Part shown: positions 1 through 64,000 of the stretch, piece after piece | Layout of the letters: each line of letters opens with the position of its first letter | How positions within the stretch are numbered: the first letter of the stretch is position 1 | DNA from: a virus | Reading direction: 5' to 3' (one strand) | IMG/VR virus record: IMGVR_UViG_3300033993_001200 | Span: 1-64,000 of that record | DNA length: 64,000 nucleotides | Position numbers and translations under genes: made by a program | The notes under the pieces: generated by a model | Databases searched by the model: none | Told to the model about the DNA's origin: nothing | The model's input: only the letters and a program-made list of their open reading frames with translations

Positions 1-2
1 GC

Positions 3-290
3 GCAGCTTTATTAGTAAGCATTGCACCTTTTACAACTGGGTGGAGGCTTCCAAATGTTATGGAATATTTATCTATTTTTAATTGGCAATTAACAGCAAG
101 GTTAAATTATTCGCCTTTTAATTTAGCGTCTAACCAATACCATACATCTAATACAGATATGGCAACTACAACAAATAATCTTTATGTATGGACTGGTAGT
201 AGTGCTCCTATAAATAGCGCATCAAAATCAACAAATAATGCTTATTTAGTTTGTCGCACTTTCACCGTAACTGGAACAACATTATCCTAA
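3..290 (+). CDS. C-terminal part of a truncated virion protein (5' end outside window)
   Basis: The frame is open from the first bases of the window and ends in TAA at 290, so this is the 3' end of a gene that starts upstream. The visible 95 residues are rich in Thr, Ser and Asn and contain a tryptophan-rich stretch. This composition is usual for C-terminal domains of phage tail, fibre or head-decoration proteins, but I recognise no family. An internal ATG at 60 is less likely to be the start because the upstream codons continue the same style of protein. It lies 16 bases before the next gene on the same strand. The virion role is inferred from position only. Confidence 0.6.
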   Translation, partial: AALLVSIAPFTTGWRLPNVMEYLSIFNWQLTARLNYSPFNLASNQYHTSNTDMATTTNNLYVWTGSSAPINSASKSTNNAYLVCRTFTVTGTTLS

Positions 291-306
291 TTAAAAAAAT
301 AATACA

Positions 307-540
307 ATGACATACAGTTTCCCACAATTTAATGTACAGATTGTAAACCCTACAATTTTTATAAATCTTAATACAATACAAGATAAAGCAATTGACAAAT
401 TATTGTCTGTTTTAGTTGTATTATCAACAGACACAGCACAATTTGGAGTAATTGCAGAAGACATGCCATATGTAAATACATGGGATGATGATGATATTCC
501 TGCAATGGTAAATAATTGGTTGATTCAATTTGAAGTATAA
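307..540 (+). CDS. Small hypothetical protein, virion/lysis region
   Basis: A 77-residue protein, acidic near its C-terminus with a run of four aspartates. I do not recognise the family. The ATG at 307 is preceded by an A-rich leader (TTAAAAAAATAATACA) without a Shine-Dalgarno sequence, as expected for a Bacteroidota phage. Its stop codon overlaps the next start codon (TAATG at 538-542), which suggests translational coupling to the peptidoglycan-active gene that follows. An antisense frame over most of this gene looks like a shadow. It may be a tail accessory or lysis-module protein, but that is only inferred from its neighbours. Confidence 0.7.
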   Translation: MTYSFPQFNVQIVNPTIFINLNTIQDKAIDKLLSVLVVLSTDTAQFGVIAEDMPYVNTWDDDDIPAMVNNWLIQFEV

Positions 541-1166
541 TGAAAAAATTCCAACAAATACTCAAAGACAAAGGCTATTATAGCTTAGCTATAGATGGCA
601 TCATTGGACCTAAATCATTAGAAGGTGCTCATTACTTTGTACTTGATGAACTTAACAAACGTAGTTGGGTACATCCTAAAAATGATATTGTGTTTATCAG
701 AACAGACCAAGTACTTGATAATAAGTTTGCTGATTATGCTGTTAGGTTTTATAATGGTAAAGCAGATATGATAGTTCCTTGTAGTACAACATCAGGTGAT
801 TATTATGTATTTAATCCTTTAACTGTAGGTGGTATTACTGGTACAGCAATAGCTTGTGAGCAACAAGTAATAGGTTCACATACATTTACAACTAGTTCTA
901 ATTGGAAATCATTATGGTTAGGTGCTCCTTACTTTATGCAGACTGGTGCTATTGAAATATATAGAGATGGAACTAAAGATAGAAAAATTGATACTGCTAT
1001 AAAAACACGAGGTTGGTATGGAATTAACTGGCATAAAGGTGGATGGGGTTCATGGGTTGATGGTTGGAGTGCAGGATGTTGTGTTGTTCCTGATAAACAT
1101 TGGTTTGAAATGATTAAGATATTTACTAATAAACAAATTTGTAACTTTACATTATTTGAAATATAA
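540..1166 (+). CDS. Peptidoglycan-active protein, L,D-transpeptidase/endolysin-like
   Basis: A 208-residue protein. Residues 1-30 resemble a short peptidoglycan-binding repeat (LAIDGIIGPKSLEG). The C-terminal half holds a His at about 165 (NWHKGG) and the signature WSAGC ending at Cys180. The order His then Ser-Ala-Gly-Cys is typical of YkuD-like L,D-transpeptidase folds and of phage lysis proteins that use a nucleophilic cysteine. It probably cleaves or modifies cell-wall peptides during lysis. There is no signal peptide, so export would need the holin-like protein encoded 200 bases downstream. It overlaps both neighbours by TAATG junctions. An alternative is a virion-associated wall enzyme used at infection. 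Confidence 0.6.
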   Translation: MKKFQQILKDKGYYSLAIDGIIGPKSLEGAHYFVLDELNKRSWVHPKNDIVFIRTDQVLDNKFADYAVRFYNGKADMIVPCSTTSGDYYVFNPLTVGGITGTAIACEQQVIGSHTFTTSSNWKSLWLGAPYFMQTGAIEIYRDGTKDRKIDTAIKTRGWYGINWHKGGWGSWVDGWSAGCCVVPDKHWFEMIKIFTNKQICNFTLFEI

Positions 1167-1354
1167 TGCTTGGTGGATTACTTGATGAAGAAGAATTTAA
1201 ATACCTTTTAGATAAACATTATCTTGAAGGTCATATTTTTACTCCATTAAGGATGACAAATGGAGATTGGATATTACCCTTGTATCAAATACTTAATAAC
1301 GAAAACATTGATTGTTGGTGGGTTAAATATTTACCTTTAATAGAATACAAATAA
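1166..1354 (+). CDS. Small hypothetical protein, lysis region
   Basis: A 62-residue acidic and aromatic-rich protein of unknown family. Its ATG overlaps the stop of the preceding wall-enzyme gene (TAATG), so it is probably translated by coupling with it. No membrane segment or signal peptide is visible. The location between a lysin-like and a holin-like gene suggests a lysis accessory role, but nothing in the protein itself shows this. Confidence 0.6.
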   Translation: MLGGLLDEEEFKYLLDKHYLEGHIFTPLRMTNGDWILPLYQILNNENIDCWWVKYLPLIEYK

Positions 1355-1366
1355 AATTTTTACAAA

Positions 1367-1669
1367 ATGAACTCTTTATTTTTACAAGTACCTCAAGAGG
1401 TAAGCTACTTAACAAATTATGGCATTTTAGGTGTATTTGCTATAATTATGATTGGCATTATTTACTTTATGGGCAAGCAGTTTTTTGTGCTTCATAAAAA
1501 AAATGAAACAAGGTTAAAAGAAATAGAAGACCAACTATTAAAATATGTTACAGAAGACAGAGCTACACTTATGGAAACAGTTAGTTCTAACAATCACGTT
1601 ATAGAAAACAATACAGCACTAATGAAAAAGTTACTTGCATTAGTTGAAAGATTAGAAAAGAATAATTAA
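1367..1669 (+). CDS. Holin-like small membrane protein (one TM segment plus coiled coil)
   Basis: A 100-residue protein with a single strongly hydrophobic segment at about residues 17-37 followed by a charged, heptad-like helix rich in Lys, Glu and Leu. This layout, a short N-terminus, one membrane helix and a cytoplasmic coiled coil, is that of BhlA-type phage holins and similar pore-forming lysis proteins. The gene follows the wall-active gene and is the last gene before a rho-independent terminator, which supports a lysis cassette. The alternative is an inner-membrane spanin-like protein. Assignment is by topology and context, not by a recognised sequence motif. Confidence 0.55.
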   Translation: MNSLFLQVPQEVSYLTNYGILGVFAIIMIGIIYFMGKQFFVLHKKNETRLKEIEDQLLKYVTEDRATLMETVSSNNHVIENNTALMKKLLALVERLEKNN

Positions 1670-1697
1670 GATTAAATTGAAACTCTCAATAATTTTT

Positions 1698-1730
1698 AAG
1701 ATATTTGTTACTTAAACAAATATCTTTTCT
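1698..1730 (+). terminator. Rho-independent terminator after the lysis module
   Basis: A 12-bp perfect inverted repeat (arms starting AAGATATTTGTT) with a 5-base loop is followed by a T-rich tract (TTCTTTT). It ends the lysis genes and sits directly in front of the nuclease gene start at 1734. Confidence 0.8.
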
Positions 1731-1733
1731 TTT

Positions 1734-2459
1734 ATGAGCAAGAATGTAATAGATACTATTAGTGATTCATTTTCTAAACTTTTTTTTCAAGAAGATAAAC
1801 ACATATATACAGTAAATGAAAAAGTACTTCCTTCAGTTTCTGCTTTGGTTAAATCTCATTGTGAAGCTTTTGATGAGTTGTATTGGGCTGAAAAAGAACA
1901 ACAAAAAGGTAAAGAGAGTCTTCAACAAATCCTTGAGAGGTGGGAAACAAAAAGAAATGTTGCAGCAACCAATGGCACTTCAGTACATGTATATGCAGAG
2001 AAATGGTGGCAAAGCAAAAACTCCATACCCCAAAATAATCAACAAAAAGCGGTAAAAGATTTTTTAGAAAATCTAACAGAATCAGGAAGATATACTTTAG
2101 TAAGTACTGAGTTACAAATGTATTCTGAAAAATATAAATATGCAGGTACTTGTGATTTATTGATGTGGGATAATTTAAATGATACTGCTGTTATACTTGA
2201 TTATAAAACAAATGAAAACTTAGATAAGCAATATGGATTTTTATTAGAACCATTTTCTTATAGTGCTAATACATCATTTAATAAATATCAGATTCAATTA
2301 AGTTATTATCAATTAATTTTAGAAGAGATAGATATAGAAGTTAAAGAAAGGTTTATAGTATGGTTAAAACATGATGGAACTTATGAAGTAAGACCATGTT
2401 TTGATTTCACAAATGTTTTAAAAGAATATTTAAATACAAATATCAATGAAAGTTGTTGA
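1734..2459 (+). CDS. PD-(D/E)XK nuclease, RecB/Cas4-like
   Basis: A 241-residue protein with the full motif set of RecB-type PD-(D/E)XK nucleases: His85 in GTSVHVYAE, Glu126, Asp141 in GTCDLL, the catalytic DYKT at 156-159, and a QxxxY-type helix at about 188-192. It should cut or process DNA using Mg2+. It lies among tail and neck genes, where crAss-like phages often carry a nuclease, and may act in DNA packaging, host DNA breakdown or genome maintenance. It starts four bases after the terminator T-tract and ends with TGA, overlapping the next gene by 14 bases. No cysteines typical of a 4Fe-4S cluster are arranged around the core, so a Cas4-type cluster is unlikely. Confidence 0.85.
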   Translation: MSKNVIDTISDSFSKLFFQEDKHIYTVNEKVLPSVSALVKSHCEAFDELYWAEKEQQKGKESLQQILERWETKRNVAATNGTSVHVYAEKWWQSKNSIPQNNQQKAVKDFLENLTESGRYTLVSTELQMYSEKYKYAGTCDLLMWDNLNDTAVILDYKTNENLDKQYGFLLEPFSYSANTSFNKYQIQLSYYQLILEEIDIEVKERFIVWLKHDGTYEVRPCFDFTNVLKEYLNTNINESC

Positions 2460-3141
2460 AGCTATACAAAGAGTTCAATCTTTATATTCTAAAGGTGTTG
2501 CTGCTGATGACAGAAGATTAACTAATAGACATATTTATAGTAAGTTAAAAACTGTAAGGTCAAGATTACTATATGAAAAAGTAGTTAAAAAACAATTTAT
2601 AGCCAGTACTAATTATCAAGTATTAAATTGTGTTGAGTTAATAAAAGCACCTATACATGAATGTCCTTGTATTCCTCCATTAGGTTGCTGTATATATAGA
2701 ACTAAATATCAATTACCTACTCCTGTAAGTGGAATTAGTGGACACATAATAAGGAGTGTTACATCTTTAGATGGCAGTATAGTATTTTCAGAAATAACTT
2801 GGCAAGATAAAAAATATAAACAGTATGATAAATATACTGCTACAAAACCTGATTATTTTATTTCTGATGAATACTTATATGTTACTGCTAAAAATGAAAC
2901 TGAAGTAATCAGAATAGAAATATTATTAGATGACCCTGTTGAAGGATATAATTTTCCATCATATTGTCCTAATCCTCAAGATGCATGTATTTCTATATAT
3001 GATAGAGAATTTCATTTAGATAATTCTATGTTTGATGCAATGATAGAACTTACAGTTCAAAGTCTATTACAAGTATTTTTAACAAATGTAGAAGATGAAT
3101 CTAATAACTCTAAAGATAATCCATCACAAGCAAACAAGTAA
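2446..3141 (+). CDS. crAss-like tail/neck structural protein (hypothetical)
   Basis: A 231-residue protein with several cysteine- and proline-containing loops in the middle (around residues 65-80) and a helical, Asn-rich C-terminus. I do not recognise a domain. It overlaps the upstream nuclease by 14 bases and is followed after one base by the IHF-like gene. In crAss-like genomes the genes around the IHF-like and tail-stabilising proteins encode ring, hub and neck proteins, so a structural role is a reasonable inference. There is no signal peptide or membrane segment. Confidence 0.65.
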   Translation: MKVVEAIQRVQSLYSKGVAADDRRLTNRHIYSKLKTVRSRLLYEKVVKKQFIASTNYQVLNCVELIKAPIHECPCIPPLGCCIYRTKYQLPTPVSGISGHIIRSVTSLDGSIVFSEITWQDKKYKQYDKYTATKPDYFISDEYLYVTAKNETEVIRIEILLDDPVEGYNFPSYCPNPQDACISIYDREFHLDNSMFDAMIELTVQSLLQVFLTNVEDESNNSKDNPSQANK

Positions 3142-3142
3142 T

Positions 3143-3670
3143 ATGAGTAAAGGAAAGAAGTTAGAAACATTTATTACATCTTATAAATATTATTGTCAAG
3201 AAGCTGAAAACAAAGTAAATAAGAAAGTATATTTATCTGTACTAAATGGATTTGCTGAATATTTGATGGATGCAATATTAGATGGAGAATGTGTACATTT
3301 ACCAAGTAAATTAGGAGCAGTAGAAATAATAGGTAAGAAATTAAAACCAAGAGTAACAGATAATGGAATTGAAGGATTAACTATTAATTGGCAAGCAACT
3401 AAAAAGTTATGGAAAGAATGTAAACCTTGTGAAGAAAGACAACAAAGAGTATATTATTTTAATGAGCATAGTGATGGAGTAAGGTATAGATATATGTGGA
3501 GTAGAAACTCTATATTAATAACTAATAAGTATTTATATACTTATGTTCCTAATAGAAAAAGTAAAGCTAAATTATTTAAAAAAATATTAGAGGGTAAGGA
3601 GTATTATGTGTTAGAAGGTAAGTTTGCTCCTCATTCAAGAAAAATTAAAAATACTACTAAAGATGAGTAA
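3143..3670 (+). CDS. IHF/HU-fold-like protein of crAss-like virion cluster
   Basis: The start at 3143 (MSKGKK) was chosen because it follows the upstream stop by one base; an in-frame ATG at 3095 would lie inside the previous gene. The 175-residue product begins with two helices and then a strand-rich part containing LDGECVHLPSKLGAVEI, which matches the pattern of HU/IHF-type proteins (Gly-x-Val-x-Leu-Pro-x-x-x-Gly-x-x-x-Ile). crAss-like phages encode such IHF-fold proteins in the tail gene cluster, where they serve as tail ring components rather than classical DNA benders. The C-terminal half is basic and aromatic-rich. It overlaps the next start codon. Confidence 0.6.
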   Translation: MSKGKKLETFITSYKYYCQEAENKVNKKVYLSVLNGFAEYLMDAILDGECVHLPSKLGAVEIIGKKLKPRVTDNGIEGLTINWQATKKLWKECKPCEERQQRVYYFNEHSDGVRYRYMWSRNSILITNKYLYTYVPNRKSKAKLFKKILEGKEYYVLEGKFAPHSRKIKNTTKDE

Positions 3671-4667
3671 TGAAGTTACACCTTATGCATCAGTAAATAG
3701 GATATTTGGTAAGATAAGAAGAGATTTAGGTTCAGTTCAAGGCATTAATGAATCTGATATGATAGAGTGGGCAGCAGAAGCTTTAGAAGCTATTGGTGCC
3801 ATTACTATTTATGAAGAAGCTGTTGCTTTTATTGAAGTTAGAAATCATCAAGCAGAGTTACCTAATGGACTACATGCTATTATTCAGATAGCTAGAAATA
3901 CTTGTTGGGATGATATTACAGGGTGTGGTGCTTGTCCATCAGATGTTATAGCATCTGCTATTGCTTCTGACCAAACTACATCTCAAAATACTAATCCTAT
4001 TCCTGTTGCTCTTGATTGTGATGGTCAACCTATTAATGAATATGAGTTAGCATATTATAGACCTTACTATGATATGAGAAATGAAACTGGATATTACTCT
4101 AACTCATATCTTTTTAATAATTGTTTTTCAGTAGTAAGGTTAACTAATCATAGTTTCTTTAATTCATTAGTGTGCCAACATCCTGAAGGAGAAAAACTTT
4201 ACTCTGAAGGTTCAGGTATGTTTAATGAATACACTATTATTAATGGTGATACTTTAAGATTGAGTTTTGAAAAAGGACAAGTAGCAGTATCTTATGTAAG
4301 ACAACAAGTAGATGACCAGGGTTATCCAATGATACCTGACCATTATGCTTATACTACTGCACTTACAAAGTATATTACTTATAAATTAATGGAAAGAGAT
4401 TTCTATTCAGGTAGAGAAGGTAGTAATGGTAGATTACAGAAAGCAGAACAAGATTGGCATTGGTATTGTAAACAAGCTCGTAATAGAGCTATGATGCCTA
4501 AAGGTGTTGACCAACTACAAAATATAATGGAACAAAGACAATACTTGTTACCAAGAAATACAAGATACTATGGATACTTTGGTAAAATGTCTAGACCTGA
4601 ATCTCGTAAATTTGATGACCCAGATTTCAGAAACTATTTTAGAGGTTATTATAATAGATATATCTAA
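3663..4667 (+). CDS. crAss-like tail stabilisation/neck protein
   Basis: The start at 3663 (MSNEV) overlaps the end of the previous gene; the ATG at 3624 would add a basic tail encoded inside that gene and is rejected. The 334-residue product begins with a helical segment (VNRIFGKIRRDLG, then DMIEWAAEALEAIGA) similar to head-to-tail connector and tail-stabiliser proteins such as the Tstab family of crAss-like phages. The C-terminus is rich in Arg and Tyr. It lies between the IHF-like gene and the muzzle-like gene, the order seen in related phages. The product name is inference from order and general character. Confidence 0.6.
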   Translation: MSNEVTPYASVNRIFGKIRRDLGSVQGINESDMIEWAAEALEAIGAITIYEEAVAFIEVRNHQAELPNGLHAIIQIARNTCWDDITGCGACPSDVIASAIASDQTTSQNTNPIPVALDCDGQPINEYELAYYRPYYDMRNETGYYSNSYLFNNCFSVVRLTNHSFFNSLVCQHPEGEKLYSEGSGMFNEYTIINGDTLRLSFEKGQVAVSYVRQQVDDQGYPMIPDHYAYTTALTKYITYKLMERDFYSGREGSNGRLQKAEQDWHWYCKQARNRAMMPKGVDQLQNIMEQRQYLLPRNTRYYGYFGKMSRPESRKFDDPDFRNYFRGYYNRYI

Positions 4668-7600
4668 TGGAAAAAAATGTAAACAGACCAAATAAAGGTA
4701 TGGTGCAGGATAATAATCCTGTTGACCAACCTAAAGAAACTTATAGGTATGCATTAAATGCTGTCAATGAAACTAATGATGGTAATAGAAATCTATTAAA
4801 TAATGAAAAGAGTAATGAACAATGTTGGGAGTTACCTTTAGGATTTTATCCAATAGGTTCTTGCTATACTATTAATAATGAGATATTAATTTTTTCTGTT
4901 AGTGGAATTACAAGTGCAATAGGTATAGTTAAAGACTGCACTTATACTGAAATATTAAATTCAGAATGTTTAGGATTTTCTATTGAACATCAAATAGATT
5001 GTACTTATAGAATTAAAAATGGATGTGAAAGAATATTTTATTTTACTGATGGGTTAAATCCTGTAAGACAAGTAAATATAGATACATTAGATTCTTATTA
5101 TAGTGATGCATACATAGCTTGGTTAGCTAATCCTATTGGACCATTTGTAGGTGAAAAATATAATTGTGATTTATTTGCATTACTTTCTCCATATCAAATA
5201 CCTTGTTTTGCTGATGTTCAAGTATTAAATGGTGGGCAACTATTATCAGGTTCTTATAATTTTGCTATACAATATGAAGATGATAATGGTAACTCTACTA
5301 ACTGGGTTACTATATCAAGACCTGTTAACATATATTTAGATAGTCAGTATTTACCTTACTTAAATATATTTGGTTCATCTAATTTAGAATCTGATGCATT
5401 AGGTGGTACAGCAGTAGTTACTAATAAAGCTATTCAATTAAGCATTAGTAATTTAGATACATCATTTGTTGTATATAGAGTAGCATGCATTAGAGCTACA
5501 TCATTTACAGGATTAGTTACTGCAGCAGTAGTTTCTCCTAATATACCTATAACTCAAAACACATTTATATATAATGGCAATCCTAATGGATTTACAGAAT
5601 TAGAACCTAATGATATAACATTAGGTAGATTAAATCTTGAATATGCTGAACATATAGAGCAATTAGAAAATAGATTATTAGTTGCAAACACTAAAGGCAA
5701 ACAAGTAAACTTCTGTGGATTTCAAAAATATGCATCTAAAATAGCATCTCATTATATTATTAAAGATGTAACAGATACAAATGCATTAGATGAAGGTAAT
5801 CCTAAAAATCCATTATCTCCTTTTGAGTGTGTAGGATTTATGGGTGGTGAAGTATATGCATTTGGCATTGTATATGTATTTAAAGATGGATTTGAATCTC
5901 CTGCTTATCATATTCCTGGACCACCAGTAAATAAAAGATGGGATTGGAATACTAATAATTGTGTAGATATAGTAACTGAATATGGAGTTACACCTGATAA
6001 TGAATATGTATTTCCTTGGAATCAAGATATAGAACATATAGTTCCATTAGCATTAGCAGCAAATTATGATTTAGGATTATTACCTAAAGTAGAAAAGTGG
6101 AGAGTATATGAAACTGCTATTGATGTTAATCCTGGTGATTCAGGACAAATGGCATACTGGCAATGTTTAAATAATTACTATCCTGAATTAGAATCATGTG
6201 ATAGTGGAGAATATTGGGGAGTAGATTTCTGTGGTGATGCAATAGTAAATAATCCTATTAGACATCATAGGTTTCCTTCTCGTACTTTAGAACCACATGT
6301 AGATAATGATGCAGGTGTAGAAACATATTATGCTATACAAGTTACAATAGAGATAGTAACTGCATGGCCTGTAGGAGTACCTGATATAAATTTAACTACT
6401 GGTTATGAAGTTAATCTTGTTCCTCAAACTCCTATAATTACTAATGTAGAAGAAGCAGATTTTATAAGTGGAGTTTATACTACTAACATTGTAACTATTA
6501 ATGCAGATAGTCCTACTGATATTAGTGCTATTTTAGGTTCAGGTGATTTCTTTACTACTTATGCTGCTGATTTTACTGTAACTTATAGTGTAGTATTTGC
6601 TTATGATGTTCCATATAATGGTTCTACTTTAAAAGTATTAGGTGTTAAATTTGATAATGTAGAATATCCTCATCCTGATATTGTAGGTCATTACTTTGTT
6701 AGAGCTGAAAGAGATGATTTTAACAGAACAATATTAGATTCAGGTATAGCAGGTAGAATGAGAGGTACTGCTACTGATGCATTTTCCTATATTACCTTTT
6801 CATACTTTACAAGAAACAATACTGGTGGTGGTGATTATCATTATGCATTTACTCCTAAGTTTTTATATCAAAGACAAAACTTAAGACCTGAGTACACTAA
6901 AGTAGAGTTAGAATTTTTATTTGATAGAAAAGCATTATCTTATATTAAAGAAGATGGTGTAGGTTCTTTTATTGTAGATACTGATACAATAATAGAATGT
7001 AGAGGTCAGTTTTATTCAGGTACTGATGATACTAATGGAGGAACTAATCATGCTACTTATAATATAATGACTTTAAATGGAGCATCTTTTGAAGACACTT
7101 TTGCTCCAGGTAATAGAATATATAATACTTCATTAATAAATAATATTCAAGTACTTAAAACAAGACAACTACCAAGAAATAATAATGACATTCCATACAT
7201 TACTTATAGAGTAGAAAGAGATGTGCATTCTAATTTAGACTCTATTAGTTATTATAAAATGCATAATTGTGTTATCAATAGTGAAACTGTTCAACCTAAT
7301 ATATTTGCAGGTGATGTATATATAACTCAGTTTAAACTAACTAATACTTTATATAGAGAATTTTTTAATGGTATTATAGGTGGTATTCTTGGAGTATTAG
7401 CTATTGCTGTTGCAGCTACATTAACAATATTAACTTTTGGTGCAACTACTCCTTTGTTAATAGGAGCAATAGTTTTAGCAAGTATAGGTATTACAGCAAC
7501 AGCTATTGGTAATACTGTTAATGCAATGAAAGAAACTAACTTAGACCAAACTGTTACAGATAATGAATTAGATGGTTTAGTTAGTAGTGCAGATAGTTTT

Positions 7601-9364
7601 ACTGCTTATGCTAATGAATATTTATTAGGAGTATATGTAGAGTCAGAAATTAATACTGCATTAAGACAAAGTACTAATAATGAATGTGGTGCATTGTTTT
7701 CTGAAGCTATTCCTGCTGCTGAATACTTTAGGTCTAAGATAATGTACTTTAGTTATGATGAAGAAAAATGGTTACCTAGAGGTGCACCATGTCCAGAACC
7801 TTATCATTATAATGTAGACTTTTCAAGAATGGCTAAAGAAAAAATTTACTTTCCTTTAGTTAGTAATTATAATTGTTGTTCAGAATGTTTAGAAAGTTTT
7901 CCATCAAGAGTATATTATTCTGAACAAAGTTTCTCTGAAGAAAATGGAGATAATTTTAGAGTTATACTCCCTAACAATTACAGAGATATAGAAGCTCAAC
8001 ATGGTGGCATTACTGATTTATTAAGAAAGAATAATAACCTTTTAATCTTTACTGAAGAATGTTTATGGAACTTACCACAAAATGTACAACAACAAACTGT
8101 AAATGAAATAGTTACATTTTTAGGTACTGGTAGTTATTTTTCTATACCACCAAGAAAATTAGTAGATTCAGATATGGGTAGTGCAGGTACTAGACATAAA
8201 TGGTCAGTAACTAAATCACCATTAGGAGTAGTTTATGTATCTGAAATAGAAAAAGCAGTTTACTTAATTGGAGGACAAGAAGGAATACAAAATATTTCTA
8301 ATCAAGGAATGTATAATTGGTTTACTGAAAATACTTTATCTTATTTAGCTACTCAATTTTTTAATCTTACTGATGAAGTATTTCCTAATCTTAACAATCC
8401 TAATAATCCTAATGGTATAGGTATTCATGGCATATATGACCCAAGACATCAAAGGATTATTTTAACTAAGAGAGATTACTTAATTAACCCTAATTATGTA
8501 GATACTTTTCAAACAATAAGTATTGAAGCAGGTTATTTAGGATTAGTGTCTGGTAAGTTATACTTTGATATTGATGACAATAGGTTTGTGAGATACAATG
8601 GTGGTTTAAGTTTTACTACTGTATCATTTACAAATGATATATTTTTTGAAGATAAATCTTATACTATTAGTTTTTCATTATTGAGTAATTCATGGGTGTC
8701 ATTTCATTCTTATTTACCATTGTTTTATTATAGTGACCATTATACTTTTTACTCTTCTATATCTAATTCAATCTATAAACATAATATAATAGGTAGTCAT
8801 CAAAAGTATTATGATGTATTGTATTCTCATATTATTGAAACTGTATCAGTATCTAATCCTATGACAACAAGATTATGGTCAGATATACTTTTAGAAACTT
8901 ATGCAAGAACATGGAATGTTGTAACTCAAGATTATTATGACATTAGAAATGTAACATTTAACTATCTTACTTTGTATAATAGTAGACAAGTATCAGGAGA
9001 ATTAAATATGGTAGTTAAAGATACTCAAGCTAATCCTCAAGATTATTATGAGCAACAAACTACTAATTCTAATACATCAATAGTTATAGATAGAAAAGAA
9101 AGAGATTGGCATATCAATGATTTTAGAGATATGAGAATTAATTATTTAATATCAATGTTTACTAAAGCATGGACTAGTATAGCATCTCAATATCCTATTG
9201 ATAAAGTAGTTAATCCTCCAGTAATAAATATTAATAAAGATTGGTATCAACAAGAAAGTTTTAGAGATAAATATTTAATTATAAGATTAAGATTTACTAA
9301 TTTTGAGGATGTAGAATTAACTACTAACTTTGTTATTGAAACTGAACAACAATCTTTCAGATAA
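4667..9364 (+). CDS. Very large tail protein, muzzle-like (crAss-like)
   Basis: A 1565-residue, Asn/Tyr-rich and beta-rich protein that begins with VNRPNKGMVQDNNPVDQPKE and an early motif about genes and nucleotide-like repeats is absent. A single long hydrophobic region at about residues 900-950 could form one or two membrane helices. Size and position, directly after the tail-stabiliser gene and before the cargo genes, match the muzzle protein of crAss-like virions, which closes the tail end and rearranges during DNA delivery. It is coupled to both neighbours by TAATG overlaps. The hydrophobic hairpin could insert in a host membrane, but that is inference. Confidence 0.6.
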   Translation: MEKNVNRPNKGMVQDNNPVDQPKETYRYALNAVNETNDGNRNLLNNEKSNEQCWELPLGFYPIGSCYTINNEILIFSVSGITSAIGIVKDCTYTEILNSECLGFSIEHQIDCTYRIKNGCERIFYFTDGLNPVRQVNIDTLDSYYSDAYIAWLANPIGPFVGEKYNCDLFALLSPYQIPCFADVQVLNGGQLLSGSYNFAIQYEDDNGNSTNWVTISRPVNIYLDSQYLPYLNIFGSSNLESDALGGTAVVTNKAIQLSISNLDTSFVVYRVACIRATSFTGLVTAAVVSPNIPITQNTFIYNGNPNGFTELEPNDITLGRLNLEYAEHIEQLENRLLVANTKGKQVNFCGFQKYASKIASHYIIKDVTDTNALDEGNPKNPLSPFECVGFMGGEVYAFGIVYVFKDGFESPAYHIPGPPVNKRWDWNTNNCVDIVTEYGVTPDNEYVFPWNQDIEHIVPLALAANYDLGLLPKVEKWRVYETAIDVNPGDSGQMAYWQCLNNYYPELESCDSGEYWGVDFCGDAIVNNPIRHHRFPSRTLEPHVDNDAGVETYYAIQVTIEIVTAWPVGVPDINLTTGYEVNLVPQTPIITNVEEADFISGVYTTNIVTINADSPTDISAILGSGDFFTTYAADFTVTYSVVFAYDVPYNGSTLKVLGVKFDNVEYPHPDIVGHYFVRAERDDFNRTILDSGIAGRMRGTATDAFSYITFSYFTRNNTGGGDYHYAFTPKFLYQRQNLRPEYTKVELEFLFDRKALSYIKEDGVGSFIVDTDTIIECRGQFYSGTDDTNGGTNHATYNIMTLNGASFEDTFAPGNRIYNTSLINNIQVLKTRQLPRNNNDIPYITYRVERDVHSNLDSISYYKMHNCVINSETVQPNIFAGDVYITQFKLTNTLYREFFNGIIGGILGVLAIAVAATLTILTFGATTPLLIGAIVLASIGITATAIGNTVNAMKETNLDQTVTDNELDGLVSSADSFTAYANEYLLGVYVESEINTALRQSTNNECGALFSEAIPAAEYFRSKIMYFSYDEEKWLPRGAPCPEPYHYNVDFSRMAKEKIYFPLVSNYNCCSECLESFPSRVYYSEQSFSEENGDNFRVILPNNYRDIEAQHGGITDLLRKNNNLLIFTEECLWNLPQNVQQQTVNEIVTFLGTGSYFSIPPRKLVDSDMGSAGTRHKWSVTKSPLGVVYVSEIEKAVYLIGGQEGIQNISNQGMYNWFTENTLSYLATQFFNLTDEVFPNLNNPNNPNGIGIHGIYDPRHQRIILTKRDYLINPNYVDTFQTISIEAGYLGLVSGKLYFDIDDNRFVRYNGGLSFTTVSFTNDIFFEDKSYTISFSLLSNSWVSFHSYLPLFYYSDHYTFYSSISNSIYKHNIIGSHQKYYDVLYSHIIETVSVSNPMTTRLWSDILLETYARTWNVVTQDYYDIRNVTFNYLTLYNSRQVSGELNMVVKDTQANPQDYYEQQTTNSNTSIVIDRKERDWHINDFRDMRINYLISMFTKAWTSIASQYPIDKVVNPPVININKDWYQQESFRDKYLIIRLRFTNFEDVELTTNFVIETEQQSFR

Positions 9365-12300
9365 TGAGTAAGCAAAAGAAAAAAAATAGTAATAATAAAT
9401 TTAATACTAAATTAAATCCATTAGAGTTTGAAAGTTTTAATAAACATGCAGGATTATTTTCTTCATTATTAAATGATAAAATAGATTATGATACTCAAGG
9501 ATTTTACAAAGATATTTATAATACTTACAAAGGAGATTTTAATGCAATAACAACTGCTTTAACTCCTGGTTCTGAAACTGAACATATAGGATTTGATAAA
9601 TATAAAAAACCTAATCATCCTACATTTTCAAAAGAATCTAAATATTACATTCCTTTATTAAGAAATGCAGGTACTTGGGAAGATAATTATTTTAATGCTG
9701 CTAATAGAAATATTAGAAACATGAATAAAGGATATGGTTCTCCAATGAATTATATGCAATGGGCAGAAGATTATGATGCTAATGGTATTCCTGATGTAGG
9801 ATTAAAACAAAGAGGTAAAATATTAATTCAACCTGAACAAAAAGCTATGGGTGGTATGATTAAAAGAAAAGATGGTTCATATTCTCAAAGAGGTCTTTGG
9901 GATAATATTAGAGCAAATAAAGGTTCAGGTAAAAAGCCTACTAAGGAAATGCTTGCTCAAGAAAAGAAAATTAAAAAGAAAATGGCTGTTGGTGGAGTAA
10001 TAAATCCTAATCCAATTGACCCACCAAATTATAAAGATAGACTTCAACAATATTTATCTTTATCTCCTGAATATAGAAATATGTTTACAGCAAGGTCACC
10101 ATTAGAATATGGATTATCAACTAATGGACTTGATGCAGGAATGTATTTTAATCCAATGACAAATATGCCAGGAATGTATGGAGCATTGAACTTAAATAAA
10201 AAAGGATTTAATCTTGGTGCAGAAAAAAGAATTGGATTAGGAGAAAATACTACTGACATAAATGCAGGATATGGTAATGATAAATTTAATGTAAGTGGTA
10301 ATTTAAAAAGAGGTACACAAGGAAATGAGTTTGGATTTTCAGCAGGATACAATACTCCTAATTTAAATATAGATGCATCTTATTCTAATGCTGGAGGAAT
10401 GCCTAATGTAAATGCTAATGTAGGTTTTAACAAAAATAATTTTAGAGGTGGATTAGGTTATGAATATAGTGGTGGTAATAGATTAACAGGTAATGTTGGA
10501 TATTCTAAAGATGCTTATGATTTTGGAGTATCAGGAATGTATTCTCCAACAGATTCTAATATTAATGCTAATCTTAATTATAAACTTGGTACAAGAAAAA
10601 AACAAAAAACAGAACCAATACCTTTAGCATTTAATACTCCTGAAGAAATTCAAATGATAAAAGAAAGTGTAAATATAGATTCTAAGGAAGCTGCTGGACC
10701 TCCTAAAAAAGCTAATGGTGGTAAAATAACTAATAATATGAAAAAGAAAAAAACTAAAACTCTACCTTTAGATAATAATTTACCTAAAGCATTTCTTGGT
10801 GCTATACTTGGTGGATTACCAACAGGTGCAGCTGGTGGATTATCAGGAGCTAGTGGTGCAGGAGGTGGAGTAGGTAGTTTATCAAATATGAATAACATGT
10901 CTTTATCAACTGCAGGTGGTCCATTAGGAGGAGTAATGAAAATGTTAAATGGTCCATTATCTCCATTGATGGGTATGACAATGAATGCTGTTACTAATAT
11001 GACTGATGCTATAGTTAATCCTGAAAGAGAAAGAAGACCTGTATTACAAAATGCAGCAAGTTATACTTTTGATAATGGTGGAATAGTAGGTGGTCCAAAG
11101 AAAAAATATGTTAAAGTAAAAGGTAAAAGACTTGCAACAGATAGTCCTGAGTATAAAGAATATTATGACCAAATGATGGCTGATAGAGCACAAGGTATTT
11201 ATTATAATGCTGAAGCTCCAGAGGTAACTATTGGTGCAAAAAAAATGACAAAGAAAGAAAAGAAAAAAGCACAAGAAGAAAGATATAAAATGCTTGAAGC
11301 AGGATTTCAAGCAGGAACATTTGATGGACTTGATAATCAAGGAAATTATATTCCTTTTGAAGGAGGAAAACCTGGTATAGATGGTGCATTAAATATGGCA
11401 GTATTAGATTTTATAAATATGGGCAGAGAAGATTATGTTGATGGTCCTTTAGAAAATGTGGCTGAATATATTCCTTTACTTGGTTCAGCATTAAGTGTTG
11501 ATGATTATACTTTAGCAAAAAGAGATTTAAAAGGAGAGAATAAAGAAGGTACATTTAATAATGCAATTGATATGGCAGGAATTTTACCAATTGGTAAATA
11601 TGGTAATTTATTTAAAATTCCAAAATATATTGAAATGGCTGCTGATGCTGCAGGTTTGTATGGTACAGCTAAAGATTTATATCAAGATAATATATCTCCA
11701 ATGTTATTACCAAATGAAACTGCTAGAATACCTAAAGATTATGATATGAATCAAAAATTATTTGATTATCAAAAAAATCAATCTAAAACACCTCAAATTC
11801 CTATGGTAGGTTTAGAAGATGAATATGCTTATGGTGGTATGATAGACCCATCAATGTATATGCAACAAATGATGTATGGTTCTTATGCACAAGGTGGACA
11901 AGTACCTCAAAATATTCCTGTTGAAGTAGAGGGACAAGAAATGTATGAAATGCCTAATGGACAGATGGGAGAGTTTCAAGGACCAAGTCATGAGAATGGT
12001 GGAATACCTGTTGCATTACCTGAGGGTACTAAAGTATATTCTGATAGACTTAAAGTAAATGGTAAAACTATGGCTGACAGAAAAGATAAAAGAGAAAGAA
12101 ATATTGCTAAGCTTGAAAAGCTTCTTACTAAAAATCCTAATGATAAGTTTGTAAAAGAAGCATTAAAAAGACAACAGGAAACTGCATCTTTAGAAGAGCA
12201 AAGTGATATGGCTATGCAAGAACAAGCTAATCAACAACAAGCTCAACAAGAACAGGCTATGATGCAAGAACAAATGATGGCTGGTTTAATGCAAGACCCT

Positions 12301-13521
12301 GCTATGATGCAACAAATGGGAATGATGATGTATGGTGGTAAACTTAATAAATATGCTTATGGTGGAGAACCATGTGAACCTGGTTTTGTAAAAGATGCAA
12401 GTGGTAATTGTGTTCCTGCTCCTCGTGAAGTTAGTGGAGTAGATATTAATAAAGCATTTAGAAAAGGTGGTACTGGACAAATAGAACCTCCAGGTGTAAA
12501 TCCTTATGATGTAATGAGTGATATAATGGGAAATACATTTGGAAATATTTCTCGTTCAAAAGACCCATATATTAATACTAAAGGTGGACTAATTCCTAAT
12601 CCACTTTACAATGAAGTAATTAGTGATAAACTAATGCCTAATGAAGACCCTAAGAAACCTAAGAAACCTAATAAGTTTATGAATTGGTTAAACAATGCAT
12701 TAGATGATACAGGTGATTTCTTTACAGGAATGTTTAGTGGAAATGGTAAACCTAAAAAAGAAAAAAGTGCTAAAACTGCAATTAATCCAGAAGATACTTA
12801 TAATTTAACTGAAGGAGATAGAACAGGTATGTTTGGAACTTCAGTAGGTATGTATGGGCCTGCAGCTATGACAATGTTAAATAGAATGGAAACTCCTAAA
12901 AATATAAACTTTTTTAGTACCTTTGGGCAAGATGCTTTAAGAACTCAAGAAGAAGCTGAAGGATTAGCAGGTATATCAAAAGATGAAGCTTATAGAAAAA
13001 ATCTTATGAGAGCTAATGCTTTAAGAAAACAATTAGCAAATTCTGCTAGAGGAGTAGGTGATATTAGAAGTGGACAATTGAGTGCAGAGTTAGCTGAACA
13101 AGAAGGAGCAAGAGGAATATTAACTAACTACTTACAAGGTATGTCAGGATTAAAAGGTCAAAGAGCACAACTACAACAACAAATTGACCAAACAAGAATG
13201 GGTGGTGAATACCAAAGAGATTTGGCTGATAGACAAGATATTGACCAGTACTATACTAATCTTGCTGAGAATGTTGCTAATGCTTCTAACATGATACAAA
13301 AACAAGGTAGAGATTTAAATGTAGTACAATATAATAAAGATATAATGGCATTATCTAAAGCTTATTCTAAGTATGGTGTATATGCAGTTAGGGACCCAAG
13401 AACAGGACTTTTAAATTTAGCACAAAAAGATGCTAATGGTAATGTAGTATATCTTTCTGAAGATGAAGTAAAACAACTACCTAAAGGAACTCAAACAACT
13501 ACAGTAAAAGAAGATAAATAA
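9364..13521 (+). CDS. Virion cargo/ejection-type protein with Gly-rich beta segment
   Basis: A 1385-residue protein. Three parts stand out. Residues about 256-413 are built of short alternating Gly/Asn-rich strands that look like beta-hairpins of an outer-membrane barrel. At about 865-900 there is the motif GPSHENGGIPVALPEGTKVY followed by a Lys-rich helix, a block I associate with the conserved cargo protein of crAss-like virions. Residues about 930-995 are Gln/Met-rich. At least ten short xGG motifs (AMGGM, AVGGV, ANGGK, AYGGM, AYGGE) punctuate the chain, between helical and low-complexity stretches. It is probably packaged and ejected with the DNA. Starts at a TAATG junction. Confidence 0.65.
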   Translation: MSKQKKKNSNNKFNTKLNPLEFESFNKHAGLFSSLLNDKIDYDTQGFYKDIYNTYKGDFNAITTALTPGSETEHIGFDKYKKPNHPTFSKESKYYIPLLRNAGTWEDNYFNAANRNIRNMNKGYGSPMNYMQWAEDYDANGIPDVGLKQRGKILIQPEQKAMGGMIKRKDGSYSQRGLWDNIRANKGSGKKPTKEMLAQEKKIKKKMAVGGVINPNPIDPPNYKDRLQQYLSLSPEYRNMFTARSPLEYGLSTNGLDAGMYFNPMTNMPGMYGALNLNKKGFNLGAEKRIGLGENTTDINAGYGNDKFNVSGNLKRGTQGNEFGFSAGYNTPNLNIDASYSNAGGMPNVNANVGFNKNNFRGGLGYEYSGGNRLTGNVGYSKDAYDFGVSGMYSPTDSNINANLNYKLGTRKKQKTEPIPLAFNTPEEIQMIKESVNIDSKEAAGPPKKANGGKITNNMKKKKTKTLPLDNNLPKAFLGAILGGLPTGAAGGLSGASGAGGGVGSLSNMNNMSLSTAGGPLGGVMKMLNGPLSPLMGMTMNAVTNMTDAIVNPERERRPVLQNAASYTFDNGGIVGGPKKKYVKVKGKRLATDSPEYKEYYDQMMADRAQGIYYNAEAPEVTIGAKKMTKKEKKKAQEERYKMLEAGFQAGTFDGLDNQGNYIPFEGGKPGIDGALNMAVLDFINMGREDYVDGPLENVAEYIPLLGSALSVDDYTLAKRDLKGENKEGTFNNAIDMAGILPIGKYGNLFKIPKYIEMAADAAGLYGTAKDLYQDNISPMLLPNETARIPKDYDMNQKLFDYQKNQSKTPQIPMVGLEDEYAYGGMIDPSMYMQQMMYGSYAQGGQVPQNIPVEVEGQEMYEMPNGQMGEFQGPSHENGGIPVALPEGTKVYSDRLKVNGKTMADRKDKRERNIAKLEKLLTKNPNDKFVKEALKRQQETASLEEQSDMAMQEQANQQQAQQEQAMMQEQMMAGLMQDPAMMQQMGMMMYGGKLNKYAYGGEPCEPGFVKDASGNCVPAPREVSGVDINKAFRKGGTGQIEPPGVNPYDVMSDIMGNTFGNISRSKDPYINTKGGLIPNPLYNEVISDKLMPNEDPKKPKKPNKFMNWLNNALDDTGDFFTGMFSGNGKPKKEKSAKTAINPEDTYNLTEGDRTGMFGTSVGMYGPAAMTMLNRMETPKNINFFSTFGQDALRTQEEAEGLAGISKDEAYRKNLMRANALRKQLANSARGVGDIRSGQLSAELAEQEGARGILTNYLQGMSGLKGQRAQLQQQIDQTRMGGEYQRDLADRQDIDQYYTNLAENVANASNMIQKQGRDLNVVQYNKDIMALSKAYSKYGVYAVRDPRTGLLNLAQKDANGNVVYLSEDEVKQLPKGTQTTTVKEDK

Positions 13522-13523
13522 TT

Positions 13524-16076
13524 ATGGGAAGATTTTATAAAACAGCAAGTCCACAAATGGTGGACTTTATGTATAAGATTCCTGAACAAGCTTTATATAA
13601 AGCAATTGAAGGAGTTGATAAACAAATAGATACTGAATATTTATATAAAACAGAAGCTGAAAAGTTACTGCAAAAGAAAGCTTTATCTCCTGATGAACAA
13701 GAACAAAAAGAGATTCTTGAAGGTTACCAAAAAGGAATTGATGAAGTATCTCAATTGCTTTCTACAAGTTCTTTAAGTGCCTTAAAAGATAAACAAAGAA
13801 TTAGAGATTTACAATCTAAAATATATCAGGATGTAACAAGAGGTAAACTTGCTGCACAATATGCTAATTATGATATAAGGGCAAAGCATTATGCAGAAGA
13901 ATTAAAAAGAGCTACTGATAAAGATGGTAATATCAGAATAGAAGATGTAAATAGAGCAATGGCAGAATTTGACAGAAAATATGCTGAAGAAAAAAAAGAT
14001 GAACAAGGAAATATAATTGAAAAAGGTGGAGTAAACTATAACCCTGTTACTGGTAAATACAGAAGTTATAGTCCTGAAAAACTTGTAAACTTTTATGATA
14101 AAAAAGAAGAATTTGAAAAAATAGCAAAAGATTGGAAACCAAGTACTGATACTGATATAACAAAAGAAAAACTAGTAGGTAATTATTATGTTACTACAAG
14201 AGAAAAAGATAAATTGTTACCAATAAATGAATTAACTTGGGGTATTTATAACACAGCGTTATATGACCAAAAAGCTACAAGTTATAATGACCAACAAATT
14301 AAACTTCTTGGACAAGGTAATGAAAAACTAACACAAGAAGCTTTTACTAGATTATATGGTGAAAGAGTAGACCCTATGAATAGATTTTCTCCATTTAAAA
14401 TGGAAGAAGTAAAAGATGCTGAAGGTAAAACTGTAATGCAGAAAGTTAAAAAAATAAAAGATGGAAAAGAAGTAGAAGAAGAAGTACCTGTAACAAGAAT
14501 GGCTAATCCTGGTGAATTATTTTTAGCTGCTCAAGCTGCTGCTGATAAACAAGATATTAAAGAAATAGTAAGAAGTGAAACATTAGACTTGACTGAAGCA
14601 GCAAAAATGCAACTTGATATTAGTAAAGAAAAACAATTAAGAGATGATGAAGAAAGAAGAAAAGCTTTAGAAAAAGTTACATTTAATAATAACAATGCAG
14701 AAGTAAAAGAAATAGTAATTGCACAAAAAAATAATAAAGAAGCAAGAGCAGCATTAGATGATATGAAGAGTAATACTATAAAAAGTGTTACTGATAAAGG
14801 TTTAGAATTAATAAATGTAATTAATAATAGTAATAAACCTGCTAAAGAAAAAGAAAGGTTACTTGAACAACTTAAAAACATAATGAAACCTTTAGAAGCT
14901 GAAGCAAAAGATTTAAAGACATTAGATTTTTCTGCATTGAAAAACTTCCTTGTAAGTAATAAAATAACAGGGGCAGGAGATGTTGCTACTGGTATTGATG
15001 GTCTTAGTGAAAGTTATAATCAATCAGCTATTGATTATAAAAATAAAAATGAACATTATATGGCATTATATAATATATCAAAACCTAAAGATTTTAATAA
15101 ATCAGAACAAGGCATAAAAGATATTGAAGCAGAGGTAATAAAATTATACAATGAATATGAAAGACTAAGTAAAAAATCTAATAACCTTCGAACAGTTGCA
15201 GATACAAGAGCAATAAAAGATGCTTTTAAAAAGTATGAAGAAGAAAAGAAAAAATTAGAAACTGCAAAAACAAAACATCAAGAATTAATATCAACATGGA
15301 ATAAAGATTTTGATGCTAAGTTAGATTACAATAATAAAGATGGTGGAAATAGCAATACAACAGTTATATTTTCTTCTGGAGGAAGTGGGTTAGATAAAGT
15401 ATTACCTCAAAATGTATTTACAGGATTTGTTAATGCATTAACAAGTATTACTGCTGGTAATTTATTTCCTCACTTATTAAGTGGAACAAATTCAGTAGTA
15501 GTTACAAAAGGAAAATCTGAACCAATTAGTTTTAATAAATTATTAGAAAATAATAATATAAATACAGAACTGTTTAGTACTTTAAAAGATGGAGAAAAAA
15601 TTGAAATTGAAGGTGGAAAAACTATGACACTTAATTTAGGCTCAACAAGAGTAGTTCCAGGAGATGCAAAGTTTATGGTTAAAGATAATAATGGTCAAGT
15701 TCAAGAGAAAAAAATAGGTAGAGGTTCTCTTCAAGTAACATTGACTATTTATAATCCAAAAACAGAAAAAACTGAAATTAGTGAAATTTATATTCCAAAA
15801 GATGAAGTAAGTAATGATAATTTAAGAGCAGGTTCAAATTATCTTGAAAAACATTATGAACCTAATGATATTAAAAATAAAGCTCATACTCAATTTGGAG
15901 CTTTAAGTAAGCAACAAAATTGGACAGAAGAACAAAAAGAAAATTACAAATTTACATTTAATGGTGGTTTATATTATCCTCATAAAGATAAATGGGTATT
16001 TGATAATGACCCTACTGTACCAAAATATGATGAAGCTGCTCTTGCATATTATAGAAATATAAAAGGTTATAAATAA
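13524..16076 (+). CDS. Virion cargo-type protein, long coiled coils (hypothetical)
   Basis: An 850-residue, highly charged protein (Lys/Glu) that begins MGRFYKTASPQMVDFMYKIPEQ and then runs through long helical stretches, with a Gly-rich globular insertion around residues 610-680. No catalytic motif or membrane helix is evident. It starts two bases after the previous stop and precedes the RNA polymerase polyprotein. In crAss-like virions two or three such cargo proteins lie next to the polymerase gene and are loaded in the capsid and tail. Assignment rests on size, position and composition. Confidence 0.6.
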   Translation: MGRFYKTASPQMVDFMYKIPEQALYKAIEGVDKQIDTEYLYKTEAEKLLQKKALSPDEQEQKEILEGYQKGIDEVSQLLSTSSLSALKDKQRIRDLQSKIYQDVTRGKLAAQYANYDIRAKHYAEELKRATDKDGNIRIEDVNRAMAEFDRKYAEEKKDEQGNIIEKGGVNYNPVTGKYRSYSPEKLVNFYDKKEEFEKIAKDWKPSTDTDITKEKLVGNYYVTTREKDKLLPINELTWGIYNTALYDQKATSYNDQQIKLLGQGNEKLTQEAFTRLYGERVDPMNRFSPFKMEEVKDAEGKTVMQKVKKIKDGKEVEEEVPVTRMANPGELFLAAQAAADKQDIKEIVRSETLDLTEAAKMQLDISKEKQLRDDEERRKALEKVTFNNNNAEVKEIVIAQKNNKEARAALDDMKSNTIKSVTDKGLELINVINNSNKPAKEKERLLEQLKNIMKPLEAEAKDLKTLDFSALKNFLVSNKITGAGDVATGIDGLSESYNQSAIDYKNKNEHYMALYNISKPKDFNKSEQGIKDIEAEVIKLYNEYERLSKKSNNLRTVADTRAIKDAFKKYEEEKKKLETAKTKHQELISTWNKDFDAKLDYNNKDGGNSNTTVIFSSGGSGLDKVLPQNVFTGFVNALTSITAGNLFPHLLSGTNSVVVTKGKSEPISFNKLLENNNINTELFSTLKDGEKIEIEGGKTMTLNLGSTRVVPGDAKFMVKDNNGQVQEKKIGRGSLQVTLTIYNPKTEKTEISEIYIPKDEVSNDNLRAGSNYLEKHYEPNDIKNKAHTQFGALSKQQNWTEEQKENYKFTFNGGLYYPHKDKWVFDNDPTVPKYDEAALAYYRNIKGYK

Positions 16077-16094
16077 TTAAATAAATATATAAGT

Positions 16095-19000
16095 ATGTGT
16101 CCATATCCTGATGATAATTCAATAGTAAATCAAAATACTAATCCAGTTGTTCCTTTAACTGATGAACAATTTGCAGCAAGATATAAAGAAGGTAGTTTAC
16201 CAGGTCAAGAATTAAATTTTCCAGAAGGAAGGTTTACAAATTCAGGTGAAACTTTTTCTGAAATTACTTCAGGTTCTACATCAGCATTTGATGATGTTTA
16301 TGAACAAAGAATGAAAGAACTTGAAAAAGAAGTTGTCAAAGAAGATTATGATAATCTTCTTACTGGTGGTGGTAAATTAGCAGGACAATTACTTTATAAT
16401 GTTGCAGCAATGGTAGGAGATTTTGTAGGTCTTGTAACTGACCCTGGAGATATTAGACTTCCTACCCTTGGTGGAACTGCTGATTTTCTTACAGGATTAT
16501 TTGGATATAAAACAGATGTTGGAGCATATACTGATTATTTTGACCCATTTGCAACTGCAAATGAAGTTTTTAAAGCAATAGATAATTACACATTTTGGGG
16601 AGATGGAGAAGATGAAACAGGAAATATGTGGACAAGAGATGCCCAAAGTTTAAGAGATAAATCTCAACACTTTTTTCAAATAAATACTTCTAATGATTAT
16701 TTTGATGTAGCAGCTAATTTTACTATTCCTATTATAGGAAGTGTTTTAGGTGCTGCAAGAACTGGGCAATTTACAGCTGCTGCAGGACAAATAGCAGGGT
16801 TATCTAAAGGAGCTAATGCAATGATGAATTCATTTATAATGACTGAATCTACTGGATTATCTATTGCACAAGGAGTTCATAATGAAGTATATAGAGAGGT
16901 GTTAAATAAACTTTCAAATGGTGAATTACAAAAATTAGAAGATAAAGCTTATTCAGAAGCTTTTGATAAAGCTGTAGCTGATGGGTATAATAAAAAAGAT
17001 GCAGAGTGGTTAGGCATACAAGCAACTAAACAAGCAAGAACTGACTTTGCAACAGCTAATCCTGAACTTGGTAAAGAAGCTTCTAAAAATGCAGGTAAAG
17101 GTGCTGATGTAGCTTTAAAATCTATGGCTCCTTCTTTTGCATTGAATATGATTACTGGTAACATGTATACTAGAAGTTTGTATTCTCCAAAGAATATATT
17201 GTCTAAACCAAAATGGATTCAGCCAATTGACGTATTAAAAGAAATAAGAAATGAAGTCTTAGAAGAATCTGGTATTGAGCAAATTGCAGAAAAAGCAGGT
17301 ATTGCCTATGGTACTAAAGGAACTTATAACTTTGAAGATTTAAAAAATACTATAGTTAGTTATGATGCTTTATACTCAGGAATAGGTGCAATTATAGGTG
17401 GTGGTGGAGGTGCAGTATTTAGTAGCTTACCTTACATAGGAGATTTTAATGAAAGAAAAAAACAATATGATGAGCAGCAAGAAGTATTAGTAAAACAAAA
17501 TAGAATAGGTAATTCAGCAGGACTCAAAGACATGATTGATAATGCTACTACTTTAACTATGGATTTAGGTCAAGTAGTTAGACTTGGAAAAGAAGCTGCT
17601 ATATTAGAGCAATTGGGGATGAAAGAAGAAGCTAACATGATAAAAGATAAGATGTTATCTATCCAAGCTCATGAAGCATTTAAATCAGGTACAACTAAAA
17701 ACTTAATTGAGAATTATGAAAAGATAGCATCTAACCCAAATGCTGGTCCTGAAGTACAATTAAAAGCAAGAGAAGCTGTTGCTGAGATTAAACAAATGGG
17801 GGAAATTTATGAAAAAACAAAAGATAAATACATTAATGACCAAGAAGTTTACAGTAATAAAATTAATGAACATAACCTTAATAAAGTTGAAAGACAATTA
17901 GAAACTGAAATTATTCAAAAAAAATTAGAAGCTGATATTGCTATTAAGTTAGAATTAGAATCAGGTAGAACATCTTTGACTAGTGGTGAAGAAACTATTA
18001 TAGATAATGAAACAGGAAATGTAGTTACTCAACCATCACAATTAAATTATAATGTAGCAAACTTAAAAGTTAATCCTTATGTAGGTGTTGATAAAGATGC
18101 TGAAGTATATAGAAATTTTAGTGAGTATGTAACTAATAATGTTCAAGCAGTAAGAGAACTAAATGAATTAGAGCAAAGACTTGGTAATGTTAAACAATTT
18201 AAAAAAGATAATTTTGAAAGATATAATAAAATAACCTCTAAAGCATATCAAAAATCTTTAAGATATGAACAGAAGTTAGCTAGAGTATTTGATGCAGGTG
18301 AAAAAGAACTTGAAGAATTAAAAGGTACTAATCAATATATGCCTTTAGTAGATGCCATAATGGAAAAATACAAAGGTAAAATAGATGAGCAACAATTTAA
18401 AAGTATAAGAAAATATTATGAAAATCAAAACAATACTAAAAAGGTAGCAGAAGATATAGCTAAAGAAGAAATTAAAAAGAATGAGTTTGCTAAATCTGAA
18501 ACTGAAGAAACTGAAGTTACACCTACTGATGAAACTTCAGCAGTTAAACCTGAAGGTAGTAAAGCTATGTTAGAAAATATAGCTCGTAAATTATCATCAG
18601 GTGAAGCAAGGTCTATTAAAAAACTTACTAAAGAAGAACAAGATTTCTACATGAACAATCAAAGTTTAGTAGATAAAAGAACATCAGAATTAAAAAATGA
18701 AATTGATAGTCAATCTCAAACAGAAATAACTGAAGATGAAGAGTTAAGTCAAGAATTACAAAATGTAAGTAATGAAGTAAGTTCTGAACTTGATGGTATA
18801 TTAGGAAGTAAAGAAGAAGAAACTGAAAGTAAACCTTTATCTAATACTGAAGTAAAAAATGCATTACAAACTCCTCAACAAATACTTGATAATAAAATAC
18901 AAGCATTAGAAAATGAGAAACAAATATTAGAAAATAAAAAAGAAGAAGAAATTAAAAACTTACCTAAGCAAAATGAAGTATTAGCTAAAGGATTAAAAGA

Positions 19001-22000
19001 TTTTAATCTTACAACATTTGATGAACAAGTTAAATTTTTTGAAGATGCAATTGAACGTAGAAAAAAAGAAATAAAAGAACTTCAAGAAAGAATTAAAAAA
19101 GATAAAGATATTATTACAGATTATGCATTAAACGTACTTTATAGTAAATTATCTAGAGCAGTAGATGGATTAAATACTAATCAAAAAAACTTAGATGCAT
19201 TATTAGCTGAAACTAAGATTAATGAAAAATATGATAAACAAATAGAAACTTTAAATGCACAAATATCAGAATTAAAATCTGAACCTATATCTAAAGGTGA
19301 AGTAAAAGATGTATTAGGAACTAGTTCAAGTGCAATAACAGCATTAGAGGAAGAAAGAAAACAAGCACATCTTGAGGTTGAAGAAATGGGAATAGAAGGA
19401 AGTGGACATAGAACAAAATCAGCAGCTCATGCATACATAGATAAAATGTATGATGAAAAAAGAAAACAATTAGAAACTAAAACTTCTACATCTCAAGAAT
19501 CTAATGCAGAAGCAATAGCTGAATTAAAAAGAAAACAACAAGAAGAAATAGATAAAAATGCACAAAATATAATAGTAAAAAAAGAACAAATTACATGGAA
19601 GGATGATGAGGGAAAAAATAGAAAAGTGTTAATTACACATTACGCTGATGGGAAAAGGGTAGTTGAGTTTATGGATGAAGATGGAACTGTAACACATAAA
19701 GAAAGAATACAAAAAGATAGAGAAATAGAGTTTGCTATCGGAGCTTTTAATTATAATACAAATGAAAAATTAACTGTACAAAAAGAAGATATTGTTTTTA
19801 AAAGTACATTATTAGATAAAATCAATGCTAAATATAATGCACAAATTACAGTATTAGAAGGTAAACCTGTAAGTCAAGAAACTAATGTAGCACAAGAAAT
19901 AGAAAAATTTATTAATAGAGTTATACCAAACCAAGAAAAAAGATTATTAAATGCACAAGAAATAGCTTCTAATGGAAAAACTTTCAATGAAGCTATTGAT
20001 AATCTTATAAAAAAATCTGAAAATGCTAGAAATAAAGCTAATGAACGGCTAAAAAAAGAAGCTGCTAAAGAAGGTGTTAAACCTCTTGACATTCAAGAAC
20101 GATTAGCTGAATATAAAGAAACAAAAGAAGCAGATAGATATGATTATTTAATAGAACAAATAAATGAAGTTTATGCAGTTGAAACTGAAAACTTTAACAA
20201 TTCTACACAAGAAGCTATTGATTATGAACAAGGACAACTTGATATAGCTAATAAAAGATTATCTACATTAGAAAGTCAACCTACAGAAGTAAAACCTGAT
20301 ATAATTTTATCAGGACTTGCTGGAGGATTTAAAGGAGTTTCTAAAAATTCTTTTGATGTAAGAAATTCAACGGAAGTAATGAATAATGTAAACTCTGGTA
20401 AATCATTTTCTGAAATAGTAGAGTATAAAGGTAAAAAATATGTTGTTGTTGGACTTAGGTTAGATACTGCAAGATTTTCTACAACAGTTGGAAGAGATAA
20501 CTATTCTTTTGCTGTTGCTGAGCTTAATGAGAATACACCAAATAATATTGTAGAAATACTTGAAACAAGTGCAAAAGAAAATTTTAAAAATATATATTCT
20601 GATTTTAATAACAATGATGTTATTAGACCTATTACAGAACAAAACAAAGAATTATCTGCTTTAAAAAGTAAACCTACAGTAGAACAAAAACAAACTAAAG
20701 CTGTCAAGCCCTTAAACTTTGTCATATCAGGGATAGGTGGAATAGGTAGAGGAGGGTTTAGAGTTTGGAAATCTCAAAACTATAATGTTGAGGCAGGTGG
20801 CAATGAGGCTCAAGATAATAGGAGTAAACAAGAAGTAAGCGAGCTTACTAATCCAACTGATAAGACAAGACTAATAGGTAGGTTCTACTCAGTTGACCAA
20901 GGTGATAAAGTAACTTATTATGCAAACACTAACGAAGTTGCTTTTGATAATGAGTTTAAAAGATTGACAGATGCTGTTAATAGAGGCGCAAGTGTCCAAG
21001 TAAGTGTTACTGTAAATAAGTCAGACAATGTCAATGAGGCAGACATACAGAAGGCACTACTAGAAAAGCTAACTCAAGTTGTTGAGGTATCTGTAGATAA
21101 GAATACTTTCAAAGCTAATCCTCAAGCTGACTTCTCAGGAATAAGTTTAAATGAGATTAATCCCACTAAACAACAAGAACAAGTTACTTTATCTCAAAAA
21201 GAACAAGAAATATTAAACTCATTTAAAGATAATAAAGCATCTAAACCTTTACTTAATAGAAAGTTTGCAGCTAATAAATCTGAAATAGAAAGTTTATTAG
21301 CTAAAGGTATAATCAAAGAAGATGGTAATAACTATGTAATTGCAGGCAGAGAAGCTCAAGAAGTAACTCTTACAGTACAAAAAACTAAAGCAGAACAAGT
21401 TGCTGATAATTTATTAGCAAAACAATTTACTCGTAATGCTGAAGGAACTTATAACTTACAGATAAATTTAAAAGCATTATCTCCTGAAGAAAAAGCAGAC
21501 ATTGAAGATGCTGTTAAAGTTATTAAAGAAAGAATTAAAAATAATCAACTTGATGGTTGGGAAATAAATAAAGTTAGTAATCCATTATTTGAAGTAGTTA
21601 CAATAACTAAACCTAATCTTACTTCTAATCAACCAATGGAAGAAGGTGATGTATCTTATCAACCTGATGAAATACCAACACTAACTAAGGAGCAAGAAGA
21701 GAAGATTAAAGACCTTATAGAGAGTTATGTTAATACAATGGAAATTGACAATAATAAATTTCCAACATTTGAAGAACTTGTAAAAAGTTATATTAGAACA
21801 GTAGGTAAAGAAAAAGCAGAAAAACATTTAAAATTATTAGGTACAGGTTGGGAACTAAATGGTTATGGTACTATTAGTGATTACAATGCTATACTTAGAA
21901 AGCTATTTGGAAAAAGGGAAGACATAGCTTTAGGTATATCAGCAATGAGTGAAGAGTTATCTCAAAGTGTAGCTGCTCCTGAAGAAGTAGAAGTAAAACA

Positions 22001-25000
22001 AGATGAGTTAATTAAGAAAGAAGAAATCAAAGATAGTGCAGAACCAATAGATGTAACTCCTGATAAACAAGTTGTATACTCTACTGAAACTGATATTGTA
22101 AGTGATACAAGTCCTAAGTTAGGTTATTCAGTATTTGATTTTTCAATCTCTCAAAAAGTAAGAGGTAAAGATGGTAAAATAATAGTAACTACTGATACTA
22201 TAAATGAAGGATTGAAAAAGAAACAAGATGGTCTTGTAAAAGCTATTAAGACAGCAAACTTTGAAAATGTTAAAGTTGGTGCTAAATTAACTGTATCAGT
22301 TAATCCTTTAAATGAACTTAATAGAGTAAAGTCATGGGTTATACCAGCAAGAGTAGAGGATAAAAACAGTCCATTATATGGTACTGATGTATTAGAAAAT
22401 GGGAAAGTTAAAACTATAAAGTTTGGTGAATGGTTAGACCAAAAAGTAAAAGAGTCAGGATTACCTGTAGAAGAATTTATGGAAACTCAAGAATTTTGGG
22501 ATAGAGTTCCTATTCTTGTTTCTGATGAACAAGGAGATTTCATTGCACAAGTACATGACATAGGATGGTATACTCCTGCAAAATTTAATGGTGACATTAA
22601 AGAAGCAAAAAGAAATGTCAATGAAATTAGAAAGTTAATAAAGGAAGCTTTTAAAAGAGGTGAGAATTCAGTATTTGAAATTACTAATATTACTGGTGGT
22701 AAAACTGATGGATTAAAACTTACTGAACTTGTACCATTAAAAAAAGCTAATCCTCAAGCAATGATGGGATTAATTGTTAAGGATAAAGATGGTAACTTTC
22801 AAACATTTATTTATGAAAATGGAAAAAGAAAAGAAGTAAAAGTTGAAAATCTTAGTGTTATCACAGGAGCAGAACAAAATAAAACTAAGTCTATGATGAA
22901 AGTAGACATTAGAAGATGGGGAACTGATGCTGATGGTAAACCTACTTATAAAGCATTTTACTCTACTAGTCCTAAGTTATCTGCAAGTCAAGTTAATACT
23001 GTTAAGAATATTATATACTCTAAACTTATTGTTGCTAATAATAATTTATCAACTTCACAAAATAATAAGTTTGGTAAATTACTAAATGCAATTAATTCTA
23101 CAATAGGTTCTGATATAACTAACAATGAATCATTTACAGATTTATTAAAAAGATTTGTTTTTATTTCTCCAGTTAAAAATGTAAGTCAGGAATATAGACA
23201 AGGTCTTATCAATAAAGTAAATGAAGGAAATATATCTGAAGTTGAAAATACATTAGCAACTTCATACTTTAAAAATATTAATAAATTAGAACCTGGGCAA
23301 ACAACTATATTATCTTTAGCTCCTGATATTTTAGTTGTTGCTAAGAATGGCAGTAATGGAATAGAAGTAAAAATTATCAATAAGAATACTATTCCTGTAG
23401 AGAATAATGAAATTGTAAATAATCAAGAGTTCTTACAAAGAGATGCACTACTACAAGAAGCATTGCAAAACTCATTATTAAATGGTTATGCTCAAGTTGG
23501 TAATTATAAACAACCAGTAATACAAGTAAATAATGATTTTACTTTAACTACTGTTGCAAATAATTATCCAGAGTTTGTACAGAATAATGTACTAACTAAT
23601 CTAATGTCTGTAAATGTAGGCACTAATGATAAACCTGTATATGCTACAAGACTACAATCTAATATTTATTACAAACCTGTAGGAACAGCACCTGGTAAAA
23701 GTGTAAGTAGAAAAGAAGGACAGACTATGGTTAGTGATAGCAAAGTAACTGAAAAAGATAAACAAGCTATAACTAATGTAGTAGAGTCAACTTCTGATGA
23801 AGCATTTGAAGAAGCAGTAGAAGGGGTAGAACAAGATGGCTTTGAATTATTTGGAGATACAGTAGAAGAGAAAGCTGAAGACTTAAAAGAAGTAGTTAAA
23901 CAAATGAGTAATGAATCTAAAGAGATTGTAGAAAATCATTTAGAAGCAGGACCTAACTTAGATAATATAAGTGAATACAATGAGTTTTTAAACCAAGCAA
24001 GTAATAAAGTAAAATGGGTTAATGAATATTTCAATGAGGATAATACTGAATCAGCAGAGTCTTTAGAATCTAATCAACCTAGAGAAATAGGTGAAGAAGA
24101 TGTTGAAGATATGGCTATTAATTTATTGAGAATTAATGGTGTCAGTAGTAGACATCAATCTCAATTGGCTAACTATGCTTCTGTTAAACTTGGTGATATA
24201 CTTTCTACTAAAGAAATAAATCAACAAGAGGTTAGAGATAAAGTAGTAGAGGATATTACTAACACATTGAATGCTAACAAAGAATCATTACAAGAAACTC
24301 TTGCTCAATTAAAAAGCATACCTCAGTATCAGGATAGACCAAAGGTAATGGAGCTTGTTGTTAAATATGAAACTGCACTTAATAAAATAAACCTTGTATT
24401 AGATAATATAGATGTTATTTATAAACAAAGTGTAGCTATAGCTTTAAAAGATTTAAATGGTAAAGTCATTGAAAATGATGAAATAGAAGTTGGTGATGAC
24501 CCTAATGACAATGACCTTGATAACCAAGAGAATGAAGAAGATGTAGATGATGAATTGAGTGAAGAAGAAGATAGACATTTAGGAACTGAAAACTATTCTA
24601 AGACTTCATTAGAGGTAAATCCTAAAGCAAGTATTACTTCTACTCTTAGAAGATTTATGAGAGGTATTCCTGATATTAGTCCCACTACTGGATTACCCAA
24701 ATCAGGTGCAATGGGTGTAACTACTTATGTAGACTTTGATACTGTATATGATGTAGTTCAATCTTTGTTAGCTGATGCTCCTGTTGATTTCAACATGATG
24801 ATGGATATACTTGAAGTCAATAAAAATAAACAACCTTGGCTTCCTATACTTATTAATAAATTAAAAGAATCAAGTTCTGAAGTTAAAAATCAGTTTACTA
24901 CTACAATGGGTAAACATGCTTTAACTATGGAGTTCTTAATGTATTCTTTTGACAAAGAAGGTAATGCAACTTTTAAAATTGTCAATACTAACTTATCAAG

Positions 25001-28000
25001 TATTAATCGTAAAATAAAAGATGAGTGGTCAAATAATCTTACTTCATCTAATGTTCTTATAGATGAATATGGTAATGTAAGTAGAGATACTGTTGATGAG
25101 TTACTTAATGAATATAACTCATGGATGAAAACTCCAAGTGTTTTAAGTTCTGTACATCAAAGATTTATCAAAGAAAGATTAAAACTAGGTGAAACATCTT
25201 TTAATGCTGATGAAAATAATAAAACTTTAAATATAAGTGTTGAATTAGCACAACAAAAAACTAATTCTAAAATTACAAATATTGATGGTAAAGAATATTT
25301 AGTTTCAATAGGTAGTGATGATGTTGTTTATGTAACTCCCTATGAAAGAAATATAGTTTCTAAAGCATTGGTTGATTATGCTAGTCTTACTCCTGCTGAA
25401 TCCAAAGAAGCTATTGAAAAGATTAAAGATTGGTTTGATGCCTTTGGTATTGAATTAACTGATAATGCTATTGATGGATTATTTAAAAATCCAAAAGTAT
25501 CAGCATCTCAATTTTTTGAGCAAAGTAATAACTTTGCAGTAGGTAGTCTTGTAAAATGGTTAGATACTACTAGAAAAGCTTTTTCACAAGATAAAGAAGT
25601 AACAATTACAGAAGGTAGTAAAAATAATCCATTAGATAATTCTGCTGTTAGTGACCTTGCATACCATCAATCTAAATACTCATCAGGTATTGTAACTTCT
25701 TCATTTAGAGATGGTAAAAAATCTATTTATGGATTTACTGCATTTAAATTTATTACTGATAGAGCTAATGAGATTAAAAATAAACCTGAGTTTAGAGATA
25801 ACCTTAGAAAATTATCTTTTTCTAAAAATTCATTTTGGTTACAATTATTTGAAGATGGTATTGATTTACCAGTATATAACTTTAAAGAAAGATTTAATGT
25901 TACTCACTTAGGTTTAACTGCACTAAAAGAATTTGCTAAGAAGTTATACAGAGATAATGGTATTACTTCACTTGGTGATGTTGACCATGAATTAGTTAAA
26001 GTAGGTATGCATCAAGCTGACCAAGGTGCATTATCAAAGCCATTTACTGTATTTGGACAACAGATAAGTTTAAGAAATATAACTGCTTTGTTTCCAACAA
26101 TGTCAGATAAATCTACAATGACATTAGTTAAAACATTAGGATTAAATCTTACTGATAAAAAATACTTTGATAAAACTGAAAATGGTAAACTTGTACCTAA
26201 TAAAAGCATAGCTGAATTTATTTTTGAACAAACTGTATTACCTGAAATAGAAAGAGTTATAAACTTTAATGCAAAGAATCCTAATGGTACTGACATTAAG
26301 AATTATGACAAGGGTGCTAAGATGCTTTTGTTAATGCCACATCTTAATGATTTAGTTATCTTTGAAAAAGATGGTAAGAAGATTACTTTGAATGAAGCAA
26401 TAAATACTAAGAATGCAAAATTACAAAAAGTCTTAAGTAAGAAAGATGTTATCCTTGCTGAAGTACAAAATTATGTTTCTGCATTAGTAGAGGAGAAAAT
26501 GAAAGTATGGGCAGCTAATGGATATTATACAGTAGAAGAAAAAGATGGAAAAACTAAAGTAACCAATAACTTACTTGATAAAAAATACATGGAGGGAGTT
26601 GTAGCTGATAGTCAATTAGAAAAAATTGAACTAGCTGCAATGGATTTTGAAATCAATCAAATGTTATCTAATGCTAATGCATTTATGACAATGATTGGTG
26701 ACCCTGCTATTTATTATAAAGCTGATTCTTCTAAATCTTTTATTCAGCAAAGTAAAGAAACCTTTACTAATGTTGGTAAGAGATTAGCTTTAATGATTGC
26801 TCCTGGTTCTAAGTTAGCTGATTCTGAAACTGAACAATACACTCAGGTAATGCTAGAAGACAGAGTTGCTATGTCTGAAAACATTAGTTTTTTAACTGAA
26901 GTATTAGATAATAAAAAGTTTGATTGGAAAGAATACAATAGAATAAAAAGTCTTAATACTAAATCTGATGACCCAGTAAAAGCTAAAGAACTTAAAGATG
27001 AGCAGAAAAAACAATTTGAAGAGTTTTATGATAAGTATCCTAACTCAAATGGTTACTTTAATATAGAAGGAACTGATGCTCAGGAATATACTACATGGCA
27101 AGAACATCTACATATCTTAGAAAAGTTAGGTAGATTAAATGATGCTACTGTGAGTATTACTCCTGAAGAGATAAGAGAAGCAAAAGAAATGTTTGCTAAT
27201 AATACTCCTTATTCTCAAATGTCAGATAAACAAAAAGGTATTCTGAAGAAAGTTCTTCAACCTATTAAACCAGTTTATACAGGTCAAATATTTGATGAAG
27301 CACAAGATGTAATGAGGACTGTATATATTAAGTCATCTTCATTCCCATTAATTCCTCAAGTAACTGAAGGTACTGAACTTAATAAACTAAAAGAAGCATT
27401 AGAGGCTTTACAGAAAGAAGGAGCAGGTCCTAACCCATCACCATATAAATATGTAAGAGCTTCTTACCAATCTGCTAATAAAGTAGGTGCTAAAGCTAAA
27501 GCATTAAATATGTATGAAGATGATGGTTCTATTAAAGACCTTAAAGTAGAAGACTTAAAAGCTTCATCACTTACTCTTAATAGAAAAGACTTTAAGATTC
27601 AGTTAGATGTACCTTATAAGTCATTTAAGAAAAAAGAAGATACAGTTAGTTTAGGTACTCAGCTTACTAAGATATTATTTGGTAATGGTGTCATGGATGC
27701 TACTGGATTTATGTATAATGGTAAACCTATAGATGGAGTAGAACTTGAAAAAGAATACACTAAAGCATTTATAGAGTTAGTTAATTATAAAACTCAACAG
27801 CTTTATGATGAATTAGGTATAGATATTAAAACTAACAAGCCTATTGATGTTAGAGCAACTGCTGCTAAACTTCAAAACATTTTAAAGACTGAAGCTATAA
27901 ATAGAGGTTACTCTAAACAAGATGTTGAAGCTCTTGAAGTTATCATTAAAGAAGTAAATGGAGAAGAAGATTTAACTTTTAAATTACCATTGTGGTTAGC

Positions 28001-31000
28001 AGCTAATGCTAATAGATTTGAATCTCTTTTAAATGCTGTTGTAAACAATAGAATAGTTAAACTTAAGTTTCCTGGTAGTTCATTTGTAGCAGGTTCTGAA
28101 GAAGGATTTAAAATTCAAAAAGATTTTAAAGGTGTAGATAAGAACAAAATAGTATGGACTAAAAACTGGAATGGAAAAGAATTACAAGCAGCTAAATATG
28201 ATGCTGATGGTAACTTACAATATGCTCAAGTAATTGCTCCATCTAAATTTAGAAAGAAAGATGGTACTCTTATTGATTTGTTAGAAAGAAAAAATAATAA
28301 ATATGTCTATGTAACTGAAACCAAACAAGGTTTTAAACTTAAAGAAGACATGATTGACCCTGAGTTGAGAAACATTACTGCATTCAGGATTCCAACTTCA
28401 GGTCACATGTCAGCAGCTCAAGTAGAGATAGTTGGTTTCTTACCTAATGAGCAAGGGGATTTAATGATTGTACCAAAAAACCTCACTAAACAAAAAGGTC
28501 TTGACTTTGACGTAGATAAAGAAAACACTTATAGTCTATGGCATGAAACTGATGAGAATGGTAAGATTACTGTATTGAAAGAAGGTGATAAAGAAAAGCT
28601 ATTACAAAATGAAATTATTAAAATTCATACTGCAGTATTAAGTAATCCAGATAAAGAAGTACAGAAGAAAATTAATAATATTCTATCTATTGACTATGCT
28701 AAAGAACAAGCAGAGAATATAGATAGTATGATTTCTTCTTCTAAAGATGAAACTTACTTTACTCCATTAGGTTCTGAGTATCAGAAAAATAAAATGTTCT
28801 TAGGAGCAAGTGGTAAAATAGGTATTGGTGCTTACTCTTTAGATGTAACCACACATTCATTATTTGAACAAGCTAAAGCTAAAGGAAACCAAGTATCATT
28901 AAACTATACTGATATTGATGAAAAAGGTAAAACTATTGCCAATCCTTTTAATATGTCTTTTGAAGGAGAAGGAAGAACTGATGGAACTTTAGGTAATCAA
29001 CAAACAATAGATGGTCAAAGAACTATTGCACAAGTATTATCTGAATTACAAAACATTGCTACAGATAATGAGAAAGAGCAAGTAATGGGTAGAGTAAATC
29101 TAAACTCTTATACTCTTGATGTATCTAAGATATTAGCAATGTTAGGATTTGACAAAGCTAAAAATGGTAACTCAATTCAGTTTACATTCTTATCTCAACC
29201 TATTATTAGAGAGTATGTAAAAGAAATGGATAATGTCAATTCTAATGTTGCAAAGTTTAATCCTAATAAAGAATCTGCAGTAATTAATAAGCTATTAGAA
29301 AAGTATGGTAATAAGAATTATGAGTTAGGATATGATGTTGATGTTCAGAATACTAAGAACTTCACTATGGATAAGATGGAGAATCAGTTAAGAGGTGAAG
29401 TAGATAATGATTTTCAATTAGCTGTTTTAAATAGATTCTTAGAATTAAAGAAACTTGGACTTGCTGTAAGAACATTACAAGGTGCAATTAATACAGATTC
29501 AAAAGGATTAGGTAAATCTATATTAGATAATTCTCAAAAGATTGAGAGTATAAATAACCTATTGAGTAATCCAGTAATAACTAATGCAGGTGAGTTGTTA
29601 GGTAACTTTATTCCAATAGTAAAATATGAAAAAGGTAAGAGAATTAAAGCATTAAGTGATGCAGAATATCAATCTTATATAAATGATGGTTATGTAAAAT
29701 TTGGTGATAACTTATTCTTACCTACTACTGTTAGTGGTGTATTTACTGCTAGAGCATTAGTAACTGCTACTTCATTATGGGATAGGCATTTTCCATATAA
29801 CTCTAAGTTATTCAATTCTATTTTTGAAAATCTAATGCCTTTGATATCTAAAAGTGAAGCAAGTGATGCTAAGAAAGTAGAAAAGAAATCAATGGTTATT
29901 AAAGAAATCAAAAGATTCTTAAACTCTTATTCTGCTTCTAATACATTATTTGATAATATAAATGCACAAGCAGAAAGAGAAAGATTATTCTTTGATAGAC
30001 CAAGTACTGGTAAAGTATCTTTAGCAACTTACATTAAAGAACTTAAGAAAGCTAATAGTTCATTAGCATCTAATAAGTTAATAGAAAGACTTGAGTTAGT
30101 AGCAAATACTCAAGGTGAACCATCATTGATAAAATTCAATAATACATCAGCAGGATTCTATGATGAGAATGGATTAAATAATGCACTACTTGAACTAATG
30201 GAGTTAAATCTTAACTTACCATCATTTAATAATGAACCATATACAAGTAGAAAATTAGCACAAGATTTAATTACCTATTCTTATCTTGAAGGAGGAGTAC
30301 AAGAAGCAACTCAATTTGTTAAATTTATTCCATTGTCTTATCTTAATAAGATGGGATTCACTTTTGGGTTATCAAATATTGATTTTGATTCAATGGGTGC
30401 ATACTCAATATTTGATATTAATCCTGATTTACTAAATACTAACTCAAAATTCATAACTCAGTTTGTTCAACATAATCCTGGTATCTTACCTAAGTTAGAT
30501 AACTACATTCCTAAAATTGGAGATATCAAAAACATAAGTGAGGTAACTGAGTTTAACATTGAAAAAATGTTAAATGCTATTGAGTATCAAGGAATGACTG
30601 CAGCAGAGTTTTATGACTATTATAAAATGGATGCAAAACAAATTGAAGAATTTAAAATTGCACTTGCTAATAAAGTCAGTAATTTTTCAATGCCTGAGTT
30701 TGTAGCATTAAGAAAAGATGGTGAATACTTATTATGGAAAAGTGCAGGTAATGGAAATTATGTACAAGTTCCTGTAGTTCAATCAGGTATATCAGAATAT
30801 GATAGTAATGTACAACAAATTACTCCATTATCATCTGAAATAGTTACTCCTCAAAATCCTGTTAAAGAGCAACCATTAAGTCCTTCATCAGATGAATCTA
30901 AAGTAACTAATGAAACAAGATTTGGATTAGGTACTGATGCTTCATTAACTGATATAGTTACTAACTTAGCAAACTCTACAAGTATAGATGAATACTTAAT

Positions 31001-34000
31001 AACTTTAGCTAAACAATTATTACCTGCCATTAACCCAACTACTAGTATTACAGTAGATAATATTAAAACAAGAGGTAAATATAAAAGAGCTGAAAATGCT
31101 ATAACTATTAGTGCTAGTCAAGCTAAAAATGCTACTGATACTGAATTAGCAAGAACTATTCTTAAAGAGTTAATGCATTCTATTACTGATAATGAACTTG
31201 GTAAACATGTATATAGAAGCTCAGGAGATAATAAATACTATTTAAAATCAAGTGATGCACCTAAGCATATTTCAGTACTCATTAATTTATTCAACCAAGT
31301 ATCTAAAATACCTGAGTTTGAAAATGCAATAGAGTCTATTAAAAAGAAATTAGCAATAGAGGGGCAAGAGCAAGCACTTACACCAGAAGAAAATAGAATT
31401 TATTATGGTGCCTATGATGTATATGAGTTTGTTGAAATGATGATGACTCAACCTGAGTTTCAACAAGAGATGGCTAAGATTAAAACTGGTAATGGTAAAT
31501 CAGTATTAGACTTATTTAAAAACTTCTTAAATACTTTATTTAAAAATTTAGGAATACAATTTGAAACAGGTACTGTTGCTTCAGAAGCTATTGAAAATAT
31601 ATTAATCCTTGTTGATGAAAAAGGTAGACTTAAACAACAACCTACTCAAACTCAACTTATTGCAAGTACTCAAACTGAATCTAATTTATTTTCAAAAGAT
31701 GAAATAGATGCTATAAAAGGAAATTATTTAAATGCTGATGATTTAAGTATTGAGCAATTAAAAACTGTAGGTTCACCTTTAAGTTTAAAATTAGCAAAAT
31801 TAAAAGAAGATATAAAATCTGCTTCACCATTTAATAAAGCAGATATGAAATTAAAAGCAATGGATTTTTTAATTAATAATGAAGAAAAATTAATTAAAGA
31901 ATTACAAATCTTTATACAACAAACTCCTGAAGTTAAACCTACTACAACATCTAGTTTACCTGGACCAGAAACTAAAATTAATATTTATGCAGGTACAAGA
32001 GAAAATGCTGAGTTAAGTAATTTTGCTATTAGACCTTTTACTATAGATTATGCAAGAATAGGAGAATATGGCTTAGGTAAAATAAAATTTCAATCGGTAG
32101 AACAAGCTTTTCAATATATTAAATTTGAAGATTTACCTTATACTGAAGAAAATGTAAAAACTGCTAATGAAATTCTTAAAACTGTTGATGGAGCAAAATT
32201 AAGACAACTAGGTAAACAGTTTAAAGGATTAAATAAAAGTTCTTGGGACAATATTTCATCTCCTATGATGAAACAATTAATTCAAAGGTCTTTTGAACAA
32301 AATCCTGATGCTCTTCAAAAACTTCTTGCTACAGGTAATGCTACTCTTACTCATAAAAGTCCTTATAAAGATGACAAATGGACTACAGAGTTTCCTAAAC
32401 TACTTATGGAAGTAAGAGAAGAACTTAAAGGTCAACAACCTACTACAACTACTCAACCTAGTACTCAAGAAATACAGATGCCTAAACCTACAGGTGTTTT
32501 TACAGAAAGATTAAATGAAATTAGAAAAATATATAGCGGTAATAAATCTTATATAAACACTAATGTTAGTGGTGCAGAAGCTTGGGAACAAATAAATGCA
32601 CAGCAAGGAAATGTTAAACCAGAAGATATTTATAATATTAAAGATGAAATAGGAGGTAATTTGTTTGAATATTTTAATAGAGCATATCAATATATAACAG
32701 GAAATAAATTAGTACAAGATAAAAATTTTGTAATACCAATAAATCAATCTTCTAAATCTACTACAACTACTCAACCTATTGTTACTCAAGAAGTTAGTAA
32801 ATCTGATTTAGAAAAATTAAAACAAACTCCTGAAGGTAAAAAAATAGAAAAAGAAAGACAAGAAGAATTAAAACCTTATTTAGTAACATCTATTGATGAT
32901 AAGATTAATATTATAAATGAAAATCTTGGAAAAATGGGATTTGCAGGCTTAGCTAATTCGCCATCCATTATTTTTACATTTAATGAAAGAGAACCTTCTA
33001 CAAGTTTTTTACAAAAACCTATAACAAAAGAAGGAAGTAATTATCGAATAATTACAAGTAGATATAATGTACTTGTAGATAAAGATTTTAATATTATTAG
33101 TACAACAAATGTTGATACAGGAAAAACTTATAAATATAAAGAATCTGAAATAGGAAATTCAATAGTTGAAATAGGAAGAGTTCCTGATAATTTTAAAGTA
33201 TCTCAATTAATAGAGCAACTATTTAATGAGAATACTGCTTATAAACAAAACAAACAAGAAGAAATTAATAAAAAATATGATGAAGAATTAATTGCTGAAT
33301 ATAGAAAACAAGAAGTCAAACCTACACCTACTGTATCTAATTCTATTAAGAATGATTTGTTGAATATCCTTGAAGATATAAAAAGAGAAACTGATGATGA
33401 AAGTTTAAATGATAACTTAGAGTTTCCTGTTGTAAATGCAAGTGAGTTTTCAGGTTACCCTAATATTCAAAAATATCTTAATACTGAATATGGTATAGAA
33501 CAAAGAGAATATGAATTTTTTAAGTTACATAAAGATGTAGTAGAAGATTTGTTATCAAGTATGAAAGAAGTTAATCCTACTAACTTACTTGAAAAACTTA
33601 AATCTGTAACTGATACTAATGATACAGGAGTTGACTCTAATATTAAACCTATTATTACTTCTGATACTAAAAAGGACCAAGAATTAATTAAAAAAGCTAA
33701 TGAACAAATAAAGAATACTAAGTATGAATTATTTCCTGGTGTAGGTGCTAATGTAAAACAAACAGAAGCATTAGATAAATTAACAGATTTCTTAAAAGCA
33801 CCAATAGATAAATCAGAAAAAACTCAATCTACTTTTGTATTAGTAGGTAGAGGTGGTACTGGTAAAACTACTATTGTTAAAAAGATTGTAGATGAATTTC
33901 CTGGTAGTAAAGTAGTAGGTGGTGCTATATCTCATACTGCTAAAAATAATTTGCAAAAATCATTAAGAGGTAAAACAGTAAGGACTATTGCTTCATTGAC

Positions 34001-35768
34001 AGGCATAGGAGTATTTGATGATTTAAATGATTTTAAAGATACAACATTGTCAAGAGCTGATATTATCATTATAGATGAATGTTCTATGATTGATACAGCT
34101 ACTATGAATAGAATTTATCAATTAGCTAATCCTAATGCTAAAATTATATTCATGGGTGATAATGTACAGTTACCACCTATTGAAAAAAATACTAAAGAAT
34201 CTCCTACTTTTAATGCAGCTACTAAACCAGAAAATAATGCTAAGTTAACTAAAAGAATGCGTCAAGGTGAAGATTCTCCTATTGTACCTTTATCTGATAT
34301 TGTAGCAGAAAATATTGAAAGGTCTGAAAAAGAAATAGAAAGAAAAGTTATTAAAAGAAGAGATAGTAACTTTAATCCTGTAACTAATAAAGGTGTAATC
34401 TTTACAGATAACAATGCTGAACTAATGAGTAATCTTGAAAGAGATTTTAAAGCTGATGTTCAAAACACTAAGATTATAACTTACACTAATGATGAAGGTA
34501 AAACTGGTAATCCTGGTAATAAAAAAGAAATGAATGGAGTAGTAAGAAAAATACTATGGGGTGCAGATGCTAAAAATGAATACAATGTAGGAGAAATATT
34601 AGTAGCTGATAATATTATTTATGATGCAAATATTCTTAATGGTGAATATTATGAAGTTCAAGGGATTAAACCAATAAATGATGCAGTTAGTATTACTGCT
34701 GTTGAATTAATTCCAGGAAAAGGTATAGTTACTAATCAAAAAAAGTTTCCTGGTTATTCTTTAAAAGTAAAAGTAATTTCTGAAACTGATAACTTTAATA
34801 AAATAATAACTTTAAATTTGCCTTCTGCTGATTCAAAACAAAAAATAGATGAAATTCAAGAAGGTTTAAAAACAGCTAATAAATCATTATTTTATCAAAA
34901 TAAAAAAATAATACCTGATGTTAATTATGGTTATGCTATAACTTCTCATAAAGCTCAAGGTTCTACTTTTAACAATACTTATGTAATGGAGGATAATATT
35001 ATTAACTCAGGGATGAGTAATAAAGAAGCTAATCAAGCATTATATGTAGCAATGACAAGACCAAGAAATAAATTGGTAATGTTCTCTGAATTAAAAGAAG
35101 GTGAGTTTTTAACTGAGAAGCAAAAGGAAAATATGGTTCCTACTGGTGAATCATTACAACCTGAAGAAATAAAATTAGGAGTAGAAGAACTATTTAATTC
35201 TAATTCTGAATTATCTTCTATTGGAACTCCTCAACAATACTCTCAATACTTAAATACTATATTTCCTGATAGTCAAGTAAAAGATATTGTTTATCATGGC
35301 ACATTAAATAAGTTTGAATTTTTTGATAAGTCAAATCTTGGAATAAACACTTTTAAAGATAGACCTAAAGGATTTTATTTTACTAGAAAGAATGTAGCTG
35401 AATATCTTTATGGTACTTTTAAGCAGATATCGCAAGAAACAGGAAAAGAAGAATTTGTAAAAGGTAATTTAATTAGTGCAGTTATTAATACTAAAGAACA
35501 ATATCAATTAGTCCAAGAAAAAGATGATATTAGCGGTTATGGAGATTTTGTTGAATATGAATCTCATGTAGTATTTGAACCAGAACAAATACATATATTA
35601 GGAAGTAAAGATGATATAAAAGGATTTAAAGAGTTTGTAGAAAAGCAATCTACTCAAGAAGTAAAAGAAAAAGTTCAAGAAACTAAAAAAAATACAGTAT
35701 CTTCAGCAATTGAAAATCAAATTGAAGAACTTATCAAAAAAGGTATTATTAAATCTAAATGTGATTAA
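16095..35768 (+). CDS. Giant virion RNA polymerase polyprotein (6557 aa): RNAP, NADAR, SF1 helicase, ART
   Basis: One uninterrupted 19.7-kb reading frame. Visible parts in order: an N-terminal region (about 1-470) with hydrophobic Gly/Ala-rich stretches near 98-116, 205-235 and 425-450; a long coiled-coil and linker-rich region (470-1950) with small inserted domains; an RNA polymerase region with the DFDVD motif at about 4137-4141, the metal-binding signature of the two-barrel polymerases of crAss-like phages and YonO; a metallopeptidase-like segment near 5024 with KELMH instead of HExxH; a NADAR domain at about 5295-5440; an SF1 RecD/Dda-like helicase (Walker A GRGGTGKT at 5918, DE at 5994, SHKAQGSTF at 6284); and a C-terminal ADP-ribosyltransferase-like domain (about 6395-6520). 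The virion polymerase of crAss-like phages enters the cell to transcribe early genes; the other domains fit the polyvalent proteins of phages and may protect or modify host and phage molecules. Whether it is cleaved is unknown. Confidence 0.85.
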   Translation: MCPYPDDNSIVNQNTNPVVPLTDEQFAARYKEGSLPGQELNFPEGRFTNSGETFSEITSGSTSAFDDVYEQRMKELEKEVVKEDYDNLLTGGGKLAGQLLYNVAAMVGDFVGLVTDPGDIRLPTLGGTADFLTGLFGYKTDVGAYTDYFDPFATANEVFKAIDNYTFWGDGEDETGNMWTRDAQSLRDKSQHFFQINTSNDYFDVAANFTIPIIGSVLGAARTGQFTAAAGQIAGLSKGANAMMNSFIMTESTGLSIAQGVHNEVYREVLNKLSNGELQKLEDKAYSEAFDKAVADGYNKKDAEWLGIQATKQARTDFATANPELGKEASKNAGKGADVALKSMAPSFALNMITGNMYTRSLYSPKNILSKPKWIQPIDVLKEIRNEVLEESGIEQIAEKAGIAYGTKGTYNFEDLKNTIVSYDALYSGIGAIIGGGGGAVFSSLPYIGDFNERKKQYDEQQEVLVKQNRIGNSAGLKDMIDNATTLTMDLGQVVRLGKEAAILEQLGMKEEANMIKDKMLSIQAHEAFKSGTTKNLIENYEKIASNPNAGPEVQLKAREAVAEIKQMGEIYEKTKDKYINDQEVYSNKINEHNLNKVERQLETEIIQKKLEADIAIKLELESGRTSLTSGEETIIDNETGNVVTQPSQLNYNVANLKVNPYVGVDKDAEVYRNFSEYVTNNVQAVRELNELEQRLGNVKQFKKDNFERYNKITSKAYQKSLRYEQKLARVFDAGEKELEELKGTNQYMPLVDAIMEKYKGKIDEQQFKSIRKYYENQNNTKKVAEDIAKEEIKKNEFAKSETEETEVTPTDETSAVKPEGSKAMLENIARKLSSGEARSIKKLTKEEQDFYMNNQSLVDKRTSELKNEIDSQSQTEITEDEELSQELQNVSNEVSSELDGILGSKEEETESKPLSNTEVKNALQTPQQILDNKIQALENEKQILENKKEEEIKNLPKQNEVLAKGLKDFNLTTFDEQVKFFEDAIERRKKEIKELQERIKKDKDIITDYALNVLYSKLSRAVDGLNTNQKNLDALLAETKINEKYDKQIETLNAQISELKSEPISKGEVKDVLGTSSSAITALEEERKQAHLEVEEMGIEGSGHRTKSAAHAYIDKMYDEKRKQLETKTSTSQESNAEAIAELKRKQQEEIDKNAQNIIVKKEQITWKDDEGKNRKVLITHYADGKRVVEFMDEDGTVTHKERIQKDREIEFAIGAFNYNTNEKLTVQKEDIVFKSTLLDKINAKYNAQITVLEGKPVSQETNVAQEIEKFINRVIPNQEKRLLNAQEIASNGKTFNEAIDNLIKKSENARNKANERLKKEAAKEGVKPLDIQERLAEYKETKEADRYDYLIEQINEVYAVETENFNNSTQEAIDYEQGQLDIANKRLSTLESQPTEVKPDIILSGLAGGFKGVSKNSFDVRNSTEVMNNVNSGKSFSEIVEYKGKKYVVVGLRLDTARFSTTVGRDNYSFAVAELNENTPNNIVEILETSAKENFKNIYSDFNNNDVIRPITEQNKELSALKSKPTVEQKQTKAVKPLNFVISGIGGIGRGGFRVWKSQNYNVEAGGNEAQDNRSKQEVSELTNPTDKTRLIGRFYSVDQGDKVTYYANTNEVAFDNEFKRLTDAVNRGASVQVSVTVNKSDNVNEADIQKALLEKLTQVVEVSVDKNTFKANPQADFSGISLNEINPTKQQEQVTLSQKEQEILNSFKDNKASKPLLNRKFAANKSEIESLLAKGIIKEDGNNYVIAGREAQEVTLTVQKTKAEQVADNLLAKQFTRNAEGTYNLQINLKALSPEEKADIEDAVKVIKERIKNNQLDGWEINKVSNPLFEVVTITKPNLTSNQPMEEGDVSYQPDEIPTLTKEQEEKIKDLIESYVNTMEIDNNKFPTFEELVKSYIRTVGKEKAEKHLKLLGTGWELNGYGTISDYNAILRKLFGKREDIALGISAMSEELSQSVAAPEEVEVKQDELIKKEEIKDSAEPIDVTPDKQVVYSTETDIVSDTSPKLGYSVFDFSISQKVRGKDGKIIVTTDTINEGLKKKQDGLVKAIKTANFENVKVGAKLTVSVNPLNELNRVKSWVIPARVEDKNSPLYGTDVLENGKVKTIKFGEWLDQKVKESGLPVEEFMETQEFWDRVPILVSDEQGDFIAQVHDIGWYTPAKFNGDIKEAKRNVNEIRKLIKEAFKRGENSVFEITNITGGKTDGLKLTELVPLKKANPQAMMGLIVKDKDGNFQTFIYENGKRKEVKVENLSVITGAEQNKTKSMMKVDIRRWGTDADGKPTYKAFYSTSPKLSASQVNTVKNIIYSKLIVANNNLSTSQNNKFGKLLNAINSTIGSDITNNESFTDLLKRFVFISPVKNVSQEYRQGLINKVNEGNISEVENTLATSYFKNINKLEPGQTTILSLAPDILVVAKNGSNGIEVKIINKNTIPVENNEIVNNQEFLQRDALLQEALQNSLLNGYAQVGNYKQPVIQVNNDFTLTTVANNYPEFVQNNVLTNLMSVNVGTNDKPVYATRLQSNIYYKPVGTAPGKSVSRKEGQTMVSDSKVTEKDKQAITNVVESTSDEAFEEAVEGVEQDGFELFGDTVEEKAEDLKEVVKQMSNESKEIVENHLEAGPNLDNISEYNEFLNQASNKVKWVNEYFNEDNTESAESLESNQPREIGEEDVEDMAINLLRINGVSSRHQSQLANYASVKLGDILSTKEINQQEVRDKVVEDITNTLNANKESLQETLAQLKSIPQYQDRPKVMELVVKYETALNKINLVLDNIDVIYKQSVAIALKDLNGKVIENDEIEVGDDPNDNDLDNQENEEDVDDELSEEEDRHLGTENYSKTSLEVNPKASITSTLRRFMRGIPDISPTTGLPKSGAMGVTTYVDFDTVYDVVQSLLADAPVDFNMMMDILEVNKNKQPWLPILINKLKESSSEVKNQFTTTMGKHALTMEFLMYSFDKEGNATFKIVNTNLSSINRKIKDEWSNNLTSSNVLIDEYGNVSRDTVDELLNEYNSWMKTPSVLSSVHQRFIKERLKLGETSFNADENNKTLNISVELAQQKTNSKITNIDGKEYLVSIGSDDVVYVTPYERNIVSKALVDYASLTPAESKEAIEKIKDWFDAFGIELTDNAIDGLFKNPKVSASQFFEQSNNFAVGSLVKWLDTTRKAFSQDKEVTITEGSKNNPLDNSAVSDLAYHQSKYSSGIVTSSFRDGKKSIYGFTAFKFITDRANEIKNKPEFRDNLRKLSFSKNSFWLQLFEDGIDLPVYNFKERFNVTHLGLTALKEFAKKLYRDNGITSLGDVDHELVKVGMHQADQGALSKPFTVFGQQISLRNITALFPTMSDKSTMTLVKTLGLNLTDKKYFDKTENGKLVPNKSIAEFIFEQTVLPEIERVINFNAKNPNGTDIKNYDKGAKMLLLMPHLNDLVIFEKDGKKITLNEAINTKNAKLQKVLSKKDVILAEVQNYVSALVEEKMKVWAANGYYTVEEKDGKTKVTNNLLDKKYMEGVVADSQLEKIELAAMDFEINQMLSNANAFMTMIGDPAIYYKADSSKSFIQQSKETFTNVGKRLALMIAPGSKLADSETEQYTQVMLEDRVAMSENISFLTEVLDNKKFDWKEYNRIKSLNTKSDDPVKAKELKDEQKKQFEEFYDKYPNSNGYFNIEGTDAQEYTTWQEHLHILEKLGRLNDATVSITPEEIREAKEMFANNTPYSQMSDKQKGILKKVLQPIKPVYTGQIFDEAQDVMRTVYIKSSSFPLIPQVTEGTELNKLKEALEALQKEGAGPNPSPYKYVRASYQSANKVGAKAKALNMYEDDGSIKDLKVEDLKASSLTLNRKDFKIQLDVPYKSFKKKEDTVSLGTQLTKILFGNGVMDATGFMYNGKPIDGVELEKEYTKAFIELVNYKTQQLYDELGIDIKTNKPIDVRATAAKLQNILKTEAINRGYSKQDVEALEVIIKEVNGEEDLTFKLPLWLAANANRFESLLNAVVNNRIVKLKFPGSSFVAGSEEGFKIQKDFKGVDKNKIVWTKNWNGKELQAAKYDADGNLQYAQVIAPSKFRKKDGTLIDLLERKNNKYVYVTETKQGFKLKEDMIDPELRNITAFRIPTSGHMSAAQVEIVGFLPNEQGDLMIVPKNLTKQKGLDFDVDKENTYSLWHETDENGKITVLKEGDKEKLLQNEIIKIHTAVLSNPDKEVQKKINNILSIDYAKEQAENIDSMISSSKDETYFTPLGSEYQKNKMFLGASGKIGIGAYSLDVTTHSLFEQAKAKGNQVSLNYTDIDEKGKTIANPFNMSFEGEGRTDGTLGNQQTIDGQRTIAQVLSELQNIATDNEKEQVMGRVNLNSYTLDVSKILAMLGFDKAKNGNSIQFTFLSQPIIREYVKEMDNVNSNVAKFNPNKESAVINKLLEKYGNKNYELGYDVDVQNTKNFTMDKMENQLRGEVDNDFQLAVLNRFLELKKLGLAVRTLQGAINTDSKGLGKSILDNSQKIESINNLLSNPVITNAGELLGNFIPIVKYEKGKRIKALSDAEYQSYINDGYVKFGDNLFLPTTVSGVFTARALVTATSLWDRHFPYNSKLFNSIFENLMPLISKSEASDAKKVEKKSMVIKEIKRFLNSYSASNTLFDNINAQAERERLFFDRPSTGKVSLATYIKELKKANSSLASNKLIERLELVANTQGEPSLIKFNNTSAGFYDENGLNNALLELMELNLNLPSFNNEPYTSRKLAQDLITYSYLEGGVQEATQFVKFIPLSYLNKMGFTFGLSNIDFDSMGAYSIFDINPDLLNTNSKFITQFVQHNPGILPKLDNYIPKIGDIKNISEVTEFNIEKMLNAIEYQGMTAAEFYDYYKMDAKQIEEFKIALANKVSNFSMPEFVALRKDGEYLLWKSAGNGNYVQVPVVQSGISEYDSNVQQITPLSSEIVTPQNPVKEQPLSPSSDESKVTNETRFGLGTDASLTDIVTNLANSTSIDEYLITLAKQLLPAINPTTSITVDNIKTRGKYKRAENAITISASQAKNATDTELARTILKELMHSITDNELGKHVYRSSGDNKYYLKSSDAPKHISVLINLFNQVSKIPEFENAIESIKKKLAIEGQEQALTPEENRIYYGAYDVYEFVEMMMTQPEFQQEMAKIKTGNGKSVLDLFKNFLNTLFKNLGIQFETGTVASEAIENILILVDEKGRLKQQPTQTQLIASTQTESNLFSKDEIDAIKGNYLNADDLSIEQLKTVGSPLSLKLAKLKEDIKSASPFNKADMKLKAMDFLINNEEKLIKELQIFIQQTPEVKPTTTSSLPGPETKINIYAGTRENAELSNFAIRPFTIDYARIGEYGLGKIKFQSVEQAFQYIKFEDLPYTEENVKTANEILKTVDGAKLRQLGKQFKGLNKSSWDNISSPMMKQLIQRSFEQNPDALQKLLATGNATLTHKSPYKDDKWTTEFPKLLMEVREELKGQQPTTTTQPSTQEIQMPKPTGVFTERLNEIRKIYSGNKSYINTNVSGAEAWEQINAQQGNVKPEDIYNIKDEIGGNLFEYFNRAYQYITGNKLVQDKNFVIPINQSSKSTTTTQPIVTQEVSKSDLEKLKQTPEGKKIEKERQEELKPYLVTSIDDKINIINENLGKMGFAGLANSPSIIFTFNEREPSTSFLQKPITKEGSNYRIITSRYNVLVDKDFNIISTTNVDTGKTYKYKESEIGNSIVEIGRVPDNFKVSQLIEQLFNENTAYKQNKQEEINKKYDEELIAEYRKQEVKPTPTVSNSIKNDLLNILEDIKRETDDESLNDNLEFPVVNASEFSGYPNIQKYLNTEYGIEQREYEFFKLHKDVVEDLLSSMKEVNPTNLLEKLKSVTDTNDTGVDSNIKPIITSDTKKDQELIKKANEQIKNTKYELFPGVGANVKQTEALDKLTDFLKAPIDKSEKTQSTFVLVGRGGTGKTTIVKKIVDEFPGSKVVGGAISHTAKNNLQKSLRGKTVRTIASLTGIGVFDDLNDFKDTTLSRADIIIIDECSMIDTATMNRIYQLANPNAKIIFMGDNVQLPPIEKNTKESPTFNAATKPENNAKLTKRMRQGEDSPIVPLSDIVAENIERSEKEIERKVIKRRDSNFNPVTNKGVIFTDNNAELMSNLERDFKADVQNTKIITYTNDEGKTGNPGNKKEMNGVVRKILWGADAKNEYNVGEILVADNIIYDANILNGEYYEVQGIKPINDAVSITAVELIPGKGIVTNQKKFPGYSLKVKVISETDNFNKIITLNLPSADSKQKIDEIQEGLKTANKSLFYQNKKIIPDVNYGYAITSHKAQGSTFNNTYVMEDNIINSGMSNKEANQALYVAMTRPRNKLVMFSELKEGEFLTEKQKENMVPTGESLQPEEIKLGVEELFNSNSELSSIGTPQQYSQYLNTIFPDSQVKDIVYHGTLNKFEFFDKSNLGINTFKDRPKGFYFTRKNVAEYLYGTFKQISQETGKEEFVKGNLISAVINTKEQYQLVQEKDDISGYGDFVEYESHVVFEPEQIHILGSKDDIKGFKEFVEKQSTQEVKEKVQETKKNTVSSAIENQIEELIKKGIIKSKCD
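20700..21170 (+). other. Compositionally distinct inserted module in the polyprotein
   Basis: This stretch (about residues 1536-1692) uses GAG, GGC, GTC, CCC and AGC codons far more than the flanks, where GAA and A/T-ending codons dominate. It begins with a Gly-rich motif (SGIGGIGRGGFRVW) that resembles the earlier ILSGLAGGFKGV at about residue 1405, each directly after a linker ending in Lys/Gln-Pro. It looks like a recently acquired domain cassette. No function is recognised. Confidence 0.5.
28503..28517 (+). other. RNA polymerase catalytic motif DFDVD
   Basis: These codons specify Asp-Phe-Asp-Val-Asp at about residues 4137-4141 of the polyprotein, preceded by KQKGL. The DxDxD triad in a double-psi beta-barrel holds the catalytic Mg2+ in cellular RNA polymerases and in crAss-like/YonO polymerases. 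All three aspartates are present, so the active site appears intact. Confidence 0.8.
31080..31500 (+). other. Degenerate metallopeptidase-like domain (KELMH)
   Basis: About residues 4995-5135. The segment RTILKELMHSIT has the shape of a zinc-peptidase helix, and the later AYDVYEFVEMMMTQPEFQ is typical of polyvalent-protein metallopeptidases. The first histidine of HExxH is Lys5024, so zinc binding is probably lost. Confidence 0.55.
31974..32424 (+). other. NADAR domain (YbiA-like)
   Basis: About residues 5294-5443. Recognisable features are ELSNFAIRPF, SVEQAFQYIKF, the AKLRQLGKQ helix, WDNISSPMMKQLIQRSFEQN, LLATGNATLTHKSPYKDDKW. These match the NADAR family, members of which act on ADP-ribose attached to guanine or on related riboflavin-pathway intermediates. 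T/Q-rich linkers flank it, showing it is a separate module. Confidence 0.85.
33720..35130 (+). other. SF1 helicase domain (RecD/Dda-like)
   Basis: About residues 5876-6345. Walker A GRGGTGKT, then IIIIDECSM (Walker B), GDNVQLPP (motif III), RMRQ (motif IV-like) and SHKAQGSTF with VAMTRPRNKLVMF (motifs V and VI). All helicase motifs are present. In a virion polyprotein it could help DNA entry or early transcription. Confidence 0.9.
35280..35660 (+). other. ADP-ribosyltransferase-like domain (C-terminus of polyprotein)
   Basis: About residues 6396-6522. VYHGT supplies the His, GFYFTRKNVAEYLYG the Tyr-containing NAD-binding strand, and YESHVVFEPEQIHILG the typical final strand with an acidic residue. 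This H-Y-E-like order matches ADP-ribosyltransferase domains of phage polyvalent proteins. The exact catalytic Glu is not certain. Confidence 0.75.
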
Positions 35769-35779
35769 ATTTATATAAC

Positions 35780-38700
35780 ATGGGATGTACTTATGAATTT
35801 ATGGGTAAACTTTATACTAAGGAGCAACTAACTCAGTTGCTCCAAGATAAAGGCATTCAGAATAAAATAAAAGTATTAGAAAGTAATATTAAACAAGATT
35901 ATGGAGTATCTAATTCTCCTGAAGAAATATCTTATGAGTTTTCAGAAGATGATTTTGTAGCTTTTGATGATACTATAGCTACTAATGATGATAACATAAA
36001 CTTTGATGCTGCTCAAGAAACTGATGCAGATATGGTATTAGATTATGATAAACTTGTAAAGTTTAAAAAGAATCTACTTAATACACTTAACAATAGAATT
36101 GCTAATCTTAAAAGTTTTATAAATACATTAACTGATAAAAATAAAGTAAAAGAGAACACTAAGTTATTAGAAGAGTTACAAGAAAGAGCTAATGTATTAG
36201 ACCAGGAAATATATAATGAAAAAAATGCAGGTGAAACATCTTTGCAGAAATTAAAGTTTCAAGCTGAAAGAGATTTACAAAGACTTGAAAAACTATTAAG
36301 TCCTAATGAAGGATTAACAGATGATTATGAAAACTTACAAGAAGCTAGAAAAATACTTAACTTTTATAAAGCATTAGAATTAGTTAGGAATAAAGTTGAT
36401 GTAGATAATAATGCATTTAGTGTTCATCCATTTTTTAATATTGAAGAAATATTAGGACCTGATGGTAATCCTATTCTATCTGATGAAGTAGCTGCTGTAT
36501 TTAATAATATAGCAGCAGAATTTAAGAAAAGAGAGAAGCCATATAATGATAGACAAAAAGTATTATTAGAGAGAATAATTAATTCTAATCCTAAAGTAAG
36601 AGAAATAATAGGAGAAAAAACCTATGATGAATTAATGGAAAATCTTGATGATGCTCATTATGTTGATATGTGGATGATGGAAGCTAATAGAGGTATATTT
36701 TCTAAAAATGGTTTAATACCACAAGTAGCATTAGAAATAATACAAGATAATGATACTGAAGCTTTAAGTAAACATAAAACATTTGAAGAAAAACATAATG
36801 AACTTTTACCTAAAGTAAGAGCAGCATTGAAAAGATTAAACACAGGATTACTTTCAGGACTTAAAGGAGTATCATATAAAATATTTTTTCAACAACTATT
36901 GCCTGGAAAAACAGGAAATAAAATAGTAAATAGATTTTCACAAGATTACTTTGATAAACTTAGTGATGTACTATTTAGATTTAAAGAATCATTGTTAAAA
37001 GCTCAAGCATTATCTCCAACAGAATTAAATGAAGAAGGAGATGAAGTAAGAAAGAAAGCTATAAATAGTGCTTATGAAGCTAAACAAAAATGGTTTAGAG
37101 AAAATACAATGATGCTTGATGTTAGGAAATTACCTGAAATTGCAGCTATATTTCCTGAATTTGAATTACAATATCAAGATGATGGAGGTAAACATAAAAA
37201 AGAGTTAATAGCACAATTAGGTCAAATAGGATATAAAGAGCAATTAAATAAACAGGTTAATGAAATTAAAAAATATATAGCCTGGAGAGATTCAATTCAA
37301 GAAATGTTTCTTGAACAAAAAAATGCAGAAAGTATAGGTGACCTAACTAAAGAAGAGTTAAATGAACTTAAGCTTACATTAGGAACTCATAATCCATTTA
37401 ATGCAGCTGCTTATTTTTATGATAATGAAAAACTTAAAATAGGAGGTAAGTTTGAAAATAGTTCAATGAACTACAACATAACTGTTCCAAGAAAATATAC
37501 TGTTGAAGCATTAATAAATGCAAATGGTAAACTTACTATTAGTCCAACTCAAAATGAAACAGGATTTTATGATAAAAATTATGAAACTATAGAATCTGAT
37601 AAAGATTTAAAAGCTTACTATGATTTGATTAGTGAAAGAATGGAACAAGTAAGTGAAATATTTCCTGAAGAAATTAGAAAGAATTTATTTTCAGGTTCTT
37701 TGTCTATGATTAGAAAAACAGTAGCTGAAATATTAACTGACCCTAATATTCCAATTCTTAAAAGAATATCTAAAGCACTTAATCAAATATATGAAAATAT
37801 TAAATTAGGATTTGGAGTAAATCCTAATGAGAGTATTCATCAAGATACCTTAGATGTTATTACTAATAGGGCAGAACCTAAAGTAAATTCATCATTTTTA
37901 AATAATAATAAAGAAGCTATATCAGAAAGATTTGATATTGTAAGAAGAAAATTAAATAATGAATTAAGAAAAGCAGGATTACCTTTAAGAGTAAATAAAT
38001 ATACTGAGATATTAACTGATGCCTTACCTTATCCTGTAGTAAAGTTATTAGCTGAAAAATTAGGAATACCTGCAACTACTAATGCATTAAAAGCAAAGTT
38101 TGGTGAAAAGATAAAAGTAGGTGATGTATTATATAAACTAACCATATCAGATATAGTTGAGGAAAACTCATTAGACTTACCTAAGATTGTAAAATATTAT
38201 TCAATGATGGGTGCTGAATATGAAGCAAGACAAAAATCATTACCATTAATATCAATACTTAAACAACACTATAATCAAATTAAAACTTCATTAAAAGCAG
38301 GGCAAACTTTAAGAACAAGAGCTAATACTCAATTTGAGTCTTGGTTTAATAGAGTAGTTTTAGGTAATCAATTTGAAGAAAAATATGGAGTTGAAAGTCA
38401 AAGTACACTTGAAGAAAAGAAAACTGTTAAAGATAAAGTAAATGCATTTTTTAAAGGTAGACTTCTTTCAGGTCAAGAAGAAACTATGAGAAGAGATATT
38501 AACTCTTTAATTAATGATATAGATAAACAAATTGTTGAGTTATTACAAGAAGGCACATTAGAATCTCAAGTAAAAATTAATAAATTACAAGATGAAAAAG
38601 CAGAATTAATTACTAAAAGAGAAGGATTAGGAAAAAGAAGAGCATTGTCAAAAGGTATTGATTCATTATTAGGTCATGTTAGATTTTTAGGATTAGGTTA

Positions 38701-40417
38701 TAAACTTAGTTCTATGGTAACTAACTTTTTAGAAGGTCAAATAGCTAATATGACGATTGCTGCAACAGGAGATTATTTTGAACCTAAACATTATTATAGA
38801 GCATTGCATATTGTTAAAGGTAGTATATTTAAAAATGCTACTCTTGGTGGATATGCAACTAAAGGTGCAAAGAAAACAAGAATATTTGCTGATAGATTTG
38901 ATATACTTCAAGATTCAACTAATGAATTACAAAAAGCATCTCAAAAAACTGCATTAAGTTATGTAGATTATGTAACTCCATATACAGGTAACAAAAGAGT
39001 AGAGTATTTAAACCAAACTCCACTTATGGATGCAATAATGTTGAATACTGAAATTACAGGATTAAATGGTGAGAAAAGTAGTTTATGGGATGCATTAGAT
39101 GAAAATTGTAAATTACTACCTAAATTTAGAACTAAAGAAAATATTGAAGCATGGGAACAAGGAAAAGGAGAAAAAGCTCAAGAATTTAAAAAGAATGTTA
39201 GTAATGCTATTACAACTGCTCATGGTAACTATGATAAGTTAAGAGGTATTATGGCTAAAGAATCAGTAGCAGGAAAAGTAATATTAATGTTTAAAACCTG
39301 GATGGGTTCTCAATTATACCAAAGACTTGCTATTGAACAAGATGATTTATCAGCAAATGCTAAAGGATATAAAGGTAGATATAGGTCACATACTAAAGCA
39401 TCAGCATTTTTACATGGAGCAATGATAGGTGGAGTTTTTGCAGGATTACCAGGTGCAGCTATTGCTGGTGGATTTGGTCTTGTACTTGCTTCATATAAAG
39501 GTAAAGCTATCAGTAAAACAGAAATGCAAGAAGGTGTAATAGGTGGATTAAAAGAAACAGCATTTTTACTTAAATCGTTAGTTAGAAAAACAATAGGTAC
39601 ACCTATTAACCTTTTAGCAGGTAGAGAACTTATAAAAGAATATGGTAATTATGATAAGTTAGTAGGTGAAAATTTTACAGAAAGAGATAAGAAAAACATG
39701 AGAGCATTAATTGCTGAAATGTCAATTCAATTATCATTACTTGGACTTGGATTATTAGTAAAACAATTATATTGGGATGATGATGACGATGAAGAAGACC
39801 CTAAAAGAATACAACATAATATCTTAATGAACTATGTAAATCAATTACAAGAATCAGCAGCAGGGTATATTATATTACCTAATAGTTATGAAACATTATT
39901 TGGTAGAGTAGGTTTATTTGACTTTGCTAATAATGTTGGTAAAGTAGTAGTTGAATTAGAAGGATTACAAAGTGACAATGATATAGCAACTACTGGTTCT
40001 AATAAAGGAGAATCTAAATTATTAAAAGCACTTAAAAAAGTTACATTACCTGCTATTTTAACTCAAGATGCATTTGGATTTGAAACTCTTGGCTCAAGAC
40101 AATTTTCTCCTACATTTTATGATGATTGGTTTTGGGATGATGAAAAGAAAGCTAAAAAAATAATAGAACAAAAAAGAGCAGTAGTAAGAACTGAATTAGA
40201 AAAAGAAGGAATACCTGAAAAAGAAATACAAAAGTTATTAGATAAAAGTTTAAAACTACCTAAGGACATTAAAGACCCTAACAGTAGAACTGCTACTGAA
40301 AGCATTAAAGAAAAGAAACAAAAACTAACTCCTGAACAAAAGAAAAGATTAAAAGAGTTAGGAAAAGAATTAGAAGAAGAAGAAAAATCTAAAGAAGAAG
40401 ATGAAGAGGAAAATTAA
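35780..40417 (+). CDS. Large virion-associated protein, probable polymerase companion (1545 aa)
   Basis: Begins with YEFMGKLYTKEQL, followed by acidic and helical regions. The C-terminal third has two Gly/Ala-rich hydrophobic segments, around residues 1215-1240 (HGAMIGGVFAGLPGAAIAGG) and around 1315-1335 (LSLLGLGLLVKQLYW), and ends in a very acidic Glu/Lys tail. It starts 11 bases after the polyprotein stop and is the last gene before the block-ending terminator. In crAss-like phages large proteins in this place are packaged with the RNA polymerase and take part in DNA delivery and early transcription. No catalytic motif is recognised; membrane insertion is inferred from the hydrophobic stretches. 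Confidence 0.6.
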   Translation: MGCTYEFMGKLYTKEQLTQLLQDKGIQNKIKVLESNIKQDYGVSNSPEEISYEFSEDDFVAFDDTIATNDDNINFDAAQETDADMVLDYDKLVKFKKNLLNTLNNRIANLKSFINTLTDKNKVKENTKLLEELQERANVLDQEIYNEKNAGETSLQKLKFQAERDLQRLEKLLSPNEGLTDDYENLQEARKILNFYKALELVRNKVDVDNNAFSVHPFFNIEEILGPDGNPILSDEVAAVFNNIAAEFKKREKPYNDRQKVLLERIINSNPKVREIIGEKTYDELMENLDDAHYVDMWMMEANRGIFSKNGLIPQVALEIIQDNDTEALSKHKTFEEKHNELLPKVRAALKRLNTGLLSGLKGVSYKIFFQQLLPGKTGNKIVNRFSQDYFDKLSDVLFRFKESLLKAQALSPTELNEEGDEVRKKAINSAYEAKQKWFRENTMMLDVRKLPEIAAIFPEFELQYQDDGGKHKKELIAQLGQIGYKEQLNKQVNEIKKYIAWRDSIQEMFLEQKNAESIGDLTKEELNELKLTLGTHNPFNAAAYFYDNEKLKIGGKFENSSMNYNITVPRKYTVEALINANGKLTISPTQNETGFYDKNYETIESDKDLKAYYDLISERMEQVSEIFPEEIRKNLFSGSLSMIRKTVAEILTDPNIPILKRISKALNQIYENIKLGFGVNPNESIHQDTLDVITNRAEPKVNSSFLNNNKEAISERFDIVRRKLNNELRKAGLPLRVNKYTEILTDALPYPVVKLLAEKLGIPATTNALKAKFGEKIKVGDVLYKLTISDIVEENSLDLPKIVKYYSMMGAEYEARQKSLPLISILKQHYNQIKTSLKAGQTLRTRANTQFESWFNRVVLGNQFEEKYGVESQSTLEEKKTVKDKVNAFFKGRLLSGQEETMRRDINSLINDIDKQIVELLQEGTLESQVKINKLQDEKAELITKREGLGKRRALSKGIDSLLGHVRFLGLGYKLSSMVTNFLEGQIANMTIAATGDYFEPKHYYRALHIVKGSIFKNATLGGYATKGAKKTRIFADRFDILQDSTNELQKASQKTALSYVDYVTPYTGNKRVEYLNQTPLMDAIMLNTEITGLNGEKSSLWDALDENCKLLPKFRTKENIEAWEQGKGEKAQEFKKNVSNAITTAHGNYDKLRGIMAKESVAGKVILMFKTWMGSQLYQRLAIEQDDLSANAKGYKGRYRSHTKASAFLHGAMIGGVFAGLPGAAIAGGFGLVLASYKGKAISKTEMQEGVIGGLKETAFLLKSLVRKTIGTPINLLAGRELIKEYGNYDKLVGENFTERDKKNMRALIAEMSIQLSLLGLGLLVKQLYWDDDDDEEDPKRIQHNILMNYVNQLQESAAGYIILPNSYETLFGRVGLFDFANNVGKVVVELEGLQSDNDIATTGSNKGESKLLKALKKVTLPAILTQDAFGFETLGSRQFSPTFYDDWFWDDEKKAKKIIEQKRAVVRTELEKEGIPEKEIQKLLDKSLKLPKDIKDPNSRTATESIKEKKQKLTPEQKKRLKELGKELEEEEKSKEEDEEEN

Positions 40418-40442
40418 GACATTAATAGTTGGCTATAGAAAT

Positions 40443-40473
40443 AAAAAAGCAACCCATTACAGGTTGCTTTTTT
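40443..40473. terminator. Bidirectional terminator between the convergent gene blocks
   Basis: A perfect 12-bp inverted repeat (AAAAAAGCAACC / GGTTGCTTTTTT) with a 7-base loop. The A and T runs make it a terminator on either strand, stopping virion-gene transcription from the left and replication-block transcription from the right. Confidence 0.95.
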
Positions 40474-40520
40474 CATGGAAACACACAAATTAATAACACA
40501 CAAGGAACACAAAAACTTTA

Positions 40521-41231
40521 TTAAAACTTAAATAAGTTATAAGAAATTCCTACACCAATATATGGTACAGGTCTAAAATTTATAAGGTCTAACCCATATC
40601 CTCCTGTTATTCCAACTCCAAAATGTTTAGGTTTAGGTTGGGTTACTTTATAAGCCATAATTTCTGAAACTTTAGAATATGGATTTTCATTAGTGACTAA
40701 AACTTCCATTTTCTTAGTCTTCTTGTTTCTAATAAAAGCTACTGAGTATTTGTTATTAAATTCTATTGAAATGTCAGAGCTTTGAAAATTGACTTTTCCT
40801 TTTAAATTTACCCAATCATTATTAAATTTTACAAGAAACTCTTCTCTTTCTTTTCCTGTACTATCAATATAAATTATAGTACTATCAGTTTCAAAAATAG
40901 TATCAAATTTTATTTTTTCCTGGAATACTGTTATTACTTCAGGTTTTTTGTTTTTGTATTTTTGAATTTCTGTTTGTAATGCTTTTACAATTTCTCTATC
41001 AGATTTAATTTCTAATACTTGTTTTGCATTTTCAACTTCCAATACTCCTATTTTAGATACTGCTCTACCATATTTATCTTTATAATGAATAACAGTATCT
41101 AAAACTAAAAGTTGAGATTGATATTTAGCTTTGTATTTAGTAACTAATACTTTGTTACCACAATTACTGATTAACAATATAATAATTATAGTGATAAGAG
41201 TAATTATCAATGTTGTGTTGATGTTTTTCAT
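40521..41231 (-). CDS. Membrane-anchored coiled-coil protein, spanin-like
   Basis: A 236-residue protein with an N-terminal hydrophobic segment (residues 8-23) ending in a cysteine (ISNCG, Cys24), followed by a coiled coil (about 60-110) and a beta-rich C-terminal part with a repeated Gly pattern (FGVGITGGYGLD and YIGVGISYNLF). The Asn before the Cys makes a lipobox doubtful, so it is probably a membrane anchor. Such proteins sit in lysis modules of Bacteroidota phages and resemble spanins linking the two membranes; the last strands resemble an outer-membrane barrel end. The start ATG lies 15 bases after a minus-strand hairpin. Function is inference. Confidence 0.6.
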   Translation of the reverse strand: MKNINTTLIITLITIIIILLISNCGNKVLVTKYKAKYQSQLLVLDTVIHYKDKYGRAVSKIGVLEVENAKQVLEIKSDREIVKALQTEIQKYKNKKPEVITVFQEKIKFDTIFETDSTIIYIDSTGKEREEFLVKFNNDWVNLKGKVNFQSSDISIEFNNKYSVAFIRNKKTKKMEVLVTNENPYSKVSEIMAYKVTQPKPKHFGVGITGGYGLDLINFRPVPYIGVGISYNLFKF

Positions 41232-41247
41232 AATAATAAATTTTAAT

Positions 41248-41279
41248 AAAAAAGTGAGATATTCCTACCTCACTTTTTT
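41248..41279 (-). terminator. Terminator after dUTPase gene, GGAA loop
   Basis: On the minus strand the RNA forms a GTGAGGTA/TATCTCAC stem with a GGAA loop, flanked by A and U runs. One G-U pair forms only in the minus-strand RNA, which shows the acting strand. Confidence 0.85.
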
Positions 41280-41306
41280 CCCTAAAAAACCAAAACTATA
41301 TAAAAA

Positions 41307-41810
41307 CTATAAAAGACCTGTGCTGCCAAAACCATCCATGTTTCTATTTGTATTGCCAAGTTCATCAACTATTAAAAAAGAAACTACCTCATATTGAGTT
41401 AATACACCTTGTGCAATTCTTTCACCTATTGATACTTTAGATAAAGATTGAGTCATATTACAAAGTATAATTCCAATTTCTCCTCTATAATCTGAGTCTA
41501 TAGTTCCAGGAGAATTAAATACTTTAAGTCCTTTCTTTAAAGATACTCCACTTCTATCTCTTATTTCTAATTGATAACCTTCAGGTATATCCATAAATAA
41601 TCCTGTACCTATTAATACTCTTTCAAAAGGTCTTAATACTATATAACCTTTTTGAATACTATGTTGTAAATTATCATCTAAAGATATTTCTTGAAGTCCT
41701 TTATATAGTTTTAAAAATGAATCTGCATATAAGTCAAATCCTGCTGCTACTTTAGTTGCATAAAATGGTAATTCAACTCCATCATTCTTTCTTTTTACTT
41801 TTACTATCAT
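41307..41810 (-). CDS. dut: dUTP diphosphatase
   Basis: A 167-residue homotrimeric-type dUTPase that hydrolyses dUTP to dUMP and pyrophosphate, keeping uracil out of phage DNA and supplying dUMP for dTTP synthesis. All five family motifs are visible: AGFDLYA (about 23-29), RSGVSLKKG, GTIDSDYRGEIG (with the catalytic Asp/Tyr), GERIAQ, and the C-terminal RNMDGFGSTG that closes over the substrate. A slightly long insertion (LKLYKGLQEISLDDN) lies after motif 1. The usual Arg-Gly in motif 5 is RNMDGFG here, still with Arg. It ends just upstream of a terminator. An accessory nucleotide-metabolism gene typical of AT-rich phages. Confidence 0.95.
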   Translation of the reverse strand: MIVKVKRKNDGVELPFYATKVAAGFDLYADSFLKLYKGLQEISLDDNLQHSIQKGYIVLRPFERVLIGTGLFMDIPEGYQLEIRDRSGVSLKKGLKVFNSPGTIDSDYRGEIGIILCNMTQSLSKVSIGERIAQGVLTQYEVVSFLIVDELGNTNRNMDGFGSTGLL

Positions 41811-41848
41811 TGTATATATTAAATTTTATACAAAAATAAAACTTATTT

Positions 41849-42316
41849 TTAAATATCAAATTTATAAAGTTTATAAATTTGAATAATTTTTCCTATATGT
41901 TGCCAATAATAAGGTGATTCACCATATCCTTTACAATTTTCAATCCAATATTTCCAATCTTTACCTACTGCATTACTATAATGATAAGCTAAAAATTCAG
42001 CATGGTCTATGTATCCTTCTTCTAATGTATCATATTTTCTAAATGCTAGGTACTTATTTGCTCTATAAACATCTCCTTTCCAATTTGAAAATGCTACAAT
42101 ACCAAAATGATTATTAGATTGTTTAGCAACATTAGATATACCACCTCCAGATTCTGCAATTGCTTGAGCTAACTGAATACTTGTAGGAACTCCACATTTA
42201 TATTGTAAATTCATACATATTACAGGAGCAATAGTAGTATAAAGATATTTTTCATGAACATTTAATTCATTGTAATGCCCTATTGATGTAAACATCATAA
42301 ATAAAAAGTAAAACAT
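41849..42316 (-). CDS. Glucosaminidase-family peptidoglycan hydrolase (copy 1)
   Basis: A 155-residue protein of the FlgJ/LytG glucosaminidase family that cuts the glycan backbone. Conserved features: PTSIQLAQAIAESGGGIS with the probable catalytic Glu55, SNNHFGI, FRKYDTLEEGYIDHAEFL, and a C-terminal YKLYKFDI. The N-terminus is hydrophobic (about 12 residues) and could be a weak signal sequence. It is clearly related to the second copy at 45315-45893, sharing the end pattern Y...II..YKLYK. Its start lies 18 bases after a minus-strand hairpin. It may act in lysis or, if secreted, modify host wall. Compared with copy 2 it lacks a long N-terminal extension. Confidence 0.85.
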   Translation of the reverse strand: MFYFLFMMFTSIGHYNELNVHEKYLYTTIAPVICMNLQYKCGVPTSIQLAQAIAESGGGISNVAKQSNNHFGIVAFSNWKGDVYRANKYLAFRKYDTLEEGYIDHAEFLAYHYSNAVGKDWKYWIENCKGYGESPYYWQHIGKIIQIYKLYKFDI

Positions 42317-42334
42317 AATTTATAATTTAATGTG

Positions 42335-42368
42335 AAAAAAAATGTGAGTCAATTACTTAACCCACATT
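42335..42368 (-). terminator. Terminator after the zinc peptidase gene, GTAA loop
   Basis: Minus-strand RNA stem AATGTGGGTTAA/TTGACTCACATT with loop GTAA, followed by eight U. Two G-U pairs exist only on the minus strand. Confidence 0.85.
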
Positions 42369-42400
42369 ATTAACTTACTTAAAACTAAAAAAACCAAAAC

Positions 42401-42820
42401 TTACAAATTATCAAACCAAGATTCATTTTTAATAGTCATAATAAACTTTATTATGTCATTAGCATAAATCTCAGCATTACTAACTATTTCTTCTTCTTTG
42501 TTATTTATATCCCAATCATTATTAAGTAATGATATATGAATAGTTTCATGCATAATGCCTGTATAGTCTTTATATGTACCATCTAATCTTGTAGAATTGA
42601 TAAATACAAATCCTGGGTCACCAAATTTATATTCTCCTGATTTTTTAGGAATATAATTAGCCATACCATAAATGTATGCTTGTTGACTATTTTCTTTATG
42701 TTTTAAAGCATCCTTTTTAGTTAAACCATGTAACTCATCTACTTTAAAATAGTTAAATAAATCAACAGATTTTTCACCTAAAATAAATAAAAAATCTTTA
42801 AACTGTTTTGTGTAAATCAT
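42401..42820 (-). CDS. Small zinc metallopeptidase-like protein (HETIH)
   Basis: The start at 42820 (MIYTKQF) was chosen because the longer frame up to 42937 runs through the tRNA-like element. The 139-residue product contains HETIH at residues 91-95, a classic HExxH zinc-binding helix, with further acidic residues (EEE 109-111 and Glu117 in SNAEIYAN) that can provide the third ligand, as in gluzincin peptidases. It is likely a cytoplasmic protease of unknown target; no signal peptide is present. A structurally similar but degenerate KELMH segment is found in the RNA polymerase polyprotein. It could act in anti-host functions or processing of phage proteins; this is speculation. Confidence 0.7.
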   Translation of the reverse strand: MIYTKQFKDFLFILGEKSVDLFNYFKVDELHGLTKKDALKHKENSQQAYIYGMANYIPKKSGEYKFGDPGFVFINSTRLDGTYKDYTGIMHETIHISLLNNDWDINNKEEEIVSNAEIYANDIIKFIMTIKNESWFDNL

Positions 42821-42844
42821 ATTAGTTTGTTTTAAGTTAAAAAA

Positions 42845-42923
42845 TAGTCCTGACAGGATTCGAACCTGTAACTTGTTCTTTCGGTTTATCCTTTCACACA
42901 CGTTACTATTACGCCACAGGACT
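42845..42923 (-). tRNA. tRNA-like element lacking an anticodon stem
   Basis: On the minus strand the ends form a perfect 7-bp acceptor stem (AGTCCTG/CAGGACT) with discriminator A. There is a perfect T arm (ACAGG TTCGAAT CCTGT), T8, and a 3-bp D stem with a 9-base loop that lacks the usual GG. The 31 bases between the D and T arms, where 22 are usual, cannot form an anticodon stem, so no anticodon can be read. It may be a decayed tRNA, a tRNA mimic, or a variant with an insertion. Confidence 0.45.
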
Positions 42924-42925
42924 AT

Positions 42926-43018
42926 AAAATAAAACATCTTGTTCAGGGTAGGTAGGAGCCCGTTACCTTTATCTGAACCCTTTTGCCATCATTTTCTTTA
43001 CAGGTGATGTTTTATTTT
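42926..43018 (-). other. Nested inverted-repeat RNA segment upstream of tRNA-like element
   Basis: A 13-bp perfect inverted repeat (AAAATAAAACATC at 42926-42938 and its complement at 43006-43018) encloses a second stem (GTTCAG/CTGAAC at 42941-42946 and 42973-42978) and a third (AGGTA/TACCT at 42950-42954 and 42964-42968). It lies directly between the 83-aa gene and the tRNA-like element. A 20-codon reading frame also runs through part of it. No known riboswitch or ribozyme core is recognised. Confidence 0.5.
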
Positions 43019-43031
43019 TTATAGGTTTCAT
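42969..43031 (-). CDS. Possible 20-aa basic microprotein
   Basis: ATG at 43031 opens a 20-codon frame, overlapping the end of the upstream 83-aa gene in another frame, and stops at TAA (42969). The product (MKPIKNKTSPVKKMMAKGFR) is strongly basic with seven lysines/arginines. An overlap start of this kind is common in this phage. It could equally be chance, as it is short and lies in a structured RNA segment. Confidence 0.3.
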   Translation of the reverse strand: MKPIKNKTSPVKKMMAKGFR

Positions 43032-43263
43032 TGTAGTATTGTTCGGGTTCATTCTCCACATAAGGATGAAAAAACTTATACTGAAATGCATCCATTATCT
43101 GCTGCTTTTCCATTTCAAGGGCTTTGTTGAAAAGTTTATTAACATCTTCTAATGCAACATTATAACCTTCTTGCCATTCAGATATTGTATCGTTTAAGTG
43201 AGTTTTATGAATTGTCATATCACTTGTTTTTTCCTTTAACCATTCTACTGCTGTCTGTTTCAT
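43012..43263 (-). CDS. Conserved small phage protein (hypothetical)
   Basis: An 83-residue, mostly helical protein starting MKQTAVEWLKEK with a Lys/Glu/Met/Gln-rich helix (LEMEKQQIMDAF) in the middle. The pattern 'AVEWL...A..MEKQQI..A' is one I recall from small accessory proteins of Bacteroidota phages, with no assigned function. Its ATG overlaps the stop of the upstream 98-aa gene by four bases, so the two are co-translated. The upstream protein has a similar layout, so the two may work together. Confidence 0.7.
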   Translation of the reverse strand: MKQTAVEWLKEKTSDMTIHKTHLNDTISEWQEGYNVALEDVNKLFNKALEMEKQQIMDAFQYKFFHPYVENEPEQYYNETYKK

Positions 43264-43556
43264 AAATTATCTTTTTTAAATTGTTCATACAATTCTTGTG
43301 TGGTGTAATATTCCATATTTAAACCAATCCATTTATTTCCTGTTGCTGTTTGAAAATCTTTAATCCTAATCCATTCAGCAAACTCAATAGCATCACTATA
43401 CATTCTTAGAATGTATAATGCACTATACATTCTTTCAGATTGCCATTTAGCACCTTCAATAAATCCTAATTGATAAAATTCTGATTGTTGTCCAAAAGCG
43501 TAGTGATGTTTTTCCGATAATCTTTCAGCAGCTTCTTCAAGTGTTTCTTGTTTCAT
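43260..43556 (-). CDS. Conserved small phage protein (hypothetical)
   Basis: A 98-residue, helical protein (MKQETLEEAAERLSEKHHY) with the segment GFIEGAKWQSERMYS, a pattern shared by many small phage proteins of Bacteroidota hosts and without a known role. The C-terminal TTQELYEQFKKD is a short helix. It lies 10 bases after the radical SAM gene start region (transcribed just after it) and overlaps the next gene by four bases. No catalytic residues stand out. Confidence 0.7.
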   Translation of the reverse strand: MKQETLEEAAERLSEKHHYAFGQQSEFYQLGFIEGAKWQSERMYSALYILRMYSDAIEFAEWIRIKDFQTATGNKWIGLNMEYYTTQELYEQFKKDNL

Positions 43557-43566
43557 ATTATTTTAT

Positions 43567-44430
43567 TTAAAAAATGTAACGAATTTTATTCCAAGGTATT
43601 ATCTCATCATGTAGTTTTACAAAATCAGATATGTATCTATTCTTTAACTGCCATTTATATCTAATGTTTTTAGAACCATAAGATGATACTTTATCTTCTT
43701 GTACTTCAGGATTCCATAACAATTCTTCTACTTTAGGATTATGTTCTAAATTATATTCATGCATACTTTTATTATGAGTTAGCATAATACATTCTGCAAG
43801 TATATCATTTTTAATTTTATCATCCACATAGTAATCAATCTTTTTAAACAAATCTTCATATAAAAATTTAGCTCCAGGAATAATTATAATAGGACTAAAA
43901 TTAATATGAACATCATAACCTGCATAGTAGAAATCATTTATAGCTTCAATTCTTTCTGAAATTAATGAAGTGTTTGGTTCTAATATATCTGAAAGTTTTT
44001 GTGGCATTAGTGAAAATCTAATCCTAATCTTTTTATCAGGATTGTAATCTAACAACTTATCATTTACATATTTAGTTGCAAATGTACCCATTATAGGTAA
44101 ATCAGATTGAGTAAAGAAATCAAATATCTTTTCCCAATCGTGGTACTTAGCATGTAGTGCAAAATCTTCATTACAAGAAATATCATAAGTCCATAAATCT
44201 TCATGTGTTTGATTAGGTATTTTAACACCTAATCTTTGAGCATGATTATATACAGTCTGTAATATTTCATCAGTATTTGTAGCTATTGATATACCTTCAG
44301 GCTTATTTCTTCTCATATAACAATAACCACATTTAAATAAACAACCATGAATAAAAGAAGGAGTAATGTAATCACTACTCCTTCCTGATGGTTTTATATC
44401 TAATGCTTTTCTAACTGTTTGAGTTATCAT
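43567..44430 (-). CDS. Radical SAM protein, spore photoproduct lyase-like
   Basis: A 287-residue protein with the radical SAM cluster motif C30-x3-C34-x2-C37 (GCLFKCGYCYMRRN), which holds a 4Fe-4S cluster that cleaves S-adenosylmethionine. The following order of strands (TNTDEI, DISCNEDFALHAKY, MGTFATKY, RIRFSLMP, VHINFSPII) matches the spore photoproduct lyase (SPL) branch, whose founding member repairs a UV thymine lesion. A close paralog role in DNA repair or base modification is possible. It is co-directional with accessory genes and starts after a 14-base gap. The lesion or substrate in this phage cannot be told from sequence. Confidence 0.85.
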   Translation of the reverse strand: MITQTVRKALDIKPSGRSSDYITPSFIHGCLFKCGYCYMRRNKPEGISIATNTDEILQTVYNHAQRLGVKIPNQTHEDLWTYDISCNEDFALHAKYHDWEKIFDFFTQSDLPIMGTFATKYVNDKLLDYNPDKKIRIRFSLMPQKLSDILEPNTSLISERIEAINDFYYAGYDVHINFSPIIIIPGAKFLYEDLFKKIDYYVDDKIKNDILAECIMLTHNKSMHEYNLEHNPKVEELLWNPEVQEDKVSSYGSKNIRYKWQLKNRYISDFVKLHDEIIPWNKIRYIF

Positions 44431-44444
44431 ATTAGTTTTTAAAA

Positions 44445-44918
44445 TTAGTAAATATACTCACCTACCCATTGAGATTTAACTAAAACTCCATTTTGAATAT
44501 GTGTATCTTTAGCTTCAAGACTAAATCCAATAGGCATTTTTGGTTGTTGGAGGGATTGTATGATATGGTCTTGTGTGTATCTAAATTCATCATACCCATC
44601 CTCTTCTATCAATTTATTAAATTCTCTTGCCATTTTAATAGCCTTCATAATATCCTCCTCTGTGTATTGAAATTCATCAAAACCTATTGGTTCAAGTGGT
44701 GGTAGCAAATCAACACCTTCAAGTGTAGGTGCATTATTGAGTGGTAAATGTGCAACTATATTTTTACAACCTTTACAAATATCATACTTAGTAGATTCAT
44801 CTGTAAATCTTGCTTCTAATGGATATTCAGGATAAGTACAAGTGTGCCAGCTTCCTAACTCAATTTTTGAATCATCTACAATTAGTAAATAATTGGGTGT
44901 TTTAATTATATTATGCAT
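44445..44918 (-). CDS. Hypothetical protein with internal EED helix repeat
   Basis: A 157-residue protein. The N-terminal half contains four cysteine/histidine positions (HTC, CKGC) that may bind a metal. The C-terminal half holds an internal repeat: GFDEFQYTEEDIMKAIKMA at about 98-116 and GYDEFRYTQDHIIQSLQ at about 128-144. No family is recognised. It overlaps the upstream 66-aa gene by 13 bases. Such repeated YTEEDi.kAI units appear in several small phage proteins whose function is unknown. Confidence 0.7.
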   Translation of the reverse strand: MHNIIKTPNYLLIVDDSKIELGSWHTCTYPEYPLEARFTDESTKYDICKGCKNIVAHLPLNNAPTLEGVDLLPPLEPIGFDEFQYTEEDIMKAIKMAREFNKLIEEDGYDEFRYTQDHIIQSLQQPKMPIGFSLEAKDTHIQNGVLVKSQWVGEYIY

Positions 44919-45106
44919 ACTCTATTAAATGAAATGTTATTTAATACTTTTACATCTTTGTTTTGCCATTCCCATATTTCACCAGTATCTTGTATAACAG
45001 TAAAGAGTTTAGATGTTTCAGTACCATATTCTGTTACTAACCATATAAACCCTTTACCTTCAGGTGTAAGCACCTCTATTCTGTTTTGTGGTTCAAATAT
45101 TGTCAT
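44906..45106 (-). CDS. Small hypothetical protein, SH3-like strands
   Basis: A 66-residue, beta-rich protein (RIEVLTPEGKGFIWLVTEYG) with a layout of five short strands, like a small SH3-type or transcription-elongation-like barrel. No catalytic motif. Its start overlaps the stop of the 65-aa gene at 45106 (they share one base), and its end overlaps the 157-aa gene by 13 bases, so the three genes form one coupled unit. A plus-strand frame over the same bases is a shadow. Confidence 0.65.
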   Translation of the reverse strand: MTIFEPQNRIEVLTPEGKGFIWLVTEYGTETSKLFTVIQDTGEIWEWQNKDVKVLNNISFNRVCII

Positions 45107-45303
45107 TAGTCTTCTTCGTGTTCTTCTATCTTATTTAAACAATATTCTTTTGTAGCAAGATATCCTTCTCTTTTTTGCTTAAGATATTGGATAGTTTCAA
45201 ATGACATATTTAGTTCTGTTTTTAACAATGTAAAATCAATAAACTCAATAAGTCCTTTTGCTCTTTCAAGTTGTCTATAATAATGCTCTCTCATTGCTTT
45301 CAT
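45106..45303 (-). CDS. Small coiled-coil protein (hypothetical)
   Basis: A 65-residue helical protein rich in Lys, Glu and Leu (MREHYYRQLERAKGLIEFID, then LKQKREGYLATKEYCLNKIEEHEED). It looks like a helical hairpin. It is coupled to the following 66-aa gene by a one-base overlap and starts 11 bases after the glucosaminidase gene. Function unknown. Confidence 0.65.
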   Translation of the reverse strand: MKAMREHYYRQLERAKGLIEFIDFTLLKTELNMSFETIQYLKQKREGYLATKEYCLNKIEEHEED

Positions 45304-45314
45304 TTTTATTAGGT

Positions 45315-45893
45315 TTAAACATCATATTTATATAATTTATACTGCTTGATTATACTAATTAAGCATTTAGCATAATGTGGAGCAGTAGCATATCCACATT
45401 TTTTAAGTTGTCTTGCCCAACACTCATAATCTCTGTTACATTTTCTACAAGGTTTATATCTTTGTAACATTAACAATTTAGAATGGTCACGATAACTCCA
45501 CCAAGCAGATTTATATACTACAAACTTATCTGTGGGAGAATCATCAGCATATATTGCATACTTTTCTTTTCTACCTTTAATCCATTTCATTCCAAAATGA
45601 TTATTGCATTTTGCTGATAAGCTACTTTGACCTGCATTAGATTCTAAAATACCTTGAGCTAAAGTAATAGATGCAGGAATACCATATAATTTTTGTTCTT
45701 TAATAGCAACTCTTTTATATTTTTCAATATATTGATTTACTAATTCTACTTTGGTAATTTTACTTTTCTTAGCTAACTCTTGTTTCTCTTTCTTAGTGAA
45801 ACCATTACCTGTTGCTGTTGCAGGATTTGCAGCTCTTTTAAAGCTAAATGAAATAAATCCTACTATAAGGATTAAAATTAATACTTTTTTCAT
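45315..45893 (-). CDS. Glucosaminidase-family peptidoglycan hydrolase (copy 2), secreted
   Basis: A 192-residue protein with a signal peptide-like N-terminus (MKKVLILILIVGFISFSF), then a FlgJ/LytG-type glucosaminidase domain: PASITLAQGILESNAGQS with the probable catalytic Glu84, CNNHFGMKW, FVVYKSAWWSYRDHSKLL, CGYATAPHYAKCL and a C-terminal YKLYKYD. It cleaves the glycan strands of peptidoglycan in the periplasm. It is a paralog of 41849-42316, with which it shares the NNHFG core and the C-terminal YKLYK motif, and four extra cysteines (CRKCNRDYEC) that may form disulfides in the periplasm. Probable lysis or wall-remodelling enzyme. Confidence 0.9.
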   Translation of the reverse strand: MKKVLILILIVGFISFSFKRAANPATATGNGFTKKEKQELAKKSKITKVELVNQYIEKYKRVAIKEQKLYGIPASITLAQGILESNAGQSSLSAKCNNHFGMKWIKGRKEKYAIYADDSPTDKFVVYKSAWWSYRDHSKLLMLQRYKPCRKCNRDYECWARQLKKCGYATAPHYAKCLISIIKQYKLYKYDV

Positions 45894-45913
45894 ACTTTCT
45901 AATTTTTTAGTTT

Positions 45914-46171
45914 TTAAATTAATTGACTTTTAAGGTAAATATTAAATTGCATATCTACCTCTACTTCCCATTCACTATTGTCATTATCTTCTAAAATATG
46001 TAAATCTATATTGTTAATTTCTAATAACTTAAGATTTTCAGCCTCTTCTAATTTCTTAGTTGCTGCTAATATTGACATAGTGTAAGTGACAGACTTTTCA
46101 TCTTCTGTTACTATTTTTGATGCACCATCAGTTAAAACGTAAAAATCACTAATCTTTAATAATTTGAACAT
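45914..46171 (-). CDS. Small hypothetical protein
   Basis: An 85-residue mixed alpha/beta protein (FKLLKISDFYVLTDGASKIV, then acidic residues). I do not recognise it. The ATG lies 17 bases after a GAAA-loop hairpin on the minus strand, which probably ends the preceding transcript. It is followed after about 20 bases by the secreted glucosaminidase gene. Confidence 0.6.
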   Translation of the reverse strand: MFKLLKISDFYVLTDGASKIVTEDEKSVTYTMSILAATKKLEEAENLKLLEINNIDLHILEDNDNSEWEVEVDMQFNIYLKSQLI

Positions 46172-46188
46172 AGTTTTAGATTTTAAAA

Positions 46189-46212
46189 CAAAAGGGTATT
46201 TCTACCCTTTTG
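46189..46212 (-). terminator. Terminator after the Ubl/recombination operon, GAAA loop
   Basis: Perfect 10-bp stem (CAAAAGGGTA/TACCCTTTTG) with a GAAA tetraloop in the minus-strand RNA and a short U run. It ends the operon that starts at 51685. Confidence 0.8.
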
Positions 46213-46224
46213 TGTGTTACAAAA

Positions 46225-46791
46225 TTATAAATCAATAAAAAATTCTTTTTCATCAATATTGGGTGGTAATTCTAATTCAGCTTCTTCTTTTAATTCTTCA
46301 ACTTTTAAGTCAGATTTAAAATATTCATTTATTTTTTTAACAAACTTTATCTTATAGTTATTATCTTTTACTATTATTGCCTTATCATCATCTGTTAGAG
46401 AATCAAGAATTTCTTCATCATTATACATTTTACTATACTTACCTGATAAAAACATATTAAGGTCTATAATATTAGGTAATCTGATTACAATCATGTGTAG
46501 TCTACCATTTAGTAAATTATCTACTGCATAATCATTTTCATAGTATTCTTGTTCTCTTACCCATTCAATAACTTCTATAAATTTATTAGTGCATTTCTTA
46601 GTATCTATAAGTATGAATATATGTTTTTTATATTCTTCATTAATATAATTGTCACTTATACCATAGGCTAATTTAAATACACTACTTAATTTTTTAACAC
46701 ATTCCTCACCATAATATCTTAAACAAGGTTTTACAAATCTTGCTGTTTTATTTATAGTGATTTTGCCAAGCTGAATTTTTATCCCTTCCAT
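46225..46791 (-). CDS. Hypothetical protein at the end of the Ubl/recombination operon
   Basis: A 188-residue acidic protein without a recognised domain. It has a central strand-rich part (IFILIDTKKC, MIVIRLPNIIDL) and an acidic C-terminal helix (VEELKEEAELELPPN). It starts five bases after the exonuclease gene and is the last gene before a terminator, so it is the final cistron of the operon with the E2, JAMM, E1, resolvase and exonuclease genes. It could be a partner of the exonuclease or the Ubl system, but nothing proves that. Confidence 0.65.
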   Translation of the reverse strand: MEGIKIQLGKITINKTARFVKPCLRYYGEECVKKLSSVFKLAYGISDNYINEEYKKHIFILIDTKKCTNKFIEVIEWVREQEYYENDYAVDNLLNGRLHMIVIRLPNIIDLNMFLSGKYSKMYNDEEILDSLTDDDKAIIVKDNNYKIKFVKKINEYFKSDLKVEELKEEAELELPPNIDEKEFFIDL

Positions 46792-46796
46792 GTAGT

Positions 46797-47855
46797 TTAA
46801 CTTCTTTGGTAATCTGAATCAATAGTAAATATACCATTGTGAATTTCTATTTCATAATCTTTATCCCAGCCATTTTCTTCTTGCCATTTATAGATTTGTA
46901 ATAGATTTTTCCAACCATACATTTTTATTACTGATTCTTGTGTCCCACTAGCATCATTAACATAGTATTGCCTTATTTTAGATGAGCCATATTTACCTGC
47001 ATTTATAAACTCATTAGTAGTGTTAAATACAATTGGGTCACATTGTTTAGTAGTAGAAGCAACAATAAATTTAAAATTATCAACTTGATAATCTTTAAGG
47101 TTATCATCTCTCCATTTTTCTAAACCTTGTAAGTACCAAGATGCTTGTATATCATATCTTCTTCTAAGGCATTGATAATCAAAGAATTTAGTATAATCTC
47201 CAATAGTTTTAATATCTATTGGTGTTATAGTTTTAGTTTGAAAATCAACAATTACCATATCTAATAATGCTTTACATTCTACATTATTTTCTGTAAAATA
47301 AATAGGTAACTGATAGTAAATATTTATATGCTCCTTTGCTATAAAGTAGTCTTTAGTAAATCTGTGTTCTAATAATTGACTTACAATACTATCTATCTTA
47401 AGTATTTGTTCTTTATCTAACACAATTTTACCTTCACTCTGTAATAGTTCATTCCAATAACTTTCACCTTCTACTGAAACTTTAGTAATCTTAGTGTCAG
47501 GTTTCCAATTTGGTTGATAGTTATGTGCTTCAATTGCAGCTAATAGATTATTATCAAAGAAATTATCTGATTCTCTGGATTGAAATACCTGTTGTACTAT
47601 TGACATAATAGTATCACTTGGTTTTACAATGTCAGAAACATAATAATTCTCATCAAAATAATCTTCTCCCATAGTAATAAAATCATCTACTGCTTTACCA
47701 ATCAAGAAATGTTCTTTTTCTTCAAAGAATAAATCAGGTTCCTTAACTTCTTGAAATGCTTGTGCACTTATACTTAGAAGTTTTAACTTACTCTGATTCA
47801 TTGCAGGTGAATTTATATACTCCTGTATTTGTTCTTTACTACTTCTTATTATCAT
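46797..47855 (-). CDS. PD-(D/E)XK exonuclease-like protein (Cas4/RecE-type)
   Basis: A 352-residue protein. A helical N-terminus (SAMNQSKLKLLSIS) is followed by a PD-(D/E)XK core: Asp199 (CKALLDMVIV), DIKT at 214-217 and the YDIQASWYLQGL helix with Gln237. This order matches exodeoxyribonuclease VIII/RecE-type and related phage exonucleases. It should degrade one strand of duplex DNA to make ends for annealing. It overlaps the Holliday-resolvase-like gene by 17 bases and belongs to the operon of the ubiquitin-like system. The Sak4-like ATPase gene in the same block gives it a likely recombination partner. Confidence 0.8.
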   Translation of the reverse strand: MIIRSSKEQIQEYINSPAMNQSKLKLLSISAQAFQEVKEPDLFFEEKEHFLIGKAVDDFITMGEDYFDENYYVSDIVKPSDTIMSIVQQVFQSRESDNFFDNNLLAAIEAHNYQPNWKPDTKITKVSVEGESYWNELLQSEGKIVLDKEQILKIDSIVSQLLEHRFTKDYFIAKEHINIYYQLPIYFTENNVECKALLDMVIVDFQTKTITPIDIKTIGDYTKFFDYQCLRRRYDIQASWYLQGLEKWRDDNLKDYQVDNFKFIVASTTKQCDPIVFNTTNEFINAGKYGSSKIRQYYVNDASGTQESVIKMYGWKNLLQIYKWQEENGWDKDYEIEIHNGIFTIDSDYQRS

Positions 47856-48207
47856 AAACTAATTTTAATAATGTGAAAAAATCCTCAAAAGTCATAGTTA
47901 CCAATGAACTATAATCATCCCTTTTCTTTCCTGGTTTACCTTGCTTATGATGTATAAGCACTTTAGGAAATTGTTCTGAAAGTTTAGGAAGCTTAGTATC
48001 AATGTTCTTTAAGACCTCTTCAGGTTTCATTCCTTTATGTACTCCTGCTTTAATTTGTACAAGTAAAGGAATATTTGCTAAATCTACTCCACCATCATCT
48101 AACATTCTTGATGCATATCTGCTTGTTTGACAATCAGGGAATAATTCCTTAAACTTTTGGGCATAAAACCTTTCAGCGTTATGCCCTTTGTTTCTATTTT
48201 GATTCAT
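47839..48207 (-). CDS. Holliday junction resolvase-like nuclease (Hjc-type)
   Basis: A 122-residue protein with the archaeal-type resolvase order: Glu12 (NAERFYAQ), a Ser/Arg turn (SRYASRMLDDGGVD, Asp42), and QIKAG at 51-55 with the catalytic Gln-x-Lys. It is expected to cut branched DNA as a dimer, resolving recombination or replication intermediates before packaging. Overlaps of 17 bases with the exonuclease and 14 bases with the upstream 162-aa gene show tight co-translation. Length is normal for the family. Confidence 0.85.
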   Translation of the reverse strand: MNQNRNKGHNAERFYAQKFKELFPDCQTSRYASRMLDDGGVDLANIPLLVQIKAGVHKGMKPEEVLKNIDTKLPKLSEQFPKVLIHHKQGKPGKKRDDYSSLVTMTFEDFFTLLKLVYDNKK

Positions 48208-48682
48208 TAATAACTAGTTGTAATTTATCCTGTGATACAATGTAGGTGTCAACATACTTACTCAAAGATAAGAGATAATTCATAATTTTAGAATACTTTT
48301 TATCAGCTACATATTTCTTATCAATATATAATGCTAAACAAGAATTTCTATAATACTGATACTCTCTTAACTTGATAAAATATTGCTTCTTGTGTTTATT
48401 AACTACTTGAGCTACTATATTTAATGTTAAAGAATCAACTATAATGCCTTTAGTAATAAACAAATCTTCTTTTGGTAAATAAGCTACTTTAGGAGTAGTT
48501 GTAAAAAATGCTGTTAATACTTTATCAGTAGATGTTTTATTAGCTTTTACTAAATAAATAGTTGTGCCATTATTTCCATTAATGTTATTTGCACTACTAA
48601 AAAACTTATCTATATAAATTGTACTACCACTTACATAAGTATCATATCTTGGAAATATAACATTGAAATCATCGTGCTTCAT
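48194..48682 (-). CDS. Hypothetical protein coupled to the E1-like gene
   Basis: A 162-residue mixed protein with no recognised domain: strands at the start (FNVIFPRYDTYVSGSTIYID), then Thr-rich central part (KTSTDKVLTAFFTT) and a C-terminal helix. It overlaps the E1-like gene upstream by 14 bases and the resolvase downstream by 14 bases. It could be a further component or a substrate of the ubiquitin-like system, corresponding in place to the extra genes (E or F) of bacterial PRTRC cassettes, though I see no sequence match. Confidence 0.65.
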   Translation of the reverse strand: MKHDDFNVIFPRYDTYVSGSTIYIDKFFSSANNINGNNGTTIYLVKANKTSTDKVLTAFFTTTPKVAYLPKEDLFITKGIIVDSLTLNIVAQVVNKHKKQYFIKLREYQYYRNSCLALYIDKKYVADKKYSKIMNYLLSLSKYVDTYIVSQDKLQLVINESK

Positions 48683-49427
48683 AATTTTCAGTTAGTTTAT
48701 TGAATGGTATAATGTAATCCCACATATAAGGAATCTTGAATACATTATCATCCCACTCTGTAACATTAGAAATAATGTTTGTGACAAAACCTGTAATATG
48801 AGTAGCAATCATAGCTGCACCATGAGATACTTGTTTCATTGTACACATTAAATCTTCAACATCTGAATCTGCAAATAAATGATTATCAATATAATCCATA
48901 TGAAACTGTTGATTATCACCAGGAATACAATAAATTCTCATTTGTTCCATCAATAATCTACCATCTACAAACCAAATTTTATCTGGAGTTACAGAAGAAT
49001 ATTCATTGTTACAAACAGCAAGAAACTTTTCAAATAATAATTTTCTAGCTTCCATATTGTCAAATGCAGAAATAATTATGATTGGAGATTCTCTACTTGC
49101 ATAACCTCCTCTGGTATTAATCAAATTATATAGATTAGTTTCTTGAACAAGTTTCTCATTTCTATATGTAAATGAATAATCATTATCGTTAAATAAAGCA
49201 ATAGTATTATGCAAAGCAATAACTTTAGATTCACCTATATCCTGATGTAAAAACATTTGTCCACCAAGATTATGTTCTTCTACTAAGTCATAATCTACAC
49301 TTAATACATTAAAACCTGCTCTTGTTAAAAAGAAACTTGTCCAAGAACCTATACCACCTGCACCAAATACTAATATTCTTGCTGGCTTGTTATACCACAA
49401 TGCATCTTTGAACCTATCTTTACTCAT
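48669..49427 (-). CDS. ThiF/E1-like adenylating enzyme
   Basis: A 252-residue protein with a Rossmann-type ATP-binding loop, GAGGIGS at 22-28 (ILVFGAGGIGSW), VDYDLVEEHNLGGQ at 44-57, and ISAFDNMEAR at about 119-128, all typical of ThiF/MoeB/E1 enzymes. Cys195 in DLMCTM, then SHGAAMIATH, is a candidate for the thioester cysteine; the Cys followed by Ser and an Ala-rich helix is the PRTRC-type ThiF layout. The usual arginine in the N-L-x-R-Q motif is Gly (NLGGQ), an oddity that may affect ATP handling. It starts one base after the JAMM gene and precedes the 162-aa gene. Expected to adenylate the GG-end of the Ubl. Confidence 0.85.
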   Translation of the reverse strand: MSKDRFKDALWYNKPARILVFGAGGIGSWTSFFLTRAGFNVLSVDYDLVEEHNLGGQMFLHQDIGESKVIALHNTIALFNDNDYSFTYRNEKLVQETNLYNLINTRGGYASRESPIIIISAFDNMEARKLLFEKFLAVCNNEYSSVTPDKIWFVDGRLLMEQMRIYCIPGDNQQFHMDYIDNHLFADSDVEDLMCTMKQVSHGAAMIATHITGFVTNIISNVTEWDDNVFKIPYMWDYIIPFNKLTENYEAR

Positions 49428-49428
49428 A

Positions 49429-50493
49429 TTACAATGTGTTTTCTTCTGTTAACAATTCTATCAATTCACTCAACACAACAAATTCATCAGCACTAAATAT
49501 TAACTCCTCAATAAACTCTTCCCAAGTATCATCTAATTCAGATTTAAGAATAAATGGTTTTCCATAATACTCACCCATCCATTTCTTAAAATTAGATTTT
49601 ATAGAAGCAGCATAATCATGTAGATTAAAATCTTGAAATTGAGTTACTGAATTTTCTAAATCTTCTAATGCTTGTTCTAAATTATCATTTGGAACATCCA
49701 TACCTAATCTTAGAATTTTACAAAACAATGGTTCTGATGCATTAAACAAACTAACTCCTTCAGAAGGCATTGCACTTGTATCTTGCCACCAAGTAGCTTC
49801 ATCAAATAACTCTGTCTGAGTATATTTAGAATTAGATTTAGGTTTATAAAATTCAATCTTTGGAACAGGTTTAGGCTTGTTAATAGCTGTAAACTGATTT
49901 AAGAATGTTTCATCTACATTCCAAGTAGTTTCAGGTAGAACTATTTTACAATTATAATTACCTACATATTCATCTTCTTCTGTTGATGATAATGTAGTTA
50001 TAGAATTATCAATATTTTGAAACTCAAATGTTGTAGGTGTAACTGTTTTAATTCTAAATGCAATCTTTGCAGAAAACTCATGTCTATTATTTACAATAAT
50101 ACTTAGATAAGGCTTAATGTGTTCAGAGTTTTCTACAACTTCATCTGTATCTGTACCTGAAAAGAATGTTTTCATGTTGTGATGTGAATGAAGATGTCCT
50201 ATCTTTAAATGAAAATAATCTTTTTCCATCATATAAGATAATACTCTTTGGTCAAAAGAATACTCAGTAAATCCTGCACTACCTTTATCTAATGGAATCA
50301 TATCCTCCACTTTAATATAGACAGTTTCAGGTTTTGCAAGGTCACCTTCAATTGAATAAAATGTACAACCACTCCATTCTACTTCATTGATGTAAGAACA
50401 TAAGTATTGTATCTTTTCCCAAACTAAATGGGATAATTTTACAGGAATTATGTACTCAAAATCATACAGTTTCAACTTTTTTATATTTTTCAT
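49429..50493 (-). CDS. JAMM/JAB-domain metallopeptidase (Prok-JAB, deubiquitinase-like)
   Basis: A 354-residue protein with a complete JAMM zinc site: Glu39 (NEVEWSG), and H102-x-H104-x7-S112-x2-D115 (HLHSHHNMKTFFSGTDTDE). JAMM enzymes cut isopeptide or peptide bonds after the C-terminal Gly of ubiquitin-like proteins. The C-terminal 200 residues are a helical region rich in acidic and aromatic residues that may bind the partner. It overlaps the E2-like gene by 32 bases and sits one base from the E1-like gene. Together with these it forms the core of a PRTRC/Prok-E2_D-like set. Likely job: to process the Ubl tail and to remove Ubl from targets. Confidence 0.9.
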   Translation of the reverse strand: MKNIKKLKLYDFEYIIPVKLSHLVWEKIQYLCSYINEVEWSGCTFYSIEGDLAKPETVYIKVEDMIPLDKGSAGFTEYSFDQRVLSYMMEKDYFHLKIGHLHSHHNMKTFFSGTDTDEVVENSEHIKPYLSIIVNNRHEFSAKIAFRIKTVTPTTFEFQNIDNSITTLSSTEEDEYVGNYNCKIVLPETTWNVDETFLNQFTAINKPKPVPKIEFYKPKSNSKYTQTELFDEATWWQDTSAMPSEGVSLFNASEPLFCKILRLGMDVPNDNLEQALEDLENSVTQFQDFNLHDYAASIKSNFKKWMGEYYGKPFILKSELDDTWEEFIEELIFSADEFVVLSELIELLTEENTL

Positions 50494-51685
50494 TTGCTAA
50501 ATAATTTAGAATTTTATTATAATAATGATTTTCATTCAACTTGTTATAAATATAACAAAGTGCTGGTTTAGTAATTTTAACTTCAAAGTTATCAGTTAAT
50601 GATGCATTAGTTAATATTACAGGTCTTCTAGTTTTTTTAAATAAAACATACTTACCTTCAATTTTATATTTCAAATCTACTGAACCAAGTTTGTTTACTA
50701 CTTCTCCATTAGAATAGATAATAAAACTAAATGGATAACTTGAAAAAGAAAAACCAGCTGAAATAAGTAACCCAACTAAAATCTTTTCAAAATAATCATC
50801 TTTAAATACTAATTCATTATTAATTAAGAAAATAGCATTCTCTTTAACTAGTCCATCTATTAATAAATAAAGATACTTATTGTCAAAACTCCTAGTAATG
50901 TACTTAGTCAAATTAAACAATTCAATTACTGATGATTTAACTACTGTATTATCTGTAAGATATGACATTTTGATATATGGACCACCCTCTAATGACTCAT
51001 ACTGCAAATATGCTTTAAGATTGAGAAGAAATAAGTTAAATACATTTGGTATTTCTTCTTTATTCTTATTCAATATTTGTTCATATAACATCATCATTGA
51101 CATAGTAATATCAGTACCTGAACCTAAACAAAAATTAGTAAAACCAACTGTAGCAGAAGAAGGTAAATGAGAATGACTATAATTCTTTTCAAGTTGTAAT
51201 TCTGTAAAACTACCTCTCCTACCTAATAATCCTTTGTTATGTATATCACCTTGTTGAGTAATATGAAATTGTACATACATATCTGTTATGTGAATAGACC
51301 TATTAAGTTTATTAGTAACTTTTAATTCAGGATAATGTATTACAACAGTTAATCTAGGATAATAATGCATTATTTCAAAGTATAAATCACCATTATATGT
51401 AGTATTTATATATTCAAAATAGTTAAATGGAATTTTAGCATTAGTTTGATGATTTAAAATTCCAAAAGTATCAGATAATGCATGTACATTACAATCATAA
51501 GATAAATATATATCATAATCATATCCTTGTTTGTCTAACTCAGTTTTAATGATATTGTAAAACCAAAATATGCTTGATAAATTTTTATTTAATGTTTTGT
51601 AATACAGCAAGTTATTGATTCTGTTTAAATCTACATTACGTTTTTGATTATTTTGATTATAAAACAATGATGCTATTCCTAACAT
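50462..51685 (-). CDS. E2-like (Prok-E2/PRTRC protein B-type) protein
   Basis: A 407-residue protein. In the middle is a stretch that resembles the active-site region of E2 enzymes: HYPELKVTNK (about 117-126), MYVQFHITQQGD (about 136-147), then YSHSHLPSS and FCLGSGTD with Cys186 at the position where E2 enzymes have a Cys after a Gly/Pro-rich loop. The His residues (171, 173) before it recall the HPH(V/I) to CLG arrangement in bacterial E2-like proteins of PRTRC type. The C-terminal 190 residues are extra. It starts 15 bases after a terminator downstream of the Ubl gene and overlaps JAMM by 32 bases. The E2 call is a context-supported inference. Confidence 0.65.
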   Translation of the reverse strand: MLGIASLFYNQNNQKRNVDLNRINNLLYYKTLNKNLSSIFWFYNIIKTELDKQGYDYDIYLSYDCNVHALSDTFGILNHQTNAKIPFNYFEYINTTYNGDLYFEIMHYYPRLTVVIHYPELKVTNKLNRSIHITDMYVQFHITQQGDIHNKGLLGRRGSFTELQLEKNYSHSHLPSSATVGFTNFCLGSGTDITMSMMMLYEQILNKNKEEIPNVFNLFLLNLKAYLQYESLEGGPYIKMSYLTDNTVVKSSVIELFNLTKYITRSFDNKYLYLLIDGLVKENAIFLINNELVFKDDYFEKILVGLLISAGFSFSSYPFSFIIYSNGEVVNKLGSVDLKYKIEGKYVLFKKTRRPVILTNASLTDNFEVKITKPALCYIYNKLNENHYYNKILNYLANEKYKKVETV

Positions 51686-51700
51686 ATAGATATAAATTAA

Positions 51701-51729
51701 AAAGAGCCTGATTGTTAGTCAGGCTCTTT
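51701..51729 (-). terminator. Terminator between the Ubl candidate and the E2-like gene
   Basis: Perfect 11-bp stem (AAAGAGCCTGA/TCAGGCTCTTT) with a 7-base loop, followed on the minus strand by a U run. It separates the Ubl gene (ends 51744) from the E2-like gene (starts 51685). Confidence 0.9.
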
Positions 51730-51743
51730 AGTTAGAAAATAAT

Positions 51744-52391
51744 TTAAATCTTTCCTTTCATCTTACTAATCCACTCATTTTCTGCATCTGTAAGTAAATC
51801 TGACTTTGTATTCATAGACTCACAAATAGTAGCAGCAGATACATGACCATTAATAAGGTCAAATGCAAGTTCAAAATCATCTTTTCTTGCTTTATACTCA
51901 TTACTAAAACGTAATGTATTTATAGCAGATTCTAAAAGGTGAGATTCATCTTCTTCATCCTCATTGTCATAATTATCTTCAACATACTCTTCTTCATAAT
52001 CATCATCTTCACTTTCATTTTTCCAAGATAACAAAAGAGCTTCTAACTCATCTTTAGATTTGTTAGTGTAGTTTTTGTTACCTGCATTAAAATGCTCGTG
52101 TGCAGCTTTTTTGTCATCTTCAAATGCTTGTTTGATTTGTAGTCTTATCTCACTATAAGATAATCCACCACTCTTAGTTTTCTTAGGAGCTAGCATTAGT
52201 ACAAATTCGCCATCAGGAAGAACAGCTTCATCTAACTCTAAGTTAGAATTGTTTTTGTTCTCTACTGCTGTCATATCAGATACTGAATAACCTTTATTAG
52301 TCAATTCATTTTTAAGTTGACCCCAGTTAGTTGCATTAGAGTCTACTACTGCGATACCTGTTGCAGTAGAATAAATTTTAATTTTTCTCAT
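51744..52391 (-). CDS. Ubiquitin-like protein candidate with C-terminal tail
   Basis: A 215-residue protein. The first 76 residues fit a beta-grasp: a strand (KIKIYST), another strand after a turn (GIAVVDS), a helix (NWGQLKNELTNKG), a loop, a strand (GEFVLMLAP), then KKTKSGG ending at Gly75-Gly76. This is where ubiquitin ends with its GG. A 139-residue tail follows with a helix and a strongly acidic stretch (about 126-150). The tail would have to be cut off by a peptidase such as the neighbouring JAMM to expose the GG. It shares a transcript with primase (12-base gap) and is followed by a terminator. The Ubl call is by pattern and context; a non-Ubl DNA-replication factor is the main alternative. 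Confidence 0.6.
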   Translation of the reverse strand: MRKIKIYSTATGIAVVDSNATNWGQLKNELTNKGYSVSDMTAVENKNNSNLELDEAVLPDGEFVLMLAPKKTKSGGLSYSEIRLQIKQAFEDDKKAAHEHFNAGNKNYTNKSKDELEALLLSWKNESEDDDYEEEYVEDNYDNEDEEDESHLLESAINTLRFSNEYKARKDDFELAFDLINGHVSAATICESMNTKSDLLTDAENEWISKMKGKI

Positions 52392-52403
52392 TGTCTTAAT
52401 AGT

Positions 52404-53378
52404 TTAAAATAAAAAATTGATTAATTCTTGTTTTTTTCCTGCTTTAATAATGTCTGCAGGATCTTTTTCATCAAATGGTAATACTACACTTATAGCTTTA
52501 GAACTATAATGATTGTTAATATATTTTACTACTTTGTTAGATGCAGGTATACCAGCTTTATCATTGTCAAATAATACTATTACTTGATTAAATACTGAAA
52601 TATACATTGATAATATTGATATATCAGGTAACATACCTTCATTTTGAAAATATATAGCATCTTTACCAAGATTAGTTAACACTCTCCAATCTTTATAACT
52701 CTTAGTTATATATAATGTATCACCTACAAATGGAAGATTCTTTGTACCACCAATAGTATTTTTAGTAGTATTAGTTATCCATTTATATTCTTTAGATTTT
52801 GGCTTACATATTTTAATACCTTCACTTTTATATGAAATAGTGTAGGTAGTTTCTTGTGGAAAAGGTGTAAATATGTTTCCATTAACTTTAAACCATTTGG
52901 TAGCAAATATATTATCTGCTATAAGTTGGGAACTTGTTATCTCATATTGTGACCAATATGTTTTATGATAATCATCAAATGGCTTAGGACAAAACTCTAA
53001 CAATTTAGATGAAGATGTGGTAGATACAATGGATTGTGATTGTGATTTATAATCTACATATTCTGATTTACCTTTAAATGAATTGTTATCCATTATATAA
53101 GTTATAGCATCTTTTAATGATAAGTTATAATACTCTTGTATTATACCAATAGCATCTAAATTTACTACACCATAAGTACTTGCAAAATCAGTAAAATATA
53201 ATTTACCATTTCTCCATTGTATCCAACATCCAGGGCTATCATCAATTCTAAAAGGACTTTTTATATATACATTAGTTTCAAATTGACCAAAAACATGATT
53301 AAATATTTGTTCTTGGTTAATGTATTTAAATACATCTTCTATTGATGAAAATGTAAAATCATCTTGATAGCCATACAT
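52404..53378 (-). CDS. DNA primase-like protein with Toprim domain
   Basis: A 324-residue protein. Residues about 40-80 (VYIKSPFRIDDSPGCWIQWRNGKLYFTDFA) resemble the primase N-terminal fold but without zinc-binding cysteines. The C-terminal half has the Toprim pattern: LYITKSYKDWRVL and QVIVLFDNDKAG, with Asp residues at about 270-285 that bind Mg2+. The usual Glu in the first Toprim motif is replaced (ITKS). It should make RNA primers or join DNA at the fork, with DnaB-like helicase and PolB in the same block. It begins MYGY like its upstream neighbour. About 27 bases separate it from the SSB candidate. Confidence 0.75.
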   Translation of the reverse strand: MYGYQDDFTFSSIEDVFKYINQEQIFNHVFGQFETNVYIKSPFRIDDSPGCWIQWRNGKLYFTDFASTYGVVNLDAIGIIQEYYNLSLKDAITYIMDNNSFKGKSEYVDYKSQSQSIVSTTSSSKLLEFCPKPFDDYHKTYWSQYEITSSQLIADNIFATKWFKVNGNIFTPFPQETTYTISYKSEGIKICKPKSKEYKWITNTTKNTIGGTKNLPFVGDTLYITKSYKDWRVLTNLGKDAIYFQNEGMLPDISILSMYISVFNQVIVLFDNDKAGIPASNKVVKYINNHYSSKAISVVLPFDEKDPADIIKAGKKQELINFLF

Positions 53379-53405
53379 GGGTTAATGTTTATTGGTTAAA
53401 TAAAA

Positions 53406-54191
53406 CTAGTCCCAAGAACTTTGAATTGGTTCTGTTCCATCAGTAGCTTTAGCAAAATTAGAAGTCATAAACCAATCAGTTCTTGTTACTGGGTGAAGTA
53501 CAAAGTTACCATTATCTTCTTTTACATAAATCAAACCTTTATTAGAATCTACTGTTATAGTAGCATCTCCAATACTAAGATTAAATTTCTTAGCTCCACC
53601 ATTAGTTACAGGATAATCTGTACCTCTAAATGTAAAAGTCATAGCTTTACCATCAATAGTGATAGGCTCATAGTTACCTTCTTCAGCAAATACAAATACT
53701 TTACCTTGTTTTACATTAGATGGGATTTCTACATACTTAGTACCATTGTCATTCTTAGAAGTCCATTGATATTGACAAAATACATCTAAGTTAATAGAAC
53801 TAAAATCAGTAGGTAATAACTTAGCAAGAGCATTACAGTAAGATTTAAAGTTAGATACTCCCAATAATCCTTGTTTTAAATCTTCTTCAGTTATAAAACA
53901 TTTCATTAATTGAGAAATCTTAGCATTAAATTCATTAAATGCAGCTCTCATTTCATTACTGCGAGGGTCAGTAATTTTGTTGCCATTTTTATCAATAGCT
54001 TGAGTTACAGGAAATTGACGCCAGTTTTTAACTGCTCCTCCTGAAAATTCAAATGCAATATCAATACATTCCTGAGCAGCACCATCTTTGCCACCATTAG
54101 GATTAAACTCAAACTTCGTCATCTTAACTCCTTGGTTAAGACCAAAATTCATTGAACTTGATGATTTCTCATCATTTGCATATCCATACAT
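53406..54191 (-). CDS. Probable ssDNA-binding replication protein (SSB candidate)
   Basis: A 261-residue protein beginning MYGYANDE. The central part (about 150-215) is strand-rich and Gly-containing, like an OB-fold, and the C-terminus ends in SSWD, an acidic-aromatic tail similar in style to those that SSB proteins use to recruit partners. It lies between the HTH gene (after a terminator) and primase, a normal location for SSB in phage replication modules. No motif proves the function, and it could be another replication accessory protein. Confidence 0.55.
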   Translation of the reverse strand: MYGYANDEKSSSSMNFGLNQGVKMTKFEFNPNGGKDGAAQECIDIAFEFSGGAVKNWRQFPVTQAIDKNGNKITDPRSNEMRAAFNEFNAKISQLMKCFITEEDLKQGLLGVSNFKSYCNALAKLLPTDFSSINLDVFCQYQWTSKNDNGTKYVEIPSNVKQGKVFVFAEEGNYEPITIDGKAMTFTFRGTDYPVTNGGAKKFNLSIGDATITVDSNKGLIYVKEDNGNFVLHPVTRTDWFMTSNFAKATDGTEPIQSSWD

Positions 54192-54252
54192 AATTATAAG
54201 ATTTACTTATTATAAAGGGTTATAAAATTACAAATTAATATTTAAAAGAAAA

Positions 54253-54275
54253 AGGGAAAAGGGTTACTTTTCCCT
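54253..54275 (-). terminator. Terminator after the HTH protein gene
   Basis: Perfect 9-bp stem (AGGGAAAAG/CTTTTCCCT) with a 5-base loop and a U run on the minus strand, just downstream of the stop at 54284. Confidence 0.85.
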
Positions 54276-54283
54276 ATTATTCT

Positions 54284-54568
54284 TTATTCGAATACAGCTA
54301 ATGTAGAATCTATTACTGGTGTTTCTTCTACATTTTCTACAGGATTAGTGATTTCACTAATTACCTTTTGAGTTACAATTACTTCTTGAGTAACATCATC
54401 CAACAAATCAATAGGTTGTTCTACTTTTTTAGTCTTTCTACCTTTAAGAAGTGGGTGATTAAATACAGATTTAAGTTGAGCAGTACTAAGGTTGTACTTT
54501 TCCTTAATCTGTTGTCTTGTTTGACCATTAGTTAGGTCATTGAGGATTTCTGAAATTTTGATTTGCAT
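54284..54568 (-). CDS. Small helix-turn-helix DNA-binding protein
   Basis: A 94-residue protein. Residues 5-45 contain a helix-turn-helix pattern (ILNDLTNGQTRQQIKEKYNLS, then TAQLKSVFNHPLL), followed by a basic stretch (KGRKTKK) and an acidic, Val/Glu/Thr-rich tail. It probably binds DNA and could act as a regulator of the replication genes or in recombination with the Sak4-like ATPase. A possible 28-aa gene lies between it and the ATPase gene. It is followed by a terminator. Confidence 0.7.
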   Translation of the reverse strand: MQIKISEILNDLTNGQTRQQIKEKYNLSTAQLKSVFNHPLLKGRKTKKVEQPIDLLDDVTQEVIVTQKVISEITNPVENVEETPVIDSTLAVFE

Positions 54569-54596
54569 TGTTTAAAAAATTAAAATAGTTAAAAAA

Positions 54597-54683
54597 TTAT
54601 TGTTTAGTTGGTTGTACACTATATACTAGTGTATATTGTTTCTTTTCAATTTTGACTCTTGGTCTTTTCTTATTCTCCTTCAT
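54597..54683 (-). CDS. Possible 28-aa basic microprotein
   Basis: ATG at 54683 overlaps the last codons of the Sak4-like gene in another frame. The product (MKENKKRPRVKIEKKQYTLV and eight more residues) is strongly basic. It ends before the HTH gene start, filling an otherwise empty gap. A 7-bp palindrome (TACACTA/TAGTGTA) lies within it. Plausible but not proven. Confidence 0.4.
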   Translation of the reverse strand: MKENKKRPRVKIEKKQYTLVYSVQPTKQ

Positions 54684-55374
54684 AATATTTGTTTACTTGT
54701 TTAATTACATAACCTAAGTCATTTGGAATATAGAGTGAAAACATACCTGCTGCAGATTTAGCAGGATATCTACCATCAAAGTTTGTGACAAATTGCTTAA
54801 TAGCTTTTTTATTCTTTGAATCAAAATCTTGAGTGCCATAAAGGACAATGTCAAACTTACCCTCTAATGAAATATATTGGTCAATCATTTTGCCAACAGT
54901 TTTGGCTTTATATGAAGTACCAAAAGTATTTTGAATTTCCTCAGGATGAGTAAGCACTATTACATTGCCTTTAAACTTCTGTATTGCTTTAAAGATTTGA
55001 CCAATGAAATAGCCAATGTCAGAAAATTTATCAAAGCCACTAGTCTTGGCTTTATCCATATAATAATCTGCCATTAGATATTGAAAATCATCAATTACTA
55101 AGTTCTTAATCTCAGGTTTTTTATCATTAAGAATACCAATAAGACCTGCTATTGCCATACCATCATTAGTATCTACATAATTACCAGTAGATAAATCTTT
55201 ACCTTCTATTGCTTTATAAAGTTTCTTCCAACCTCTTGATGGAAAATCTTTACCACTTACATTTACAATAAAAGTTTCTTTAGGGTCTAAACCCTTAATT
55301 CCAAGTTCCTCACTTGGGCAGATAGCAGTACTTTTGCCGAAACCTGATTCAGCAATTACCATAATTTTTGCCAT
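54670..55374 (-). CDS. Sak4-like ATPase (RecA-fold, annealing/recombination)
   Basis: A 234-residue P-loop ATPase: Walker A ESGFGKST at 9-16 and Walker B NLVIDDFQYL at 91-100 with two Asp residues. The short length, the start directly with the P-loop strand (MAKIMVIAESGFGKST), and a segment VIVLTHPEEIQ match Sak4-type single-strand annealing or RecA-related proteins of phages. It probably works with the SSB candidate and the exonuclease/resolvase genes in recombination-dependent replication and repair. The gene is between the 83-aa gene and a possible 28-aa gene. Confidence 0.8.
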   Translation of the reverse strand: MAKIMVIAESGFGKSTAICPSEELGIKGLDPKETFIVNVSGKDFPSRGWKKLYKAIEGKDLSTGNYVDTNDGMAIAGLIGILNDKKPEIKNLVIDDFQYLMADYYMDKAKTSGFDKFSDIGYFIGQIFKAIQKFKGNVIVLTHPEEIQNTFGTSYKAKTVGKMIDQYISLEGKFDIVLYGTQDFDSKNKKAIKQFVTNFDGRYPAKSAAGMFSLYIPNDLGYVIKQVNKYYEGE

Positions 55375-55390
55375 TGTTTTGTTTTTAAAA

Positions 55391-55642
55391 TTAAGATTTG
55401 AAATAGAGTTCTCCTGGTCTTAAATAACCATTTGAGTTTTGATTTTCTACAATAGTAATCATCAGACCTCTTTTTAATCCATCAAGATAATATGGTGCAT
55501 ACTCATCTTGAGATTTTTCAAGTTCATTCATTACTTTAGAAGAATCTACTACTGTACATCCATAAATAGGTGTATGAGTAAATGCTATTCTGATATTAGA
55601 ATCAGAAATTAAATTGCGATAATAACCTTTTGGTGCTGTCAT
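55391..55642 (-). CDS. Small hypothetical protein in replication module
   Basis: An 83-residue protein (MTAPKGYYRNLISDSNIRIA) of mixed structure, with no recognised domain. It is placed between the DnaB-like helicase (gap of two bases) and the Sak4-like ATPase (gap of 16 bases), and is co-transcribed with both. It may be a small factor of the replisome. Confidence 0.65.
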   Translation of the reverse strand: MTAPKGYYRNLISDSNIRIAFTHTPIYGCTVVDSSKVMNELEKSQDEYAPYYLDGLKRGLMITIVENQNSNGYLRPGELYFKS

Positions 55643-55644
55643 AA

Positions 55645-56739
55645 TTAAATTGATTTAAAATGTTTAATATTACCATACATTTGTACTCCCAAATGCATTG
55701 GACACTCAGTATCACGAGATTCTACTAAGTGTATTGACCTATAATTTGGATATTCATGTAATGGATAACCAAAATGAACTGATAATCCATATTTCTCATC
55801 AGTAGGATTAAAAAGAGTTAGTAGGTAATCACATTCTTCTGATAAATTACCTGAATCTTTTACATCCTCACCTGTAGGATATATGTACTCACCATTGAAT
55901 TTTAATCTTTCTATATTAGATATAGACCTGTTTAGATGCACAATATGTACAAATGTAAAATGACAGAAGTTTCTGAGTTCTACTGTGTATTCTATCCATT
56001 TGTCCATATTCTCTTTCATACTGTAACCTCTTTCTCTCTTGAGTTTACGAATGTGGTCAGTAATGATAATAGTTCTCTTTTGCTTATTAGCAATGTTGTA
56101 ACCTATCAATCTTTTCTTAGTAACTTTCTTACCTTCTTCTGTAGTTTCATAATCTTGATATACAAACTCACCATTCTTTTTAGCATAAGCAAGAATAGTA
56201 TTTCTCATACCAGTAGGATTATCTCTGTCTTCTAAGAATTGTATTATGCCTTCTTTTATCTGATGACCTCTATAGTCATATTCACCAAAGAATGGAATTA
56301 TCCTATTGGTGTATATATCTTGGAGGATAGTTTTATGTTCATCAGATAATGGAATGATATTACCTTCTCTGTCTTGTAATTTACCTAACAGATATCTACT
56401 TGACAAAGGATACTCTTCATCATTATGATAAATAGATTTTATACCATAGTCATGATAAAAGAAGAATGATGCAAAGTCAAATTCTTTTTTGACTCTATCA
56501 ATCTCATAAGAAAAATAGATTACAGTAATAGGAATGTTTTCTTTAATACAATGTAATATAGGATGAATAACAAAACCAAAGTCTACTAATGTAGATTTAC
56601 CAACTTTTGGACCAGCAGCTACACCATAAATAGCTTTCTTTTGAACACCATCTATTGCTCTATCCAATGGTGGTAAACCTGTTGGTAATCCTTTATTTTC
56701 TCCTTCCTGACCCTGCTTTAATGCCTCAAGGAAATTCAT
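55645..56739 (-). CDS. DnaB-like replicative helicase (SF4)
   Basis: A 364-residue RecA-fold helicase. GLPPLDRAIDG at about 21-31 is the beginning of the DnaB helicase domain, and GPKVGKST at 43-50 is Walker A. A Walker B-like strand (KRTIIITDHIRKL) is in the middle, and a late VHIVHLNRS marks the motif with His/Asn that senses the nucleotide. It should unwind DNA as a ring hexamer on the lagging strand. It lacks the large N-terminal domain of bacterial DnaB. The ATG shares a base with the upstream gene end (56739). Confidence 0.85.
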   Translation of the reverse strand: MNFLEALKQGQEGENKGLPTGLPPLDRAIDGVQKKAIYGVAAGPKVGKSTLVDFGFVIHPILHCIKENIPITVIYFSYEIDRVKKEFDFASFFFYHDYGIKSIYHNDEEYPLSSRYLLGKLQDREGNIIPLSDEHKTILQDIYTNRIIPFFGEYDYRGHQIKEGIIQFLEDRDNPTGMRNTILAYAKKNGEFVYQDYETTEEGKKVTKKRLIGYNIANKQKRTIIITDHIRKLKRERGYSMKENMDKWIEYTVELRNFCHFTFVHIVHLNRSISNIERLKFNGEYIYPTGEDVKDSGNLSEECDYLLTLFNPTDEKYGLSVHFGYPLHEYPNYRSIHLVESRDTECPMHLGVQMYGNIKHFKSI

Positions 56740-57272
56740 TATTTCATGAGTTTATTATTGGGGTCAATCTTGTTTTTAGATTTAGCTTCTAAAACTCTAT
56801 CTACCCATTGTGAAAGCATAGACATTTTATAATTACCTTGCCCATCATAAATGAATCTCTCAGCAGTTTTAACATACTGTGATTCTACATTTCTAAGATA
56901 AAGTGTAGTAGCTTCTAATACATCTTCTTTTCTAACATGAGGATTTTCAGAAAAGAATAATTTCATTCTCATTACACATGTTTTTTTAGAACCAGACCTT
57001 TCTTTGTTTTTAGATGCAAATAATTCTCTATACTGATTAACCCATTCCCATACTGAATCTACATTTTGACCATCATAGAGAGGTAAATGCCATTCTATAG
57101 TATTTGTTTTGTAATCTCTTTCAACTATTCCAAGATTATTTACAGTTCTTATAGTTTTTTCAGATATACAAGTAGATTCAATATTGTGAAATATAGATAA
57201 AAGATAAAGTACACCTTCACTTTCTACATCATGCTCTTCAAGTAGTTTAAATATTTCTTGATTAATTTTCAT
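56739..57272 (-). CDS. Hypothetical protein, possible helicase loader
   Basis: A 177-residue protein. The N-terminal part (residues 1-60) could be a winged-helix domain (VLYLLSIFHNI, SEKTIRTVNNLGIV); the C-terminal part has an Arg/Met-rich helix (KTCVMRMKLFFSENPHVRKEDVLEATTLYLR) and FIYDGQGNYKMSMLSQWV, a type of sequence found in replication-initiation or loader proteins. It is coupled to the DnaB-like gene by a one-base overlap. A helicase-loader role is inferred from this and from general character only. Confidence 0.55.
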   Translation of the reverse strand: MKINQEIFKLLEEHDVESEGVLYLLSIFHNIESTCISEKTIRTVNNLGIVERDYKTNTIEWHLPLYDGQNVDSVWEWVNQYRELFASKNKERSGSKKTCVMRMKLFFSENPHVRKEDVLEATTLYLRNVESQYVKTAERFIYDGQGNYKMSMLSQWVDRVLEAKSKNKIDPNNKLMK

Positions 57273-57618
57273 GCTCTAAGTTTTTAAAAGATTGTATAAC
57301 TAATTTATTTATTTCTTGTGACATCCAATCTATTTGATTTTCAGGAACATAGGACAATAAAGCAAATACTTCAGCCATTAATCCTATACTATCAAATGTA
57401 TAAGAATGTAATAATTCTTTATCTGCTGCAGTTGCTGAATTAGAAATTGTATACATAAAATTTCTAATATTACTCCTAATATTTAAAAATCTTACTTTGT
57501 TTTGTCCCTTCATTTTATCAGGTTCTAATTCAGCAATAGCATATAAAGTACCATTTAACATAGTTAAAAGTAAATAAATCTTACTTGCTGTGACTGTATC
57601 TAAATTCTCAATTCGCAT
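57262..57618 (-). CDS. Hypothetical helical protein, replication module
   Basis: A 118-residue, all-helical protein of unknown family, with Leu-rich and Asn-rich segments. It overlaps both neighbours by about 10 bases (57262-57272 and 57608-57618), so it is translated with the SF2 helicase unit above it and the possible loader below it. Confidence 0.65.
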   Translation of the reverse strand: MRIENLDTVTASKIYLLLTMLNGTLYAIAELEPDKMKGQNKVRFLNIRSNIRNFMYTISNSATAADKELLHSYTFDSIGLMAEVFALLSYVPENQIDWMSQEINKLVIQSFKNLEHEN

Positions 57619-57922
57619 ACTCTTGTTTTTTAATTAAAATGTCATAATCTAATTGGAATTCTTTAGTTTCATTTTTACTTTTTACCATTTCTATAAGCTT
57701 CTTATAGTTTTCTTCAGTAAAAGCAAATCTTTTAGCTAAAAAGAACTTATAAGGATAACATGTTGCATCTAAAGTTATTTCAGCTAATGTTACCCCTAAC
57801 TCATTTTGTGGCAATACAGTAACAACATCAATAATATGATATTCTTGCTCTTCCTTAATCCATTTACTTAAAGGAAAATCTGAAGGTTTTCCTTTATCAT
57901 CAATACAAATACATAGTATCAT
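57608..57922 (-). CDS. Small hypothetical protein, replication module
   Basis: A 104-residue protein that begins with a hydrophobic strand (MILCICIDDKGKPSD) and contains ITLDATCYPYKFFLAKRF. No domain is recognised. It overlaps the SF2 helicase gene upstream by four bases and the 118-aa gene downstream by 11 bases. Confidence 0.65.
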   Translation of the reverse strand: MILCICIDDKGKPSDFPLSKWIKEEQEYHIIDVVTVLPQNELGVTLAEITLDATCYPYKFFLAKRFAFTEENYKKLIEMVKSKNETKEFQLDYDILIKKQEYAN

Positions 57923-59010
57923 AATGATAAGATTTTAATTTTATCAGGGTCTAATCCTTCTAATGCTTTTTTAATCCACTCTTCATCAACAGTATTTGCA
58001 TAATAGGTAATGAATATTTGAGCAATAGCATCATCTTCCATATTACACATTCTCATAACTTTTTGGATAGCAGATTCTTCAGAACTTTTCATCTGATGAA
58101 ATATGCCAACTTTAAGATTAGGGAATGTGATGCCCATATTAGTCATCTCACATACTGCAAGCTTATTTATTGTACCTGACATAAAAGATTCTAATACTTC
58201 AGGAGTAGATTTAGAATGGTAACCTGAACCTAATTGGTCAGCAATTTCTGTTCTTGCAGTAAATATTAAGCATCTGTCAAATTTAGCAATAATTTTTGAT
58301 ACTGCTTCTAATTTTGTTTTAGAATTATAAATTAAATTAGCTCTTTTAGAAGCATATTGCATTTTAACTGCATTCATTTTAGGATTATTCCATGCTGCTC
58401 TTTTAAATTTAGTAAATTGTTCTGTAAGATATTGATAATTAAGATATTCTGTAGTTTTAAATGTAGTAGTTTTATTACCTGCATCTATATATTTATCTTT
58501 ATTGTCAAGAGTTACAGGAACTAAATTAATTTCATAGTTAGCAACAATACCATCTTTAACAGCTTCTTCTAAAGTATATTTAAAGATAGTTTTTAATCCT
58601 AATTCTTGTCGCAATTGTTTTTCAGTTTCTTTAGAAATAGAACCTGATACACCTAATATAGGACCATCAAAATTTTGTAATACTTGTATTTGAGCATTAG
58701 ATAATGTATGTATCTCATCACAAATAATAATGTCATACATATTTAAATCACTTTCTTTAGCTAAACTTCTTTGATTTATGATAGCTATTGGAATATTTAC
58801 ACCCCATTTGTTTAATTCTGTTGTCCAGGATTCTTGAATAGAATTATATGGTACAGTAATAAGTATTGTCTGAGGAACTTTAAATATTTTAATAGCATCA
58901 CATACAATTTTAGATTTACCAACTCTTGGTGCAACATTAATAATACCTCTAAAATTATGAAGGTGTATCTTCTGTGTTGCTTGCTGCTGTATTTGATTTC
59001 TCAACTCCAT
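57919..59010 (-). CDS. SF2 helicase (DEAD/UvsW-like)
   Basis: A 363-residue helicase. Motif I APRVGKSK (27-34), motif II DEIH (98-101), motif III GVSGS, and later LIFTARTE and a MRMC-type motif VI near the C-terminus. It is a small SF2 enzyme like UvsW and other phage helicases that act on branched DNA. It is expected to remodel replication forks or recombination intermediates. Its start overlaps the end of the DNA polymerase gene by 56 bases, the largest overlap in the block, which implies strict co-translation. Confidence 0.85.
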   Translation of the reverse strand: MELRNQIQQQATQKIHLHNFRGIINVAPRVGKSKIVCDAIKIFKVPQTILITVPYNSIQESWTTELNKWGVNIPIAIINQRSLAKESDLNMYDIIICDEIHTLSNAQIQVLQNFDGPILGVSGSISKETEKQLRQELGLKTIFKYTLEEAVKDGIVANYEINLVPVTLDNKDKYIDAGNKTTTFKTTEYLNYQYLTEQFTKFKRAAWNNPKMNAVKMQYASKRANLIYNSKTKLEAVSKIIAKFDRCLIFTARTEIADQLGSGYHSKSTPEVLESFMSGTINKLAVCEMTNMGITFPNLKVGIFHQMKSSEESAIQKVMRMCNMEDDAIAQIFITYYANTVDEEWIKKALEGLDPDKIKILSL

Positions 59011-60901
59011 TGATTATTTTTTTAATTTGAATTAAGTAATATTCTAAATTTAAATTTTCTATGATTTCTGTAGTGTTTATTTGAGATAAATTATTACATA
59101 CTGTACATTTCCATCCTGATTCAATTTCAGTTTCTCTCCATTTTTCAGGATTCTTAGGAAGTGGTGGCATTATTTTAATAAGAGATACACCAGTATTAGT
59201 AACTACATATCTTACAAGTTTTTGTAATGTAGTATCTTCTATATCTCTTGCTACAAGTCTATGACCTTTTTGTACTTTAGCTCTCATAAAGAAATTTTGT
59301 AATCCATTCTGTTCTAAATCCTGCATCATAAATTGAACTGGGTCTGTATTGTGTATAAAATATGCAGATATAGCTTCATTAACAATTAAAGCTGAATGAT
59401 TCTCATGTAGTTCTAATTCTTTGTAAGTTTTAAATGCTGCACCTTTTCTTTTAACTTTATTATCAGTAGATATAGCCATATAATTAGATACATCTTTGAT
59501 AATCATTTTAGAATAAAATACATATTCTAATTTGAGTTTAGTTAATTCTTCCCACCAATCTATAATAGCAAATATTTTAGGTAAATCTCCTCTTAATAAT
59601 TTTACAGTTACACCATCAGTATTAGCTTGTAAAAGAGTAGAAGTATTCATAAGAGCTTCAGCTAACATACAAATTAGAAGTTGACCATTAACAGTAATAG
59701 CCATAGTATATTTAGGGTCATAGAATGCAGAATGTTCTGAATTAGATTTACCATATACACCATTCAATTCAAGTTTTATAGAACCATTCCATACACTACC
59801 TTTAGGATATTGACCTCTTTCATTATATCTATATTCATATACATCACAAAATTCTTCACCTAAATGCTCAGGATATAATCTATTTTTTATTGCTAAATTA
59901 GGATAATATGAAGATACATCAATATCTATAATGATATAGTCTTCATCAGATTCATAAATACCAGGTTCAGTACATGCATGAAGTCCACCAGTACCAAATA
60001 CAAATTCTATATCTTTATAGAGTATATTCAGATTCTTTTGAACTCCTTTAGTTTTATGAAGATTATAATGATTTTCAATTACAGAGAGTTCTTCAAATGG
60101 TATTTCTGAGAATACTTTATAAGTTCCTTTAATGATTTTGGATTTAAAATATGTAAGGAGTTTTTGAAATCCTTCAGTTTCAAATTGTACATAAGGAAAT
60201 ATAATTTCAGATAGGTTAATAGTATCTCTGTAAGTTTTTTGAGTAAGTTTATGAGAACCTATTTCTTTAGCTAATTTAAATGCAAAACTCTTCTCACCAA
60301 TTTTAGGAGAGTTCCAAGACATCATATCTATATTATATTCATTAGAAAGAGATTCACGAAGTTGTATAGCTTCTTTAGAGTAGTTATATAGTCTAAAAGT
60401 TGCTTCAATATCATTCCAACAATATTCTGATACTAATTGCATTTGAGATTCTGTAAGAATGGTAGTATGTTCAAATGGTAACTCTTGTATGTTAGTCATT
60501 TGAAATGCAAATTCTAATTGTTTTAATGATGCTCTTCTTGCATCATTATCAAAATGATGCATTAGCATTAAATCTACATTAGGACATAATGTAAATCTTT
60601 TTTGAAACATATTGTATCTTTCATCTGTAATGAGTTTATCAGAGTGTTGTTTTAATGTAGGAATTAAAACTTTACCTTTTAGATGAGTTAGGTTTAGTAA
60701 TTTTTGTAGTACTTTACCATCATAGTTAATACAATTAAATCCAAATAATCTTATATCAGATTTTAGAAATTCTATCAATTGTATTCTTTCATCTTTTCTT
60801 GGAGATATTTCAAATGATACTTTTTCATTAGTATGTACATTTAGTGCACATAATAGAAAAAAGTTAGGAAATATCTCAATGTCATACACAAAGTCTGTCA
60901 T
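58955..60901 (-). CDS. DNA polymerase, family B, with 3'-5' exonuclease
   Basis: A 648-residue polymerase. Exonuclease motifs: ExoI VYDIEIF at 5-11, ExoII FGFNCINYDG, ExoIII YCWNDIEATFRLY. Polymerase motifs: A DVSSYYPN at 328-335, B KLELNGVYG at about 376-384, and C ANTDGV with Asp429. All catalytic residues are visible, so it should copy DNA with proofreading. It is short for a family B enzyme, and a CxxC motif (GWKCTVCNN) near the C-terminus may bind a metal. The ATG at 60901 directly follows an A/T-rich leader. It is the central enzyme of the replication block. Confidence 0.9.
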   Translation of the reverse strand: MTDFVYDIEIFPNFFLLCALNVHTNEKVSFEISPRKDERIQLIEFLKSDIRLFGFNCINYDGKVLQKLLNLTHLKGKVLIPTLKQHSDKLITDERYNMFQKRFTLCPNVDLMLMHHFDNDARRASLKQLEFAFQMTNIQELPFEHTTILTESQMQLVSEYCWNDIEATFRLYNYSKEAIQLRESLSNEYNIDMMSWNSPKIGEKSFAFKLAKEIGSHKLTQKTYRDTINLSEIIFPYVQFETEGFQKLLTYFKSKIIKGTYKVFSEIPFEELSVIENHYNLHKTKGVQKNLNILYKDIEFVFGTGGLHACTEPGIYESDEDYIIIDIDVSSYYPNLAIKNRLYPEHLGEEFCDVYEYRYNERGQYPKGSVWNGSIKLELNGVYGKSNSEHSAFYDPKYTMAITVNGQLLICMLAEALMNTSTLLQANTDGVTVKLLRGDLPKIFAIIDWWEELTKLKLEYVFYSKMIIKDVSNYMAISTDNKVKRKGAAFKTYKELELHENHSALIVNEAISAYFIHNTDPVQFMMQDLEQNGLQNFFMRAKVQKGHRLVARDIEDTTLQKLVRYVVTNTGVSLIKIMPPLPKNPEKWRETEIESGWKCTVCNNLSQINTTEIIENLNLEYYLIQIKKIINGVEKSNTAASNTEDTPS

Positions 60902-61026
60902 AAGATTATTTATAAGGTTATCTAAAAAAGCAATAATAAAGAAATGGCTATAGAAAAAAAAGAGAAAACCCTAAAATATTATTCCATAGGAATTTTATTC
61001 TAAGATTTTCTCAATTTATTCACTTT

Positions 61027-61632
61027 TTACATCCCTTGGTCAAAGAACACACTTGCTCCTTGAACTTCCATTTCAATTTCTCTGCTCATGTAAACATTTC
61101 CATTGCCTCTATAATCCTCATCTGCTTTTACTTCCTTAGAGAAGAAAGTTCTACGATATTGGACATTGTCATCAGCATCAAGAATTAGTTGACCTGCATT
61201 TTCATGAGAGTCACCATATCTCACTACTTGGCTATTAGCAAAATCAGCTTTAGTCTTTAGACCTGAAGATATACTCTGCTTTTGATTTTCATCAAGTATT
61301 GGCTCATTAGACAATACTTTGTAAATACAAGCATTAGGTAAATTGTTAAGCATTAGCTTAATTTCAGTTTCTGTTTTGTTTTCCGGTACAAGAATCCAAG
61401 CCACTCTTGTTTCTTCTTGAGTGTATTCATTGGTTTCTGCACCGAAATCAGATTCTGTAAATAATCCATCTTGAAGAGATGAATTATATTTTTTAGAAGC
61501 ATAGTAAGAAGTAGTAGTAATAAGTTGTTTTACTTCTAATGTCTTACTTCCTGCTTTTTGATAAGAAGCCTTATAAAGTCTTGAGAAAGAAATTTTGCTT
61601 CTTTTTACTGTTACATTTTGTGCGTTGCTCAT
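61027..61632 (-). CDS. Hypothetical protein upstream of DNA polymerase
   Basis: A 201-residue, mixed protein (MSNAQNVTVKRSKISFSRLY) with several strands and an acidic C-terminal half (LILDADDNVQYRR, KEVKADEDYRGNGNV). I recognise no domain; its abundant-looking, soluble nature and its place before DNA polymerase suggest a replication accessory or ssDNA-binding protein. About 125 bases of A/T-rich DNA separate it from the polymerase gene, and a clear minus-strand terminator precedes its leader. Confidence 0.65.
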   Translation of the reverse strand: MSNAQNVTVKRSKISFSRLYKASYQKAGSKTLEVKQLITTTSYYASKKYNSSLQDGLFTESDFGAETNEYTQEETRVAWILVPENKTETEIKLMLNNLPNACIYKVLSNEPILDENQKQSISSGLKTKADFANSQVVRYGDSHENAGQLILDADDNVQYRRTFFSKEVKADEDYRGNGNVYMSREIEMEVQGASVFFDQGM

Positions 61633-61720
61633 AATAAATAATGTTTTAAAAAATTGATAAAATAGTTAATAAATAAAATAATTGATAATCAGTAAATATA
61701 TAGAGTTGATTGTTTGAATG

Positions 61721-61748
61721 AAAAAGGTTGAGTATTTCTACTCAACCT
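61721..61748 (-). terminator. Terminator after the 44-aa membrane protein gene, GAAA loop
   Basis: Perfect 10-bp stem (AGGTTGAGTA/TACTCAACCT) with a GAAA tetraloop in the minus-strand RNA and a U run. Confidence 0.9.
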
Positions 61749-61779
61749 AACTGACATTATTAACAAAACATACAAACTA

Positions 61780-61914
61780 TTATTTTGTGTCTTCATGGTA
61801 ATCATTATCTTTTTTATAAATTGAATCATAAATCATCACGTAAAGTGAACCTGCTATTATGAATAATAATATAAAAATAAGTAATGATAATGGAAGGATT
61901 AGTTCTAAATTCAT
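61780..61914 (-). CDS. Small membrane protein (44 aa)
   Basis: ATG at 61914, stop TAA at 61780. The product has one long hydrophobic segment (residues 5-28, rich in Leu, Ile and Phe) and an acidic/basic tail (YKKDNDYHEDTK). It looks like a single-pass inner-membrane microprotein with the tail in the cytoplasm. A terminator follows it, so it is probably a transcription unit of its own. It may act in superinfection exclusion, host takeover or lysis, but nothing specific is known. Confidence 0.6.
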   Translation of the reverse strand: MNLELILPLSLLIFILLFIIAGSLYVMIYDSIYKKDNDYHEDTK

Positions 61915-62140
61915 GGTGAAAAGTTGTAAAGTGAAATAAAACGTAATACTATATTTATAATGTAATATAATTTATTTAATAAAGAAAATATAAAAGTATT
62001 TTTCTTTTCTTTTTTGTCGAACTTTTTTCTTTTCTTTTTAAAGGTATTTTGCAAGAGTTGCAATGATATATAGAAGCCGAGTTTTTACACAACAGATTTT
62101 CTACGTGTTCGTCATTACAACTCAATGCAAAATGTATAAT
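61915..62140 (-). promoter_or_regulatory. Intergenic region with purine tract and long hairpin
   Basis: This 226-base gap holds two parts. From 61995 to 62042 the minus strand has two A/G-only tracts (AAAAAGAAAAGAAAAAA type) on either side of GTTCGAC. From 62047 to 62132 lies a long imperfect inverted repeat. No reading frame fits. It may contain a promoter for the 44-aa gene, a small RNA, or an initiation site. I could not identify a Bacteroidota -7/-33 promoter with confidence. Confidence 0.4.
62047..62132 (-). ncRNA. Long hairpin, possible small RNA or 3' UTR element
   Basis: Arms 62047-62065 and 62113-62132 pair over about 18 bp with one small bulge in minus-strand RNA; a G-U pair forms on that strand only, while the plus strand would have an A-C mismatch. 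The 47-base centre can form a smaller ACAC/GTGT stem. It lies right after the stop of the 97-aa gene. Size and structure fit a structured 3' UTR or small RNA. Confidence 0.4.
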
Positions 62141-62434
62141 TTAAAAATTGTATCTATAATCATCATAATATCCATTATGGGCATCATGTTGATGATTATT
62201 AAATTCTTCTGCCATATCTCCATTGAGAGATATATTACTTCGTTTTTTAGTGAATTTGTCTAAAGCTATATATAGATAGCCAATACAAGATGATTTATCT
62301 TGTAAATTTACTTCCATACCTAAATTAGACATTTGTTCACTCAGCCATGTGTTTTCTCTCCAAAGCATTTTGATAATGTTTTGGAGATGTGAGTGGTCTA
62401 AGGTGTTGATTGGTTTATAATTCCAAGTTTTCAT
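62141..62434 (-). CDS. Hypothetical protein (97 aa)
   Basis: A helical protein (LQNIIKMLWRENTWLSEQMSN) with a C-terminal His/Asp/Tyr-rich tail (NNHQHDAHNGYYDDYRYNF) that might bind metal. I do not recognise it. Its start is preceded by a long A/T-rich leader with no Shine-Dalgarno sequence, and the gene is followed by the long hairpin at 62047-62132. Confidence 0.65.
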   Translation of the reverse strand: MKTWNYKPINTLDHSHLQNIIKMLWRENTWLSEQMSNLGMEVNLQDKSSCIGYLYIALDKFTKKRSNISLNGDMAEEFNNHQHDAHNGYYDDYRYNF

Positions 62435-62501
62435 GTTGTTATGTTGTTAAAATGAAAAATAATGTCAAAAATGAGAAAGAGTTAAAAAAGAAGAACAAAA
62501 A

Positions 62502-62533
62502 AAATAAAAAAGAGATTTCTCTCTTTTTTATTT
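62502..62533 (-). terminator. Terminator overlapping the stop of the 62-aa gene, GAAA loop
   Basis: Perfect 14-bp stem (AAATAAAAAAGAGA and complement) with a GAAA tetraloop on the minus strand; the upstream arm contains the stop codon of the 62-aa gene. A-rich DNA follows. Confidence 0.8.
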
Positions 62534-62716
62534 GAATATGACAAAATATTCTTGAATTCCTAAGTTATTGTAATAACCTTGTAATTCTTTTTTATCTTCT
62601 GTCCATTCTGTAATTTGGAGTTTTTTTTCTCCAAATGTAATAGCATCAGCTAATGTAGCAAACTTATAATTTGCTGCTACAATACCATCCATGTTATAAC
62701 TCTGTGCTTTAATCAT
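62528..62716 (-). CDS. Small hypothetical protein (62 aa)
   Basis: A 62-residue, alpha/beta protein (YNMDGIVAANYKFATLADAI, then KKLQITEWTEDKKEL) resembling a short dsRBD-like or KTSC-like fold but not matching a family I can name. Its stop lies within a terminator stem. It is 20 bases downstream of the lipoprotein gene. Confidence 0.6.
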   Translation of the reverse strand: MIKAQSYNMDGIVAANYKFATLADAITFGEKKLQITEWTEDKKELQGYYNNLGIQEYFVIFK

Positions 62717-62736
62717 AGTTTTTGTTTGTTTAGTTA

Positions 62737-63117
62737 TTAATCCTTTATCTCATAGTGAAATAAAGTTTTCTCTTTTGTATTATTATCAATACTGTGTAAT
62801 CTTTTAAAAATTTCCCAACTTACAATATAACCATCTTTATCAAATGGTACTCTAAAGTTGATTAAATCAAAAGGAGATTGTGGATTCCATCCTTTATCCC
62901 TCAGCTCAGATGCATATACTACTCTATATGCATTGAGATTTTCTCTTATAATTTCAGGTTTAATATCGAAATAATAAGAGAAGCATTCTATCTCATCATT
63001 AGATGAGCATAGTTCAGCTAAGCAAGATTTTGAAATAAGTAAGTCTGTGTTTACATCTTGAGATTTACAAGATGTAAAAATAATGATTGACATAAATGCT
63101 AAAATAAGATTTTTCAT
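62737..63117 (-). CDS. Phage-encoded lipoprotein
   Basis: A 126-residue protein with a lipoprotein signal peptide (MKNLILAFMSIIIFTSCKSQ, lipobox FTSC with Cys17). The mature part has three more cysteines and strands. Such small phage lipoproteins are placed in the inner or outer membrane of the host and often block infection by other phages by hiding receptors or blocking DNA entry; that role is inferred from the family type, not shown. It is preceded by a terminator and followed by the 62-aa gene. Confidence 0.75.
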   Translation of the reverse strand: MKNLILAFMSIIIFTSCKSQDVNTDLLISKSCLAELCSSNDEIECFSYYFDIKPEIIRENLNAYRVVYASELRDKGWNPQSPFDLINFRVPFDKDGYIVSWEIFKRLHSIDNNTKEKTLFHYEIKD

Positions 63118-63145
63118 AGTTATCTTGATTTAAATGTTAAAAAAT

Positions 63146-63170
63146 AAGGAGATGTATTACACATCTCCTT
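63146..63170 (-). terminator. Terminator at the stop of the 117-aa gene
   Basis: Perfect 10-bp stem (AAGGAGATGT/ACATCTCCTT) with a GTAAT loop on the minus strand and six U; the stop codon of the 117-aa gene touches it. Confidence 0.85.
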
Positions 63171-63523
63171 TAAATAAACTTATTTAAAGTAAAGTCCCAA
63201 ATGAAAGCTTCATCTGTAGCTATTACTTCGCCTTCAATAGTAGTGTAATATACACTACCATTGATAAATTTTTCTCTACCAATCAAATCAATCCCATGCA
63301 CATAAATGCACATAGAATTTGTATCAATAAATTTAGCCTTAACAAAGTAAGGCTGTTCATTAAACCAATCACATACTTCTTGCCATTTAGCAAAGTATGG
63401 ACTTTGAACAGGATGCATAGTAGAATAAACTCTACTATGATTGTTGTTTTCTGCAGTAAGAGTTTCTTTTAATTCTTTGGGTATTACTGCTCTACCCATG
63501 ATTGTTATTTCTGTGTTGTTCAT
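63170..63523 (-). CDS. Hypothetical protein (117 aa)
   Basis: A protein of mixed structure. The first residues (MNNTEITIMGRAVIPKEL) and the repeated strand-turn layout (AKFIDTNSMCIYVHG, GSVYYTTIEGEVIATDEA) suggest a small beta-rich fold. It is unknown to me. It lies before the lipoprotein gene with a terminator between, and has the usual A/T-rich leader. Confidence 0.65.
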   Translation of the reverse strand: MNNTEITIMGRAVIPKELKETLTAENNNHSRVYSTMHPVQSPYFAKWQEVCDWFNEQPYFVKAKFIDTNSMCIYVHGIDLIGREKFINGSVYYTTIEGEVIATDEAFIWDFTLNKFI

Positions 63524-63539
63524 GTTTTAAATTTAAAAG

Positions 63540-63680
63540 TTAAAAATAATTCATTTCATCTTCAATATCTTGAATCATATTCTCCATAAAACGTGATTCA
63601 ATATTTCCTAAACTTGTTTGTTTAGGAACAGGTTTATGTATTTCTGTTAATAAGAAATATGAGTTACCTAAAATGGTAAC
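63540..63680 (-). CDS. Open frame without ATG start, possible frameshift extension
   Basis: From 63680 down to TAA at 63540 runs a protein-like frame of 46 codons (…PKQTSLGNIESRFMENMIQD…) that has no ATG before 63587. It begins inside the last codons of the 45-aa gene in the -1 frame, and a 10-bp hairpin (63659-63684) lies on the junction. Either the 45-aa gene shifts frame here or a non-standard start is used. It could also be a remnant. Confidence 0.3.
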   Translation of the reverse strand, partial: VTILGNSYFLLTEIHKPVPKQTSLGNIESRFMENMIQDIEDEMNYF

Positions 63681-63684
63681 TCAT
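63659..63684 (-). other. Hairpin at the stop of the 45-aa gene
   Basis: Perfect 10-bp stem (ATGAGTTACC/GGTAACTCAT) with a 6-base loop. The following sequence is T/A mixed, so it is a weak terminator or a frameshift-stimulating structure. Confidence 0.5.
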
Positions 63685-63805
63685 AATCATCGTCATTTAT
63701 GTAATTATGTTCGTATTCATCATCTTCAGGAAGATAGTCTTCTGGTAGGTAATATTGTTCCATTAAGTCAAAATAATCAAGTCCTAATTCTAATGGTGTG
63801 TACAT
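63668..63805 (-). CDS. Small acidic protein (45 aa)
   Basis: ATG at 63805, stop TAG at 63668, the only TAG noted in this window. The product (MYTPLELGLDYFDLMEQYYL, then PEDYLPEDDEYEHNYINDDD) has about 15 acidic residues and many tyrosines, so it may mimic DNA, as several anti-restriction or anti-host phage proteins do. That role is only a guess from charge. It is 10 bases after the 27-aa membrane protein gene. Confidence 0.6.
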   Translation of the reverse strand: MYTPLELGLDYFDLMEQYYLPEDYLPEDDEYEHNYINDDDYELPF

Positions 63806-63814
63806 ATTTGGAAA

Positions 63815-63898
63815 TTATTTTTGTGTTGGAAATAAGTTTATATTAGTTAAGAGGTAAATCATAACTATAAATGTTGTAATAATGAGTAGAGTTTCCAT
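63815..63898 (-). CDS. Single-pass membrane microprotein (27 aa)
   Basis: ATG at 63898, stop TAA at 63815. The product (METLLIITTFIVMIYLLTNI and seven more residues) is almost entirely a hydrophobic helix with a short polar end. It is probably inserted in the inner membrane. It is the first gene after a terminator and is followed 10 bases later by the acidic 45-aa gene. Confidence 0.5.
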   Translation of the reverse strand: METLLIITTFIVMIYLLTNINLFPTQK

Positions 63899-63920
63899 GT
63901 TTTGTGTGTTTATTTAAAAA

Positions 63921-63960
63921 ATAGTATTACCCTTTATGTTGTATAAAAGGTAATACTATA
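63921..63960 (-). terminator. Long terminator hairpin at the right end
   Basis: An 11-bp outer stem (ATAGTATTACC/GGTAATACTAT) with an inner 5-bp stem, followed on the minus strand by six U. It ends the gene that enters from the right edge. Confidence 0.8.
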
Positions 63961-63964
63961 AGAT

Positions 63965-64000
63965 TTAGATAGAAGCAAAGGTTTGCTTTTTTGACTTGCT
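63965..64000 (-). CDS. Last codons of a gene entering from the right edge
   Basis: On the minus strand a frame open to the window edge reads …SKSKKQTFASI and ends with TAA at 63965, immediately upstream of a terminator. The terminator supports a real gene end, but only 11 residues are visible. Confidence 0.4.
   Translation of the reverse strand, partial: SKSKKQTFASI

Follow-up and report, generated by a model that had tools for sequence, protein, structure and literature searches.

A candidate ubiquitin-like conjugation pathway encoded in a phage replication block

Four adjacent genes lie between a primase and a resolvase

The window, which is the whole 64,000-nucleotide stretch of viral DNA analysed here (IMG/VR record IMGVR_UViG_3300033993_001200), carries four adjacent open reading frames (ORFs) on its minus strand that together span 48669-52391. 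In the order of transcription they encode a ubiquitin-like protein (Ubl), an E2-like protein, a JAMM protease and a ThiF/E1-like enzyme, and all four were found where a sequence-only reading of this DNA had placed them. The features discussed below are as follows.

52404-53378, minus strand: DnaG-type (Toprim) primase, a conserved neighbour outside the pathway (PHROG 12622 DNA primase, 1e-46)
51744-52391, minus strand: Ubl protein ORF, 215 aa
52164-52391, minus strand: ubiquitin-like beta-grasp domain, residues 1-76 (predicted fold and VIA-align)
52167-52175, minus strand: K-S-G motif, residues 73-75, where the mature tag is proposed to end and JAMM to cut (conservation; free-standing relatives)
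51744-52163, minus strand: C-terminal extension, residues 77-215 plus stop, predicted mostly helical (AF2) and evolving fast towards its end
50462-51685, minus strand: predicted E2-like conjugating enzyme, 407 aa; Cys186 codon at 51128-51130, H171-S-H173 codons at 51167-51175
49429-50493, minus strand: JAMM/MPN+ protease, 354 aa; HxHx7SxxD at 50149-50190, Glu39 codon at 50377-50379
48669-49427, minus strand: ThiF/E1-like adenylating enzyme, 252 aa; candidate thioester Cys195 codon at 48843-48845

The primase gene directly adjoins the Ubl gene, and past the end of the ThiF gene lie one unnamed 162-aa ORF and then genes for a RusA-like resolvase and an exonuclease. With a Toprim primase on one side and a resolvase and exonuclease on the other, the earlier label of a replication block is correct. 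Adjacent genes of the set overlap or almost touch; ORFs were opened at the first ATG, GTG or TTG, so the overlaps are upper estimates. The sequence-only reading had also remarked on the lack of a ParB gene, and indeed none matched in the subset of window proteins scanned with Pfam. Neither the ParB family nor PRTRC_E or PRTRC_F was matched by the nine proteins of the block and its neighbours or by the further window proteins scanned, and all were absent from the block annotations of eight relatives, one of which is annotated 'hypothetical' throughout.

The ThiF-like and JAMM proteins keep most of their active-site residues

For conservation analysis, non-redundant sets were built from shared 5-mers using full-length ORFs only. 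The assignment of the 252-aa protein as ThiF/E1-like held, with a Pfam ThiF match of 4e-16 (59.3 bits against a cut-off of 28.1), and its best solved relatives are UBA5 structures (1e-13). The protein has the site residues of the ThiF family (GxGGxGS, D, N, K, D), and N53, K68, D123 and C195 are invariant in 101/101 sequences. Cys195 is also present in 12/12 more distant sequences, a few of them possibly shared with the 101, and in the hhalign alignment it falls on the P-S-C-S segment of PRTRC ThiF. The usual E1/ThiF ATP site includes the arginine of an N-x-x-R-Q motif. This arginine is absent from the phage family, in which position 56 is G in 90 sequences, T in 7, S in 3 and A in 1 of the 101, and never Arg; adenylation is therefore not assured.

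The sequence-only reading had described the 354-aa protein as a JAMM peptidase with a perfect HxHx7SxxD site. This site is present as HSH-x7-S-x2-D at residues 102-115, and H102, S103, H104, S112 and D115 are found in 109/109 sequences; E39, which supplies the glutamate that goes with this motif in JAMM/MPN+ proteases, is found in 108 of the 109, the remaining row being a gap. The Pfam Prok-JAB match (0.0081) is under the family cut-off, and the best solved relative is CSN5 (E=0.0026).

The ubiquitin-like protein resembles a tag precursor

The 215-aa protein is confidently predicted to start with a beta-grasp domain. In the AF2 model residues 1-70 form a block with pLDDT 92-98 and the order strand-strand-helix-strand-strand. 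VIA-align ranks ubiquitin, UBX, DIX and further ubiquitin-like folds at the top (Z 7.9-8.6, with an rmsd of about 2 across some 70 residues), and for the earlier Ubl candidate this check for a beta-grasp came out decisively in favour. Foldseek returned mostly ubiquitin-like folds among the 50 matches listed, which also include an unrelated VP30 domain; the best E was 1.3e-3, with no match at E up to 0.001. PDB sequence-profile searches found nothing for the Ubl and E2-like proteins, which likewise had no meaningful Pfam match and no function from PHROGs or NCBIfam (the PHROG families matched have no known function). When 89 and 100 individual family members were scanned with Pfam, only scattered matches appeared, judged from the first 25 of 91 and 25 of 27 families listed.

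The predicted fold is followed by a conserved glycine, as in ubiquitin-like proteins. Gly75 is present in 97/98 sequences, the remaining row being a detached extension with a gap, and it is the most conserved column of the protein even though it lies in the linker between domains; Ser74 is present in 93/98. Mean conservation is 0.71 across residues 71-76 and falls along the extension (0.35/0.31/0.18), and dN/dS for residues 131-215 is 0.48-1.15 (five comparisons). Within the extension, T109 (82/98), N107 (77/98) and L116 (75/98) are conserved. A SAP/HeH-like domain was suspected here, and Pfam showed none.

Fourteen sister contigs encode the tag as a free-standing protein whose stop comes 0-8 residues past the glycine. 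Among the 11 such ORFs that were aligned, this distance is 0 in two, 1 in six, and 2, 3 and 8 in one each; three further ORFs, chosen by eye and unaligned, end 0 (L103), 1 (L102) and 4 (L069) residues after the glycine. Profiles of the free-standing and fused proteins match across the domain with K-S-G aligned (hhalign, E=2.8e-5, probability 74%), a comparison that excludes the fused-family member cr106_1; with cr106_1 included the value is 1e-6. In cr106_1 itself an HNH gene lies between the Ubl, which ends ...KSGKF, and the extension, which is a separate ORF. An intron was considered as the cause of this split, and Rfam gave no match at E up to 0.1. A tag that carries a C-terminal extension would need processing, a point that the sequence-only reading had missed.

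The 407-aa protein shows a modest structural match to E2 enzymes

Cys186, correctly picked out earlier in the E2-like protein, is invariant in 105/105 sequences, as are H173, G188 and E230. Eukaryotic E2 enzymes have the arrangement HPN...C, to which the HPH-x6-7-C of sister proteins is close. HPH...C or HSH...C was found in 17/20 sister proteins, the other three being cut by a contig end. The window protein, too, has its cysteine after an HPN-like motif, here HSH, with a longer spacing to the cysteine. The 10 best VIA-align rows for the predicted structure are all E2 enzymes, including Rad6, Ubc9, UBE2S, UBE2N and Ubc12 (Z 5.0-5.9, a range in which, VIA-align warns, a score can reflect a common arrangement); a Mediator chain stands among the E2 rows at row 11 (Z 5.2, rmsd 6.2), and an RWD domain is at row 16. 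In contrast, no E2 is among the 50 Foldseek PDB matches listed (best E 0.15, non-E2) or among 25 of 27 Pfam families listed for 100 members. A viral structure library gave only uncharacterised proteins at E up to 0.001 (seven rows), and hhalign found no significant match between the E2-like family and the sister group (0.016, probability 2.8%). The earlier E2-like assignment is moderately supported: the VIA-align rows point to a modest E2-like structural match, and the Foldseek and Pfam listings show no E2.

The gene set recurs in the same order in many related contigs

As the sequence-only reading had suggested, we looked for the same gene order in other genomes. Relatives were taken as the best 80 of 258 in one search and the best 80 of 176 in another, and the list of distinct contigs was compiled by hand. 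All four genes occur in the same order in 120/149 distinct contigs, a figure that measures co-occurrence given one gene because JAMM, ThiF or Ubl similarity was what brought the contigs into the collection. Of the 29 contigs in which fewer than four of the genes were recognised, many are truncated at a contig end, and several of those with room carry a divergent free-standing Ubl candidate (L069, L074, L079, L086, L099, L102 and L103). The order primase-Ubl-E2-JAMM-ThiF, primase first, holds in 131/171 loci. Whole-gene dN/dS is 0.10-0.56 in 13/13 comparisons (2-5 relatives per gene, simple counting method). Together, the shared order, the invariant catalytic residues and these dN/dS values indicate that the set exceeds chance.

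The description of this virus as crAss-like is true in a broad sense, since its relatives include Steigviridae such as crAss001. The closest named phages infect Flavobacterium psychrophilum and belong to the genus Fipvunavirus, which the record does not place in Crassvirales. The set is carried by two cultured phages, crAss001 and Flavobacterium phage FpV4; in crAss001, whose laboratory host is Bacteroides intestinalis, it comprises gp76-gp79, with the tag glycine in gp79 and the conserved cysteine in gp78. Two Suoliviridae that were examined have the primase with no four-gene set annotated next to it, so that in these phages the primase can do without the set. A pattern search of genome contigs for non-phage carriers gave 56 matches, of which one was a relative, a metagenome-assembled genome (MAG) contig with the whole block.

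Comparison with PRTRC cassettes and other known systems

Knowledge of prokaryotic Ubl conjugation comes mainly from bacterial defence systems and from plasmid and island cassettes. The likeness to PRTRC-type cassettes that had been drawn from the sequence proved apt for the gene order and for two of the four proteins. In PRTRC the genes likewise run C (Ubl)-B (E2)-A (JAB)-ThiF, C being separated from B by protein F or hypothetical genes, and hhalign matches the phage profiles to PRTRC ThiF (5e-15) and PRTRC_A (6e-5, probability 66%). The context H-S-H-x5-[FY]-F-S-x-T-D is common to phage JAMM and 5/7 PRTRC_A rows, the other two being poor homologues. Four rows picked by position are poor homologues that were kept (L177 for C and A; L178 for A and ThiF), which weakens the PRTRC profiles. 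The E2 and Ubl profiles gave no such match: PRTRC_B gave 0.074 (probability 0.8%) against the phage E2-like family and 0.25 against the sister group, and PRTRC_C gave 0.31 and 0.63 against the Ubl, none of them significant (a control pair, E2-like against PRTRC ThiF, gave 0.76). The NCBIfam cut-offs were likewise out of reach for PRTRC_ThiF (34.5 bits against 144.75) and PRTRC_A (13.6 against 101.8), and the PRTRC_B and PRTRC_C models had no match at E up to 1. PRTRC_B occupies the same gene position as the phage E2-like protein and has N-x7-C-x-G, and PRTRC Ubl has a conserved glycine at or near its end, as in the phage tag. Unlike PRTRC, which is found on plasmids, the phage set lies in a phage replication block, where no neighbouring ParB, E or F was seen; the window family has its Ubl fused to an extension, and its ThiF lacks the N-x-x-R-Q arginine kept in 4/4 PRTRC sequences. 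Operon type 6d, as outlined in Iyer 2006, appears to be the same as or related to the PRTRC cassette.

CBASS Cap2/Cap3 and Bil are described as containing prokaryotic E1, E2-like and JAB-type parts, as the phage set does. They are bacterial defences, however, whereas the phage encodes its parts as individual proteins and has a dedicated Ubl. Cap2 is described in PMC12355090 as a fusion of E1 and E2 that acts on a CD-NTase; its match to the phage E1 profile (6e-5 or worse) is weaker than that of UBA5, the E1 of the UFM1 pathway. UBA5 and the eukaryotic CSN5, the best solved matches to the phage E1 and JAMM, are distant, and the phage tag has K-S-G at its end; these matches do not imply that the phage proteins belong to those families. 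A further phage parallel is tail assembly protein I of lambda-like phages, which has a Ubl-like domain beside JAB/NlpC and for which JAB cleavage of the Ubl at its glycine was proposed (Iyer 2006, PMC1779556); that account of the protein describes no E1 or E2, and the genes are tail genes rather than replication genes.

A proposed pathway and its alternatives

The gene order, the invariant active sites, the predicted tag fold and the free-standing tags that stop at the glycine or close to it are computational results, and we think it likely that the four genes encode a ubiquitin-like conjugation pathway of tag precursor, E1, E2 and JAMM. The 215-aa protein would be the precursor, a 75-residue beta-grasp tag ending in K-S-G with a helical extension, which JAMM would cut at or just past the conserved glycine. 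The ThiF/E1-like enzyme could then adenylate the freed glycine and carry the tag on Cys195 as a thioester, from which it would pass to Cys186 of the E2-like protein and on to a target amine. JAMM may also take the tag off the target, which would make the modification reversible. No E3 was found. The weak points of this pathway are the recognition of the E2 and the ATP-site arginine missing from the E1. That the phage may tag its own or host proteins was already proposed in the sequence-only reading; from the gene position, our first guess at the targets is phage replication and recombination proteins, and our second is host or defence proteins. We give an even chance to a broader proposal: a wide range of phages, the cultured gut phage crAss001 among them, would have an autonomous viral Ubl pathway as a core part of their replication module and would use it during infection to modify the phage replisome or host proteins reversibly, in the manner of a viral SUMO system.

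The conserved order is also compatible with a different use of these parts. Were the tag a sulfur carrier or part of a small-molecule pathway (ThiS/MoaD-like), its thiocarboxylate would donate sulfur and JAMM would free the product, with no protein conjugation. Bacterial Ubl-ThiF-JAB sets of such a kind are known (Iyer 2006, PMC1779556), the best NCBIfam score of the ThiF-like protein is with the ThiS adenylyltransferase model (71.5 bits, under the cut-off of 159), and the extension ORF of cr106_1 has a sub-threshold Pfam match to NifU_N (0.039). We nevertheless consider this very unlikely: an E2-like protein with an invariant cysteine accompanies the set in the 120 contigs, the set sits among replication genes, and the window neighbours scanned (a subset of genes) include no clear rhodanese or sulfur-metabolism match. 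That the 407-aa protein is an unrelated partner of Ubl, JAMM and ThiF would agree with the lack of an E2 among the Foldseek and Pfam matches listed and with the non-significant PRTRC_B profile match, yet the E2 enzymes that head the VIA-align ranking, the RWD domain in its row 16, the invariant His173, Cys186 and Gly188, the HPH-x6-7-C of the sisters and the shared gene position with PRTRC_B make it quite improbable.

Other readings concern what is modified. In a counter-defence role the tag or JAMM would act on host anti-phage systems, stripping host Ubl tags or tagging defence proteins. Bacterial Bil is reported to tag phage tails with Ubls (cited in PMC12135933), and JAMM could reverse such tagging; JAMM alone would suffice for this, however, yet all four parts stay together, and they do so in a core block that is conserved, not in a variable accessory part of the genome, so that we hold this role to be unlikely. 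Somewhat less doubtful, and still a tentative reading, is a single dedicated partner, as with CBASS Cap2 and its CD-NTase (PMC12355090), for example one replisome subunit, or the extension as the regulated part. The fixed primase neighbourhood and the conserved T109, N107 and L116 of the extension point this way, and the two Suoliviridae with a primase and no set annotated beside it point the other. Modification of a single partner is a narrower form of the conjugation pathway and compatible with it.

Single genes of the set already have labels in public records ('E1 enzyme family protein' in bajarodcaudo virus 1; 'metalloprotease' and 'ThiF' in crAss001), and PRTRC-type sets are known. The four-gene phage set is apparently unreported: our literature search, with supplements, preprints and subscription papers outside it, found no recognisable report, and the terms ThiF, ubiquitin and JAB were absent from the main texts of Yutin 2021 and Shkoporov 2018 when these were searched. 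If phages keep a complete pathway, then viruses would run their own protein tagging inside bacteria, and the 14 free-standing tag candidates and more than 90 non-redundant precursors with one conserved, proposed processing site bear on the origins of ubiquitin systems. The pathway is directly testable, since crAss001, whose family is the most abundant in the human gut according to the title of the paper describing it, and Flavobacterium phage FpV4 both carry the set and have named hosts.

A predicted ubiquitin-like gene set beside the replication genes

The sequence-only reading had proposed a ubiquitin-like (Ubl) conjugation set of four ORFs, all of which we found where it placed them; their motif positions were taken directly from the DNA.

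48669-52391, minus strand: Ubl protein (215 aa), E2-like protein (407 aa), JAMM peptidase (354 aa), ThiF/E1-like protein (252 aa)

The set follows a primase gene and precedes genes for a RusA-like resolvase and an exonuclease. In domain libraries (Pfam, PHROGs, NCBIfam), only the ThiF protein is well recognised (Pfam, 4e-16); the JAMM protein is matched weakly and the E2-like protein is named by none.

The Ubl protein and its conserved glycine

An AlphaFold model of the Ubl protein, built on 82 sequences, predicts a strand-strand-helix-strand-strand domain at residues 1-69 (block pLDDT 92-98) followed by a loop and then helices. VIA-align of this model placed ubiquitin-like folds at the top (Z up to 8.6, with 7.9-8.2 for ubiquitin), and Foldseek agreed: its matches to ubiquitin, SUMO and NEDD8 have E values of about 2e-3 to 7e-3, and no match falls below 1e-3. 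The beta-grasp fold expected of the candidate is predicted by AlphaFold with the agreement of both searches. Gly75, the last residue of a K-S-G motif, is kept in 97 of 98 non-redundant rows, the other being the detached extension of phage cr106_1, with a gap at that column. Mean conservation is 0.71 at residues 71-76, against 0.48 in the folded domain and 0.35, 0.31 and 0.18 along the C-terminal extension; a linker glycine more conserved than the folded core is expected of a processed C-terminus. Purifying selection acts on residues 1-76 (dN/dS 0.11-0.35), and the last part of the extension changes rapidly (0.48-1.15).

Naturally separate forms agree with processing at this glycine. In cr106_1 (L002) an HNH endonuclease gene, at 3688-4203 of that locus, separates the Ubl ORF, which stops two residues past K-S-G, from an extension ORF, and we detected no intron in the split gene. 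In sister phages, 11 contigs encode the Ubl as a separate ORF of 74-95 aa that stops 0 (two contigs), 1 (six), 2, 3 or 8 (one each) residues after the conserved glycine. A profile of these ORFs aligns with the domain of the fused Ubl (2.8e-5, probability 74%). Three further candidates, chosen by eye, end 0, 1 and 4 residues past the glycine (loci L103, L102 and L069, respectively); other sister loci are truncated ahead of the Ubl gene.

The three putative enzymes

The HxHx7SxxD site attributed to the JAMM protein held throughout, with H102, S103, H104, S112 and D115 invariant in 109/109 rows and E39 in 108; the nearest solved protein is CSN5. For the E1-like protein, whose nearest solved proteins are UBA5, G22, G24, D45, D47, N53, K68, D123 and C195 are kept in 101/101 rows, and the cysteine also in 12/12 more distant sequences. 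The Pfam match and these site residues bear out a ThiF/E1-like enzyme, but the usual N-x-x-R-Q arginine is absent from all 101 rows, which counters its easy acceptance as an E1.

In the 407-aa protein, H173, C186, G188 and E230 are invariant across 105 non-redundant rows (H171 in 90). Sister proteins at this position carry HPH...C (14/20) or HSH...C (3/20), the remaining three starting at a contig end. Its AlphaFold model (mean pLDDT 80) runs helix, long strands, HxH motif, Cys186, two helices, which is the element order of an E2. VIA-align lists E2-family chains as rows 1-10 and 12-15 at modest Z (4.5-5.9); row 11 is a Mediator chain and row 16 an RWD domain. The invariant Cys186 and this ranking favour the E2-like assignment; Foldseek, with no E2 among the matches listed, and the missing library name leave room for the rival reading of a non-E2 partner. 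We consider the protein a likely, not proven, E2.

Conjugation with a processed tag would fit all the parts, with enzymatic steps that we infer from conserved sites: JAMM would cut the Ubl precursor at K-S-G, the E1-like enzyme would activate the tag, the E2-like protein would transfer it, and JAMM would also reverse the tagging. Gene position favours replication proteins as candidate targets. Besides the non-E2 partner, the rival readings are that the set would serve a sulfur-carrier pathway, conjugation to a single partner, which is a narrower form of the same reading, or counter-defence.

Distribution among phages

Relatives were sought in viral contigs by scans with two single proteins (Ubl, ThiF) and with two alignments (JAMM, ThiF); the alignment scans covered the best 80 of 258 and best 80 of 176 relatives. 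Scan relatives among the matches listed, eight annotated phage regions and the window gave 171 sources, 131 of them with the plain order primase-Ubl-E2-JAMM-ThiF. Merging loci on one contig left 149 distinct contigs; among these matches listed, 120 carry all four genes, a figure for co-occurrence given one protein, because contigs were picked by similarity to one. The order is identical in 120/120 (115 plain, five with one extra fragment), and the E2 and JAMM genes overlap in 115, by first-start ORFs. The gene order to be sought in other crAss-like genomes was found, with crAss001 (gp79-gp76), DAC15, four cr genomes of Steigviridae, bajarodcaudo virus 1 and FpV4 among named carriers. Across 50,697 phage records, JAMM matched 74 and ThiF 84 (E up to 0.01), the latter including distant ThiF-like proteins of other phages, and primase 101 (E up to 1e-5). 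Two Suoliviridae that we checked have the primase with no set annotated next to it, so the set seems to be a lineage feature, not common to all crAss-like phages.

The whole block also occurs at 3266-7246 of a contig (L172) from a MAG named Clostridium, perhaps a mis-binned crAss-like phage. An 85,292-base IMG/VR contig encodes Ubl, JAMM and ThiF with 100% protein identity to the window; it and the window's record (65,947 bases) may represent the same phage, assembled twice.

Relation to PRTRC cassettes

Plasmid PRTRC cassettes run ParB, E, C (Ubl), F or hypothetical genes, B (E2), A (JAB), ThiF; in three others A is not annotated between B and ThiF, and two more cassettes are divergent. The proposed likeness stood for the order of the four parts, the JAMM motif context and the JAMM and ThiF profiles, which together make common descent likely. 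It did not extend to the PRTRC E2 and Ubl profiles, which gave no significant match to their phage counterparts, and because the set falls below the curated PRTRC models and no ParB, E or F turned up among the neighbouring proteins scanned, we do not class it as PRTRC. Of the published descriptions consulted, operon type 6d of Iyer et al. 2006 (PMC1779556, section 14) comes closest. We found no recognisable report of the phage set in the open-licence literature searched. A Rhodoferax PRTRC protein C (L176, 2481-2906) carries a long extension past the conserved glycine, so plasmids may also encode Ubl precursors.

Other features of the window

16095-35768, plus strand: single ORF of 6,557 aa
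43567-44430: protein with a Pfam match to spore photoproduct lyase (6e-27)
45315-45893, strand of the replication genes: glucosaminidase-domain protein (2e-32)

The giant ORF lies among ORFs of 1,565, 1,385, 850 and 1,545 aa, the first matching a virion structural PHROG; giant proteins of the virion RNA polymerase are known from crAss-like phages. The second feature is a phage-borne, repair-like enzyme of the radical-SAM kind, and the third is probably a lysis enzyme.
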